Source of the DNA: Sphaerolaimus hirsutus
Taxonomy: Eukaryota > Nematoda > Chromadorea > Monhysterida > Sphaerolaimidae
Direction: 5' to 3'
Length of the DNA: 64,000 bases
Assembly: GCA_964036195.1 (NCBI GenBank)
Contig: OZ038453.1
Location: forward strand, 22,406,352-22,470,351
A program made the position numbers and the translations under genes. Below the pieces are notes generated by a model. The model saw only the letters and a list, made by a program, of their open reading frames with translations. It did no database searches and was not told the DNA's origin. Shown here one piece after another: positions 1 to 64,000 of this stretch; positions within the stretch are counted from its first letter, which is position 1; the number at the start of each line of letters is the position of its first letter.

Positions 1-100
1 CCCTGCATTATCGGGTGAGATTTTGAAAATTTCACGTCACCCAATAACCCGGGGATGACTGTAAATACAAATCAAAAAGTATGTGACCTCTTTTCCTCAG

Positions 101-3100
101 AGTGAGACGAGAGACAACCCAATTCCACTGCACACTGTGGCCTTCGGATCTGGAGCAGATTTTGACACACTGAGGAGAATTGCTGTTGTGACTGGTGGCC
201 TTGCTCGGAAGGTTTGTGCAATTTTTAAAATCTAACTTTAAAAACAAAGTCAGATGTGTATACTCTTGTGGCTCGGTAGTTACCTGATTATGTGCTCATG
301 CAGCTATGTATGTCTTGGCGTTAATTGTTCTAAAAAAGACCTCACTTAACAATATTGATTATTATTTTCCAAGATTTGCATGGATGAGTACTGTTCACTG
401 CTAATCTAAAAACATAAAGATTTGAAATCAATGAGTGTATTTTATACCAGAAAAGGGGCAAAATGTTTTTGCCCTAGCCGGGACTCGAACCTGGGACCTG
501 TCAATATGTGTGTGAATTCTCTAACCAACTGAGCTACCAGGACGCTATATTTTGCACTGCTCCCACTACATTCATCCATCTATGTACAGGTATTTGAAGA
601 CTCTGATGCTCCACTGCAAATGAGGGGATTCTATGCACAAATTTCAAACCCACTCCTGACAAATGTTGAAATTAAATATGTGAATGACACTGCAGATCTA
701 GGTAGAATTTATTAATGACCTATAAAAATCTCTACTTTCTGACTTGCAAATAATACAAAATTCAAATGTAAAATCTTCAATTTCAGACAGTCTAATAATG
801 CCTGACACAAGCACATATTATGATGGCAGTGAAATTGTTGTTGTGGGTAAAGTCAATGAGAAAAGAAATGTGAATGATGGAAATCTTGTGGAAACTGAGA
901 TTGTAGGTATTGATGCACATGGCGATGAAATAGAGTACATTGTGAGTTGATAGAATTTATGTTTACCTATAATACCTTTAGAATGCCTTTTTTACCTATA
1001 ATTTAGTTTGCTGTAAGACAAACATAAAATTATATACATTGCGTGTTCATGCACACTAGATCACACTTTTTTCTTGTTGTCTGAGGTTGTCGCTGATTTG
1101 TTGTCGCCAGCCCCTTTAACGAGGCCGCCGACAATGCCCCTTTAACAAATACAGTGACAATCTCCGACAACAAAAAAGTGTGCATGAACACACAATGTAA
1201 ATATATAATTTGATGTCTGTTTTAGGCAGTGGGGCTGATCAAGTCATGATAGATTGAGGCTTCACACATGTAAAATATTTCATATACATCCAACAAAAAT
1301 GGCTGAAAAATTGCATTTATTGTCATCGCAGTCGGCACAGTGTAAAAGGCGCCTTATACTACTTTAATTGTTATTACTGCATGATTTGAATCGGCTGCAC
1401 ATGAGTTTAATATTGACAATTTCCCAACCCAATGTGGGTTTAGTGAAAAATTTGCTCATAGGGGTAGATAGCTGGGTGATTTGGAGTAGGGGGTTCAGGA
1501 CCAGAGGGTAAAAATTACCCCCTATGGACAAGTAAATAGGTAGTTGAACCGCAAGTGGAATGATATGTACTCAAACTTAGACTCCACCCCCTATTAAACC
1601 CCTCACTTCACATCCCCATTTTAACAGGCGTGGTGTCACACACCTACCCCGCCATTCCCCAGGGACATTCCCACCAGGCCAGGATATGAGTACAGGGACA
1701 CATGGCCAGAGAGATTCCGCACTGACTTCTATCATGCGCCAGGTGAGTATTTTGAGTGGATGAAAAAGAATATTTTTATATCAAATATGGATGAAAATCA
1801 TTGCTTCAGACGGTGCAGGACCGGTGCACAAGTAAACCCGGTGCACAAGTAACAATGTCCGGTACCAATGTAGACCCGGTGCTGAGGTACGGCCCCCATA
1901 CTTGAGCACTGGGTCTTCATGGGCATTGCAGGTTTTCAGTGTGAGGGGTTGGAGGGGGTTGGGTTACCCCCCAAACGCTCCAGCTATCTACATATGTATC
2001 TAGCGATTTTTCTCCCTTTTTTCCTTCTAAAGCTTGAAAAACCCCATAATTTTGAACCCCTTCGACCCTCACCTCCAAAAACAACAACTATACACATGAT
2101 TGGTGATGGAATGGCGCCATTTGAGCGCGCCAAAGTACGCCACACCATGGCGCGCTGATACTACTTTTGCTACTTGTGCACCGGGTTTACTTGTGCACCG
2201 ACCCACGCCCCTTCAGACTTCATCTTAAATTTGCAATGAATACATTTCACATCATTTTTACTTTAATTACCCACTGCCAATGCTTGAAAAATATGTGAGA
2301 GATTGTGTGGCAGTTCTGGTGTAGAAAAATATTTTTCAGAAAAAGTAAAACAGAAAGGGTAAAATTTTTCAGCTGCTGGAAACCGTAAAGGGTAAAAAAG
2401 TTTCCTCCGTAAAGCGGAAACAGAAAATGGAAAATTGACACCCTAGTGGCATCAGCAGCACTGCGAAGTCTGATAGGAATGAAAAATTTAATCATAATGT
2501 GTATTTATGACAAAAGAAAAAATTTCACAAAACACTATTTCATTGTGCAGGTACGGCTGGGCAATACATCGAAAGAATGTGGGCGTACAGGACAATCAGA
2601 CATTTGCTGGACCAGAGTGAACTGAGCAAGGACAACGGCTTGGACAGCACCGAGTTGAGGGCGAAGGCGCTCAGGTTGAGCTTGAAGGTAAGGTATGGTG
2701 CAATTTTAGACATTTTGGAACCGATGAGCATAAGTGAAGTTAAACTTGATACCTGAGCTCATACCCAAACCAAAATTTTTTGTAAGAACTAATACCTGAT
2801 AGTGATGAAACCAAAAATATGATACACCAACAATTTTTTAGAATAAAACCCAAGAACAAGAACCAAAAATTTTGAAATTCACAAATTCCTAATAAATTGT
2901 ATCTTCTGAGCCTGGTACACCAGTTTTTGGACCAAATACACCTTACAATGGGCTCTTAACAAATTCCAGTACAACTTTGTGACTGAACTGACTTCCCTGG
3001 TGGTTGCCCGAGATTTGGCAGAGCAAACACAACCAGAGGATACAGAGCAAGAGGAATTATCCCTAGCATCATCAGGTAAACTTCTTGTGTTTTGACACTG

Positions 3101-6100
3101 GCAGATGTGCGCTCACACAATTATGATACTTACACATATGTGCACTTACACTGTACACGTGCACGTACACAATTATGATTCTTACACATATGTGCATTTA
3201 CACTGTACACATGTGCACTAGTATACGGTAGTTTACACACGCATCAACCTGGCCAACTACCATATTTCCTCGAAATACCCCCCCTTTTGAAATACCCCCC
3301 CCCCTCTCGTTTGACCCCTCCCCCCCCTTCGAGACCACTATGAAACAATCGACTGAGGCCCTCTGTGCATGTTTACCCGCTGTGCATGTAGACCCTAATT
3401 TTCACACAAAATCGCTCATTGTCATACCATTTTATACATTTTCACCTTCAAAACACTAGTTCATGTGTTTTATTGTCTATTTTCAGCTATTTCTTGTAGT
3501 AAATGTGCTTATATACCCATTTTTAGAAATTTGTCACCTACTTTTAGCGATTTTTCTACCTTTTTTCCTCATTATGAAAAAGCCTATACAATGAACCCCC
3601 ACGAACCCCCAAACCCCCCCCCCCCCAAAAAAAAAAAAGCCCCAAACCGCGCATGCATGCCCAGCCGGCACTAATGGCGCAGTGCATGTCTACATTCAGC
3701 CACGCCGCCGCCCAAAGTTGCGGTAGACGAATAGACGCCAGCCGTACTGCCGCGCGGGGGGCATTATATCAGCGCGCCGTGTGTCTTTTGCAGGTGCAAA
3801 AATGCCGTGAAATAAATTGAGCCGCACGTATGCAGTGGATATCGGATTATCGCGACACTGTACAAATTTGCCCGCGCATGCATTGTTCTGTGACAGCAAT
3901 ACCAGGCATAATTTATCTTTCATATCATTTGTTGTTTTTTGTGGATAGTGTTTGTGCCTTTTTTGTGGGTAGTGTTTTTTGTGGGCAGTTGCATACATGC
4001 TCATGCACAGACGCGGCTGCACGTTTGATAATGTGAGGGGCAAGTTATGTGGCTGAACCACAGACATGACTGCGCGGCTGGGGTGAAGATAGGCTTGAAC
4101 ACGGCGGTGTGCCTTTTACCAAATTTACCTTTTGCCTTTCAGCTGCGCGGCAGGAATGGCGCCAGTCGGACGCGAGCGCGTCGGCCGCTCATGTGCTGGC
4201 GGCGCCATGGCGCCAGCTTTGCGGGCGCGTACGGCCACTGTGCGTGTGCCGTGGTTGCCATGCGGTGATTGTGGCCTACTGAGCGCACGCAGTTGCGCTA
4301 TGAGCGCTGTTGCCATGTGGTGTTTGTTGCCTACAGCTGCTGGGTCCTATCCAACCCTGGAGGGTCAAAGTCTTGAATACTCCTGACATGCACAGCGGGT
4401 AAACATGCACAGAGGCAGAGGCCCAAACAATCACCCCCCCCTCGAAATACCCCCCAGATTGAGTGTGAAGAGAACGTACATGACAAATACCGCAGTTTGT
4501 GTTCTGCGTAGTGCAGCACACACGTTAAAACAATGTCGGAATCACGTTAGAACAGTGTTTATACCATCTACGTACTACTCTCAGTCTACAGGAGTAACAT
4601 GTATTTATAGACATGTCAGTTATTGATGCATTTTTCTACCCCAGTGTACATCACAAACGACGATTTTGTACTAGGATCTGAAAAAATTTATGGCGAAGTA
4701 AATAATAACCCCCCCCCTCTTCGAAATACCCCCTCCATCGTTTACCCCCCCCCCCTCTCGGGACCACTATGAAACAATCACCCCGGGGGGTATTTCGAGG
4801 AAATACGGTACCATACATACGCACACCCACCACAGGGGGCTCATCACTCCAACTGCAAACATCCGGACGAACATCATCCAATGCGGGGTTCCAAGGGGCT
4901 GCAGGTGCACAAAGTGGGGCCGCCATGGCACCCCCGCCACCCTCTCCACAAAGAGGTCAGTCAATGGGCAAGAGAATAAGTGCACAAAAGACTGTGCCTT
5001 TGCCGAGGGCAACTCAGTTGCCTCAAGCTACTATGACTCACACTTGGGGGACTACTACTACTTTTCCAGGTGCATTAGTTTTGGTAGGGTGTTGGGGTCT
5101 TTTTTGGAAAAATAAACTGGGGAGATGGGTCAGATGTATGACTTCTACTTTCATTATTCATCGTTTATTTCCAGCAACTGAATTTTTTTCCTTCCATATA
5201 ATGAAACATAATAAGTTTAAATCACAAAAAACGAATATACCTATTAAAATCTCTAGCATAAAATCGATCTCTGGGATTTTATTAAATCTGGCAATAACCT
5301 GGGGAAAATATGAAAAATATGACATTTTATATAATTTATTTAAAAAATATAAATCTAAAAATCTAAGATTTTTGTACTTCTAACAATGACCAACTCTCTC
5401 ATCCACAGGGTTTGGTGGTGGAAATGGAGGTGGAGGTGGAGGAGGAGGATTTCCCGGTCCCACTGGAGGATTCGCTGCAGGTGATTTCATATCTCATCTG
5501 TTGAACCTAATTTTTTTGATTTACTCATTTCTTGCATGGTGAGGCAAATGCTGAAAAGCCAAGAAAGTCATGTAAAAAACCATGTAAGATGTTTAATGTC
5601 ATGTAAAAGACCCTGTAAAATGTCAAACATAATGCAAAATGTTAAAAATTGCAACAGAAAAAAAGTTAAATGGGGGATGATTACATGTATATATTAAATT
5701 AATTCTAGGAATGTTTTTGCTTGCCATCCTCATTTGATGTGTGTTATTTTTCCCTGACAAAACTCATGGGTCAATTGAATTTGGCCCAAAGCCAGGGCTG
5801 ATTGATAGCCGTGGCAATTTTGCATCACTACACAGGTTAGAACAATGTTTATACGATCTATATTTACATACATACTTATATACCTAGGTAACTCTATAAA
5901 TACATATTTAGGTATACTCTTATACATGGTGAATATTTTCTACCTCAGCGTACATCACAAACAATGAATTAGCACTAAAAGTTCTAAAACATTCTGGCGA
6001 AGTAATAAACCCCCCTCGAAATACCCGCCCTTGTTTAACCACCCCCCTCAAAATTTACACTATGAAACAATTTCGGGCTTTGTAACAGCGGGATGCACCA

Positions 6101-9100
6101 GATATCCGTATAGCGCTGGAGATTTGCCCATTGGTACCGCTTGTACCGAAACTCATGAGATTGACAGAATATTCATACTGTACGTACTGTACTGTACGAC
6201 AACGCCAGGGGTTGCTAAATGTGAAAATGTATACTGTGTTGACCGTGGCAAAATGAATGGATAAAGAAATACAGAGATTTGATAATTAGGCTCATTTTGT
6301 CCATTTTATTCATTCACACTATTTACTTATTTCATGCACTAAATAATTTAACCATGCAACTATTTCCAATTCATACCCTATATTATTTATCCATGGAGTG
6401 CTTTGGTTTTGGTAGGGTGTTGGGGTCTTTTTTGGAGAAAAAAAACTGGGGAGATGGGTCAGAGGTATGACGTCTACTTTCATTATTCATCGTTTATTTC
6501 CAGCAACTGAATTTTTTTCCTTCCATATAATGAAACATAATAAGTTTTAATCACAAAAAAAGAATATACCTATTAAAATCTCTAGCATAAAATCGATCTG
6601 TGGGATTAAATTAAATCTGGCAATAACCTGGGGAAAATATGACATTTTGTATAATTTATTAAAAAAATATAAATCTAAAAATCTAAGATTTTTGTAATTC
6701 TAACAATGACCAACTCTCTCATCCACAGGGTTTGGTGGTGGAGGTGGAGGTGGAGGAGGAGGTGGAGGAGGTGGATTTCCCGGTCCCACTGGAGGATTCG
6801 CTGCAGGTGATATCATATCTCATCTGTTGAACCTAATTTTTTTGATTTACTCATTTCTTGCATGGTGAGGCAAATGCTGAAAAGCCAAGAAAGTCATATA
6901 AAAAACCATGTGAGATGTTTAATGTCATGTAAAAGACCCTGTAAAATGTCAAACATAATGCAAAATGTTAAAAATTGCAACAGAAAAAAAGTTAAATGGG
7001 GGATGATTACATGTATATATTATATGAATTCTACGAATGTTTTCGCTTGCCATCCTCGTTTGATGTGTGTTATTTTTCCCTGACAAAAGTCATGGGTCAA
7101 TTGAATTTGGCCCAAAGCCAGGGCTGATTGATAGCCGTGGCAATTTTGCATCACTACATAGGTTAGAACAATGTTGATACGATCTATATTTACATACATA
7201 TACTTATATACCTAGGTAACTCTATAAATACATATTTAGGTATACTCTTATACATGGTGAATATTTTCTACCTCAGCTCAGCGTACATCACAAACAATGA
7301 ATTAGCACTAAAAGTTCTAAAACATTCTGGCGAAGTAATAAACCCCCCTCGAAATAGCCGCCCTTGTTTAACCACCCCCCTCAAAATTTACACTATGAAA
7401 CAATTTCGGGCTCTGTAACGGCGGGATGCACCAGATATCCGTATAGCACTGGAGATTTGCCCATTGGTACCGCTTGTACCGAAACTCCAGAGATTGACAG
7501 AATTTTCATACTGTATGTACTGTACTGTACGACAACGCCAGGGGTCGCTAAATGTGAAAATGTATACTGTGTTGACCGTGGCAAAATGAATGGATAAAGA
7601 AATACAGACATTTGATAATTAGGCTCATTTTGTCCATTTTATTCATTTGCACTATTTACTTATTTCATGCACTATAAAATTTAACCATGCAACTATTTCC
7701 AATTCATACCCTATATTATTTATCCATGGAGTGCTTTAGTTTTGGTAGGGTGTTGGGGTCTTTTTTGGAAAAAAAAACTGGGGAGATGGGTCAGATGTAT
7801 GACTTCTACTTTCATTATTCATCGTTTATTTCCAGCAACTGAATTTGTTTCCTTCCATATAATGAAACATAATAAGTTTTAATCACAAAAAAAAATATAT
7901 CTATTCAAATCTCTAGCATAAAATTGATCTCTGGGATTAAATTAAATCTGGCAATAACCTGGGGAAAATATGAAAAATATGACATTTTATATAATTTATT
8001 AAAAAAATATAAATCTAAAAATCTAAGATTTTTGTAATTCTAACAATGACCAACTCTCTCATCCACAGGGTTTGGTGGTGGAGGTGGAGGTGGAGGAGGA
8101 GGTGGAGGAGGTGGATTTCCCGGTCCCACTGGAGGATTCGCTGCAGGTGATATCATATCTCATCTGTTGAACCTAATTTTTTTGATTTACTCATTTCTTG
8201 CATGGTGAGGCAAATGCTGAAAAGCCAAGAAAGTCATGTAAAAAACCATGTAAGATGTTTAATGTCATGTAAAAGACCCTGTAAAATGTCAAACATAATG
8301 CAAAATGTTAAAAATTGCAACAGAAAAAAAAGTTAAATGGGGGCTGATTACATGTATATATTATATTAATTCTAGGAATGTTTTTTGCTTTTCATCCTCG
8401 TTTGATGTGTGTTGTTTTTCCCTGACAAAACTCATTGGTCAATTTAATTTGGCCCAAAGCCAGGGCTGATTGATAGCCGTGGCAATTTTGCATCACTACA
8501 CTGTACAATAAATCAATGAACATCACAATATTTTACACTATCACAAACGCGGCATTGGCCAAAACTGCGCACTTGCTAAGTTTGTGTTGAATTTACTTTT
8601 ATGATGAACTTAATTCATGCAACAATTTACCCCAGATTATGAATCAAATGGGGGATCATGGAGGCCGCCACCGTGTCCGAAACGGGAGGGAATGTGTGTC
8701 CAGCTGGAATTTACTTCAGTTTGTCATAACAGGGAATTTGTGCACAAATTGTCCGAGAGGTGAGTTGGAAGTGAGGTATACCCGGTGGACATCACACCTC
8801 ACGACAAAATCTAAGATATCCCATCTAGGGTTGGCCGATTTTTTTTAAACGTTTTTTTTTTTTTAAACACGAGGTCCGAAACGTTTTTTTAAAAAAAACC
8901 TAGGCCGAAATTTTTAGTAAAAAACATTGGCCGAAATGTTTAGTACTAAGCATGAGGTATTTTGCAAAATTTTTGTGCGCAAGCGCGCAATTTCACACAC
9001 AAATTGACATTGGTGGTTGTGTTCATTGATTTTGTGGCATTTTTAGTATCAAAGCATCCATTTCTATGTGCTACCATGGGTAAATAAGCCGTCATATGTT

Positions 9101-12100
9101 GCTGTACTATATAATATTGAGGTAATGTGCTTCCATGTACCTCCACAGTGTGTAACTTAACTCCCAAAGTAACAACATCCTTTTATAACCTTGTTTGATC
9201 ACTATTCCGTGCGAAACTTCACTTGAAGTCACGAACATTTGACTATAAGGCGATATACGAACATGTCGACAAAAAATGGACACAAATCACCACGTATAAT
9301 GCTATCCCATGGCTCCACAGCCATTATATGGTCATATATAACAGCACAGAGTATTGTAACTTGTCTGATATACCTATATGTTGACACAGGGCCATATCTG
9401 GGAGCTTTTATAAAAAAACGTTAAAAAGAGAACGTTTTAAATTAAAAAAACGTTGTTTTATAAAAAAAACATGGCGTGTTATACACTGTTTTTTTTCTCA
9501 AACCTAATCTGATCTGAATAAAAGGAAAAACAATGAAGTTTTTCTCATAATATTTATCACATCGCTGCTACATTGAGTGAATTTGTTTCAGTTTTTTTAC
9601 ATGACCATATTTATCAAAATACGGTATCATTCATTGTATAGTGATGTGTCCAATCAATTTATCTGGCACCATTTTGGAAATAGCTGATAAAAAAATTAAA
9701 AAGAGCATCCAACGCAACTAAAGTTTGATTTTGGTTTTTATTTTGATGACTACTGAACATTTAGGCGTTACTGTAAAGTATTATTCCAAACTTCACAATT
9801 CAACCTTCCATAACAACATACTTCCAAACCACAATACACCCCCAAAACGCAGGAAAGAGGGCGGTGCGGTGCGGTGCTGGACGAGCTGCAGCAGGGGGGA
9901 CCTGACCTGCACCCAGTTGCTCAGCACCGACCCGCTCAAGAACACCACCGCTGATGCCGGCAAGGGCGTGTGCTGTCCCAGAATTGGTATGTTACAGTGA
10001 AATGGGTGACTAATTATTAAAATACCCTTTTATTACCTCAAATTGGAGGTACCGTAAATCATCGAATAAGTCCCCGGGGGGGTTATTTTTCCTCAGAATT
10101 TTTTGAGGGGGACTTATTCGAGGGGGGGGGGTATTTTTTCGTCGAAATGTTGAGTAAAAAGCGTGATCAATCTACCGTATTTCCTCGAAATACCCCCCCT
10201 CGAAATACCCCCCTCGTTTGACCCCCCCCCCCTCTCGAGACCACTATGAAACAATCACCCCCCCCCCTCGAAAACCCCCCCCCAGATTGAGTGTAAGACG
10301 TACATGACAAATACTGCAGTTTGTGTTCTCCGTAGTGCAGAACACACGTTAAAACAATGTCGGAATCACGTTAGAACAGTGTTTATACCATCCACGTACT
10401 AATATTAGTCTACATAACCTTATAAATGGCGGTTTTTGTTGTATTTTTCGACGTCTGCGTACGTTTCAGACAACAATTTCGTGCTGGGATTTAAACAAAT
10501 TTCTTGTGAAATAATAACCCCCCCCCCTCGAAATACCCCCCCCTCGTTTAACCCCCCCCCCCTCTCGGGACCACTATGAAACAATCACCCCCCGGGGGGT
10601 ATTTCGAGGAAATACGGTAGCATCTGAATGGGGTTGAGTAGGTTGCACAAACATGTAAGCCAGAATAGAAATCCCATAATTCATGCTATGAAATCAATGC
10701 TAGTGTGCATCAACTGCAAAAAAATACATACTTTTAATGAACATATACATACATATGTTTTTTATACATGGATTTCTTTCCTACCCATAAAAGTGGGGGG
10801 GGGTTATTTGAGGGGGGGAGTTTTTTTTCCCCAGTCAGCTTACAGGGGGGGTATTATTCGAGGTGGGGAGTTGTTCGAGGGGGGACGTATTCGAGGATTT
10901 ACGGTATATTTACCAAAATTTGATTTTGTCACCTTTTTCTGCATCTTCAATGAAAGTGTACCTTTATTTTATTAGAGGTATGCACACTATCGTTTTCACA
11001 AGCCTTTGCAAACACTCAGCCAACAGTGAACAACTTATACTCGGCGAACATGATACTCTGCCCTAGCACTCATTAATTTCTCACGTTGGAAACATGCCAA
11101 TGATGATAACAGAGTTGTTAGAATTACTGAACTTTTTTAAGAGTATATGTAAACGTAAAGTATTTTTTTTACTCACCACAAAGTATAGAAAACGTAAAAT
11201 ACTTTTTTTTTACTCGTACATACGCGTAAATGTGGGTACTTTTTTGTGAGTGTAGAAACGACTACTTTTTATCATAGAATGTGTAAAAGTGGGCACTTTT
11301 TCATACGTGTACAGCACAACATATGTTTTTCTATAAGCAAATGACAGATAATATAGTTTTCAAGGTCTCTTTTTTCTAGGAGATAAAAATCATCGTTCTC
11401 CCGACTCGTTTACCACATCCGTTGTCTCCACAACCATTTCGATTTGGTTGCGAATTTTGAAATTTTTAAAGGCACTACCCCCGCATTTCTAAAATATTCA
11501 ATGGAACCACTTCTGTAAATACATAGCAGTGTAGTTACTTTATAACTATGTCCCACATTGAATTTTCATAAATACATTTTCCGTACGCGTACGCTTTGAA
11601 AGTGTACGCGTACAAGTGCGTACGGTATTTTTTTGAAAAGTATATGTAAATGCATTTACCGCGTACTCGCGTACGCTTATTTTTCGAGTAAACGTACGTA
11701 CCTTTTAACAACTCTGGATGATAAAGCATGCGATTATTGTAAATATAATAGATAAAAAATCATCGTTCTGAGTAAATTAATGTATATCGTTACAACAGAG
11801 ATTAATTTTTCTGTGTCAACTTCTTATGAAAGTGTGACCTCTTTCAACTTTTTATGAAAATCGCATGCGTAAAAAAATCGTTGGCATGCTTCCAGCGGGA
11901 ACCACGCGTGCAGGGTGTAAAGTGACTGGAGTATACCTAATTCATATTATCAGAGTTAACAAAGATTTGTCTGGCTTTCCCTTTCATATAGTTGTCTGCC
12001 ATGTTGATATGGTCACTGTTTTTACGATTTTACACGTTTCTGGCACGCTGCCAGCTGCGCCTCTTATTGGAGGGATGCCTGTATTTATTTCATCACATCC

Positions 12101-12806
12101 AAAGACGCCAAAATTGTACCTTTTTAGAGGGTACCTTTTATTGGAATGTTTGCATGCAATTTGAGGTAATGGGCCCACACACGCTAATTGACATCGACAG
12201 CAACTGTCAACTGGTGCCGATCCCGATTCAAAGCTTGCTGACGAGTGGACGAACGACGTTCAAACGCAATCTTTGAATTAGGAACGGAACCAGTTGACAT
12301 TTGGTGTCGATCTCAACTAGCGTGTGTGGGGCCATTATGGTAATTTACGTTTTTTGCTCTAATGTGATGAAATGTGCTGAAAGCTGCCACTGGGCTGAGA
12401 GCAGTTGTTCACCTTGTAAGTGTAAATTGAAGTGTAAAATGTTGTAAATGTCAATAAAGTAAAGAAATTTATTACTAAGCTTGACATGACATTTGACAAA
12501 TTCCTATGACATTTTACATGACATTTGTCACTTTACACGATGTGGGACCGTCACTGGAGTGTATTTGAATACTACATAACTACGTGGTATTTTCTGTTTC
12601 GATACATTTTTCAGTAAACTCAGTTTTGCTTTTTTTCAGACTGCACAACTGTTCAAGTGGGCAATTCTACATCACAATTCTATGAGGTTTTTGTCTACGT
12701 TCGAAGCATGGATAAATGTTTCAAGATGAACATCAGATCCGATGGTGGCAAAAATGACAATGTGTTCGAAAATGTAGACGATTGCACGGTTTCCTGTGAT
12801 GTGTGA
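101..12806 (+). CDS. ITIH-like secreted VIT/VWA protein, copy A (3' part)
   Basis: Thirteen exons: 101-211, 590-701, 787-941, 1628-1742, 2551-2687, 2970-3075, 4836-5069, 5409-5480, 6729-6806, 8069-8146, 8636-8759, 9853-9986, 12640-12806. Their summed length is 1623 bp, giving 540 codons plus TGA, and every junction keeps phase at GT-AG sites. The gene enters the window after most of its VWA domain: the first exon (SETRDNPIPLHTVAFGSG) is the last VWA exon, equivalent to B 31689-31799. Next come the ITIH post-VWA region (YYDGSEIVVVGKV, IERMWAYRTIRHLL), a linker, three Gly-rich exons where B has one, and the 12-Cys tail. ITIH proteins are secreted matrix-associated proteins; this function is inferred from homology. 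A is clearly more diverged from B and C than those two are from each other. Confidence 0.9.
471..543 (-). pseudogene. degenerate tRNA-like sequence in an intron of copy A
   Basis: On the minus strand this 73-base stretch has a tRNA-like A box (TAGCTCAGTTGGTTAGAG) and B box (GGTTCGAGTCC). The 7-bp acceptor stem pairs if G-T pairs are allowed. The anticodon stem does not pair, so I read it as a tRNA pseudogene or a tRNA-derived SINE head. Similar sequences lie one intron earlier in B and C. Confidence 0.5.
1812..2210. mobile_element. hAT-like non-autonomous element, 8-bp TSD CTTCAGAC
   Basis: CTTCAGAC occurs directly before (1804-1811) and after (2211-2218) this 399-bp block. Both ends carry inverted GGTGCACAAGTAAACCCGG words. 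It has no transposase frame. Related copies lie at the 3' side of B (from about 35296) and C (from about 60806). The C copy has a 949-bp element inside it at a point that is uninterrupted here. Confidence 0.75.
2325..2445. repeat. degraded GGAAAC-family element
   Basis: The right end TTGACACCCTA and internal GGAAAC/GGTAAA words match the ends and arrays of the 14386-15511 element. Flanks GTGGCAGT and GTGGCATC look like a decayed 8-bp TSD. Confidence 0.45.
3260..4808. mobile_element. TA-flanked C/G-rich MITE, interrupted
   Basis: Ends CCATATTTCCTCGAAATACC and its inverse (to GAAATACGG) are each flanked by TA. Internally it has C homopolymers and the family word GACCACTATGAAACAATCA. About 1.07 kb of its length is a later insertion (3351-4424). 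Its right end is only 27 bp from the linker exon at 4836. Confidence 0.75.
3351..4424. mobile_element. hAT-like element nested in a TA-flanked MITE, TSD AAACAATC
   Basis: AAACAATC, part of the host MITE, is duplicated at 3343-3350 and 4425-4432. The subterminal inverted repeat is CTGTGCATGTTTACCCGCTG. The interior has GC-rich palindromes such as GGCGCCATGGCGCC (about 4200-4213) and short frames with no recognisable domain. The same family sits in B at 34895-35287. Confidence 0.75.
4836..5069 (+). CDS. copy A linker exon (P/Q/T/G-rich)
   Basis: A 78-codon phase 1-1 exon between acceptor CCACCACAG and donor CCAG/GTGCAT. It reads GGSSLQLQTSGRTSS, then a PPPPSP stretch, a basic patch and THTWGTTTTFPG. 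It is low complexity without cysteines, so probably an extended linker between the ITIH core and the Gly-rich/Cys-rich tail. The B counterpart (35812-35997) lacks the first third. Confidence 0.8.
5409..5480 (+). CDS. copy A Gly-rich exon 1 of 3
   Basis: 24 codons, phase 1-1: GFGGGNGGGGGGGGFPGP followed by TGGFAAG. It follows acceptor CATCCACAG and precedes donor GTGATT. Symmetric phase means any number of copies keeps the frame. Confidence 0.85.
6729..6806 (+). CDS. copy A Gly-rich exon 2 of 3
   Basis: 26 codons, phase 1-1, an almost pure Gly run ending FPGPTGGFAAG. Its splice sites are the same as in exon 1 of the array. It has two more Gly codons than 5409-5480 and no Asn. Confidence 0.85.
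8069..8146 (+). CDS. copy A Gly-rich exon 3 of 3
   Basis: 26 codons, phase 1-1, identical in sequence to 6729-6806, so units 2 and 3 separated most recently or were homogenised. Confidence 0.85.
8827..9475. repeat. AAACGTTTTT-rich repeat, probable hAT-like remnant
   Basis: Begins TAGGGTTGGCCGATTTTTT and contains GGCCGAAA/AAACGTTTTTTT words at both sides (8830-8940, 9405-9470). The boundaries are approximate and I could not find a TSD. No coding signal is seen in this part of the intron. Confidence 0.35.
10052..10904. mobile_element. TA-flanked 'TCGAATAAGTCC' element, interrupted
   Basis: Ends ACCGTAAATCATCGAATAAG and inverse (GTATTCGAGGATTTACGG), flanked by TA at 10050-10051 and 10905-10906. 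It is interrupted by 10175-10617. A relative at 16920-17282 is uninterrupted at the matching point (GTAAAAATCATCTGAATGG). Confidence 0.7.
10175..10617. mobile_element. TA-flanked C/G-rich MITE nested in 10052-10904
   Basis: A full 443-bp copy of the CCGTATTTCCTCGAAATACC family with TA on both sides (10173-10174, 10618-10619). Internal words GACCACTATGAAACAATCA and AACACACGTTAAAACAATG are shared with copies at 18299, 45421 and 49356. Confidence 0.8.
11030..11940. mobile_element. element with CGGCGAACATGATA / GCACGCTTCC-type ends
   Basis: The left part (CGGCGAACATGATACTC) and right part (GTTGGCATGCTTCCAGCGGG) recur at 46535-46725 and 52290-52520, so this is a dispersed family. The exact ends are uncertain. 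It is interrupted by 11110-11716. Confidence 0.45.
11110..11716. mobile_element. hAT-like element with ACGTAAAC arrays, TSD GATGATAA
   Basis: The terminal repeat CAGAGTTGTTA and its inverse TAACAACTCTG are flanked by GATGATAA (11102-11109, 11717-11724). The interior is mostly degenerate ACGTAAA/GTACGCGT words. A related host copy at 46608-46622 has a single GATGATAAAGCATGCG, the empty site. Confidence 0.8.
12171..12333. repeat. hairpin repeat with GGGCCCACACACGCT ends
   Basis: Inverted ends GGGCCCACACACGCT and AGCGTGTGTGGGGCC plus inner inverted words (TTGACATCGAC, AACTGTCAACTGGTGCCGAT). It is similar to the hairpin at 13583-13936. It lies in the last intron of copy A. Confidence 0.55.
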
Positions 12807-12826
12807 TTGTGATTGTATGTATTTAT

Positions 12827-12832
12827 ATTAAA
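12827..12832 (+). terminator. candidate poly(A) signal ATTAAA, copy A
   Basis: ATTAAA variant signal 21 bp after the TGA of copy A. It is close to the stop and no AATAAA is nearer, so this is tentative. Confidence 0.25.
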
Positions 12833-13093
12833 AATGATGTCAAAAATACTTATATTTATCATTTCCAGGTGCTGAAAATTATAAAAATTTAAACGCCATT
12901 CCAAAAATGGTTGACACCCATTGTTGCATGCACAATATTTTGCAGTTTGAACTTAATCCTGGGCACTTCGATATAAAGACAGATTAGCGATAAACCGCCT
13001 TTGATGTTCCACCGCACACGCAATGCAATTATGCACGCCTGTTCTGAGCACACCTGCACATTTTCTGTTTTCATTGTAATACTCGGTTGTTTG

Positions 13094-14226
13094 CAGAGTT
13101 GTTAAAATACCGGTATTTTTGGAAAGCGTAAGCGTAAGCGTAAATACACTTTCCCAATTTTGAGTATGGATACTGTAAGCGTAAGGTATTTTTAAAATAC
13201 CTAGGAAAGCGTAAAATAAAGCGTAAGCGTAAATTTTTTTTGAGAGAGTGCTCTTGGCATTGAGCATCGTAAAATACTCTTCCTTTCACATTTAGATCAA
13301 TGTATCACAGATTCTGTCCATTTTTGCTCAGTTAATTCTTTTCAAAACAAGATCTCGGTGACATTTTTCGGTCGTTCATTTGGTAGTCTGTCCTCGTAGT
13401 AATTCATGTGCAGCGACACTTATATCATAGGTATTCTAACTCGGATTTCGTGCTGTCGACGTCAACAACATAGTCGTCGGAATCCATTTTCTGTCCCAAA
13501 ATCACTTTTCACCATTTTCTGTCCCAAATCTAACGCCACGGTATTGCTCGACGACACAATATTGACCAGAAATTCATATTGGTGCCACACACGCTGGATG
13601 TCGACTGTTTCGGTGTCAACTCGATTTTAGTTCAATTTAGGTTCCAGGACCATTTTCAAGTGCACGTGCGGCAAAGTCGAAGAGAAATTTATATGCCCAT
13701 GTGCATTTGAACATGGGTTCTCAGCCCATAAACGCAACATTTATGAAAAACTGTTGGCCCAGTTTTTCATAAATTTTTAGTTTATCGGCTGCGAAATTAT
13801 GTTCAAAAGCACATGACTATAAATATAAATTCCTCTTAGACTTTGCCGCACATTCACTAGGAAATCGTCCTGCGACCTAAATTGAACTAAAATCGAGTTG
13901 ACACCGAAACAGTTGACATCCAGCGTGTGTGGCGCCTTTGCGACACAATTTATACATGTGCCGTAATTTCCAGTGCAATACTGCGCACACGCAGTCTCTA
14001 TTTTTTTGTATTTTTTCATTTTCTTTGTTGTAGTTTTACACTTTTTCAAAAGCGTAAAACTGGGTCATGTGGAAAGCTTTTTTACGCTTTTAGTATCCAG
14101 GTAATTTGGCCAGGAAAGCGTAACAAAGCGTAAGGGTATTTTACGAAAGCGTAAGCGTACGCGTAAGTATAAATACCCATTTACCCGGGTATTTCGGGTA
14201 AGCGTAAATACGCTTTCGCAACTCTG
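13094..14226. mobile_element. hAT-like element with AAAGCGTAAGCGTAAA arrays, TSD GTTGTTTG
   Basis: GTTGTTTG is duplicated at 13086-13093 and 14227-14234. The ends CAGAGTTGTTAAAATACC and CGCAACTCTG match the 11110 family, and the subterminal arrays are AAAGCGTAAGCGTAAA words. A separate hairpin (13583-13936) sits inside. Confidence 0.8.
13583..13936. repeat. long-arm hairpin repeat
   Basis: Arms of roughly 60 bp (13583-13646 and 13874-13936) are near-perfect inverses, beginning TGCCACACACGCTGGATGTC. It is nested in the 13094-14226 element and related at its ends to 12171-12333. Confidence 0.65.
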
Positions 14227-14385
14227 GTTGTTTGCACAGCGCGGCCATCGTGTCCGCGGCTAGTGATGGAATCGCACCGGTGCCCTGGCCCCAGATTTAA
14301 TTGGGCAGACACATTTTTGCCCTCCCTGCCTTTTGCACCTGACACAACCATAGTGCCTGCCAGACGTGCCTCACTGTGCCAGATT

Positions 14386-15511
14386 TAGGGTGTCAACAAA
14401 AACTTTTTGGCGGAAAACGGAAACGGAAACGGAAAATTTTTTGCACTTGCCGGAAAACGGAAACGGAAACGGAAAAATTTTGGCACTCGCCGGAAAACGG
14501 AAAACGGAAAAATGAAAGGCCGGAAAACGGAAACGGAAACGGAAAAATTTGCTGAAATTATGCCGGAAACGGAAAAAATCTGCTGAAATTTTGCCGGAAA
14601 CGGAAAAAATTTCTGAATTATTGCTGGAAACAGAAAAAATTGCATAATGGAAGAAAAAACTGCATGTTTGCCAGTTTGGCTTTGATTGTGGTAGCTCATC
14701 AGTCAAGTATCGATTCTGCCACTGACTTTTACTTGTAATTTATGTATTTGAAGCAACACTATAATGTCAAATAATAAATCACATCAACAATCTGCAAAAT
14801 GACAACTGCAAATGAAAAAGTCACACAAAAAATGGATTTAGGAAACTGGAACTGCTGACTAAAACAAATTTTACAAACTGTAGGTGTAATTAGTTTGAGG
14901 CAGCAACTGATGGAGCATGATCAATTTCTCAGCAGTTTCTGCCTTCAAATTGCTACCGCGTTCATTGTACAGACTGCCAGCAACACTAAACAATTGTTCA
15001 CTCGGCACAGATGAAGCCGGTGACGACAGAAACAACGATGAAACGACGAAATCTATGTCCCATATAAAAGCAAAATTAAACTGTTTAATCCACTAACCTC
15101 TCGCTAACAGCCGCACCCACCCACTCCCTCTACAACGGAAAACACATTTTTTAAATAATTTCATTCAATATGGATACATAGAAAAAAGGCAGAAGTGCAC
15201 AAAACAACTGAACTGCGAAATATGAAAGGCAAATGTGTTGTTTTGAGTGAAGTGAAAGAAAAAATACCCTGCGCTAAAATACTGTTTGGGAGAATGTTGG
15301 CAAAATACTGGGAAAAACAGAAAGTTGAGCCGGAAAACGGAAAATGAGGCGGAAAAACTGAAAATTTTGCCGGAAAACGGAAAATGAGCCGGAAAAACGG
15401 AAACGGAAACAGAAAAGAAAATTTTTAGCCGGAAAACGGAAACGGAAACGGAAAAAAATTTGCCTCCGGAAAGCGGAAACGGAAAACGGAAAACGGAAAG
15501 TTGACACCCTA
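14386..15511. mobile_element. hAT-like element with CGGAAAACGG arrays, TSD GCCAGATT
   Basis: GCCAGATT is present at 14378-14385 and 15512-15519, with perfect ends TAGGGTGTCAAC / GTTGACACCCTA. Each end has an array of GGAAAACGGAAACGG words facing inward (about 14405-14640 and 15330-15500). These contain AAACGG, the hexamer known as the Ac transposase binding motif in maize. The middle 700 bp has no transposase frame. Confidence 0.85.
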
Positions 15512-16329
15512 GCCAGATTTGCCCAAAAAATGGCTAACGAGATTTAATTGGGAGGGGAATTGCACGTCTGCCGGGCAGAATCAAAAAGGATATTCTGCCC
15601 TGCAGCCCCGGAGGTGCAGGGTGGGCGCAAATTTGCATGATATTTCATGGTTGTAATAAAAATTTAGATAAAAAACATCTGAGGATGTCATATGTAATGA
15701 AAAACGTTGAAAATCGCAATAATCGTTGCCACAAACATTGATTTTTATTGTCCACATTGTTCAAAAAATACAGTGTTAGAATATGAAGGTTGCTAAGACA
15801 GAGAAAGCAACACGTCATGTGGTCAATGTGTATGTGTTTCTGCTGGGAGTTCAAACGCGCCTTAAGGTGCCAAATTTTTTTGCACTTTTTTTCATCAACC
15901 ATCATATTTGTGCAGTATTTTTTGAAATTAGGACAATAAAAATTAACATTTGTGGTGACGATTTTGGCGATTTTTAACGTGTTCCATTACAACAGACATT
16001 TTACAGGGTCTTTCACATGACATTTGACATTTTACAGGGTATTTTACCCGACACATGACATTTTACATGGAATTTTACACTTTACAGGGTTTTGTACAGG
16101 GTCTGGGACAGCCCCTGGATGCCGCTCAGCTATCAATCTACCCAGAGGCAAATTTTTTCTCAACTATCTCTTGCCCCTCCCCCCAAATTGCTCTGCAACA
16201 ATTTATTTATGTGTAGCAAATTATGAGCGATTTTTCCCCCATTTTTTTGCCCAAAATCGCTCCATTTTGAAAACTGCAACCTTCATTATCGCTATTCTCA
16301 TGTTTATACATGGTTATATACCGATTTTT

Positions 16330-16645
16330 TTTATTTATGGCGATTTCTAAATTTTTGGCCAGCTGCCAAGTTTTCTTAAGACGTATCTCCGATTTTTCTT
16401 TTTTCTTTTTGGGAGTAAAATCCCGCCCGACCCGCCCGTCGCGCCAGGCACCTGACAGCTGCCGCCCGGCACGCAATTAAATCTCGATCTGTCTGGCAGT
16501 CGGGCGGCGGCTGTCAGGTGCCTGGCGCGACGGCCGTGTCGTGTCGGGCGGGATTTTACTCCCGAAAAGAAAAAGAAAAATCGGAGATACGTCTTATGCA
16601 AACTTGGAAGCCGGCCAAAAACTTCTAAATCGCCATAAATATAAC
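16330..16645. repeat. foldback repeat with GC-rich centre
   Basis: Arms about 16330-16475 and 16495-16645 are inverses, with landmarks ACGTATCTCCGATTTTTC, GGGAGTAAAATCCCGCCCG and GCGCCAGGCACCTGACAG. No gene is seen. Confidence 0.65.
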
Positions 16646-16663
16646 AATAGATATATACTGTAT

Positions 16664-16916
16664 TTCCTCGAAATACCCCCGGGGGGTGATTGTTTCATAG
16701 TGGTCCCGAGAGGGGGGGGGGGGGGTTAAACGAGGGGGGGGGGGGTATTTTGAGGGGAGGTATTATTTCGCCAGAATTTTTTTCAAATCCTAGTACAAAA
16801 TCGTCGTTTGTGATGTACACTGGGGTAGAAAAATGCAACAATAACTTACATGTATAGACTCCTGTAGACTGATAGTAGTACGTAGATGGTATAAACACTG
16901 CTCTAACGTGATTATG
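16664..16916. mobile_element. truncated TA-type C/G-rich MITE
   Basis: Starts CTGTATTTCCTCGAAATACC after TA, in reverse orientation relative to 18299. It is cut off at about 16916 where the next element (16920-17282) begins. Confidence 0.6.
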
Positions 16917-16919
16917 ACC

Positions 16920-17282
16920 GGGGGAGTTATTTTTTCCTCACAATTTTTTAAGGGGGACTTATTCGAGGGGGGAGGAGTTATTTTTTTGTCGGAATATTGT
17001 GTAAAAATCATCTGAATGGAGTTAAGTAGGTTGCATAAACGTGTAAGCCAGAATAGAAATCCCTTAATTCATGCAATGAAATCAATGATAGTGTGCATCA
17101 ACTGCAAAAAATGCATACTTTTTATGAACATAAATACTTATACATACATACGTTTTTTATACGTGGACTTTTTCCAACACATAAAAGAGGGGGGGTTATT
17201 CGAGGGGGGAGTTATTTTTTCCTCAGTCTGTTTACAGGGGGGGGAGTTTTTGGAGGGGGGACTTATTCGAGGATTTACAATA
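16920..17282. mobile_element. fragment of the 'TCGAATAAGTCC' TA-type element
   Basis: Matches 10070-10905 without the nested MITE and ends CTTATTCGAGGATTTACAAT. The left terminal repeat is missing. Confidence 0.55.
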
Positions 17283-17375
17283 TATGTGTATTTTCTGTAA
17301 GAGTATACATATAAAACCTGGTTGTTTTTTGTAAGACTAAAAATCTAGTTTATCTTTGCATCTCAGGGATCTTGT

Positions 17376-17530
17376 AGATTTGCAGAGTTGCGAAAACGTA
17401 TTTACGTTTACCCGAAATACCCGGTTATTTGGGTATTTATACTTACGTTTACATTTACGCTTTCCAAAAATACTGTTACGTTTTGTTACGTTTTCCTGGC
17501 ACAGTTACCCGGGTACCAGAGAAAACGTAA
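17376..17530. repeat. half of an ACGTAAAC-family element
   Basis: The left end GCAGAGTTGCGAAAACG and arrays of CGTTTACG words fit the 13094 family. No right end is found. Confidence 0.45.
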
Positions 17531-17607
17531 AAATATGTGAACGGAACCTTATTATTTGACAAATGTAGTGTTATATGGTTAGTTCAACATGCTTAAATAT
17601 TAAAAGG

Positions 17608-17870
17608 GTGCCAATTCCGCAAGTGGAGAACTAAAACGATTTATCAGTGAGAAGTCAAAAGTTGAGAGAGAAGTAAATTTATTTGTGAGAAGTGAAATGC
17701 AAGTAAAAGATAACGAAAACGTTTTTAGTTTTTTCTTGTGACCTGCCATTTGTCCTTTAACTTGCCATTCCACTTGCCACTTATAAATTTACTGTTCTTT
17801 TTGTTTTCACGTGCCATTACCTCTCACTTATAAATTGTTCTTTTTCAGTTCTCCACTTAAGGAATTGACA
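17608..17870. repeat. hairpin element with 'CCGCAAGTGGA' ends
   Basis: The left end GTGCCAATTCCGCAAGTGGA and inverse right end CTCCACTTAAGGAATTGACAC. The interior is AGAAGTGAAA/TTTCACTT words. It is the same end type as 30729-30950 and 34009-34699. Confidence 0.55.
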
Positions 17871-17924
17871 CAATATAACCCTACACACACTGGTTGACAA
17901 CGACGCCTAATGTATACAGAGTGT

Positions 17925-18095
17925 TGTCAGCCACAGCTAGAGCGAATTGAAAAATTCAATTTTTATCATTTTACGTCATCATTTTATGTCAGGGAACAAA
18001 TTTTACATTTCACTTCAATGATTGCATGCAACCATGATAAAATTGAATGTTTCAATTCGCTCTAGCTGTGGCTGACAACACTCTGTATTGGACAC
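17925..18095. repeat. hairpin with perfect inverted arms
   Basis: CAGAGTGTTGTCAGCCACAG followed by CTAGAGCGAATTGAA on the left, with the inverse at 18045-18088. The centre is TTTTACGTCATC words. Confidence 0.6.
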
Positions 18096-18298
18096 GATTA
18101 AGGTATGGATTCATATATTATCCTTAGAAAATTGTAGACCCATAGCATGATCCACACTCATGTAATTAATTATATGACATCATTTTACGTCAACATTTTA
18201 CGTCAAAATCACGCTGAACTCTAATCTCGGCTTTACGTATGCAGACGTAGTAAAATGCAAAACAAATTGCCTTGTATAGACTAATATACCGTATTTCC

Positions 18299-19094
18299 TC
18301 GAAATACCCCCCCCTCGTTTGACCCCCCCTCTCGAGACCACTATGAAACAATCACCCCCCCCCCCCTCGAAATACCCCCCCCCAGATTGAGTGTAAAGAG
18401 AACGTACATGACAAATACTGCAGTTTGTGTTCTGCGTAGTGCAGAACACACGTTAAAACAATGTCGTAATCACGTTAGAACAGTGTTTATACCATCTACG
18501 TACTACTATCAGTCTACAGGAGTAACATGTATTTATAGACATGTCAGTGATTGATGCATTTTTCTACCCCAGTGTACATCACAAATGACGATTTTGTACT
18601 AGGATTTGAAAAAATTTCTGGCGAAGTAAATAATAACCCCCCCTCCCTCGAAATACCCCCTCCCTCGTTTAACCACCCCCCCCCCCCCCTTCCTCTCGGG
18701 ACCACTATGAAACAATCACCCCCCCCCCCTCGAAATACCCCCCCCCAGATTGAGTGTAAAGAGAACGTACATGACAAATACTGCAGTTTGTGTTCTGCGT
18801 AGTGCAGAACACACGTTAAAACAATGTCGGAATCACGTTAGAACAGTGTTTATACCATCTACGTACTACTATCAGTCTACAGGAGTAACATGTATTTATA
18901 GACATGTCAGTTATTGATGCATTTTTCCACTCCAGCGCACATCACAAACAACGATTTTGTACTAGGGTTTCGAAAAATTTCTTGCCAAACAATGAACCCC
19001 CCTCGAAATACCCCCCCCCCCTCGTTTAAACCCCCCCCCCTCTCGGGACCACTATGAAACAATCACCCCCGGGGGGTATTTCGAGGAAATACGG
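18299..19094. mobile_element. TA-type C/G-rich MITE, internally doubled (5' of copy B)
   Basis: One left end and one right end enclose two tandem internal units of about 360 bp; the word GACCACTATGAAACAATCA is at about 18336, 18701 and 19049. The same locus 5' of copy C (49356-49722) has a single unit of 367 bp with the same flanks (CCTTGTATAGACTAATA and GTATCTAGACGGTAAAGACC). Confidence 0.8.
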
Positions 19095-19224
19095 TCAGTA
19101 TCTAGACGGTAAAGACCCTGTTCTGACGGAAAACAGTAATTGTTTTTAACGCATGTTCTGCATTGCCCGGATCACAAACCGCAGCTTTTGTCATCTACTT
19201 CCTTTTTACACTCTATTTATGGGG

Positions 19225-19500
19225 GAGGGGTATTTCTAGGGGGGCTTATAAATTCATATTGCTCATTTTGAGGGGGGTGGGTATTTCGAGACGGGAGGTA
19301 TTTCGAGGGGGGGTATTTCGAGGAATTACAGTATATGTTTTATCAGGTTCATTTCTAGTTTTGGGTATGTAGAAGCCCATTTTTGCTATGACCCATGTCG
19401 AAAATTTCTGGGGATTTAATAACCCCCCTCGAATAAGCCCCCTCAAAATTTTCACCCTGAAAAAATCACCCCCTGGGGGTATTTTGAGCAAGCACGGTAT
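19225..19500. repeat. TA-type MITE fragments
   Basis: G-tract words (GGTATTTCGAGGAATTACAG, about 19313-19332) and a second fragment ending GGGGGTATTTTGAGCAAGCA. The equivalent in C is 49850-50130. Confidence 0.5.
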
Positions 19501-19927
19501 ACTTGAATAAGATCGCAGGGGTGTTCTTTTTCTGTCAGAGATTTTGAGGTGGAGAATTCAGGGGGAATATTTTTAGTCAATTAAAGGCATATTTACCTTG
19601 TCAGATGTTCCAGTAAACAATCCATAATTTTTAAATATGCAAAGCAAGCATGAGGAAGCAAATCAGGATTCTAGATCCGATTTCATAAGCAAAGCCTTTA
19701 TTCGAACATTTTTGTGCATGTAAATATTTACGTTCAAAACAACCGGTCCCTCAAAAATGAGTCATTTATTTTTGTTTTCTTTTCAACAATTTCAGTTGCA
19801 CCCACTCACTACTATTAAATGTTTCCGTCAACAAGTGATTTTTCAATTGAATGAACTTCCCCGAAAAAGTTGTTTTTCTAGATTGTCTACGCAGACGTCA
19901 AAATAAATCAATCAAGTGCACGATATC

Positions 19928-20345
19928 GCAACGCACGAGTTGTTAAAAGTACAGTAAATACTTTTCACTGAGTGCAGAAAACGTTAAGTAAATTTTTTTC
20001 TTTTACACTGCGTCAAAGGTGAGTAAACGTAAATACCTGTATTTTTGCTCAGGGAATACGTAAAACTGGGTATTTTTTCGATTTTGTACCCATGAAAACA
20101 TAAAAGTGATTCCTTTCTCAGCATATTGCGAGTTGGCTAATTTCCGCTGCCATTTTTAAGTCGTTTTTGCTTTTTACGCACCCAATAAATTTTTTGTTTT
20201 ACGTTTTTAGTACTCGCGTACTTTCAAAAAGTACGTGTAAACGTGTGTACAAGTATTTTTTCCAAGGCAAACGTAAACGTATTTACTCAGTACTCGTGTA
20301 AACGTATTGTTCATGTAAACGTAATTACATTTAACAACTGCGCTG
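19928..20345. repeat. ACGTAAAC-family hAT-like element, diverged ends (5' of copy B)
   Basis: Ends CGAGTTGTTAAAAGTA and TTTAACAACTGCG with ACGTAAACG/TTTTACTC words between. The counterpart 5' of C is 50568-50985. An inverted copy of the right-hand-flanked half lies at 45880-46070. Confidence 0.55.
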
Positions 20346-20448
20346 CGCAATGACACAGATTCAAAATTCAATATTTTTCCGGTAAACAACCTTCAGTGAA
20401 CACGAACAGCCTCGATAATCTATTTTCACATTTTGTTGCCGCTCTGTT

Positions 20449-20456
20449 TTTTATAG
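20449..20456 (+). promoter_or_regulatory. TATA-like box, candidate promoter of copy B
   Basis: TTTTATAG lies 85 bp before the ATG; copy C has TTTTATAC at the same place (about 51080-51087). CTTTTAG at 20507-20513 could be a 5'UTR intron acceptor instead, so the true transcription start is unresolved. Confidence 0.2.
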
Positions 20457-20540
20457 CATTGTACACTTTTATTTTTACTCTGTGTAATTTTATTACTTTA
20501 ACTCAACTTTTAGATTGAAATATCAAGGAATTTTACGATA

Positions 20541-20612
20541 ATGGTCAGAATGAGAGCGAAATCGATATCACTGCATCTAGTTTTTGTCCTTTTCACGATT
20601 GCCGTTGCGCAG
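20541..20612 (+). CDS. copy B exon 1: signal peptide
   Basis: 24 codons, MVRMRAKSISLHLVFVLFTI then AVAQ: basic N-terminus, hydrophobic core, small residues before the likely cut. Ends in phase 0. The first ATG was chosen; the M at codon 4 would also leave a signal peptide. C equivalent: 51172-51243, same protein sequence. Confidence 0.85.
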
Positions 20613-23600
20613 GTTGTTGTTTTTGTAACGCAGCTTTTACACGGTTTCAAGTGCCGATAAAAATATTACCTAAGTGAAAAAGTTTCATAATTCTGGAATA
20701 AAGTTCCATATCTGCAAGCAAAAACAGTCAAGTGTGTTCACAAGTTAAGCGTAAATACACACGTGCTGATTTGCAGATAATTTGAGCCTGTCGTTCAAGG
20801 CATAGGCGTTTGAAAACGAATTTTATTTGTTGGTTCGGTTTTTGTTTTTAAACTGAACTGACAGCTGAAGTTCATTTTCAAACGGTTATAAGTCTTGAAC
20901 GACACGCTCAAATTATCTGAAAATTGGTATGTGTGTGACCTTAACTAGTGAGTTCTAATTTCACTGCTTTTTCTTGCAGATATGGAACTTAATTCCAGAA
21001 TTATGGAACTTTGTGACCCGTTTTTTCGTCGGCACACAAAACCCTGTAAACGACCCTTAACCAGACAATTTTTGTCTTACAGAAGCCAAAATCGGAAACA
21101 GAAGACGTGAAAATCCACTATTTGCACCACAGAACGGTGGTGCAGAGTAGATTCGCAGAGACACAAGTCACCTCCAAGTTGACCAATCCAAAGGAAGAGG
21201 CAAACGAAGTCAAGTACCTTATTCAGTTGCCAAAGGATGCGTTCATTACAAATTTCACTATGTGAGTTTTGTTTTTTGGCATACTGTAAACGCTTGAAAA
21301 ATCACTTTGGATAATTAATGATTCCCCTCTTGAATGATTCTACCCTGTATGATGAGTGAGAAAAAAACAACTGCAATATGTCCATTTATATTATCTCAAC
21401 ACTCAATTCGGGTGGGGTCATTTCAAGGTGGACGTTATTTTGGGCCTGTGCCATTATGCATCTAAACACTTTATGCATTTAGCACCGGACGCATTTAACT
21501 TTACCTGGCATGCTGAAAATATGCAATGGGCGCACACACACACTAGTTTACCAACACAAAATGCTCGACCATTTTGGTAAACTGTTTTGACAAAACAGGA
21601 CGGATTTGTACGGTGCTTCGTACTGTTTTATCAAAACAGTTTACCAAAATGGTCGAGCATTTCATGTTGGTAAAATAGTGTGTGTGCTGGCAATAAAACA
21701 CATGATCATCTAATTTTACATGTGAAAATCTATAAAATGTATGAAAATTGGGAACTTTGGGTGAAATGTAGGGTAAAATTGCTGCAAAAGTGCTGCAAAT
21801 AACTAAATAGCTATGCAATTTGTGGGGGGGGGCTGTTCAGGGGAAAGTAACTTCAAAAATTTGCCTCTGGTAAAGATAGATAGCTAGGCATATGGGGGTG
21901 GGGTTAACTGCCCCCTTTCTTACCCCTGCAGGTATAATGTGTATAAATGGTCTAGATGCATAATGGGTTTAGATGCATAATAAATAGGCCTGTCCCCTTT
22001 ATTTTTACCCCAGTTTGCTAACACCAGGTGCCCATCCCAAAGTGTAAAGTGTAAAATGAAGTAACAGATGTCATGCAAAGTGTAAAAAGTCATAGAAAGT
22101 GTCAATTGTCATACTATTTCAGTAATAAAATATTTTCTTTTTGTATTGATTGACATTTAACATGACCTTTGACACTAAAATTTACACTTGACAGGGTCTG
22201 GGAGTGTCCCCTGGGGGATAATTATAGGAATGCATTCATTACCAGTTTTACTATGTGAGCTGCATTTTTCGGCTTACTGTAAATGCTTGAATAATCCCCC
22301 TTGACAAATTAATTATCCCCTCTTGAACAATTCCACTCTGTATGATGGATGGGTGAGAAAAATCAACTGCAGTATGGCTATTTATATTCTCTTAACACTC
22401 AATTTGGGTTGGGTTATTTCAAAGGGCAACTTTATTTGTTTTGCTCACACCTGGCGCCCGTTTCAGACCCCGTGAAGTGTGAATTGTCATGACAAATGTA
22501 AGTAAATGTCAACTCATACAAAGTTCAGTATATATTTTTTTCTTTTTTGTTTTGATTGACATTTGACATTATGCTTGACGGGGTCTGGGACTGCCCCCTG
22601 GTAGATAATTCTACGAAATACGGTAAAATTTACCAAATTGAAATTATCAACTAAACCAGTGCCATATCAACTTGCAGGGAGATCGATGGTGAATTGACAG
22701 TGGGGTTAGTGAAGGAAAAAGCCGCAGCCAGAGCGGTCTACGACGCCCAGAGAGCTGCGGGGAACACTGCCGGATTGGTGGAAAAGTGCGTTGGGTTGCA
22801 GTTTTTTAATATTTTGTCCTTTCATCGAGTCTGCACAAACTGTAAATGATAAAATTCAAATTATCCAATGGTAAAATCCAAAATTATCCAATCCAAAGAC
22901 CAATATGTAAAATTATGATTGTGGGGTTACCAGGTTAGTAGCGGAAAAAGCGCCATGGCCCTTTTCTGAACCCCGGTGACAAGCGCCAATGGCACCAGAG
23001 TAAAATGGCGTGAAGCACCAAAAGCACCATGGCGCTAGTGGAAGAAGCCAGCGCCAGGCCTTTTGTTCTTGTGCCGTGCAAAAAAAGGAACCAAGCACAA
23101 ATGTTACATGACTCTTTATATGGGTGTGGGTCCATGCGAAGTGCCAAAGGCACCACAACAAAATAGTGTCAAGCAGAGAAGCGCCAGAAGCGGCATGACA
23201 CTTTTCCGTTTTTACACCTGGTGCTAGCACGCAAAAAGATGCCTGTTTTTTGGCAATTTGCATCAATGATCACTAATCAGGTATAATAAAAAATAATCAG
23301 CTATATTGATTTTTGCCACAGTATGAATGTGTGCACACTTCGATACTACCCAGTCATTCTTCACACATCACACATTACCTTCACATCACTTCACCAGCTA
23401 CCCACATTTCAGTGTCCGAGAGAGTAACATATTCGAAATCTCCACCAACGTGGCAGCCAACGGCAAGGCCACCTTCAACATGACCTACCAGCAAGTGCTC
23501 ACCAGGGTGCATGGCGTTTACAAGGTTCTGTCCATCATTGATACGCAACAGGTGAGCTGGGTGGGAGGATACGTTTGTTTTAAGTTATACTGTAGTTCCT

Positions 23601-26600
23601 CGGAATACCCCTGCTCGAATTGACCACCCGTCGAAATATCCCCCCACCTTGAATGATGTAATATGTATGCAATGTACAGATGTAATTGCTGCTACTTTAC
23701 AGCAAGGACTCCGTGCGCATCTAAACTCGGTGCCCATCTACCGGTAACCCGGTGCCCATCTAGACTCGGTGCGCATGTAGAGCCACCTGGATGGGCACCG
23801 GGTAACATGCACACCGGGTTTACATGCGCACCGGGTTGTAGCGCCAGATGGGCACTATGGGCGGGTTACATCGCAACTATGGTGGCAAACACAAAATGAC
23901 ACAAAACACTATAAACTCGGGGGACTTTATGGCTTACATTTTTGCCCGAGAAAACACTCCAGCGGTGCGATACGTCATACATTTTTTGTCTCACTCGTTC
24001 CGGTGTGAAATACAGAAAAGATAATCGTTGAAATATTTGATCGATTGATTTGATAATGTCGGAGTGAAAGGCCACTTTTCGTACCTGATTCTAAAGGACA
24101 TTTTCTAAACGTTTCGCCGCATAGCCAACAATATTTCTGGCTTCCGGAAACGCAACATATTTGCATATTGATATACCTAAATATTTACAACCCACTGTGC
24201 ACCTTTTTTCTACTGTATTTAAGATGTATCGCATTTCGCTGTTCAGCACATAACATTTAATGTCACTTACGCTCAGCGAAGCGAAACATAAGTGGAACAA
24301 ACTTGTAGAGTTTCATGTCTGCCGAGTGCCGAGTTTACCATTATTTGCCTTTGTGTTTGCCGCCCGGTGCAGCGTCAGGGGTAGTAATGTAAAAAGCGCC
24401 AGAGTTTTGGCGTGTGGGCGCCATGGCGCTTTTCTCATGTGCGGCGAAAGGCGCCAATGGGGCCAGATGATTTTAGCGCCAAGAGCCATGGCGCTTTTAC
24501 AGACCATGGCCCCAAGCGTTGTATTACACTTTGTATTCAAATGACAGGGTCTTTTACATGACATATGACATTTGACACTTTACAGAGTCCTTACAGGTAG
24601 GGCTCGAAACTCGATTTTTTTCAAACTCGAGTTCGAGTCAGAGCCCCAAAACTTTTTCCGGTCGAGTCGGCGAGTCGAGTCGGACGAGTCAGTGAAAAAT
24701 CGAGTCGAGTCAGGCAGAAATGTCGAGTCTCGAGTCGAGTAGGGTTCAAACGATATGACTTTTCGATATCGATATTCGATATTCGATATTGAAAAATGGT
24801 CGATATTCGATATTCGATATTTCAATATTTTCGATATTCAATATTGCGATATGCTTTTGGTATAGCAAGGCATATTTCAAGTGGCATATTGTATTTTCAT
24901 GTGGTTGCAGACATTGTTAATCATCTCTTTACTGAAATATGAATGGTACAAGTGATTTTAACAAGCTTTACATCACTCAATGGTAGAAAATGGAAGAAAA
25001 ACATGATGAATCAAAGTGTATCAGACAAATAACAATTGGTAGGTATTACAGTTCATCCTTATAACCTAATTGCTTAAGGGCATGTTGCAAAAAAAGTATA
25101 TCAGCATTTTCTGGCTTCAAATTTAGCACTCCAACAACAATGACATTATAAATACTGTACTTTTACTCATCAAATACGATACTATAAGCACATCAGATCA
25201 ACCATAAACATCTCAAAATGAAAATGAAATATAAATTTGGGGACACAATACAGGTTCGATATATCGAAAAAATGGTCGATATTCGATATTCGATATTTTT
25301 TAAAAATTTTCGATATCGATATTCGATATTCGATATTTTTTCAAAATTTTCGATATCGATATTCGATATTCGATATTAAAAAATGGTCGATATCCGATAT
25401 TCGATATTCGATACGATATATCGTTTGAACCCTAGAGTCGAGTCGGATGTATTACCTTCTGATAGGATGCTTGTGGAAATTTTAGATACTGGTTTCTTTA
25501 CTAATGTTTTCCCACACACTTGATGAAGTAAAAAGCCAACAATTCATTTTAATATCAAGTTAGAGCAAGATGAAGCAAAAATAATAACTTTTTGTCACAC
25601 AAGTTCAGATATTGCCATAAATAAAAACAGCCTAGGGATGGAAAAATGACATATTTTTATTACTTGGTTTTTATAATAAAACAACATTTTAACATAAAAA
25701 CCAGGAAAAATGCCATCCCTCAACCAGCCAGCAAATTACAAAAGCCAATTTCAGACAAGGAATGGAAAGCAACATCCTATGTATTTATCATTGAATACAT
25801 ATGCCAAGCCAATTGATGATTAATCATGCATGTGGTGTGGAAATGAGCATTTGCGCGCAAAATTTTCAACAAATATGTTTAAAAAATCATGTCAAAATTG
25901 ATATTTTTGACATGATTGAATGGAGAACCCTGACTCGAAATTGGTGAAAATTTCGAGTCAAGTCAGGCAAAAACCTCGAGTCTCGAGTCAGGGCAATATT
26001 TTTCCGGTCGAGTCGGCCGAGTCGAGTCGGTACCCTATTTTACCCTCGAGTCACGAGTCGAGTCGAGTCGAGTCGAGTCGAGTTTGAGCCCTACTTACAG
26101 GTATTTGCCGCGCATCTGCCAGCGGCGTCATACGCTCTGCCTGCGGTCTGCCGGGGGGGGGGGACTTGTACATTGTACGGTGCGTGTGTATGATGCGCAT
26201 GTAGACCCCATGCTAAACCCAGTGCCCATGTAGACCAGTGCACATGAACAGTTGAACGCTTGAACAGCATGCGCACCGGGTCTACATGGGCACCGAGTAG
26301 AAATACATGGGCACCGAGCCTACATGCGCACTGAGTTTAGATGCGCAGACCCCCTAATTTACATCGCAGCTACAGATATACTAATTTGTGTAGATAAATA
26401 ACTAAAAACCGTGTTTGCTTGAAAAATCCCCCCTCGAATGGTCCCCCCTCAAAAAATAGTTTATGATATCATAACTTCTCAGGGGGATTTTTCCACATTA
26501 TCTAAAAAAACACATTTTCCCCACACAGACCGAGCCAGTGGCTGAAATGCTAGTAGAAATAGAAATTTTCGAAAGGGCAAACATCACAAATCTGCATGTG

Positions 26601-29600
26601 CCCGAAGTTGGGCATGGTTTGGCTGACATGGAAAATAAGGAGTTACTCGCGTCCAAACTGGAGGCTGGGGTGAATGTTTTTGAACAAACACTCGGTTCGT
26701 TGAGTTCTCAGATTTGATGCATTCTAAATATGATTGCCAAAAAATAGTCTTTGGAAACCATGCGGAAATTGGCTGCATGCATGTGGGCCAGTCCCGCAAG
26801 TCGACAAGTAAAGGGCTGTAGGGAAAGTTCTTTCCGTTTCAGGATTGTCTCGCATTGGATCGCCCTGGATGATCAGTAAGCTTTAAGCTGGTGTATAAAA
26901 GCTGGAATTTATTCAAGCATAGAGCTTTACAGCGAAATTGATTGCTAAAAGTGGTTCCTGCACCATTAAATCTCTTAATTATATCCAAAACTCAACATGC
27001 ACTATCCACCGTTTCCAAAGTTTTCGATTTTTCTATGAAATTCCAATGTAAAATCAGTTAAAAACATAAAGTTGCAGACATGTATCATAATCCAATTTCA
27101 TGTAATCAATTTCGCAGTAAAGTTTTATTCTTGAAATCAACGTCAAGCTTATATAGGTAATTCCAGCTTATATAACTTGACTTAGGTAAACCTCACATAA
27201 TTCCAGACACTCCAATGGGAGACGAACCTGAAACGGAAAGAACTTTCCCTACAGCCCAATACTTTACTTTCCTCTTGAATTTTGACTTGATTCTTGACTT
27301 TGCTCTTGAATTTTCACTTTGTCACTTGCGGAACCGGCACCAGGGGGCACTCCCAAATGTTCAATTGTGTATCCAAATCTTATGTTCAAAATTAAATTTG
27401 GATATATATGATATATAAGATAAAAAACATAATATTTGGATACGAAAACATAAGATTTTAATAGAAAAGACAAAATTTGATAAAAGTCAAGAGCAACCGC
27501 AAGAGTCAAGCCAAGAGTCAAGATTAAATGCAAATCCCTGATGCAAGGCCAAAATCCCTGATGCAAATCCAAAATGCAAGGCCCCTGAAATGCAAATCCT
27601 TCCTTCAAGAACCCTTCAATCTATGCAGACAACGGTGCGGTCAACTACAGACACATAGAGTTCAAGCCAGATGCGGACACCCAGCGCAGATTGGCGCGCG
27701 ATGCGAAGAGTGGACAAACTTCGTTGCAACTGGCTGCACTTTATGATGTGCAGAGGGGGGATAATGGGGGGACTATTGAGGTGCGTTTTGGATGAAGTGT
27801 TGGATGATAATTTTTTGGAGTTTTCTTCTTTCTTGGAACTATTTTACCTACTGAGATTTAAGTTTATAATACCAACTTTTTCACAACCTGCTTTACACCC
27901 TAATGAAATGTCTGACAGAACACACAGTTCTGAAAAACATCAATCTCTTTCTGAAAATCTAATGTTTGATATAATGAATCATTTACGATCTCCATTTTTA
28001 TCGACAGTAGTTGACATTTTCCACAACCCAGTGAACTCAAATAGATTCAATACTGATTTGTCCACACGAACCCAGGTTGTAGATGGCTACTTTGTGCATT
28101 TCTTTGCACCCAACACTGGCGAACCCGTGCCAAAACGAATTCTCTTTGTGTTGGACTATTCTGGCTCTATGAGTCTTGGCAACAAAATGGCACAGACAAG
28201 GGTTGGTGCAATTGACTTTTACACTTATTGCAAAGCGAATTTGTAATGTAGTTGAAAAAAATATATTTCACAACACAGGAAGCTGTGAAGGTTATGCTCG
28301 ATGACCTAAATGACGATGATGAATTTTCAATAATTGCTTTTGATCATTCCCCAGTTTCAATGGTTGATGGATTCTTCATTGTGAATGAGCAGGTTACAAC
28401 ACTTTTTCTCACATAAAGGCAGGGGTTTTGTAGATTTGGACGCCCGCGGGGGTTCATATAGATAGTAAATCGTTCCTGCGGAGGGATCGATAGCTGAAAA
28501 AAATTGTTTTTTTTGGGGGGGGTGGGGTTGGGGGGGGGGGTTTGGTGGGGTTTGCGGGGGTTCAAAAAATAGGCTTTTCCGAGGTATAGAAGAAAGAAAA
28601 CGGAAATAATCGCTAAAAGTAGGAGAAAAACAGCTAAAAATAGGTATATAAGTACATATAAACACCTTCCCGGTCAGGTCCGGCACCCTATTTTTGATTT
28701 CACTCCAGGTGCCCTAACTCCCGCTGCGGGCGGAGTAGAAAGCTGAAAATGGGGGGTATATACTTGCAACCCCCCTCTACGCTGCATCAATGGGGGAGGC
28801 CACGGCGACCCGCTACAGGGTGGGTCGCCGTATATGCAAAGTTTTTTTTGGCTTTTTGAGTGTCCCGCACAGGTCCGGCACCCACTTTATTGCGACACTT
28901 CAGATGCCGTACCTCCAGCTGCGGGGGTGATAAAGAGCTGCAATTTGGGGGGAGTATAGACAACACCCTCCCCTACTATACCCCCTCAGGGCGCCCTCCG
29001 GCGACTCACTAAATTCCCGGTTGCCGCGGTTAAATTTCATTTCATTGAAAAAATCAACTGTCCCATTGGGTCCGTCACTGGTTTCTTGTTCAAAAATGAA
29101 CACAGTAGTGTAGAAAATGCGCGATTAATGTGAAATTTAGCGATTAAAGATGCAATTTGATACACATATCCAAATTGCAAAATGTACCATGCATATCCAA
29201 AACTTATTTTATTTTAAAAGTTGAAAAATCACTCGCTTCGCAGGGTCTCTTTTCAAGCGATTTTGTTTCATTGAAAAAATCGACTGTCCCATTGACATGA
29301 CATTAAAAAACATGGCCACCCAATAGATGAATGACAAATAGTTCATTTTTTGGAACTTTTTTATTAGACACTTGAAGAGCTGGTTTACAATACTTTAAAG
29401 GGAAGGGTTTGATGATTAAAGTTATGTAAAGAACCATACCTCTAAAATGCCTGCATTGCAAAATTTACTTAGGGGGAATTTTATGACACCATAATGACAT
29501 CATTTCAGGAACAAAAATTTACAAAATTTACACTTTGAAATTCCCCCCAAGTAAATTTTGCAATGCAGGCGTTTTAAAGGTGTGGTTCTTCACATAACTT

Positions 29601-32600
29601 TAATCATCAACCCCTTCACTTTAAAGTATCGTAAACCAGCTTATCAAGTGTCTAATAAAAAAGTTCCAAAAAATGAATTATTTGTCATCCATCTATTGGG
29701 TGGTTTTTCAGAGAATAAAAGAATATTTTAGAAATTTTTCACATTAATCTCACATTTTTGAATAGTGTATAGTAGGGGAGGGGTGTTGGTAACACATCCC
29801 CAAAATTTTAGATTTATAGCCCTCCCACAGCTAAAAAATCAGTGGGTGCCGGACCTGTGAGGGACACCAGAAAAGCCAATAAAATTTTTGTACTTATGGC
29901 GACCCACCCTCTAAAGGGGTCGCCGCGACCCCCCAAATTCATGTGAAGTAGAGGGGGGTTCTGTCAATATTTCCCCCAAGTTTCAGCTTCTGGCGCACCA
30001 TAGAACTGGAGATAGGATGTCACAAGTGTCATAAAAAATAGGGTGCCGGACGTGACCGGGAAGGTGTTTAGTACAAAAAACAGCCAAAAATAGGCACTAC
30101 GGAACATGAATTAGAATTTTGAAGGTGAAAAACTATAAAAAGGTATGAAAATCAGCGATTTTGAGCGAAGTTGATAGATTTCTTTAAAATCGCTCCAGAT
30201 AGAGATAGCTGGCCGATTTGGGGGGTGGGGGGCTCAGCACAGCGATTCACCAACGTGCTGACAATTAGAAACAACATGGGGACAACGTGGAAACAAGGCC
30301 TTGTTTCCACGTTGTTTCGATGTGTCATTACATTGTTTCGACGCTGGGTTTGTGCGCGTCACAATTGCAGCGTGCATTAACGAGCTGCGGGACGATGTTG
30401 TCCCCACGCTGCATGTTTTGTCAACACGTGGTTTCCACGTATGGTGTCTTTGTTGTCCCCATTTTGTTTCTATATGTCAGCACGTTGGTGAATCGCTGTG
30501 CGGGGGATAGTAGGAGGGGATGCAGGGGAAGGTGACCCCCCTACTAAACCCCTGCATAAAGGTGGACCACACACTAGTTTACACATGTGTGTCAACTACA
30601 GTCTCAACTCAGACTGTGTCGCACATGTCTTTGTCAAATGCACATTGTTGAAAAGTGAATATTACGGCACATGCATTGGAAGATCATACTGTGACGCGTG
30701 AAGTCGAAATCTGAGTTGAAACAGACCTGGGGCCAGTTCCGCAAGTGGAAAAGTTAAGAGTTAAAATTTAAGAGTTGAGTAAAATGACAAATGACAAGTT
30801 ATGAATAAAGTTAAGAGTTAAGAGTTGAGTAAAATGACAAATGAATTTACCCAACTCTTAACTTTTAACTTTACTCTTAACTTATCATTTATCATTTTAC
30901 TCAACTCTTAAGTTTTAACTCTAAACTTTTCCACTTGCGGAACCGGCACCGTTTGTCACAAGTGTGAAATAATGTGTGACCCGTCAACCAGTGCAAGTCC
31001 CAGACCATGTAAAATGTCATGTGTTATGTAAAAGACTAAGTGTCAGGTGTATCCAAATCTCTTTCTATAGTATCCAAATATTGTTTGTGTTATTAAATCT
31101 TATGTTTTTACAAAATATTTGGATACAAAACTGAAGATTTGGATACTATAGAATAGGATTTGGATACAATTGACACTACAGGATTTTTTACATGACACAT
31201 GACATTTTACAGGGTCTGGGACTGCCACGAGCTCACTCGACGAGACCCACTCACCAATCAAATTACTGGAAAAATTTCAGACACTTTCCATCGCAAAATC
31301 GTGGGTGTCCACACTCGTACCATCAGGTGGAACAAACATAAATTCAGCGATGAAACGGGCACTGGAAATGTTGTATGGCAGGATCGATGAATTGAAAGAG
31401 GCGTCAGCCAAAGATAATATGCAGCCAATGATTGTGTTTATGACTGATGGAAGGGGCGGCTTGCAACCTGACGATTTGGTGGCTAATGTGAAGGTTTGTG
31501 CAAAACATTTGAAGTTTTTTTATATATGTAAAGAAAACGTGCAAAAATGTTGTCCTGCTGGCCATGACTCGAACCCGGGACCTTTGACTACGTGTGAATG
31601 TTCGAACCGACTGAGCTACCAGGAGGCCGGATTTTGCACCACTTTAACAGCAAAAATACAAATCTAAAAAGTGAGCTTTTTTCCTCAGAGTGAGACGAGA
31701 GACAGCCCAATTCCATTGCACACTGTAGCCTTTGGATCTGGAGCCGATTTTGACACACTGAGAAGAATTGCTGTTGTGACTGGAGGCCTCGCTCGCAAGG
31801 TTTGTACACTTTTTAAAATCTAACTTCAAAAAGTGTTAAATGTGCATATCGTCGTGGCGTGATAATAATGTGCACATGCAACATTTATGTCTTGATGTTG
31901 CTGTCAAAATACCCACCTCACTTTAAGAATAACAATATTGATCATGATTTTCCAAGATTTGCATGGATGAGTTATGTTTACTGTGTCAACCTAAAAACAA
32001 AAGCTTGAAGTCACCGAGTATATGTTATGTAATTGATTAGCATATCCATTCATTTATCTGCAGGTATTTGAAGACTCTGATGCACCATTGCAAATGAGAG
32101 GATTCTATGCACAAATTTCAAACCCTCTCCTGACAAATGTTGAAATTAAATATGTTAATGATACTGCAGATCCAGGTAAATTTTTTAATGACCTGTAAAA
32201 ATCTGTCATTTCAGACTTGGAAAAACAAAATTCTAATTACAAATATCCAATTTTAGAGAGCCTGATAATGCCTGACACAAGCACATATTATGATGGCAGT
32301 GAAATTGTAGTTGTGGGTAAAGTCAATGAGAAAAGAGATGTGAATGATGGGAATCTTGTGGAAACTGAGATTGTAGGTATTGATGCCCATGGTGATGAAA
32401 GAGAGTACGTTGTGAGTTCATTGCAATTCTGTAAAGTTTTTTTTAAAGTCTAGGTTTCTGCATAATTACAATTAGCCACACATGGATATACCTATATATA
32501 TATTAACAGCCATTTTGACATATTGACCATTTCCCAGTCTAAAGTGGGCTGAGTAAAAATGTGTTCAATTGGGCAATTATTGGGCATTGGGTGTTTTAAG

Positions 32601-35600
32601 GTCCTGAAAACAAGGGGGTAAAATAGTAATCAAGATATTCCCCTATATCGACGAGTAAATATATGTAGATAGTTGAGTAGCAAATGGAATGAAAGTATTC
32701 AAGTAATGTATGTATGTACGTGTAAGTAATGAATGTACTCAAAGTAAGACACCCACCCCCTAGTAGACCCCTCACTTCAAATCTCCCACGTTCTCAGGCT
32801 TGGTGCGGCACACCCACCCCGCCCTTCCCCAGAGACATTCCCATCAGGCCGGGGTACGAGTACAGGGACACCTGGCCGGAGAGGTTCCGCACTGACTTCT
32901 ATCACGCGCCTGGTGCGTAAGTAAATACCATACTTTCTCGAAATAGCCCAGGGTGTTTATTATTTCACCAGAAAATTTTTGGGGGTTTCATTCGAGTGGG
33001 TGTATGTGAGGAGTGTTATTATTTCTTCAGAAATTTTATTGATAGATTGTAGTAAAGAATAGGCTTCAACATACCCAAAACTGGTTAACCAGTGGTTATA
33101 AATGTGGCCAAATGCGATATACCGTATTTCCTCGAAATACCCCCCGGGAGGTGATTGTTTCATAGTGGTCCCGAGAGGGGGGGGGGGGTTAAACGAGGGG
33201 GGGGGGGGATTTCGAGGGGGGGGTATTTCGAGGAAATACGGTATTTAGACATATTGGCAAAATGGCTAATTGGCAGCAATTAATACATAGGTACATTGCA
33301 TACATGATGTACATTATCTAAGATGAGGGTACTTCAAGGAGGGTTTATTTATTTTATATTAGTTATTTATTTTTATTTTGAGGGGAGTCCGTTCAAGGCG
33401 GGTACTTAAAGGAAATATGGTAGATGGAAAAAAAATTCTATCAAGTCATTTGCTTCACACGTCCTCTTAAATTTGCCATGGTATTATTTTCATTTTCACG
33501 TTACACATCAGTTTGTCTAATACTTGACTATGTGAGTGATTGTGTGGCAGCAGAAAAACTGTGAATTGTGATAGGAATGAAAAAATTGAACATCATGCAG
33601 ATGCCAACAGACAAAGATCATGTGACAATAATTAATTTTGCAGGTACGGCTGGGCAATACATCGAAAGAATGTGGGCGTACAGGACAATCAGACATTTGC
33701 TGGGCCAGAGTGAGCTGACCAAGGACAACGGCTTGGACAGCACCGAGTTGAGGGCTAAGGCACTCAAGTTGAGCTTGAAGGTGAGCTACTGACATTTTAG
33801 ACATTTTGGAGCCAACTAACAAAATAAAACTGAAGTTGAACTTGATACCCAGACCAAAAACTTTGAAGAACTGACCTGATACTGAAACCAAAAAGTTTTA
33901 AGAACCAAAATCTTGATACACCAACAGTTTTTTTGTAATGAAACTCAAGAAACAGATCAAAATTTTTGAAATTCACAATTTCCTAAAAAAATGTATCTTG
34001 TGAGCCCTGGTGCCGGTTCCGCAAGTGGACAAGTTAAGAGTTAAAAGTTAAGAGTTGAGTAAAATGACAAATGGCGAGTTAAGAGTAAAGTTAAAGTTTA
34101 AGAGAAAAGTTAAAATTTAAGAGTTGAGTTAAAAGTTGAGTTAAATGTTAAGAGTTGAGTTAAATGTTAAAAGTTGAGTTAAGAGTTAAAAGTTGAGTTA
34201 AGAGTTGAGTTAAGAGTTGAGTTAAGAGTTGAGTTAAGAGTTGATAGTTTAGAGACAAGTGGAAAATGATGGTAAAAAATATAAAAAACTAAAAATGTGA
34301 AATTGGTATTGATACGGCTGTTCGCTGCCAATGTTGTATGCACGACATTTGAAAATAACGTATCCAAAAAAATTTTCGCTAAAAAAAAAACGCGGAACGT
34401 TGTTTCAAAATGGCCATGCGGGGACAAAATATGATCAAAGATCAGCGTATCGCGCTTCTGCAATGAATGACCCATTTGTCTTTTAAATCAACTTTTAACT
34501 CACCTTTTAACCTTTAACTCAACTCTTAACATTTAACTCAACTTTTGACTCAACTTTTAACCTTTAACTCAACTCTTAACATTTAACTCAACTTTTAACT
34601 CAACTGTTAAACTTTAACTCTACTTTTAACTTGCCATTTGTCATTTTACTCAACTCTTAACTTTTAACTCTTAACTTGTCTACTTGCGGAACTGGCCCCA
34701 GGTCTACTTTTTATTCGACCAAATACACTCTAAATGCAATGGGCTTTTTAAAATTTTCCAGTACAACTTTGTGACTGAACTGACTTCTCTGGTGGTTGCC
34801 CGAGATTTGGCAGAGCAAAAACAACCAGAGGAAGCTAAGGAAGAGGAATCATCAATAGCAACAGGTAAAGTTTGCTGTTTTGACACAGGCACACGGGTCT
34901 GTGCCTCTGTGCATGTTTACCCGCTGTGCATGTCAGGGGTATTCTAGATTTTGACCCTCCAGGGGGTCGGGTAGATAGCTAATCGCTCCTATGGAGGGAT
35001 AGATAGCTTGAAAAAGTTTTTTGGGGGTTCGCAGGGGTTCAATATAGGTATAGGCTTTTTCATGATGTAGAAGAAAGGTAGAAAAATTGCTTTAAGTAGG
35101 TGAAAAAATACTAAAAATGGGTATACAAGCACATATACTACCAAAAATAGCTGAAAATAAACAATAAAACACACAAACTAGTGATTTTGAATGTGAAAAT
35201 CTATAAAAAGGTGTGAAAATTAGCGATTTTGAGTGAAAATTGTGGTATACATGCACAGCGGGTAAACATGCACAGAAGGTCTCAGTGAGGCACACTGCAT
35301 CTGTGCAGCGCAGGACCAGTGCACAAGTAAACTCGGTGCACAAGTAACAATGTCCGGTGCCAATGTAGACACCGTGCTTAAGTATGGCCCCATGCTAAAC
35401 TGAATGAGCAAACAATTGTGCACATTTTGGTACAGGTGGCGCCTATTGTGCTCTTTACACAGGGCATGTAAAGCGCGCATAAGAAAAAACAATCCAGGCC
35501 AAACTCAGTTATAATTGGCGGCCTGGAGAGGCAACATTGTTAGGGGGATGCTCCCATAGCAGCGTGGGGGATGCTACGGGTGCCCCCTCTGGGGTGCAGG

Positions 35601-37256
35601 TCGACAACACCTGGGGCTATGCCCACACAGAGCGGTTTGACCCTCCTTCACTCAAGGGCTGAGAAAACAGCGGTAATCGAAAAAAATTCTCAAAAGCTGA
35701 AGTATATTTGCCAGCACTTTACTTTACTCTTGACCTTATTCTTAATTACCCACTTCAACTCAAAATACCCACTTCAACTCTAATCATCTGCACGGAAATC
35801 ATCCAATGCAGGGTTCCAAGGGGCTGCAGGTGCATCGGCTGCCCAACAATCAGGAGCCCCCCTTGGGGGAGCCCCGCCACCCCCGTCGGCACTTGGAGGT
35901 CAGTCAAAGGGCAAGAAGATAAGTGCGCCACTGCCGATGACGACTAGGTTGCCGCATACTTCAACTCACACTTGGGGCACTGCTACTACAATTTCAGGTT
36001 CATTAGTTTGGTAGGGTGTAAGTAGGGTGAGGTTGTTTTTGGAAAATGACTAAAAGAAACTGGGAGATGGGTAAAATTCATGGTTTAATTTATCTTCTAT
36101 TGTTGAAGGCAAAAAATTTACCTCCCATATTCCAGCAGCTGAAAAAAGATTTCTTTTATATTTATAATGAAAGTTATAAAGCGTTAAATTAATCCCAAAA
36201 ATAATATAATAAAATCTCTCGCATCAATCAATCTCTGGGATCAAATTAAATCCGTCAATAACCTGAATCAAACTTGAAAAATATGACATTTAATATAATT
36301 CATTTTATTTAAAGAAGTATAAATGTAAAACAAAAACAAAACAAGTTTATGTAATTCTAACAATAACCAACTCTCATCCACAGGACTTGGATTTGGAGGT
36401 AGAGGTGGAAGTAGTGGTGGAGGTAGATTTATTCCTGGTCCCACTGGAGGATTTGCTAGCGGTGATTTCATTTCTCATTTGTTGAGGCTAATTCTTTTGA
36501 TTATATCATTTCGTGTGTGGTGAGGTAAATGCTCAAAGCCAAGCCCTGGGGCAAGTCCAGTTTAAGTTCTATGTAATGTCATGTAAAAGACCCTGTAAAA
36601 TGTCAAAATTGATTCAAAATGTTTAAAATTGCAATGAAATATACAACAAATTAAAGGTGGGATGATAAGGTGTATCTTTTATACACCCCAGGTTCCACTC
36701 ATGGATCCTGTAAAGTGTCAAAACCCTGTAAAATGTCATGTGTTATGTAAAAGACCCAGTAAAATGTCATGTATCATGTAAAGTGTCAAATGTCATGAAA
36801 TAACCCTGTAATGTAATGGTGTAATGTATATCCAAAACTTTTTATTGTATCCAAATCTTATGTTTTTGTATTCAAATCTTACTTTTTGTCATAAGATTTG
36901 GATACCAAAAACATAAGATTTGGATACAAAACAGACGATTTGGGTACACCTGACACTTTAGAGGGTCTTTTACATGACATTTGACACTTTACATAGTCTG
37001 GGAGTGCCCCCAGGTGGCAGTCCCAAGCCCTGTAAAGTGTAAAGTAAAGTGTCAAATGTAAAGTAAAGTGTCAATCAAAACAAAAAAGAAAAGATTTTAT
37101 TATTGAACTTTGCATGACAATTGACACTTTACTTTACTTTTGTCATGACAATTGACACTTTACTTTGCACATGACTTTACATTTGACACTTTACTTTACA
37201 CTTTACAGGGCTTGGCACTGCCCCCAGGACTATATTCGCTTGCCATCCTTGTTTGA

Positions 37257-37289
<33 letters not shown>

Positions 37290-38735
37290 TGCCTGACAAA
37301 ACTGATGGATCAAGTCAATAGCTAATAGCCATGGCAATTTTACATCACTACAATGTACAATAAAACAATGAACAGCACAATTTTATACACAAAAATCGAG
37401 CAACAATTAATCACAGGAGACGATTTGATTGGGGATCGATGGAGGCCGCCACCTTGTCCAAAACGGGAGGGAATGTGTGTCCAGCTGGAATTTACGTCAG
37501 TTTGTCATAACAGGGAATTTGTGCACAAATTGTCTGAGAGGTGAGTGGGCAGTTGGGGTACAATCCAGCGACATTACACCCATTACGATTTAATCTACCA
37601 TATCCCATCTGAATAACAATAAAAACTTCTAATCATATTAATCACATCATTTCCCTCATTGTTCATGTCCCCTTCAGGGGGTGACCATCTATGAATATGA
37701 TATGCAAGGGTTTGAGTTTGAGACCCCTGTCACCAAATCAAATGGGAAAATGAGTCAATGAACATCAACTGACCTGAACACCCAAGTAGTCACTACTCAA
37801 GATTGGTTGAAACATAAAGTTTAACGGTTCAGACCAATCAGAAAAAACCTATTCAACAGTAGGAATGCAAGTGAATAGAATGTAGTGGACAATAACTACA
37901 ACAGCTCATTTTACTGCTCATTTCACTACTCATTTTATGGAATTGGCTCCTAAACCACATTCAGAGTTCCATAACAACATCTAACCAAACCAGTCTACAT
38001 CCACAAAACACACAGGAAAGATGGTGATGCCGTGCGGTGTGCAACCACCTGCAGCAGGGGGGACATGACGTGCACGAAGTTGCTCAGCACCGACCCGCTC
38101 AAGAATAGCACCGCTGATGCCGGCAAGGGCGTGTGCTGTCCCAAAATTGGTCGGTTGCATTGAACTGGGTTACTAAATACCTAATAGCATACTGTATTAT
38201 TGCCTCCAATTTACCAAATACACACTTTTACATTTTCTGGGGAAAAAGTATTTTGCACACATTTGATCATGAGTAAAAAATTACTTTACATTTTCTGTAC
38301 TCTACATGTCAACACGTGGCTGAACTGCTGTGTCCTGTAAAGTGTTAAGTAAAGTGTAAAATGCCAATACACATTTTATTACTGAACTGTCGATAGTTTC
38401 CATGACATTTGACAAACTTGCATGACATCTTTTATGATATTTGTCACTTTACACTTTACAGAGTCCGGTGCGTGACCGTCACTTAGTGTAGATTAATATT
38501 TACATAAATACATGGTATTTTTAGGTTCGATACATTTTTTTCAGTAAACTCAGTTTTTCTATTTTCAGACTGCACAACTGTTCAAGTGGGCAATTCTACA
38601 TCACAATTCTTTGAGGTTTTTGTCTACGTTCGAAGCATGGACAAATGTTTCAAGATGAACATCAGATCCGATGGTGGCAAAAATGACAATGTGTTTGCAA
38701 ATGTAGATGATTGCACTGTTTCCTGTGATGTGTGA
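20541..38735 (+). CDS. ITIH-like secreted VIT/VWA protein, copy B (complete, 20 exons)
   Basis: Twenty exons (each listed separately below) total 2691 bp: 896 residues plus TGA. All 19 junctions are GT-AG and phase-matched. Layout: signal peptide 1-24, VIT domain about 30-165, spacer 166-290, VWA about 291-460, ITIH post-VWA region 461-667, linker 668-729, Gly-rich 730-755, Cys-rich tail 756-896. The VWA MIDAS residues are all present: D299-x-S301-x-S303, T370 and D408. N-glycosylation sequons include NFT, NMT, NIT, NDT and NST. Vertebrate ITIHs of about 900 residues bind hyaluronan through a chondroitin-sulfate link at a DPHF site near the C-terminus. I see no DPHF here, so that chemistry is not supported. 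Confidence 0.92.
21083..21261 (+). CDS. copy B exon 2: VIT domain, first part
   Basis: Contains VKIHYLHHRTVVQSRFAETQ, SKLTNPKEEANEVKYLIQLP and ITNFTM, typical of the VIT strand order in ITIHs. Phase 0 in, phase 2 out (AT/G). C: 51714-51892. Confidence 0.9.
21533..21689. repeat. hairpin repeat in B intron 2
   Basis: Arms ACACACACACTAGTTTACCA ... and the inverse to TAGTGTGTGTGC; inner arms TGCTCGACCATTTTGGTAAA and its inverse. Absent from C. Confidence 0.6.
22020..22215. repeat. GTAAAATGTCAT-word hairpin element
   Basis: Words GTAAAGTGTAAAATG and GTCATGCAAAGTGTAAAAAG on the left and CATTTAACATGACCTTTGAC plus CAGGGTCTGGGAGTGTCCCC on the right. The same family is seen at 12440-12550, 16000-16115, 22455-22605, 30985-31225, 36580-37230, 38330-38475, 43965-44125 and 44690-44760. 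Confidence 0.5.
22225..22440 (+). pseudogene. decayed second copy of the 3' end of exon 2 and its intron start
   Basis: 22229-22260 (AATGCATTCATTACCAGTTT, then ACTATGTGAGC) copies the exon 2 end and donor at 21236-21267, and the next 180 bp repeats intron sequence from about 21270-21440. There is no upstream acceptor or frame, so it is a duplicated exon fragment inside intron 2. Copy C does not have it. Confidence 0.6.
22678..22785 (+). CDS. copy B exon 3: VIT domain, middle
   Basis: Reads MEIDGELTVGLVKEKAAARA then VYDAQRAAGNTAGLVE, the highly conserved VIT segment (KEKAxAxxxYxxAxxxGxxAGLV). Phase 2 in and out. Donor GTGCGT; C (52862-52969) has the stronger GTGAGT. Confidence 0.92.
22937..23217. 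repeat. GCGCCATGG-word hairpin element (B); C copy at 53119-53399
   Basis: Ends CGGAAAAAGCGCCATGG and CATGACACTTTTCCG with GCGCCA/TGGCGC words throughout. Shared by B and C, so inserted before they split. Confidence 0.5.
23413..23551 (+). CDS. copy B exon 4: VIT domain, end
   Basis: VRESNIFEISTNVAANGKAT then FNMTYQQVLTRVHGVYKVL, matching the ITIH strand with F-x-x-x-Y-x-x-L-x-R. Phase 2 in, 0 out. C: 53596-53734, where the donor is the weaker GTTAGC. Confidence 0.9.
24598..26093. mobile_element. hAT-like element with GAGTC arrays, TSD CTTACAGG (B only)
   Basis: TSD CTTACAGG at 24590-24597 and 26094-26101; ends TAGGGCTCGAAACTCGA and TCGAGTTTGAGCCCTA. Subterminal arrays are GAGTCGAGTC. C has one CTTACAGG at this place (about 54771-54778) and no element, so it inserted after B and C separated. 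It contains 24740-25434. Confidence 0.88.
24740..25434. mobile_element. hAT-like element with CGATATT arrays, nested in 24598-26093
   Basis: Ends TAGGGTTCAAACGATAT and ATATCGTTTGAACCCTA, TSD GAGTCGAG at 24732-24739 and 25435-25442 (the target is itself part of a GAGTC array). Subterminal arrays are TCGATATTCGATAT. Confidence 0.82.
26529..26694 (+). CDS. copy B exon 5: VIT-VWA spacer
   Basis: TEPVAEMLVEIEIFERANIT with sequon NIT, then NLHVPEVGHGL and LEAGVNVFEQTL. Phase 0 in, 1 out. C: 55218-55383, identical protein. Placed by homology between VIT and VWA. Confidence 0.85.
26787..27585. mobile_element. element with 'CCGCAAGTCGACAAGTAAAG' ends in B intron 5
   Basis: C holds the intact copy (55467-56234): GGCCAGTCCCGCAAGTCGAC at one end and ACTTGTCAACTTGCGGGACT at the other. 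In B the right end is replaced by tandem AAATCCCTGATGCAAGGCCA-like units (27531-27580). It contains long inverted AAGCTGGAATT / AATTCCAGCTT blocks. Confidence 0.6.
27629..27780 (+). CDS. copy B exon 6: spacer before VWA
   Basis: DNGAVNYRHIEFKPDADTQR, then ALYDVQRGDNGGTIE, equivalent to the ITIH region just before VWA (Y-x-P-x-x-x-x-Q-R ... YDV). Phase 1 in, 0 out. C: 56279-56430 with LALDAKSGQISM replacing LARDAKSGQTSL. Confidence 0.88.
28076..28201 (+). CDS. copy B exon 7: VWA domain start with MIDAS DxSxS
   Basis: YFVHFFAPNTGEPVPKRILF then VLDYSGSMSLGNKM. D299, S301 and S303 form the first MIDAS loop, so metal-dependent ligand binding is possible. Phase 0 both ends. C: 56726-56851. Confidence 0.92.
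28279..28392 (+). CDS. copy B exon 8: VWA domain
   Basis: EAVKVMLDDLNDDDEFSIIA then FDHSPVSMVDGFFIVNEQ. This is the VWA helix plus strand (DDEFSIIAF) of ITIHs. Phase 0-0. C: 56929-57042, one conservative change (DDL-NED). Confidence 0.9.
28661..30068. mobile_element. 1.4-kb foldback element with TA TSD, nested (B only)
   Basis: Ends AACACCTTCCCGGTCAGGTC and inverse, flanked by TA (28659-28660, 30069-30070). C has the unfilled site CATATAGTAC at 57290-57298. The two arms, each several hundred bp, are inverses around about 29500 (for example TGCATTGCAAAATTTACTTA and its inverse). Confidence 0.82.
30237..30501. mobile_element. CACAGCG-ended element (B only)
   Basis: Inverted ends GCACAGCGATTCACCAACGT and inverse; the interior is AACGTGGAAACAAGGCCTTG-type words. 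Absent from C (GGGGGGCTTGGGGGATAG). Same family as 63063-63784. Confidence 0.7.
30729..30950. mobile_element. hairpin element of TTAAGAGTTAAA words (B only)
   Basis: Ends GGGGCCAGTTCCGCAAGTGG and CCACTTGCGGAACCGGCACC. The whole interior is AAGTTAAGAGTTAAAA on one arm and the inverse on the other. C lacks it. Confidence 0.7.
30985..31225. repeat. GTAAAATGTCAT / TATCCAAAT hairpin before exon 9
   Basis: GTCCCAGACCATGTAAAATG at the left and CATTTTACAGGGTCTGGGAC at the right, with TATCCAAATCTTATG words between. Present in C (57735-57945), ending about 55 bp before the exon 9 acceptor in both. Confidence 0.55.
31281..31493 (+). CDS. copy B exon 9: VWA domain with MIDAS Thr and Asp
   Basis: SWVSTLVPSGGTNINSAMKR (T370 of GGTN) and QPMIVFMTDGRGGLQPDDLV (D408 of TDG). 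71 codons, phase 0-0. C: 58002-58214. Confidence 0.93.
31552..31625 (-). pseudogene. degenerate tRNA-like sequence, B intron 9
   Basis: Minus strand TAGCTCAGTCGGTTCGAAC and GGTTCGAGTC boxes, 73 to 74 bases; stems only partly pair. C carries the same insertion at 58274-58347. Confidence 0.5.
31689..31799 (+). CDS. copy B exon 10: VWA domain end
   Basis: SETRDSPIPLHTVAFGSGAD then FDTLRRIAVVTGGLARK: the last VWA strand and helix. Phase 0-0. A: 101-211; C: 58411-58521 (both have N for S at residue 6). Confidence 0.9.
32064..32175 (+). CDS. copy B exon 11: post-VWA
   Basis: VFEDSDAPLQMRGFYAQISN then PLLTNVEIKYVNDTAD. Vertebrate ITIHs have the related Y/F-E-D-x-D-A-x-x-Q-L-x-G-F-Y motif. Phase 0 in, 1 out. 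A: 590-701; C: 58786-58897. Confidence 0.92.
32257..32411 (+). CDS. copy B exon 12: post-VWA beta region
   Basis: LIMPDTSTYYDGSEIVVVGK, VNDGNLVETEIVGIDAHGDE. YYxGSEIVVxG is an ITIH hallmark. A: 787-941; C: 58978-59132 (LIIPDMST, KVNDKRD). Confidence 0.92.
32798..32912 (+). CDS. copy B exon 13: W/R/Y-rich insert
   Basis: AWCGTPTPPFPRDIPIRPGY then EYRDTWPERFRTDFYHAPG, 38 codons, phase 0 in, 1 out. I see no clear counterpart in vertebrate ITIHs at this position. A: 1628-1742; C: 59522-59636. Conserved in all three copies, including the single Cys. Confidence 0.85.
33122..33241. mobile_element. 120-bp TA-type C/G-rich MITE (B only)
   Basis: Ends CCGTATTTCCTCGAAATACC and inverse, TA at 33120-33121 and 33242-33243. 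C reads GCGATATATTTAGACA at 59839-59854 with one TA: a clean empty site that fixes the TSD of this family as TA. Confidence 0.9.
33644..33780 (+). CDS. copy B exon 14: ITIH helical motif
   Basis: GTAGQYIERMWAYRTIRHLL then DSTELRAKALKLSLK, matching the vertebrate H-x-E-R-L-W-A-Y-L-T-I-x-x-L-L motif. A: 2551-2687; C: 60250-60386. GQSELT in B is DQSELS in A and DQSGLS in C. Confidence 0.92.
34009..34699. mobile_element. 691-bp hairpin of TTAAGAGTTGAG words (B only)
   Basis: Ends GGTGCCGGTTCCGCAAGTGG and CTACTTGCGGAACTGGCCCC; arms of GTTAAGAGTTGAGTTAAAAG words and their inverse. C lacks it (GAGCCCTGATCTACTTA). Larger relative of 30729-30950. Confidence 0.75.
34762..34864 (+). CDS. copy B exon 15: end of ITIH core, acidic
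   Basis: YNFVTELTSLVVARDLAEQK then QPEEAKEEESSIATG. FVTxLTSxxV is the last ITIH motif recognised. Phase 0 in, 1 out. A: 2970-3075 (one codon longer); C: 60673-60775. Confidence 0.9.
34895..35287. mobile_element. hAT-like element, TSD AGGCACAC (B only)
   Basis: AGGCACAC at 34887-34894 and 35288-35295; C has one copy at 60798-60805. Subterminal inverse CTGTGCATGTTTACCCGCTG, the same as 3351-4424. It starts 31 bp after the exon 15 donor. Confidence 0.85.
35812..35997 (+). CDS. copy B exon 16: P/Q/G-rich linker
   Basis: GFQGAAGASAAQQSGAPLGG, a PPPP stretch, then a basic patch and THTWGTATTISG. The acceptor is taken as CCAATGCAG/GGTTCC, phase 1-1, because upstream sequence homologous to the A acceptor has been replaced by ACCCACTTCAACTC repeats (35749-35780). 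In A this point reads ATGCGG, with no AG. The start is the least certain boundary of copy B. Confidence 0.65.
36384..36461 (+). CDS. copy B exon 17: Gly-rich
   Basis: GLGFGGRGGSSGGGRFIPGP then TGGFASG, 26 codons, phase 1-1. Only one such exon is present in B. Arg and Ser break the Gly run, unlike copy A. Confidence 0.85.
36580..37230. repeat. GTAAAGTGTCAAATG hairpin elements in B intron 17
   Basis: Two adjacent hairpins: about 36580-37010 (with TATCCAAATCTTATG words) and about 37015-37229 (ends GGCAGTCCCAAGCCCTGTAA and inverse). A (TG)n tract follows at 37257-37283. Confidence 0.5.
37417..37540 (+). CDS. copy B exon 18: Cys-rich tail, part 1
   Basis: RWRPPPCPKREGMCVQLEFT then SVCHNREFVHKLSER, three Cys. 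Phase 1 in, 2 out. A: 8636-8759, whose start is DYESNGGSWRPPPC. A has compensating small indels before RPPPC that keep frame. Confidence 0.85.
38016..38149 (+). CDS. copy B exon 19: Cys-rich tail, part 2
   Basis: AVRCATTCSRGDMTCTKLLS then DAGKGVCCPKI, five Cys including a CC pair; sequon NST (NTT in A). Phase 2 in, 1 out; donor GTCGGT is weak, A has GTATGT. A: 9853-9986. Confidence 0.85.
38569..38735 (+). CDS. copy B exon 20: Cys-rich tail, part 3, stop
   Basis: DCTTVQVGNSTSQFFEVFVY, DKCFKMNIRSDGGKNDN, then DDCTVSCDV and TGA. Four Cys, likely beta-rich. A: 12640-12806 with Y for F and E for A. The domain is not one I recognise. Confidence 0.88.
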
Positions 38736-38873
38736 TTGTAATTGAAGCGTTTAATTCTAAAAGTCGACAAGTCCACAAAATGCGATTTTGAGTAAATCGC
38801 ATTTTAAGTTTCATTTCCAATACCAGGTCCAATGGGGCTCTCTCATGCTCAACATTAAGTTCCAAATGTTAAC

Positions 38874-38879
38874 AATAAA
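38874..38879 (+). terminator. candidate poly(A) signal AATAAA, copy B
   Basis: AATAAA 139 bp after the TGA of copy B, followed by a T-rich stretch. Confidence 0.4.
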
Positions 38880-39547
38880 GTGTCAAATTTTCACCCCCTG
38901 CTCTCAACGTATAGGTATGTGAAAAATTGCGTGCCTATAAAATTTTACTCGGACAGAACAAAACTGTTTTGGGGAGGGAAATGGACTTGTCGACTTCTTG
39001 CACGCGACAACATTTTTGTATATAAACGATAATAGCGATTTGTAAATTTGTAAAGTGGATCAAATTTTTGAGCTAACTTTGAGCTTTCACTCTCATTCGT
39101 ATAATACGCAACCGGTAACTGGGCTGACGGCCAAGTTCTCATATGTGACCCGATCCCAATTCCGTTGTGCTTATCGTTCCCTACACTCGTGTGTGGTGAA
39201 AGGGTGATTTTTTGCGCTTGACAGTCAGGGTTTTCTTTTTTGTTATTTATTTCATTTTTCACAATTTTATAGCCAATAAATTCAGTTTCACAACCCGCAG
39301 TTAGTTTGGTTTCAGTTTCAGTTTGAGTATTTACGCACATAATTATCATAGGTATTTTATGCAAGTTTAAGTGAATGGGCGAGCTCTTTCATTTGAAGAC
39401 ACGAAGACCAGTGCAAAATTGACGCAGTGCAACAAAACGGTTCCTTCCGTAAATTGTGTGCTTATCTGAATATCTTTGTGACGAGTCAAATGTCAAGTCC
39501 ACTTTAAATTGACACGTATTTTGACTGTAATTTACTTGTCACTTATA

Positions 39548-39809
39548 CCGTATTTCCTCGAATTACCCCCCAGGGGGGGTTATTTTTTTCAGAGTGAAAA
39601 TTTTAAGAGAAAAACGTGAAAAATGCAACAATAACCACCATTTATAAGTTTTTACAGCCTTATATAAGGATGTAGATGGTATAAACGATGTTCTAACGTA
39701 ACACAGTAAGCGTTTTGAACGTCTGTTATGCATTTCCCGGACCACAAATTCATAGTGCCCATTTTGAGGGGGGTATTTCGAGGGGGGGGGGTATTTCGAG
39801 GAAATACGG
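39548..39809. mobile_element. TA-type C/G-rich MITE
   Basis: Ends CCGTATTTCCTCGAATTACC and GGTATTTCGAGGAAATACGG with TA at 39546-39547 and 39810-39811. Confidence 0.78.
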
Positions 39810-40034
39810 TAATCATACTTGTCATACCTGCGGAATTGCCGCCTGTATCTGCGGGGTCAGTCCCATAATTTGTCAAGGGAACATCTCAGATCATTACTCA
39901 AAGATCTCTCTAAACTGTATCAGGCAATCGCCTTTAAGTACGCTGTCAAGTGACAACAAAAAGTTCCGGTTGGCACTTGAAAACAGACATTTTTTATACA
40001 GGGGTGGGCATCTTCAGTTACCGCTGGAAAAACG

Positions 40035-40530
40035 CGATAGCTTGAGCTACAGTTGAGCTATCACCATGAAATTTTAACACAATAGAGTAGACTCCATAGG
40101 ACACTTATGCTGAAGTTTGCAACCCAAACGGCCACAGTTTGGAGGAGTTGTGGAACACACAGTTTTTAGTGTAATTTTGTGACTTCACCTCCCTTATCTC
40201 GGGACTGGGGGACTATTCGAGTAAAAAAAGAATTTGGTAGTAGGCGCGACCACAACATACTCAAAGGGCATCAAAATCGGCCGATGTACGACAGAATGGG
40301 ACGACACCAACGACCGATGACCCCCCCCCCTCAAATGCCACCCTCGATTTATCCTATGGGTGACGCCAAGTCACAAAATTACACTAAAAACCGTGTGTTC
40401 CACAACTCACCCAAAATGTGGCCGTTTGGGTTGCAAACTTCAGAATAGGTGTCCTATGGAGTCTACTCCATTGTGTTAAAATTTCATTCTGATAGCTCAA
40501 CCGTAGCTCAATCTATCGTTTGTTCACATG
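40035..40530. repeat. foldback repeat
   Basis: Arms of about 150 bp: GCAACCCAAACGGCCACAGT, GTCACAAAATTACACTAAAA and their inverses occur on both sides of about 40260. Confidence 0.65.
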
Positions 40531-40847
40531 TCTATCACATGTTTTGAAGTTTGAAGTCATAAATACTATGTTTATAAAGTTTTCCATGTATAACACCCCC
40601 ATTGACCTAACACCCGGGTGTTATACAAGTTTTAAAAAAGTTCGCTGAAAATTGCTCCGATTTTGTATAACCCCCGGGTGTTATAAACGGAGAAATACGG
40701 TACATTTACAACTTGTATTTTTATATGACAAGTTGCAGAATTCCCCAGATCAATTCCACATCTGCAAATGGCAATGAAAGTGACGAGTAAATCTATAAAT
40801 GCAAAAATTGTCACTTGCAGTCACCTGCCCGTGACATCATTCATATC

Positions 40848-40997
40848 CTACTCATAAGGCCGATGTATGAGAAATGTACCACTTCTCGGCACAGCCACTT
40901 TCCGAACACTTTTCCGTGGAACAGTATCACCAACCTTCGTCTTGCACTTTCTGATGATCGCCTGCGCCCTGGCCCAACGCACGCCAAACTGCTGCCG
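40848..40997 (-). CDS. gene D last exon
   Basis: Acceptor ATTTTTCCAG, then 49 codons beginning RQQFGVRWARAQAIIRKCKT, basic throughout, and stop TAG. The plus strand is also open here (an ORF from 40867 with a signal-like hydrophobic run), but the minus reading joins in phase to the previous D exon. Confidence 0.5.
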   Translation of the reverse strand, partial: RQQFGVRWARAQAIIRKCKTKVGDTVPRKSVRKVAVPRSGTFLIHRPYE

Positions 40998-42871
40998 CTG
41001 GAAAAATTGGTCAACTTGTATTGTACCGTATGTCCTCGAAAAAGTCCCCAGGGGGGTTATTTTGCCGTCAGACTTTCCTTGACGGGGAGTTATTCGAACG
41101 GAGGGGTCATTTTTGCGACAGAATAGGTATTAAGTAGGATGCATGATCAATTATTGTTGAAAAAAATCGGATTATGATAGTTTCATAAACCTGTAACGAG
41201 GGGGAGTTATTTTTCTTCATTAAGCCAACATGAGGAGTTATTCGAAGGGGGACTTGATCGAGGATATTTGGTATTCACAATAACATTTTGACACTATTTA
41301 AATTGTGGAAAATTCACTTGCCAACTGGCATATATATATACTGATACCGCCATGTAGTGTGTGTAGAGATATTTTGTCATCTAATTTATGATGTCTTTCC
41401 CCTCAAAATTTACAAAAAAAAGTATTGGCATTCTAAAAAATGCCGCACCATCAAATAAACGCACCAACACAAAAATACCACCGACACCCCCCCCCCCATC
41501 CCACCAACCCAAACCCACAGGTAGATTCCCAAATAACTTTTCTCTCAAGTCCCTCTCGACGCAGGGGGGCTCGGGCTGCTGGCAGTACACGTCGACGAGC
41601 ACCATGTCCCTGCCCGACCCGCCGTCCAGCCTGTTCGACATGTGCGCCATGCACGGCGATTTGCCGATGGCGACGGCGCTCGCGTGCGATCTGGGGGGAG
41701 GTGTGGGATGGTTGATTTTACCTATGATTATTGAAGTTGTCAAGCGATGAGTAAAGTGGTAAGTTGCGATGGAATGGAAGAATTGGTGCCTTGCGCCAGT
41801 TTTCCCCGCGCTTTTCCATCGCTAGTGGTAATTAGCGATTGGAAAATTCGAATGCACTGCTCGGCGGCGCTGTAAATAGTGCCAGTTGCAAGAATCAATC
41901 ACACCATCACACAGCCCGTGATGCCCAAAATGTGCCAGGGTCTAAAATGTCCAAAAACGGTGACGAGAGCCATTACGCGGGAATTTTTTTGGCATTAGAT
42001 TTGAATAAAACTGTTTTTTCTTTTTTCACTTTTTCCAGAACTTTCCCGAGAAGGTTTGCCATCATCATGACCAAGTGAACACCTCAAAGTGTACCTGACA
42101 CCGAAATGCCATCCAATGGGCATGGCCAGACTGGATGTGGTGCGCGGGAAGATGGCACACGAATCGTCCATCGCATAAGTCGCATCATCCAGACAGTGGT
42201 CCTGGTTGATAGATTTGATAGATTACCATATTAGCTCAAATAATTCCCAGGGGGAATTATTTTGTTAGCCTTTGTGAGGGGGAATTATTCAAGAGGGGAA
42301 TTTTTCAAGGGAATTATTATTTAGTAAAAATTTTCAACACTTTTTCTATTAACTCATTGCATGAAATACCTATGCTTTATTAATGAAAAAAATATCCCAT
42401 TCTTGTCAGAATTTTACACAGCTTTATCATATGCCTACAGGCAAGAATTATTCAAGGTGTGATTATTTTTCCTCATAATGCTCACATGAAGGAATTATTC
42501 CAAAGGGGAAGTGTTTGAAGGGGGAATTATTCAAGCAAATCTGGTAATTATGTAGATCCAAATATCAAAGAACTCAAAAATTTGAAAATTAGAAAACTAT
42601 TCTTGAAGATCCAAAACTTTTTCCAGATATTTTGAGATGATTTTCCAAACAATTTGATCCTTCTAGGCACTTGCTTGCGCTATAACCTCACCTGTGGCAT
42701 GATATAGTGTTCCCTGGGTGGTTCATTCCTCCCAGCTTTCTGAAACTGAATCTGCTCCCTAAACAGAGCCCCACTGACTTTGGTGTACCAGTATGCCTGG
42801 TAATTGGTGACAATTTCGTGAATTTGTTGGCTGCCCACTGGATCGCCTTCAGTATCAGCCAGGGGTGGTCT
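40848..42871 (-). CDS. gene D: unidentified protein, C-terminal four exons
   Basis: Minus-strand exons 42871-42692, 42201-42083, 41690-41519 and 40997-40848 have matching phases (0/0, 0/2, 2/0, 0/stop) and give 206 residues ending TAG. Segments: VGSQQIHEIVTNYQAYWYTK, EHYIMPQ, DDATYAMDDSCAIFPRTTSS, MSNRLDGGSGRDMVLVDVYC, EKLFGNLP, then a basic tail. The exons are GC-rich relative to their introns. No family is recognised; six cysteines, no membrane segment. The gene runs opposite to the ITIH-like genes and is not obviously related to them. Confidence 0.6.
41026..41271. mobile_element. TA-type element in gene D intron
   Basis: Ends CCGTATGTCCTCGAAAAAGT and GATCGAGGATATTTGG, TA at 41024-41025 and 41272-41273. 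Confidence 0.65.
41519..41690 (-). CDS. gene D exon
   Basis: Begins after CCCCCCAG with SHASAVAIGKSPCMAHMSNR and ends EKLFGNLP at donor GTGGGT. GC-rich codon thirds. The plus strand is also open, which is expected at this GC content. Confidence 0.6.
42083..42201 (-). CDS. gene D exon
   Basis: DHCLDDATYAMDDSCAIFPR then TTSSLAMPIGWHFGVRYTLR, phase 0 in, 2 out, donor GTGTTC. Other frames contain stops. Confidence 0.6.
42226..42544. mobile_element. TA-type element, AT-richer relative
   Basis: Ends CCATATTAGCTCAAATAATT and inverse TTCAAGCAAATCTGG with TA at 42224-42225 and 42545-42546; inner GGGGGAATTATT words. Confidence 0.6.
42692..42871 (-). CDS. gene D exon
   Basis: 60 codons between TGCAAACAG and GTGAGG: RPPLADTEGDPVGSQQIHEI, VTNYQAYWYTKVSGALFREQ, then IQFQKAGRNEPPREHYIMPQ. 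This frame was chosen because only it continues into the next exon without a stop. Confidence 0.6.
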
Positions 42872-43402
42872 CTGTTTGCATTGATAAATTATGATTAAAT
42901 AAAAAGGTCTAAAATTTTGTGAAATGTTATAAATTAATTTTTAATTTTTGTAAATTTGTTTAAAAAAATTAAATTTGATTGAATTCTCTGTGACAACATT
43001 TTTCAATGTTTAATGTGGAAAGGTTTTTTTTTAAATGTCAATATTTGAAGAAATGTTCGGAGTATGCTGTCTGGACCAGACGCTTCGCAACTGACGCTAT
43101 ACTCAGTCAAGTGAAATAGCGAAAGTGAAGAGAAATTAATTTTTATATTATTTTTTTACTTCGCTTTTGCCAATTCACTTGTCATTTCACTTCACCTTTG
43201 CGCTTTTACTTCGCCTTTGCCATTTCACTTCTCACTTCTCATTCTGTGGAACTGGCCCCTGATAACTTTTTATAATTTTCAAAAGAAATTGATAAGACCA
43301 AAATCTTTCACCAATAACCTCTAGGCACATTGATTGAAAAAACATCAAACAAAATGCAGAAAACACGATCTACTAGCATGGGACTGCACATTCACCTTCT
43401 AC

Positions 43403-43531
43403 CTGAATGCCACGTGAATGCGGTGGAAATCTCTGGGCGAGCAGAGTTCGCCCGCCGGCAGCAGGCCCTTCAAGCCCGACTCGTCGTTGACGGGCAGCCA
43501 GATGCGCAGCTGCGGTTTTTGAGGGGGTTCG
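43403..43531 (-). CDS. candidate exon upstream in gene D
   Basis: After CCCCAG: EPPQKPQLRIWLPVNDESGL then KGLLPAGELCSPRDFHRIHV, donor GTAGAA. Its exit phase (2) does not match the entry phase (0) of the exon at 42871, so an exon is missing between them or they are different genes. Confidence 0.45.
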
Positions 43532-43551
43532 CTGGGGTTAGTGATGGAATA

Positions 43552-43916
43552 CACAGTGAAACGCAACTATCTGACAACTCACTGCCAGCTTGCTTGCCAA
43601 ACAACAAAAATGGTGCCAGCTCGCTGACAATAAATTACAGCTTGCTGCCAACTCGCTGACAGTAAGCAATGGGCTGGTTTCAGCTCACTGACAACCCATG
43701 TAAAACATGCTGTTCACGTGTGTGCAGCTTGCTGACAACTCGCTGCCAGCTGTGCAGCTGCTGGAGAAATGTATGCCAACTTTCTGCCACTCGCTGACAA
43801 CTGTGTTCCAACTCTCTGCCACTCTCTGACAACTACATTCCAACTCGCTGCCAACAGTAAACAAAGCGTTGTAAGCCAGTTGGAAGCGAGTTGTCGGAGA
43901 GTTGCGTTTCACTGTG
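43552..43916. mobile_element. CACAGTG-ended element, 3-bp TSD ATA
   Basis: Ends CACAGTGAAACGCAACT and inverse, ATA at 43549-43551 and 43917-43919. Interior is CTCGCTGCCAACT / CTGACAACTC words. CACAG ends with a 3-bp TSD suggest a CACTA-like or Harbinger-like origin. Confidence 0.65.
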
Positions 43917-44940
43917 ATATTGGGGTTATGGGAGAAATAGTGGGTGTGCACACGGAGCAGTCCCAGATCCTGTAAAATGCCCCGTGAAATGAAGTGTCAA
44001 AAGTCATGGAAAATGCCCTGCAAAATGGCAACCGAGTTCCATTTTGCAGGGTATCTTTCATTACTTTTGACATTTGCATGACATTTGACAATTTACAGGG
44101 CATTTCACTGGGCATTTTACAGGGTTGTGACTGGCGCCTGCACTAAATTACGCTGTATTTATTTCTGCGTTGATTCAAACCAATAACCGATGATTTTTTC
44201 ACCCAAACTCGACATTTTACAAATTTGAAACCTGAAAACCTAATTCAATACACGATATGGGTGGGTCGCTTGCGCCCTCCCTCGGCAGCGAGGGATGGGG
44301 CTGGCGCGCCCCCGCCCACCCGATATTTTCAAAAGAAAAAGGCGGAATCGCGTAGTAGGCGAAATGGTTTTGTGTTGGAATTTTTTTTATATTTTATCAA
44401 CGATGACGTCATGATGGAGTGTTTGTTTCAGAAAAATGCATTGCATACGGTCCGCCGAGCAGAGTACCTATACGCAAATATATTTGCGTGTGGCTATGAT
44501 GATAATTGACAGCGACCAGTGAATATAAATTGTATACATGTTGTATTTAAATACATATGTACTTCCTTCCTAAGGGGTGATATTTCGAGGGGAATTTATG
44601 ATTTCCACATTTCGGTTACACCCTGGCTAGGGGTATTTTGAAGAGGGGTTTATTCAGTACCGGGGTTGCCATGTTGCAGGGAATTTTCCATAACTTTTGA
44701 CACTTTGCATGACATTTGACATTTTCCGGGGCTTTTTACAGGGTCTTGGAGTGCCCCCAGCGCACATTCATAAATATTTAGCATTACGCATCACTATTTA
44801 GATGAAATTTAGGTACCTAAATATCAATAGGTATTTCAGTGCGCTGATGCACGCAATGTCGTCTTTTTCCGTGAATGTGTTTGCTTCCTGAATGACAAAT
44901 TCCCCAGCCAGTTTATCCGATGAGAAATTTGAACACTCAC

Positions 44941-45044
44941 GATTTTCAACGGCGATTCACTTGGATTATCCGTTTTCCCTTCCGAAGCCTTTGCCTCATT
45001 CTGAACCAGCAGTTGTGTGATTATGTTGCTGCGCTGCCGTTTAT
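44941..45044 (-). CDS. candidate exon, possibly gene D
   Basis: TTTTATCACAG, then DKRQRSNIITQLLVQNEAKA and SEGKTDNPSESPLKI, donor GTGAGT. Phase 1 in, 0 out. Hydrophilic; not joined to 43403-43531 by phase. Confidence 0.35.
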
Positions 45045-45420
45045 CTGTGATAAAAAGTGCAACTTTGTGCCAAATGGACAGGTTGTCAAGTGAGTCGCGA
45101 GAAATAAGTAAAGTGACTAGTGTGTTCACAAATTCACTTGTCACTTAGTCCATCAGATATGACGCGTAAAACCGACTCAAATTCGACTTTGGACCGTTTC
45201 ACTTGACATTTTACTTGTCACTTTACACCTTTCACTCAGACGAGATACAACTAATTGGGCAGCCCGAGAAACCTCTTATCGGGCAAAATACCTAACCTGG
45301 CATTTTGCCTGTCTTGCCCTATTTTCCACACCGGGCAATCCCTGAATTTGGACCCCTGGTGCCTGGGCAACTGGGGGGCCCCCTGAGTACTAACGATGGC
45401 AAACCCCCCAGAAAAAAGTA

Positions 45421-45872
45421 CCGTATTTCCTCGAAATACCCCCCCCCCCTTGAAATACCCCCCCCCCTCGTTTGACCCCCCCCCCCTCTCGAGACCACTA
45501 TGAAACAATCACCCCCCTCGAAATACCCCCCCCCCCCCCAATTGAGTGTAAAGGGAACGTACATGACAATAAATGTAGTTTGTGTTCAGTGTACTGCAGA
45601 ACACACGTTAAAACAATGTCGGTGTCACGTTAGAACAGTGTACATACCAACTACATACTAATATTAGTCTACAGAACCTTATAAATGGCGGTTTTTCTTG
45701 CATTTTTCGACGTCTGCGTACGTTTCAGACGACCATTTCGTACTTGGTTTTCAAAAATTTTCTTGTGGAATAATATCCCCCCCCCTCGAAATACCCCCCC
45801 CCTCGTTTAACCCCCCCTCTCGGAACCACTATGAAACAATCACCCCCCGGGGGGTATTTCGAGGAAATACGG
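45421..45872. mobile_element. TA-type C/G-rich MITE
   Basis: Full ends CCGTATTTCCTCGAAATACC and inverse; TA at 45419-45420 and 45873-45874. Inserted at, or replacing, the end of an ACGTAAAC-family element that resumes at about 45880. Confidence 0.78.
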
Positions 45873-46738
45873 TATGTTTTCCTGGGTACAAAATCGAAAA
45901 AAATACTCACTTTTACGTTTTACCTGAGTAAAAATACAGGTTGTCTACGTCTACTCACCTTTTATGCAGTGTAAAACTAAAATTTTTACTTTACGCTTTC
46001 TGTACTCATGAGTAAAAAATACTTTACCGTTTACCGTTTACATGTACAGTACTTTTAACAACTCTGCATTGCAATATCGTGCACTTGATTGATTTATTTT
46101 CACGTCCGAGTAGACAATCTAGAAAAACAACTTTTTCGGGAAGTGCATTCGAATGAAAAATAACTTTGTTGACGGAAACGTTAAATAGTAGTGAGTGGGT
46201 GCAACTGAAAATGCCGAAAAGGAAGAAAACAACAATAAATGATTCATTTTTGAGGGACCAGTTGTTTTGAACATAAATATTTACACGCACAAAAATGTTT
46301 GAAAAAGGCTTTGCTTATGCAATTTGATCATGGCATGCATTATGAAAAATTACCATATCTCTTCGATTTTATTGACCGTCATTATATAGTTTCATAAGCT
46401 GTTTGAGTGGCTATGTAAACGAGCACTACATTCAATTTATATTCCAGAGTGTATTTTTTATTTGCATTTGTAAAGTAAAAAAAAAAGTGGAATAAATGTT
46501 TAACAAAAACTCCACTCTGCATTCATCATAAATTAGGTATAGTCGGCGAACATGATAATTTTGCCCTCGCACTCATTTATGTTTCATGTTGGAAGCGTGC
46601 CAATGATGATAAAGCATGCGATTTTGTATAGAATGGTAAAAAAGTTATTGTTGTGAATACGTTAACGTGTAGCGTATAACAGAGATGAGTTTTCCAACTG
46701 TTTATGAAAATTGCATGCGTAACAAATAGTTGTGGCGA

Positions 46739-47010
46739 ACACACGTTAAAACAATGTCGGTGTCACGTTAGAACAGTGTACATACCATCTACATACTAAT
46801 ATTAGTCTACAGAACCTTAAAATGGCGGTTTTTGTTGCATTTTTTCGACGTCTGCGTACGTTTTCAGACGACAATTTCGTACTTGGTTTTCAAAAATTTT
46901 CTTGTGAAACAATAACCCCCCCTCGAAATACCCCCCCCCTCGTTTAACCCCCCCCTCTCGGGACCACTATGAAACAATCACCCCCCGGGGGGTATTTCGA
47001 GGAAATACGG
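46739..47010. mobile_element. TA-type C/G-rich MITE, left half missing
   Basis: Starts inside the family consensus at GCGAACACACGTTAAAACAA and ends GGTATTTCGAGGAAATACGG followed by TA. Confidence 0.65.
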
Positions 47011-47246
47011 TATTTAAATTTTTAAGTGTTTTTTCTAAAATGAATTTTCGAATTTTCGAATTTTTTCCCAAATTAATTTTCGAATTTCGAATTTAATTTC
47101 GAATTTTCGAATCTTTTTGTCAATTTTCGAATTTTTTCAAATAAATATTGAATTTTAAGCCTAAAACACAGTATTTGGACTGTTTTCATGTTTAGAGCCC
47201 CTTTTAACTGTAATTTCACTGTAAGTGAAGCATGATGTGACAATTT

Positions 47247-48181
47247 TAGTGATGTTAAAGGCACCGGGAAAAATGGCACCGCACCGCACCGGCACCTTTG
47301 CCAACGCATGAAAAGGGCACCTGGCACCCTGGGGCACCGGCCAGAAAATGGCACCGCACCGCACCGGCACCGGTGCCTTTTGGAAAAAAATGGCACGGCA
47401 CCGAATGGCACCGGCGGGTTGCCGGTGCTAGCACCGAAAGGCACCGCACCGGGCTGGAATTTGTGAAGTAAATATCGCGCAGTTTCTCAGTGATCTCACC
47501 TTTGGAAGTTCATATTTCCATGAATTTTCAACCAATTTGATGGTTGAGCACTTAAAATGATCAGAATGATGTGGCAATCACTTTCATGAAGCAATTACAA
47601 TGATTACAAATGAAAGATAAAATATTTAATTCACTGCAATGTCCATAGCCACTATTGTCTACTGATCGGAGTCGTTGCTGTACAGAGAATGGAACTATCT
47701 CTGTCATAAACTGACAACAAATTTTGAACAAACAAGTAAGATAAATATAAAATATAAAAATGATTTAAAATTCAACAAAATTTTAGATTCGCTCATCAGA
47801 TCACATATCGGGTATAATGGATTTCACAGTAGGTATATTTATTTGATGGGAGGTTTACAAAATAGGCAAAAACTGTTGGGTAAATATATCGTTGTTTTTT
47901 GAAATATGAATAAGTACATACTATGGACAAAATTGCACAGCACATGAAGCCTTGGCCGGTGCCTTTCCCGGTGTCTTTTACTTTGGCCCTGGTGCTAGCA
48001 CCTTTGGCACCGGCATAAAAATGGCACCGCACCACACGGCACCGGTGCTATTCTGAAAAAAATGGCACCGGCACCGGCAGGGCACCCCTGAAGATTGCAA
48101 TGGCACTGCACCAGCACCGGTGCTGGTGCCCTTCGGTGCCCAGCACCGGGGCACCGGTGCCCCGGTGCCTTTACATCACTA
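47247..48181. mobile_element. hAT-like element with GGCACC arrays, TSD GACAATTT
   Basis: GACAATTT at 47239-47246 and 48182-48189; ends TAGTGATGTTAAAGGCACCG and CGGTGCCTTTACATCACTA. Subterminal GGCACCGCACC / GGTGCCGGTGC arrays at both sides; the 500-bp centre is AT-rich and lacks a transposase frame. Confidence 0.88.
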
Positions 48182-48225
48182 GACAATTTCACGTCACTTA
48201 AACATGACAAATGGTAGAATACTTA

Positions 48226-48580
48226 CTGTATTTCCTCGAAATACCCCGGGGGTGATTGTTCCATAGTGGTCTCGCGTGGGGGGGTTAAACGAGGGGGTAT
48301 TTTGAGGGGGTTTATTTCGCCAGAAATTTTTTTGAAATCCCACTACAAATTCGTAGTTTGTAATGTACGCTGAGGTAGTAAAATGCAACAATAACTGACA
48401 TATATAGGTTCTGTAGACTAATATTAGTATGTATATGGTAATATAAACACTGTTCTAAACGTGACACCGACATTGTTTTAACGGTGTTCTGCATTACACA
48501 GAACACAAACTACAGTTTTTGTCGTGTACGTTCCCTTTACACTCAATTTGGGGGGGGGGGAATATATCGAGGAAATACGG
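48226..48580. mobile_element. TA-type C/G-rich MITE
   Basis: Ends CTGTATTTCCTCGAAATACC and TATCGAGGAAATACGG, TA at 48224-48225 and 48581-48582, reverse orientation relative to 45421. Confidence 0.75.
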
Positions 48581-48894
48581 TATGTGGACTTATATGTCGG
48601 ACAATGTTTTTGATGGACCGGCGTCTGTTTCCGCGGAAGTAGAGCGCCGAGGTTCTAATCGTTCGGGCAGCTCTGTGCATTCAGTTCCTCAACTGATGTG
48701 TCGGACTCGGGGCTTCGAGCATAGGGGATTTTGGGTTAGCATTTGGGGGGGGGGGTTCACCTGCCGGCGCGTGCTAATAACTCGGGAACCGCTTGGCGAA
48801 AATTGTTGAAATTTGGATAACATATAGTTAAATGTTGGGGCTACGCACAATTTTGACGATTTTTTTCTACGACCCCCCAGACCGGAGATAGGGG

Positions 48895-49094
48895 NNNNNN
48901 NNNNNNNNNNNNNNNNNNNNNNNNNNNNNNNNNNNNNNNNNNNNNNNNNNNNNNNNNNNNNNNNNNNNNNNNNNNNNNNNNNNNNNNNNNNNNNNNNNNN
49001 NNNNNNNNNNNNNNNNNNNNNNNNNNNNNNNNNNNNNNNNNNNNNNNNNNNNNNNNNNNNNNNNNNNNNNNNNNNNNNNNNNNNNNNNNNNNNN
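48895..49094. other. assembly gap (200 N)
   Basis: Exactly 200 undetermined bases, so probably a placeholder of set length. Homology to the B upstream region (ACACTCATGTAATTAATT, B 18151-18168) starts with the first base after the gap. Confidence 0.98.
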
Positions 49095-49175
49095 ACACTC
49101 ATGTAATTAATTTTATGACATCATTTTACGTCAAAATCACGCTGAACTCTAATCTCGGCTTTACGTATGCAGACG

Positions 49176-49307
49176 GGCACGCACAATGTGCGGCACGCAC
49201 AAAGCTACAGTTTTGTGCTTACCGGGCGTTTGTGCGTACCGGACTTTCATTTTGTGCGTGCCAGGCGTTTGTGCGCGCCGGTCATTTGTGCGTAGGAGGC
49301 CTGGCCC
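49176..49307. mobile_element. 132-bp insertion, TSD TGCAGACG (C only)
   Basis: TGCAGACG at 49168-49175 and 49308-49315; B has one copy in ACGTATGCAGACGTAGTAAA (from 18235). Interior is GCACGCACAA / TTTGTGCGT words, again an array-type interior. Confidence 0.8.
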
Positions 49308-49355
49308 TGCAGACGTAGTAAAATGCAAAAAAATTGCCTTGTATAGACTAATATA

Positions 49356-49722
49356 CCGTATTTCCTCGAAATACCCCCCCCCCAGATTGAGTGTAAAGAG
49401 AACGTACATGACAAATACTGCAGTTTGTGTTCTGCGTAGTGCAGAACACACGTTAAAACAATGTCGGAATAACGTTAGAACTGTGTTTATACCATCTACG
49501 TACTAATATTAGTCTACGGGAGTCTATACATGTCAGTTATTGATGCATTTTTCCACTACAGCGCACATCACAAACAACGATTTTGTACTAGGGTTTCGAA
49601 AAATTTCTTGCCAAACAATGACCCCCCCCCTCGAAATACCCCCCCCCCTCGTTTAACCCCCCCCCCCCTCTCGGGACCACTATGAAACAATCACCCCGGG
49701 GGGGTATTTCGAGGAAATACGG
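49356..49722. mobile_element. TA-type C/G-rich MITE, single unit (5' of copy C)
   Basis: Same locus as 18299-19094 but one unit long; TA at 49354-49355 and 49723-49724. Confidence 0.82.
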
Positions 49723-51171
49723 TAAGTATCTAGACGGTAAAGACCCTGTTCTGACGGAAAACAGTCATTGTTTTTAACGCATGTTCTGCATTGCCCGGAT
49801 CACAAACCGCAGCTTTTGTCATCTACCTCCTTTTTGCACTCTATTTGAGGGGGAGGGGTATTTCTAGGGGAGCTTATAAATTCATATTGCCCATTTTGAG
49901 GGGGGTGGGTATTTCGAGACGGGAGGTATTTCGAGGGGGGGGGGGGTATTTCGAGGAATTACAGTATATGTTTTATCAGGTTCATTTCTAGTTTTGGGTA
50001 TGTAAAAGCCCATTTTTGCTATGACCCATGTCGAAAATTTCTGGGGATTTAATAACCCCCTCGAATAAGCCCCCTCAAAATTTTCACCCTGAAAAAATCA
50101 CCCCCTGGGGGTATTTTGAGCAAGCACGGTATACTTGAATAAGATCGCAGGGGTGTTATTTTTCCGTCAGAGATTTTGAGGTGGAGAATTCAGGGGGAAT
50201 ATTTTTAGTCAATTAAAGGCATATTTACGTTGTCAGATGTTCCAGTAAACAATCCATAATTTTTTAAATATGCAAAGCAAGCATGAGGAAGCAAAGCAGG
50301 ATTCTAGATCCGATTTCATAAGCAAAGCCTTTATTCGAACATTTTTGTGCATGTAAATATTTACGTTCAAAACAACCGGTCCCTCAAAAATGAGTCATGT
50401 ATTTTTGTTTTCTTTTCAACAATTTCAGTTGCACCCACTCACTACTATTAAATGTTTCCGTCAACGAGTGATTTTTCAATTGAATGAACTTCCCCGAAAA
50501 AGTTGTTTTTCTAGATTGTCTACGCAGACGTCAAAATAAATCAATCAAGTGCACAATATCGCAACGCACGAGTTGTTAAAAGTACAGTAAATACTTTTCA
50601 CAGAGTGCAGAAAACGTGAAGTAAATTTTTATCTTTTACACTGCGTAAAAGGTGAGTAAACGTAAATACCTGTATTTTTACTCAGGGAAAACGTAAAACT
50701 GGGTATTTTTTCGATTTTGTACGCATGAAAACATAAAAGTGATTCCTTTCTCAGCATATTGCGATGCGAGTTGGCTAATTTCCGCTGCCATTTTTAAGTC
50801 GTTTTTGCTTTTTACGCACCCAATAAATTTTTTGTTTTACGTTTTTAGTACTCGCGTACTTTCAAAAATTACGTGTAAACGTGTGTACAAGTATTTCTTC
50901 CATAGCAAACGTAAACGTATTTGATCAGTACTCGTGTAAACGTATTGTTTAAGTAAACGTAATTACGTTTTAACGACTGCACTGCGCAGATTCAAAATTC
51001 AATATTTTTCCGGTCAACAACCTTCAGTTAACACGAACAGCCTCGATAATCTATTTTCACATTTTGTTGCCGCTCTGTTTTTTATACCATTGTACACTTT
51101 TATTTTTACTCTGTGTAATTTTATTACTCAAACTCAACTTTTAGATTGAAATATCAAGGAATTTTATGATA

Positions 51172-54100
51172 ATGGTCAGAATGAGAGCGAAATCGATATC
51201 ACTGCATCTAGTTTTTGTCCTTTTCACGATTGCCGTTGCACAGGTTGTTGTTTTTGTAACGCGGCTTTTACACGGTTTCAAGTGCCGATAAAAATATTAC
51301 CTAAGTGAAAAAGTTTCATAATTCTGGAATAAAGTTCCATATCTGCAAGCAAAAACAGTCAAGTGTGTTCACTAGTTAAGCGTAAATACACACGTGCTGA
51401 TTTGCAGATAATTTGAGCCTGTCGTTCAAGGCATAGGCGTTTGAACACTAATTTTAGTTGTCGGTTCGGTTTTTGTTTTTAAACTGAACTGACAGCTGAA
51501 GTTCATTTTCAAACGGTTATAAGTCTTGAACGACACGCTCAAATTATCTGAAAATTGGTATGTGTGTGACCTTAACTAGTGAGTTCTAATTTCACTGCTT
51601 TTTCTTGCAGATATGGAACTTCATTCCAGAATTATGGAACTTTCTGACCTGTTTTTTCGTCGGCACACAAAACCCTGTAAACGACCCTTAACAAGACAAT
51701 TTTTGTCTTACAGAAGCCAAAATCGGAAACAGAAGATGTGAAAATCCACTATTTGCACCACAGAACGGTGGTGCAGAGTAGATTCGCAGAGACACAAGTC
51801 ACCTCCAAGTTGACCAATCCAAAGGAAGAGGCAAACGAAGTCAAGTACCTTATTCAGTTGCCGAAGGATGCATTTATTACCAATTTCACTATGTGAGTTG
51901 GGTTTTTTGGCATACTGTAAACGCTTTAAAAGTCAATTTGGATAATTAATGATTCCCCTCTTGAATGATTCTACCCCTACCATTATAAAATATGATCACA
52001 TTATGTACATATTTACATACTATACATGCATATCTTATCTTGTTTAGTTTAACTGAATTTATGTGCATTCAACCGCTTTGCTGAAAAAAACAAAAACTCA
52101 AAAAAACTTTTCTGTGTTTCCGTGTTTCTGTGTTTCTGTGTTCTCCAAAAAAAAACTCATTTGAGTTTTGAGTTTTTCAAAATTTATGAGTTTCCGTGTT
52201 TCTGTGTAAAACAAAAACACAGAAACTCAATGAGTTTCTGTGTTCAATTTCTGTGTTTTTTTCCATCATTGTGTATACTACGGTTACTTTACACCTTGCA
52301 CGCGTGGTTCCCGCTGGTAGTGTGCCAACGATGGTTAGCGCCTGCGAGTTTCATAAAAAGATGACAAAATTGATTGTTGTTGTAATGTTATTCATTAACA
52401 TATTCACATCGATGAATTTTTTTCATCTTTTTACGGAAATCGCATGACTTAACAATCATTGGCACGCTTCCAACACGAGACATAAATCAGTGCGAGGGCA
52501 GAGTATCATGTACGCCAAGTATATGATGGGTGAGAAAAATCAACTGCAGTATGGCTATTTATATTCTCTTAACACTCAATTTGGGTTGGGTTATTTCAAA
52601 GGGCAACTTTATTTGTTCCATAGCTTGCTCACACCTGGCGCTCATTTCAGTCCCCGTGAAGTGTGAATTGTCATGACAAATGTAGGTAAATGTAAAGTCA
52701 TACAAAGTTCAGTATAATTTTTTTTCTTTTTTGTTTTGATTGACATTTGACATTATACTTGACGGGGTTTGGGACTACCCCCTGGGTGATAATTCTACGA
52801 AATACGGTAAAATTTACCAAATTGAAATCATCAACTAAATCATTGCCATATGAACTTGCAGGGAGATCGATGGTGAATTGACAGTTGGGTTAGTGAAGGA
52901 AAAAGCCGCAGCCAGAGCGGTCTACGATGCCCAGAGAGCTGCGGGGAACACTGCCGGACTGGTGGAAAAGTGAGTTGGGTTGCAGTTTTTTAATATTTTG
53001 TCCTTTCATCAAGTCTGCACCAACTGTAAATGATAAAATTAAAATTATCCAATGGTAAAATCCAAAATTATCCAATCCAAAGACCAATATGTAAAATTAT
53101 CATTGTGGGGTTACCAGGTTAGTAGCGGAAAAAGCGCCATGGCCCTTTTCTGAATCCCGGTGACAAGCGCCAATGGCACCAGAGTAAAATGGCGTGAAGC
53201 GCCAAAAGCACCATGGCGCTAGTGGAAGAAGCCAGCGCCAGGCCTTTTGTTCTTGTGCCGTGCAAAAATAGCACCAAGCACAAATGTTCCATGACTCTTT
53301 TCATGGCTGTGGGTCCATGCGAAGTGCCAAAGGCACCACAACAAAATAGTGTCAAGCAGAGAAGCGCCAGAAGCGGCATGACACTTTTCCGTTTTTACAC
53401 CTGGTGCTAGCACGCAAAAAGATGCCTGTTTTTTGGCAATTTACATCAATGATCACTAATCAGGTATAACGAAAAAAAATCAGCTATACTGATTTTTGCC
53501 ACAGTATGAATGTGTGCACACTTCGATACTACCCAGTCATTCTTCACACATCACACATTACCTTCACATCACTTCACCAGCTACCCACATTTCAGTGTCC
53601 GAGAGAGTAACATATTCGAAATCTCCACCAACGTGGCAGCCAATGGCAAAGCCACTTTCAACATGACCTACCAGCAAGTGCTCACCAGGGTGCATGGGGT
53701 TTACAAAGTTTTATCCATCATTGATACACAACAGGTTAGCTGGGTGGGAGGATACGTTTGTTAAAAGTTATATTGTGGTTCCTCGAAATACCCCTGCTCG
53801 AATTGACCCCCCTCGAAATATCCCCCAACCTTGAATGATGTAATTACACCATGTATGCAATGTACAGGTGTAATTGCTGCTAATTTACAGCAAGGACTCC
53901 GTGAGCATCTAAACTCGGTGCCCATCTACCGGTAACCAGGTGCCCATCTAGACTCAGTGCGCATGTAGAGCCACCTGGATGGGCACCGGGTAACATGCAC
54001 ACCGGGTTTATATGCGCATCGGGTTGTAGCGCCAGATGGGCACTATGGGCGGGTTACATCGCAACCATGGTGGCAAACACAAAATGGCACAAAACACTAT

Positions 54101-57100
54101 AAACTCGGGGGATTTTATGGTTTACATTTTTGCCTGAGGAAGCACTCCAGCGGTGCGATACGTCATAAATTTTTTGTCTCACTCGTTCCGGTGTGAAATA
54201 CAGAAAAGATAATCGTTGAAATATTCGATCGATTGATTTGATAATGTCAGAGTGAAAAGCCACTTTTCGTACCTGATCTAAAGGACATTTTCTAAACGTT
54301 TCGCCGCATAGCCAACAATATTTCTGGCTTCCGGAAACGCAACATATTTGCATATTGATATACCTAAATATTTACAACCCACTGTGCACCTTTTTTCTAC
54401 TGTATTTAAGATGTATCGCATTTCGCTGTTCAGCACATAACATTTAATGTCACTTACGCTCAGCGAAGCGAAACATAAGTGGAACAAACTTGTAGAGTTT
54501 CATGTCTGCCGAGTGCCGAGTTTACCATTATTTGCCTTTGTGTTTGCCGCCCGGTGCAGCGTCAGGGGTAGTAATGTAAAAAGCGCCAGAGTTTTGGCGT
54601 GTGGGCGCCATGGCGCTTTTCTCATGTGCGGCGAAAGGCGCCAATGGGGCCAGATGATTTTAGCGCCAAGAGCCATGGCGCTTTTACAGACCATGGCCCC
54701 AAGCGTTGTATTTACACATTGTATTCAAATGACAGGGTCTTTTACATGACATTTGACACTTTACAGAGTCCTTACAGGTATTTGCCGCGCATCTGCCAGC
54801 GGCGTATGACGCAGCACAGTCAAGCTGTGTGTGCGGTCTGCCGGGGGGGGACTTGTACATTGTACGGTGCGTGTGTATGGTGCGCATGTAGACCCCATGC
54901 TAAACCCAGTGCCCATGAAGACCAGTGCACATGAACAGTGGAACGGTTGAACAGCATGCGCACCGGGTCTACATGGGCACCGAGTAGAAATACATGGGCA
55001 CCGAGCCTACATGCGCACTCAGTTTAGATGCACAGGCCCCTAATTTACATCGCAGCTACAGATATACTAATTTGTGTAGATAAATAACTATAAACCGTGT
55101 TTGCTTGAAAAATCCCCCCTCGAAGTGTCCCCCCTCAAAAAATAGTTTGATGATATCATAACTTCTCAGGGGGATTTTTCCACATTATCTATAAAAAAAC
55201 ACATTTTCCCCACACAGACCGAGCCAGTAGCTGAAATGCTGGTAGAAATAGAAATTTTCGAAAGGGCAAACATCACAAATCTGCATGTGCCCGAAGTTGG
55301 GCATGGTTTGGCTGACATGGAAAATAAGGAGTTACTCGCGTCCAAACTGGAGGCTGGGGTGAATGTTTTTGAACAAACACTCGGTTCGTTGAGTTCTCAG
55401 ATTTGATGCATTCTAAATATGATTGCCAAAAAATAGTCTTTGGAAACCATGCGGAAATTTGCATGTGGGCCAGTCCCGCAAGTCGACAAGTAAAGGGCTG
55501 TAGGGAAAGTTCTTTCCGTTTCAGGATTGTCTCGCATTGGATCGCCCTGGATGATCAGTAAGCTTCCAGCTGCTATATAAAAGCTGGAATTTATTCAAGC
55601 ATAGAGCTTTACAGCGAAATTAATTGCTTAAAAGTGGTTCCTGCACCATTAAATCTCTTAAATATATCCAAAACTCAGCATGCACTATCCACCGTTTTCA
55701 AAGTTTTCGATTTTTCTATGAAATTCCAATGTAAAATCAGTTAAAAACATAAAGTTGCAGACATGTATCATAAACCAATTTCATGTAATCAATTTCGCAG
55801 TAAAGTTTTATTCTTGAAATCAACGTCAAGCTTATATAATTCCAGCTTATATAACTTGACTTAGGTAAACCTCACATAATTCCAGACACTCCAATGGGAG
55901 ACGAACCTGAAACGGAAAGAACTTTCCCTACAGCCCAATACTTTACTTTCCTCTTGAATTTTGACTTGATTCTTGACTTTGCTCTTGAATTTTCACTTTG
56001 TCACTTGCGGAACCGGCACCAGGGGGCACTCCCAAATGTTCAATTGTGTATCCAAATCTTGTGTTCGAAATTAAATTGGGATATATATGATATTTAAGAT
56101 TAAAAACATAATATTTGGATACGAAAACATAAGATTTTAATAGAAAAGACAAAATTTGATAAAAGTCAAGAGCAACCGCAAGAGTCAAGCCAAGAGTCAA
56201 GATTAAAGTACTTGTCAACTTGCGGGACTGGCCCCTGAAATGCAAATCCTTCCATCAAGAACCCCTCAATCTATGCAGACAACGGGGCGGTCAACTACAG
56301 ACATATAGAGTTCAAGCCAGATGCGGACACCCAGCGCAGATTGGCACTCGATGCAAAAAGTGGTCAAATTTCAATGCAACTGGCTGCACTTTATGATGTC
56401 CAGAGGGGGGATAATGGGGGGACTATTGAGGTGCGTTTTTGATGAAGTGTTGGATAATAATTTATTGGAGTTTTCTTCTTTCTTGGAACTATTTTACCTA
56501 CTGAGATTTAAGTTTATCATACCAACTTTTTCACAACCTGCTTTACACCCTAATGAAATGTCTGACAGAACATACAGTTCTGAAAAACATCAATCTCTTT
56601 CTGAAAATCTAATGTTTGATATAATGAATCATCTACGATCTCCATTTTTATCAACAGTAGTTGACATTCTCCACAACCCAGTGACCTCAAATAGATTCAA
56701 TGCTGATTTGCCCACACAAACCCAGGTCGTAGATGGCTACTTCGTTCATTTCTTTGCACCCAACACTGGGGAACCCGTGCCAAAACGAATTCTCTTTGTG
56801 CTGGACTATTCCGGCTCTATGAGTCTTGGCAACAAAATGGCACAAACAAAGGTTGGTGCAATTGTTTTTTTTACATTTATTGCAAAACGAATTTGTAATG
56901 TAGTTAAAAAACAAATTTCATAACACAGGAAGCTGTGAAGGTTATGCTCGATGACCTAAATGAGGATGATGAATTTTCAATAATTGCATTTGACCATTCC
57001 CCAGTCTCAATGGTTGATGGATTCTTCATCGTGAATGAGCAGGTTACAACACTTTTTCTCACATAAAGGCAGCGGTTTTGTAGATTTGGATGCCCGCGGG

Positions 57101-60100
57101 GGTTCATATAGATAGTAAATCGTTCCTGCGGAGGGATAGATAGCTGAAAAAAATTTGGGGGGGTGGGATTGGGGTTGGGTGGGGTTCGCGGGGGTTCAAT
57201 AAATAGGCTTTTCCGAGGTATAGAAGGAAGAAAAGGGAACTAATCGCTAAAAGTAGGAGAAAAACAGCTAAAAATAGGTATATAAGTACATATAGTACAA
57301 AAAAACTGCCGAAAATAGGCACTACAGAACATGAATTAGAATTTTGAAGGTGAAAAACTATAAAAAGGTATGAAAATTAGCGATTTTGAGCGAAGTTGAT
57401 AGATTTCTTTAAAATCGCTCCAGATAGATAGATAGCTAGCCGATTTGGGGGGTGGGGGGCTTGGGGGATAGTAGGATGGGATGCAGGGGTGGTGAACCCC
57501 CTCCCTACTAAACCCCTGCATAAAGGTGGACCACACACTAGTTTACACATGTGTGTCAACTACAGTCTCAACTCAGACTGTGTCGCGCATGTCTTTGTCA
57601 AATGCACATTGTTGAAAAGTGAATATTTATGGCACATGCATTGGAAGATCATACTGTGACGCGTGAAGTCGAAATCTGAGTTGAAACAGATCAGTTGTCA
57701 CATGTGTGAAATAATGTGTGACCCGTCAACCAGTGCAAGTCCCAGACCATGTAAAATGTCATGTGTTATGTAAAAGACCAAGTGTCAGGTGTATCCAAAT
57801 CTCTTTCTATAGTATCCAAATATTGTTTGTGTTATTAAATCTTATGTTTTTACCAAATATTTGGATACAAAACAGAAGATTTGGATACAATTGACACTAC
57901 AGGATTTTTTACATGACACATGACATTTTACAGGGTCTGGGACTGCCACGAGCTCACTCGACGAGACCCACTCACCAATCAAATTACTGTAAAACCTTCA
58001 GACACTATCCATTGCAAAATCCTGGGTGTCCACACTTGTGCCAAATGGTGGAACAAACATAAATTCAGCAATGAAACGAGCGCTGGAAATGGTTTATGGC
58101 AGGATCGATGAATTGAAAGAGGCCTCAGCCAAAGATAATATGCAGCCAATGATTGTGTTTATGACTGATGGAAGGGGCGGCTTGCAACCTGACGATTTGG
58201 TGGCTAATGTGAAGGTTTGTGGAAAACATTTGAAGGTTTTTTTATATATGTAAAGAAAACGTGCAAAAATGTTGTCCTGCTGGCCATGACTCGAACCCGG
58301 GACCTTTGACTACGTGTGAATGTTCGAACCGACTGAGCTACCAGGAGGCCGGATTTCGCACCACTTAAACAGCAAAAATACTAATCTAAAAAGTGAGCTT
58401 TTTTCCTCAGAGTGAGACGAGAGACAATCCAATTCCATTGCACACTGTAGCCTTTGGATCTGGAGCCGATTTTGACACACTGAGAAGAATTGCTGTTGTG
58501 ACTGGAGGCCTCGCTCGCAAGGTTTGTACACTTTTAAAAATCTAACTTCAAAAAGTGTTAAATGTGCATATCGTTGTGGCGTGATAATAATGTGCACATG
58601 CAACATTTATGTCTTGATGTTGCTGTCAAAATACCTAGATCACTTTAAGAATAACAATATTGATCATGATTTTCCAAGATTTGCATGTATGAGTCATGTT
58701 TACTGTGTCAACCTAAAAACAAAAGCTTGAAGTCACCGAGTATATTTTATGTAATTGATTAGCATATCCATTCATTTATCTGCAGGTATTTGAAGACTCT
58801 GATGCACCATTGCAAATGAGAGGATTCTATGCACAAATTTCAAACCCTCTCCTGACAAATGTTGAAATTAAATATGTTAATGATACTGCAGATCCAGGTA
58901 AATTTTTAATGACCTGTAAAAATCTGTCATTTCTGACTTGGAAAAACAAAATTTTAACTACAAATATCCAATTTTAGAGAGCCTAATAATCCCTGACATG
59001 AGCACATATTATGATGGCAGTGAAATTGTAGTTGTGGGTAAAGTCAATGACAAAAGAGATGTGAATGATGGGAATCTTGTGGAAACTGAGATTGTAGGTA
59101 TTGATGCCCATGGTGATGAAAGAGAGTACGTTGTGAGTTCATTGCAATTCTGTAAAGTTTTTTTTAAAGTCTAGGTTTCTGCATAATTACAATTAGCCAC
59201 ACATGGGTATACCTATACATATATTAACAGCCATTTTGACATATTGACCATTTCCCAGTCTAAAGTGGGCTGAGTAAAAAATGTGTCCAATTGGGCAACT
59301 ATTGGGCATTGGGTGAGGTTTAAGGTCCAGAAAACAAGGGGGTAAAATAGTAATCAAGATATTCCCCTATATCGACGAGTAAATATATGTAGATAGTTGA
59401 GTAGCAAATGGAATGAAAGTATTCAAGTAATGTATGTATGTACGTGTAAGTAATGAATGTACTCAAAATTTGACACCTACCCCCTAGTAGACCCCTCACT
59501 TCAAATCTCCCACGTTCTCAGGCCTGGTGCGGCACACCCACCCCGCCTTTCCCCAGAGACATTCCCATCAGGCCGGGGTACAAGTACAGGGACACCTGGC
59601 CGGAGAGGTTCCGCACTGACTTCTATCACGCGCCTGGTGCGTAAGTAAATACCATACTTTCTCGAAATAGCCCAGGGTGTTTATTATTTCACCAGAAAAT
59701 TTTTGGGGGGTTCATTCGAGTGGGTGTATGTGAGGAGTGTCATTATTTCTTCAGAAATTTTATTGATGAATTGTAGTAAAGAATAGGCTTTCACATACCC
59801 AAAACTGGTTAACCAGTGGTTATAAATGTGGCCAAATGCGATATATTTAGACATATTGGCAAAATGGCTAATTGGCAGCAATTAATACATAGGTACATTA
59901 CATACATGATGTACATTATCTAAGATGAGGGTACTTCAAGGAGGGTTTATTTATTTTATATTAGTTATTTATTTTTATTTTGAGGGGAGTCCGTTCAAGG
60001 CGGGTACTTAAAGGAAATATGGCAGATGAAAAAAAAAATTCTATCAAGTCATTTGCTTCACATGTCCTCTTAAATTTGCCATGATATTATTTTCATTTTC

Positions 60101-60775
60101 ACGTTACACATCAGTTTGTCTAATACTTGAAAAATATGTGAGTGATTCTGTGGCAGCAGAAAAACTGTGAAGTGTGATAGGAATGAAAAATTGATCATCA
60201 TGCAGATGCCAACAGACAAATATCATGTGATCAATAATCAATTATGCAGGTACGGCTGGGCAATACATCGAAAGAATGTGGGCGTACAGGACCATCAGAC
60301 ATTTGCTGGACCAGAGTGGACTGAGCAAGGACAACGGCTTGGACAGCACCGAGTTGAGGGCAAAGGCGCTCAAGTTGAGCTTGAAGGTGAGCTACTGACA
60401 TTTAGACATTTTGGAGCCAAAGAACAAAATAAAACTGAAGTTGAACTTGATACCCAGACCAAAAAATTTGTAGAACTGACCTGATACTGAAACCAAAAAG
60501 TTTTAAGAACCAAAATCTGATACACCAACAGGTTTTTTTGTAATGAAACTCAAGAAACAGATCAAAATTTTTGAAATTCACAATTTCCCAAAAAAAATGT
60601 ATCTTGTGAGCCCTGATCTACTTAATGTACCAAATACACTCTAAATACAATGGGCTTTTTAAAATTTTGCAGTACAACTTTGTGACTGAACTGACTTCCC
60701 TGGTGGTTGCCCGAGATTTGGCAGAGCAAAAACAACCAGAGGAAGCTGAGGAAAAGGAATCATCAATAGCAACAG
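51172..60775 (+). CDS. ITIH-like secreted VIT/VWA protein, copy C (first 15 exons)
   Basis: Exons 51172-51243, 51714-51892, 52862-52969, 53596-53734, 55218-55383, 56279-56430, 56726-56851, 56929-57042, 58002-58214, 58411-58521, 58786-58897, 58978-59132, 59522-59636, 60250-60386, 60673-60775. Same lengths and phases as B exons 1-15, 2002 bp, 667 residues, no stop or frameshift. The MIDAS set DYSGS, GGTN and TDG is intact. Domain order is as described for B. Protein differences from B are few and scattered (for example LALDAKSGQISM, LIIPDMST, DQSGLS). Linker, Gly-rich and Cys-rich exons are not found up to 64000. Either they lie beyond the window or C is truncated. It may also be an allele of B rather than a third gene. 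Confidence 0.88.
52080..52265. repeat. hairpin of GTGTTTCTGTG words (C intron 2)
   Basis: AACTTTTCTGTGTTTCCGTG words with AAACACAGAAACTCAATGAG inverses. Not in B, whose intron 2 has different insertions. Confidence 0.55.
52266..52520. mobile_element. element related to 11030-11940 (C intron 2)
   Basis: Begins TACTACGGTTACTTTACACC and ends GTATCATGTACGCCAAG, with CATTGGCACGCTTCCAACAC inside. Inverted relative to copy A's version and without the nested ACGTAAAC element. Confidence 0.5.
53890..55039. mobile_element. MULE-like element, TSD CTAATTTACA (C intron 4)
   Basis: Intact counterpart of 23702-26353 without the nested hAT elements. TSD CTAATTTACA at 53880-53889 and 55040-55049. Inverted ends GCATCTAAACTCGGTGCCCA and inverse. 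Confidence 0.75.
55467..56234. mobile_element. element with 'CCGCAAGTCGACAAG' ends (C intron 5)
   Basis: Both ends preserved (GGCCAGTCCCGCAAGTCGAC, ACTTGTCAACTTGCGGGACT). Shared with B 26787-27585. Confidence 0.6.
57070..57518. mobile_element. hAT-like element, TSD CATAAAGG (C intron 8)
   Basis: 449-bp uninterrupted version of B 28420-30554, TSD at 57062-57069 and 57519-57526. Confidence 0.82.
58274..58347 (-). pseudogene. degenerate tRNA-like sequence, C intron 9
   Basis: Near-identical to B 31552-31625, with the same intron position. Confidence 0.5.
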
Positions 60776-60805
60776 GTAAAGTTTGCTGTTTTGACACAGG
60801 CACAC

Positions 60806-62160
60806 TGCATCGGTGCAGCGCAGGACCAGTGCACAAGTAAACTTGGTGCACAAGTAACAATGTCCTGTGCCAATGTAGACCGCGTGCTTAGGTACGGCCC
60901 CCATAATTGAGCACTGGGTCTTCATGGGCACTGCAGGGGTTCAGTATGGGGGGTTGGAGGGGGTTGGGTTAGACCAAGGCTCATTCCGAATGTATACCCG
61001 CCCCGAATGTATACACGCACCGAATGGAAGCATACCCGCTCCGAAGGTAAGCCCGGCCCGAAGGTAACTGATGCTACCTGCGGGCCGGGCTTACCTTCGG
61101 AGCGGGTATACATTCGGACCGGGTATTCATTTGGGCCGGGTTGGAGATTAGTGGGGGGGGGCACGACTGGCGGCGCATGTGCACCCATCGGCGCGGTGCG
61201 GCAAACACAAAGGGCAAATAACAATACAAATGAGGCCCAACAATGCATGGCTCTTTATATTTTGCCGCCAAGACCGCAACCGATGTTTGATGTTTGATGA
61301 GTGACCCCCCCCCCCGGTTCGTCATGCATTCGGTGTCTTTTCGAGCAACATTTGTGCAACATGATCTGCCGACATTTAATCGAACAGAAAACGACATCTT
61401 GGAAAACGATCTGCCGACATTTTGGGGTATCTTTACTCCTCATTTTGGGTATAATTTTCATCTGCTAGTTTTCAACGTATTCGTGAAAACGACGTGAAAC
61501 TAGCAGCTGAAATAAAAACCCGAAATTGAAATCTGGTACAAAATTTCAATTTTGGGATTCAATTTCAACTGCTAGTTCCATGTCGTTTTCACGAATACGT
61601 TGAAAATTAGCAGTTGAACATGATACCCGAAATTGAATTTCAACTCATTTCGGGTATCATTTTGTATTGTTATTTGCCCTTTGTGTTTGCCGCACCGCGC
61701 CGATGGGTGCACACGCGCCGCCAGTCGTGCCCCCCCTCCGCTTATCTCCAACCCGGCCCGAATGAATACCCGCTCCAAATGTATACCCGCTCCGAAGGTA
61801 AGCCCGGCCCGAAGGTAGCATCAGTTACCTTCGGGCCGGGCTTACCTTCGGAGCGGGTATGCTTCCATTCGGGGCGGGTATACATTCGGGGCGGGTTTAC
61901 ATTCGGAGAGGCACAGGCTCGTTGGGTTACCCCCCAACGCTCCAGCTATCTACATATGTATCTAGGGATTTTTCTCCCTTTTTTCCTTCTACAGCTTGAA
62001 AAACCCCATACATTGAACCCCTGCGACCACCCATCCAAAAACATAAAAAAACACATGGTGATGGAATGGCGCTTTTTGTGGGCGCCAAAGTAAGCCGAAC
62101 CATGGCCCCTTCTACTACTTTTGCTACTTGTGCACCGGGTTTACTTGTGCACCGGCACAC
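60806..62160. mobile_element. GTGCACAAGTAAAC-family element, interrupted (3' side of copy C)
   Basis: Matches 1812-2210 of copy A on both sides of the 60972-61920 insertion: AGTGCACAAGTAAACTTGGT at the left and GTGCACCGGGTTTACTTGTG at the right. No linker exon of copy C is seen in it. Confidence 0.65.
60972..61920. mobile_element. MULE-like palindromic element, TSD GTTGGGTTA
   Basis: GTTGGGTTA at 60963-60971 and 61921-61929; copy A has the unfilled site GGGTTGGGTTACC at 1957-1969. Terminal arms of about 260 bp (60972-61230 and 61660-61920) are inverses, and each arm holds its own hairpin of CCGAAGGTAAGCCCGGCCCG. The centre has further inverted GAAATTGAATTTCAACT words. No transposase frame. 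Confidence 0.8.
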
Positions 62161-62315
62161 ACCCCATCTGTGCATGTGCATGTGCCAGTTCAACGAGTGG
62201 ACAAGTAAAGTGCTGGCAAATATACTTGAGCATTTGAGAACTTTTTTGATCACCACTGTTTTCTCAGCCTTTGAGTGAAGGAGGGGAAAGCCGCTCTGTG
62301 TGGGCATAGCTCCAG

Positions 62316-62925
62316 GGGTCAGATTTAATTCTCCCTACAGATTTGTAGAGTAGGGCATGCGCCCGATAGATTTTTTAAAGTTCAGCCGCATCGACGCACA
62401 TGCACCGAGAGCAAGGCGGTTTGTAAAATATACGAAACCATCCCGTAAGATCGCCGATATTGCAATATGACGTATATCGCTTCGATTTTGGCCCGGAAAT
62501 CACTATTTCGTCATTTCTTGGCTGTCTGCCAATTCGCTTTTTATTTAGTCGCGCTTTTGTACGCTCGTGCATGCATTTCTTTTTTGTCGCTGCCCTCATG
62601 GTTTCGGTTGCACAGAGTGAACACTAAAAAAGTGACCACCTGACTACACAAAAGCGCGACATATGCGAGTAACCCGCCCGACAAAAAAGAATAAAAAACG
62701 AATTGGCCGACGGTTAAGAAATGACGAAATCATGATTTCCGTGCCAAAATCGAAGTGATATATTTACGTCATATTGCAATATCGGCGACCTTAAGGGATG
62801 GTTTCGTATATTTTACAAACCGCCTTGCTCTCGGCGCATGTGCGTCGATGCGGCTGAACTTTAAAATATCTATCTAAAAATCTACGCCCTACCCTACAAA
62901 TCTGTAGGGTTAATTAAATCTGGCC
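62316..62925. mobile_element. foldback element, probable 4-bp TSD CCAG
   Basis: Arms near 290 bp: ATCGCCGATATTGCAATATG, CAAGGCGGTTTGTAAAATAT and their inverses. CCAG at 62312-62315 and 62926-62929. B has the unfilled site GGGGCTATGCC at 35611-35621 (opposite strand). Confidence 0.7.
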
Positions 62926-63062
62926 CCAGGTGTTGTCGACCTGCACCCCAGAGGGGGCACCCGTAGCATCCCCCACGCTGCTATTGGGGCGTTACCCCTA
63001 AAACTTTTGCATCTCCAGGTCGGCAATTATAACCGAGTTTGGCCTGGATTGTTTTTTCTTAT

Positions 63063-63784
63063 CACAGCGATTCACCAACGTGCTGACATGTAGAAACAAA
63101 ATGGGGACAACTTAGACACCATACGTAGAAACAACGTGTCGACAAAATTGTCAGCGTGGGAACAACAACGTGCCAGCACATTGGAATTTGTGCCCGGAAG
63201 TGGGATGCACGTTGGGGCCAACGTGGAGACAACACAATGCCTATCTGTGCGGCAGATTTTACTGCACACAGTCATGTTTACAAGTAAACTATTTATTTAT
63301 ACTCGGCCGGCGGACATGAAACTTAGTATGGAATTCACCTGAATAATGAACAAAAAATTATACAGTCTTTTTCATCAAAATATTTCGTTTTACCTGGAAT
63401 AATTAATTTCAAAATTTATCACAGGATTTTATTTGTTAAATTTTGGTAGGAAACTGCACATACTTTGCGTTCCGCCGAGCATACATATAAAATGAATATT
63501 TCACTTGATGCATGCTTTCCACGTTCCACACAAGCGTGCAAATGTGAATTCAAAAATTCAAAATGTACATCCGGTTTTCTAAACGCGCGTCTGCTGCCGC
63601 ACACCCACCCACCCTGGGGCCAACGTAGTGACAAGTCATTTGCCGCATGACCAGCCACATACCCCAGCGTCGAAACAACGTAATGATGCATCGAAACAAC
63701 GCAGAAACAAAGTCAAAACAAGGCCTTGTTTCAACGTTGTCACCAATTTGTTTCTACATGTCAGCACGTTGATGAACTGCTGTG
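63063..63784. mobile_element. CACAGCG-ended element, 3-bp TSD TAT
   Basis: TAT at 63060-63062 and 63785-63787; B's unfilled site (opposite strand) reads GCGCATAAGAAA at 35493-35504. Ends CACAGCGATTCACCAACGTG and inverse. Interior AACGTTGTTTC / GAAACAACG words. Same family as 30237-30501. Confidence 0.7.
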
Positions 63785-64000
63785 TATGCGCGCTTTACAT
63801 GCCCTGTGTAAAAAGCACAACAGGTGCCACCTGTACCAAAATTTTGCGCAATTCTTTGCTCTTTCAGTTAAGCATGAAATTTCACTCAATATCCAAGTAA
63901 TAAGAATGCAAATTCAGGTGACATGATTTAGTTTTTGGCAACACCAATATCCCTCCCCACAAGTTTCTTATCTGATGCCAGCCAGAATCTGAAATTTTTG

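Follow-up and report, generated by a model that had tools for sequence, protein, structure and literature searches.

The question raised by this locus is what kind of tail follows the ITIH-like core of the proteins that it encodes, and what such a tail might do. The window, by which we mean the whole stretch of 64,000 nucleotides analysed (C4:22406352-22470351), contains gene B, the 3' part of gene A and the first 15 exons of gene C, all on the forward strand (Table 1). Gene B (20541-38735) has 20 exons and 19 introns, all with GT-AG borders, and its spliced frame remains open to a TGA, giving a product of 896 amino acids. A start of exon 9 at 31232, with a GC donor, was dropped, having introduced a stop into copy C; in the splice-consistent model, this exon begins at 31281 in B and 58002 in C, positions adopted because they provide GT-AG borders and open frames.

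Table 1. Positions of the gene parts, tail exons and repeats in the window
Feature	Position	Strand	Description
Gene A, 3' part	101..12806	+	exons 10-15 in window; exons 1-9 just outside
Gene A, linker exon	4836-5069	+	
Gene A, Gly exons	5409-5480, 6729-6806, 8069-8146	+	
Gene A, Cys exons	8636-8759, 9853-9986, 12640-12806	+	
Gene B, exons 1-15	20541..34864	+	residues 1-667: hydrophobic N-terminus, VIT, VWA with MIDAS-type motifs, ITIH heavy-chain core
Gene B, exon 16	35812..35997	+	G/A/P/S/T-rich linker with dibasic site; phase 1-1
Gene B, exon 17	36384..36461	+	Gly-rich spacer; phase 1-1
Gene B, exon 18	37417..37540	+	3 Cys, first of 8-Cys block
Gene B, exon 19	38016..38149	+	5 Cys, rest of 8-Cys block; ends CCPKI
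Gene B, exon 20	38569..38735	+	Kunitz-like, 4 Cys (843, 868, 890, 894), then stop
Gene B, candidate poly(A) signal AATAAA	38874..38879	+	
Gene C, exons 1-15	51172..60775	+	tail exons 16-20 beyond right edge of window
Interspersed repeat copies	4425-4814, 10173-10625, 16648-16918, 18297-19104		
Interspersed repeat copies	45419-45881, 46737-47013, 48215-48583, 49353-49732		

Pfam searches with gene B identified a VIT domain (E 1.5e-29) and a VWA_3 domain (E 5.1e-18). Comparison of residues 1-667 with 177,635 distinct PDB sequences gave four matches at E≤0.001: ITIH4 (9c4f; 4.1e-87), two ITIH1 entries, one of them 6fpy (1.4e-67 and 1.7e-66), and a chloride-channel-like protein (3.1e-4). The alignment with ITIH4 fell into two stretches (B 14-523 and 591-658 with ITIH4 14-500 and 541-607), and the ITIH1 alignment at 1.4e-67 spanned B 32-653. 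MIDAS-type motifs lie at residues 299 (DYSGS), 367 (SGGTNIN) and 406 (MTDGRGG). The Pfam and PDB matches bear out the ITIH plan that the preliminary description had traced as far as the FVTELTSLVV motif and, by the sequence of its core, the gene B product is a member of the ITIH family. Its hydrophobic N-terminus (MVRMRAKSISLHLVFVLFTIAVAQ) makes secretion likely.

For human HC1, the available text of PMC7170535 places residues 601-652 in a large beta sandwich, describes the native C-terminus as an unstructured peptide to which chondroitin sulfate or hyaluronan is attached, and records the removal of a 239-residue pro-domain. From the ITIH alignments and these residue positions, we infer that the core of B ends approximately where a mature heavy chain ends, with the tail occupying the place of the pro-domain.

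The B protein contains no DPHF motif, and none was found in exons 1-15 of C or in A, which was covered from exon 10 onwards; a scan for DPH[FY][IV] across 6157 stop-to-stop ORFs (minimum length 30 amino acids; window plus 23 loci) gave no match. DPHF is the site at which heavy chains are esterified to chondroitin sulfate or hyaluronan; ITIH4, to our knowledge, also lacks it. The ITIH C-terminal family was likewise absent from the Pfam matches at E≤10 for the full B protein and for the tail, in searches run without a positive control. The motif scan and these searches agree with the initial report that the tail carries neither feature; a clear match to the ITIH C-terminal domain, which would have spoken against that report, did not appear. 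Given the absence of DPHF, transfer of the gene B protein to chondroitin or hyaluronan by the known ester chemistry would be unlikely. The missing motif argues against this ester chemistry, and the adhesive role suggested earlier is not thereby shown.

Exons 16-20 of gene B are bounded by AG acceptors and GT donors, and their phases agree. In the spliced model, exons 18-20 encode residues 756-896 with 3+5+4 cysteines, 12 in all, exactly as first described. The two preceding exons had been called a P/Q/T-rich linker and a Gly-rich exon; the second label holds, but the first is loose, as the 89 residues of exons 16-17 comprise G23, A11, S10, P10, T9 and only Q4. A dibasic motif, GQS[KM]G[KR][KR], is retained in the linkers of all six copies (KGKK at residue 700 in B) and is a possible processing site. 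A surface R-R scissile bond near the C-terminal end has been described for HC1 in the available part of PMC7170535.

Introns 15/16, 16/17, 17/18 and 19/20 of gene B are all in phase 1, dividing the tail into four phase-1 units: exon 16, exon 17, exons 18+19 and exon 20. Phase-1 borders of this kind are a classical mark of exon shuffling. Gene B has one Gly exon and gene A has three, which are carried by tandem copies roughly 1.33 kb long and 95-96% alike (5070-8501). Because these exons are phase-1 units, A can accommodate all three in frame.

The eight cysteines of exons 18-19 were not assigned to any family. Neither these exons nor fragments of them matched a Pfam family at E≤10, NCBIfam had no match to either the tail or exon 20, and the only PDB match to the 8-Cys block, a pollen allergen (E 0.72), was taken as chance. 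The block has single cysteines followed by a CC pair immediately ahead of the Kunitz-like exon, an arrangement reminiscent of the Cys-rich repeats found beside Kunitz domains in other invertebrates. Exons 18-19 may resemble a Lustrin-type Cys-rich repeat; Pfam at E≤10 gave no match for this likeness. Searches for relatives of the tail in viral and prokaryote contig collections returned three and four pattern matches, respectively, none of which was confirmed by tblastn, and, given the nature of these collections, such an absence says little about animals.

Kunitz/BPTI domains have six cysteines, bridged 1-6, 2-4 and 3-5, in a fold with a beta hairpin and a C-terminal helix. The four cysteines of exon 20 would correspond, in order, to Kunitz cysteines 1, 3, 5 and 6, with a spacing of 24, 21 and 3 (24, 20 and 3 in BPTI); exon 20 has no fifth or sixth cysteine in any of the six copies. 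When searched together with the four residues upstream, exon 20 matched Pfam Kunitz_BPTI with an E-value of 0.0039 over model positions 5-52 of 53; the score of 17.8 bits, the best obtained, does not reach the curated cut-off of 21 bits. The E-value depended on the query (0.005 for exon 20 of copy A alone, 0.054 for the 140-residue B tail, 0.068 for the A tail and 0.44 for the full B protein). At E≤10, a PDB search with the B tail gave two matches, both to Kunitz proteins (0.095 and 0.38), and a profile of A and B also gave two, again both Kunitz (0.011 and 0.43). Scored with a local Kunitz profile built from eight sequences, only 6 of 5000 shuffles with fixed cysteines did as well as exon 20, whose match covers profile positions 14-53 with the loop excluded. 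In a ranking of the 6157 ORFs by this profile, the six exon-20 ORFs occupied ranks 1, 2, 3, 4, 6 and 15, which, as they are paralogues, count as nearly one observation. The best E-value in this ranking was 0.11, and unrelated ORFs came fifth (0.24) and seventh (0.29); these two, the best of the unrelated ORFs, fit the profile only in part.

It could be argued that the whole 12-Cys tail is a single, lineage-specific disulfide module and that the match of exon 20 to Kunitz domains is a chance similarity in cysteine spacing. Several results lean that way: the lack of a Pfam match for exons 18-19, the score of exon 20 below the cut-off, and the behaviour of shuffled sequences in Pfam. Of ten Cys-fixed shuffles, none matched Kunitz, and two matched unrelated families by chance (E 0.058 and 0.21); the A tail itself had a chance-like match to viral E7R (E 0.096), and E-values as weak as these therefore carry little weight. 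Structure prediction and profile comparison, which the preliminary description had named as a means of defining the tail, were carried out with AlphaFold2 on two sequences and with hhalign, and did not support a Kunitz fold. The hhalign probability for exon 20 against three Kunitz sequences was 1.2%, over 16 columns. The AlphaFold2 model consisted of strands only (pLDDT 71, pTM 0.48), with no Kunitz C-terminal helix, and Foldseek with this model found no Kunitz protein among the best 50 of 311 matches (best E 0.37). The two input sequences are near-identical, leaving AlphaFold with little to work with. Against a single module stand the PDB sequence matches, which are exclusively to Kunitz proteins, the rarity with which shuffles reach the observed score, and the fact that exon 20 forms a phase-1 unit of its own. 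We consider the single-module explanation somewhat unlikely, and exon 20 is probably a degenerate Kunitz domain. The label of an unrecognised 12-cysteine module is not supported in that form, given the Pfam E-value and the shuffles for exon 20, and the most likely composition of the tail is an 8-Cys block followed by a 4-Cys Kunitz-like domain.

We then considered whether a domain of this type could inhibit proteases. The position of Kunitz Cys14 is occupied by Thr852 in gene B and P1 is Ser853; an N-glycosylation sequon (Asn850-Ser-Thr) lies in the reactive loop, beside P1. In the alignment of the A and B profile with Kunitz sequences, the position of Cys38 is taken by Asp. With a serine at P1 and an adjoining sequon, trypsin inhibition by the exon-20 domain appears unlikely. 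Kunitz peptides with two disulfides do exist (anntoxin and conkunitzin-S1), and the accessible text of PMC3721222 lists anntoxin among trypsin inhibitors; loss of the bridge is thus not enough by itself to rule out inhibition. The heavy chain and its Kunitz-like domain might, on this basis, form a protease-regulating unit on one chain, a single-chain inter-alpha-inhibitor acting as bikunin does. The presence of both parts in one polypeptide and the example of anntoxin are consistent with such a unit, but the serine at P1, the sequon in the loop and the loss of both Cys14 and Cys38 make it very unlikely. A binding or structural role, rather than inhibition, would be the better guess for this domain.

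All 12 tail cysteines are conserved between A and B. The preliminary description took this as a sign of selection on a disulfide-bonded fold; the alignment confirms the conservation itself, but we rejected it as a test of selection, the probability of sparing every cysteine by chance being 0.22 with 16 differences in 140 residues and 0.37 with 10 in 133. As cysteine sharing is weak evidence, we replaced it with codon counts and with the six tail copies read. The A versus B comparison gave a pN/pS of 0.27 over the 140 codons of the tail (Fisher 6e-5), and of 0.185 once the seven variable first codons were removed (Fisher 9e-6). The values were 0.21 for exons 18-19 (Fisher 2e-4) and 0.126 for exon 20 (Fisher 0.016); by comparison, core exons 10-15 gave 0.13 and the linker exon 0.40. 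The 12 cysteines were intact in all six tail copies (A, B, C, E, F and G), which are close paralogues and count as nearly one observation. The tail has thus been under purifying selection between A and B, and this part of the earlier claim stands on the codon counts and the copies.

A search of the intron-rich genome (348.5 Mb, 762 contigs) for the VIT domain gave 15 exon matches, 12 of them on C4, two on C6 and one on C3. Flanking copies E and G matched all 20 exons. Copy D was represented by exons 1-3 only, at a locus containing 200 N, and copy F by exons 9-20, exons 1-8 not being found; both appear to be broken or misassembled members of the array. The further VIT-containing places, at C6:20066794 and C3:7328090, have diverged from the array; weak exon-20-like stretches at these ITIH-like genes looked like repeats or chance and were discarded. 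In the window and the flanking regions examined, every one of the six copies found carries its tail next to core exons and in the same orientation. Exons 16-20 could be taken for a separate gene downstream of the heavy-chain gene, the exon 15-16 join being predicted from the genomic sequence, but the in-frame passage from exon 15 to 16 in both A and B and the same-strand arrangement in six of six copies render such an artefact of the gene model highly improbable.

Exons and introns of the array tell discordant histories. Across eight short introns, B and C are unlike at 73 of 2389 sites (3.1%), but their exons 1-15 diverge by 12.9% at synonymous sites. The introns of B and E differ by about 12-20% where they can be aligned. 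By raw counts, B is nearer to E than to C in six of 15 exons (2, 3, 4, 7, 9 and 14), exon 12 is tied, and B is nearer to C in the other eight. Exons 4, 7 and 9 show the largest gap, with 2/139, 3/126 and 6/213 differences between B and E, and 8/139, 8/126 and 14/213 between B and C. This pattern, observed post hoc, suggests exon-limited gene conversion.

Other features were recorded in the window. An intron of gene A contains a tRNA-like sequence (470-543, reverse strand; Rfam RF00005, 32.8 bits). Similar intron stretches were seen by eye near 31545-31632 and 58270-58350, the RF00005 match being confined to the A copy, and ARAGORN found no tRNA gene; these stretches are possibly a tRNA-derived repeat. 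An interspersed repeat of about 260-470 bp is present in several copies and in both orientations (Table 1), with ends, as judged by eye, like TACCGTATTTCCTCGAAATACCCCCC. Between B and C, on the reverse strand (41500-45100), several open stretches look like exons of another gene; their joined translation had no Pfam match at E≤1.

The explanation that we prefer, with moderate confidence, is that this array encodes probably secreted ITIH-type heavy chains in tandem, in which the pro-domain has been swapped for a composite tail with a Kunitz-type domain that most likely does not inhibit proteases. ITIH-type heavy-chain genes would have been duplicated in tandem, their products being secreted, and the C-terminal pro-domain would have been replaced through exon shuffling at phase-1 introns. 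The new tail would comprise, in order, a flexible dibasic linker, a Gly-rich spacer, the 8-Cys block and the degenerate Kunitz-type domain. By analogy with human HC1, the integrin-like core may bind extracellular partners through its metal site, and the disulfide-rich tail, held on its spacer, could serve as a second binding or cross-linking head, either remaining on the chain or being released by cleavage at the dibasic site. An architecture of this type would bear on the roles of heavy chains outside DPHF and hyaluronan chemistry, and the array supplies a defined tail for expression and testing.

With the ITIH heavy chains of known structure, ITIH4 (9c4f) and ITIH1 (6fpy), gene B shares the VIT domain, the VWA domain with MIDAS-type motifs and the segment following it. 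It differs from them in having neither DPHF nor a detected ITIH C-terminal domain, and in ending with a spacer, an 8-Cys block and a Kunitz-like exon. The insect ITIH4 of Nilaparvata lugens, NlITIH4, is an invertebrate VIT-VWA protein with a signal peptide; the available part of PMC8951764 describes only the signal peptide, VIT and VWA, whereas gene B has the added tail. No description of a VIT-VWA protein with a Cys/Kunitz-like tail was found in the searches made of open-licence papers, which is not proof of absence, and what is new at the level of sequence is an ITIH core with a tail that none of the searched libraries names as a whole.

The Kunitz domains of bikunin/AMBP (1bik) and BPTI share four cysteines with exon 20 and also, ahead of the final two of these, a run rich in Asn with a Phe (NDNVF). 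Exon 20 lacks Cys 2 and 4 (the 14-38 bridge) and a basic P1, has one residue more between Cys 3 and 5, and is encoded in a heavy-chain gene. A four-Cys Kunitz layout like that of exon 20 is found in anntoxin (2kcr, the second PDB match of the tail, E 0.38) and conkunitzin-S1, according to the accessible text of PMC3721222; these are free peptides, whereas exon 20 is a domain of a heavy chain, and their function is not transferable.

The comparison with inter-alpha-inhibitor itself concerns the way in which the two parts are joined. In vertebrates, bikunin, which is a Kunitz protein, and the heavy chains come from different genes, and a chondroitin chain connects them. In this nematode array, the link between heavy chain and Kunitz domain would instead have arisen by direct gene fusion. 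We think it quite unlikely that the gene is a full single-chain counterpart of inter-alpha-inhibitor, with a Kunitz light-chain module attached without chondroitin and parted from the heavy chain at the dibasic site. If it were, the pairing of heavy chain and Kunitz domain would either have been invented here independently or survive from an earlier, fused condition. A gene that places a heavy-chain core and a Kunitz-like domain on the same polypeptide would in any case inform the question of how the two came to be partners.
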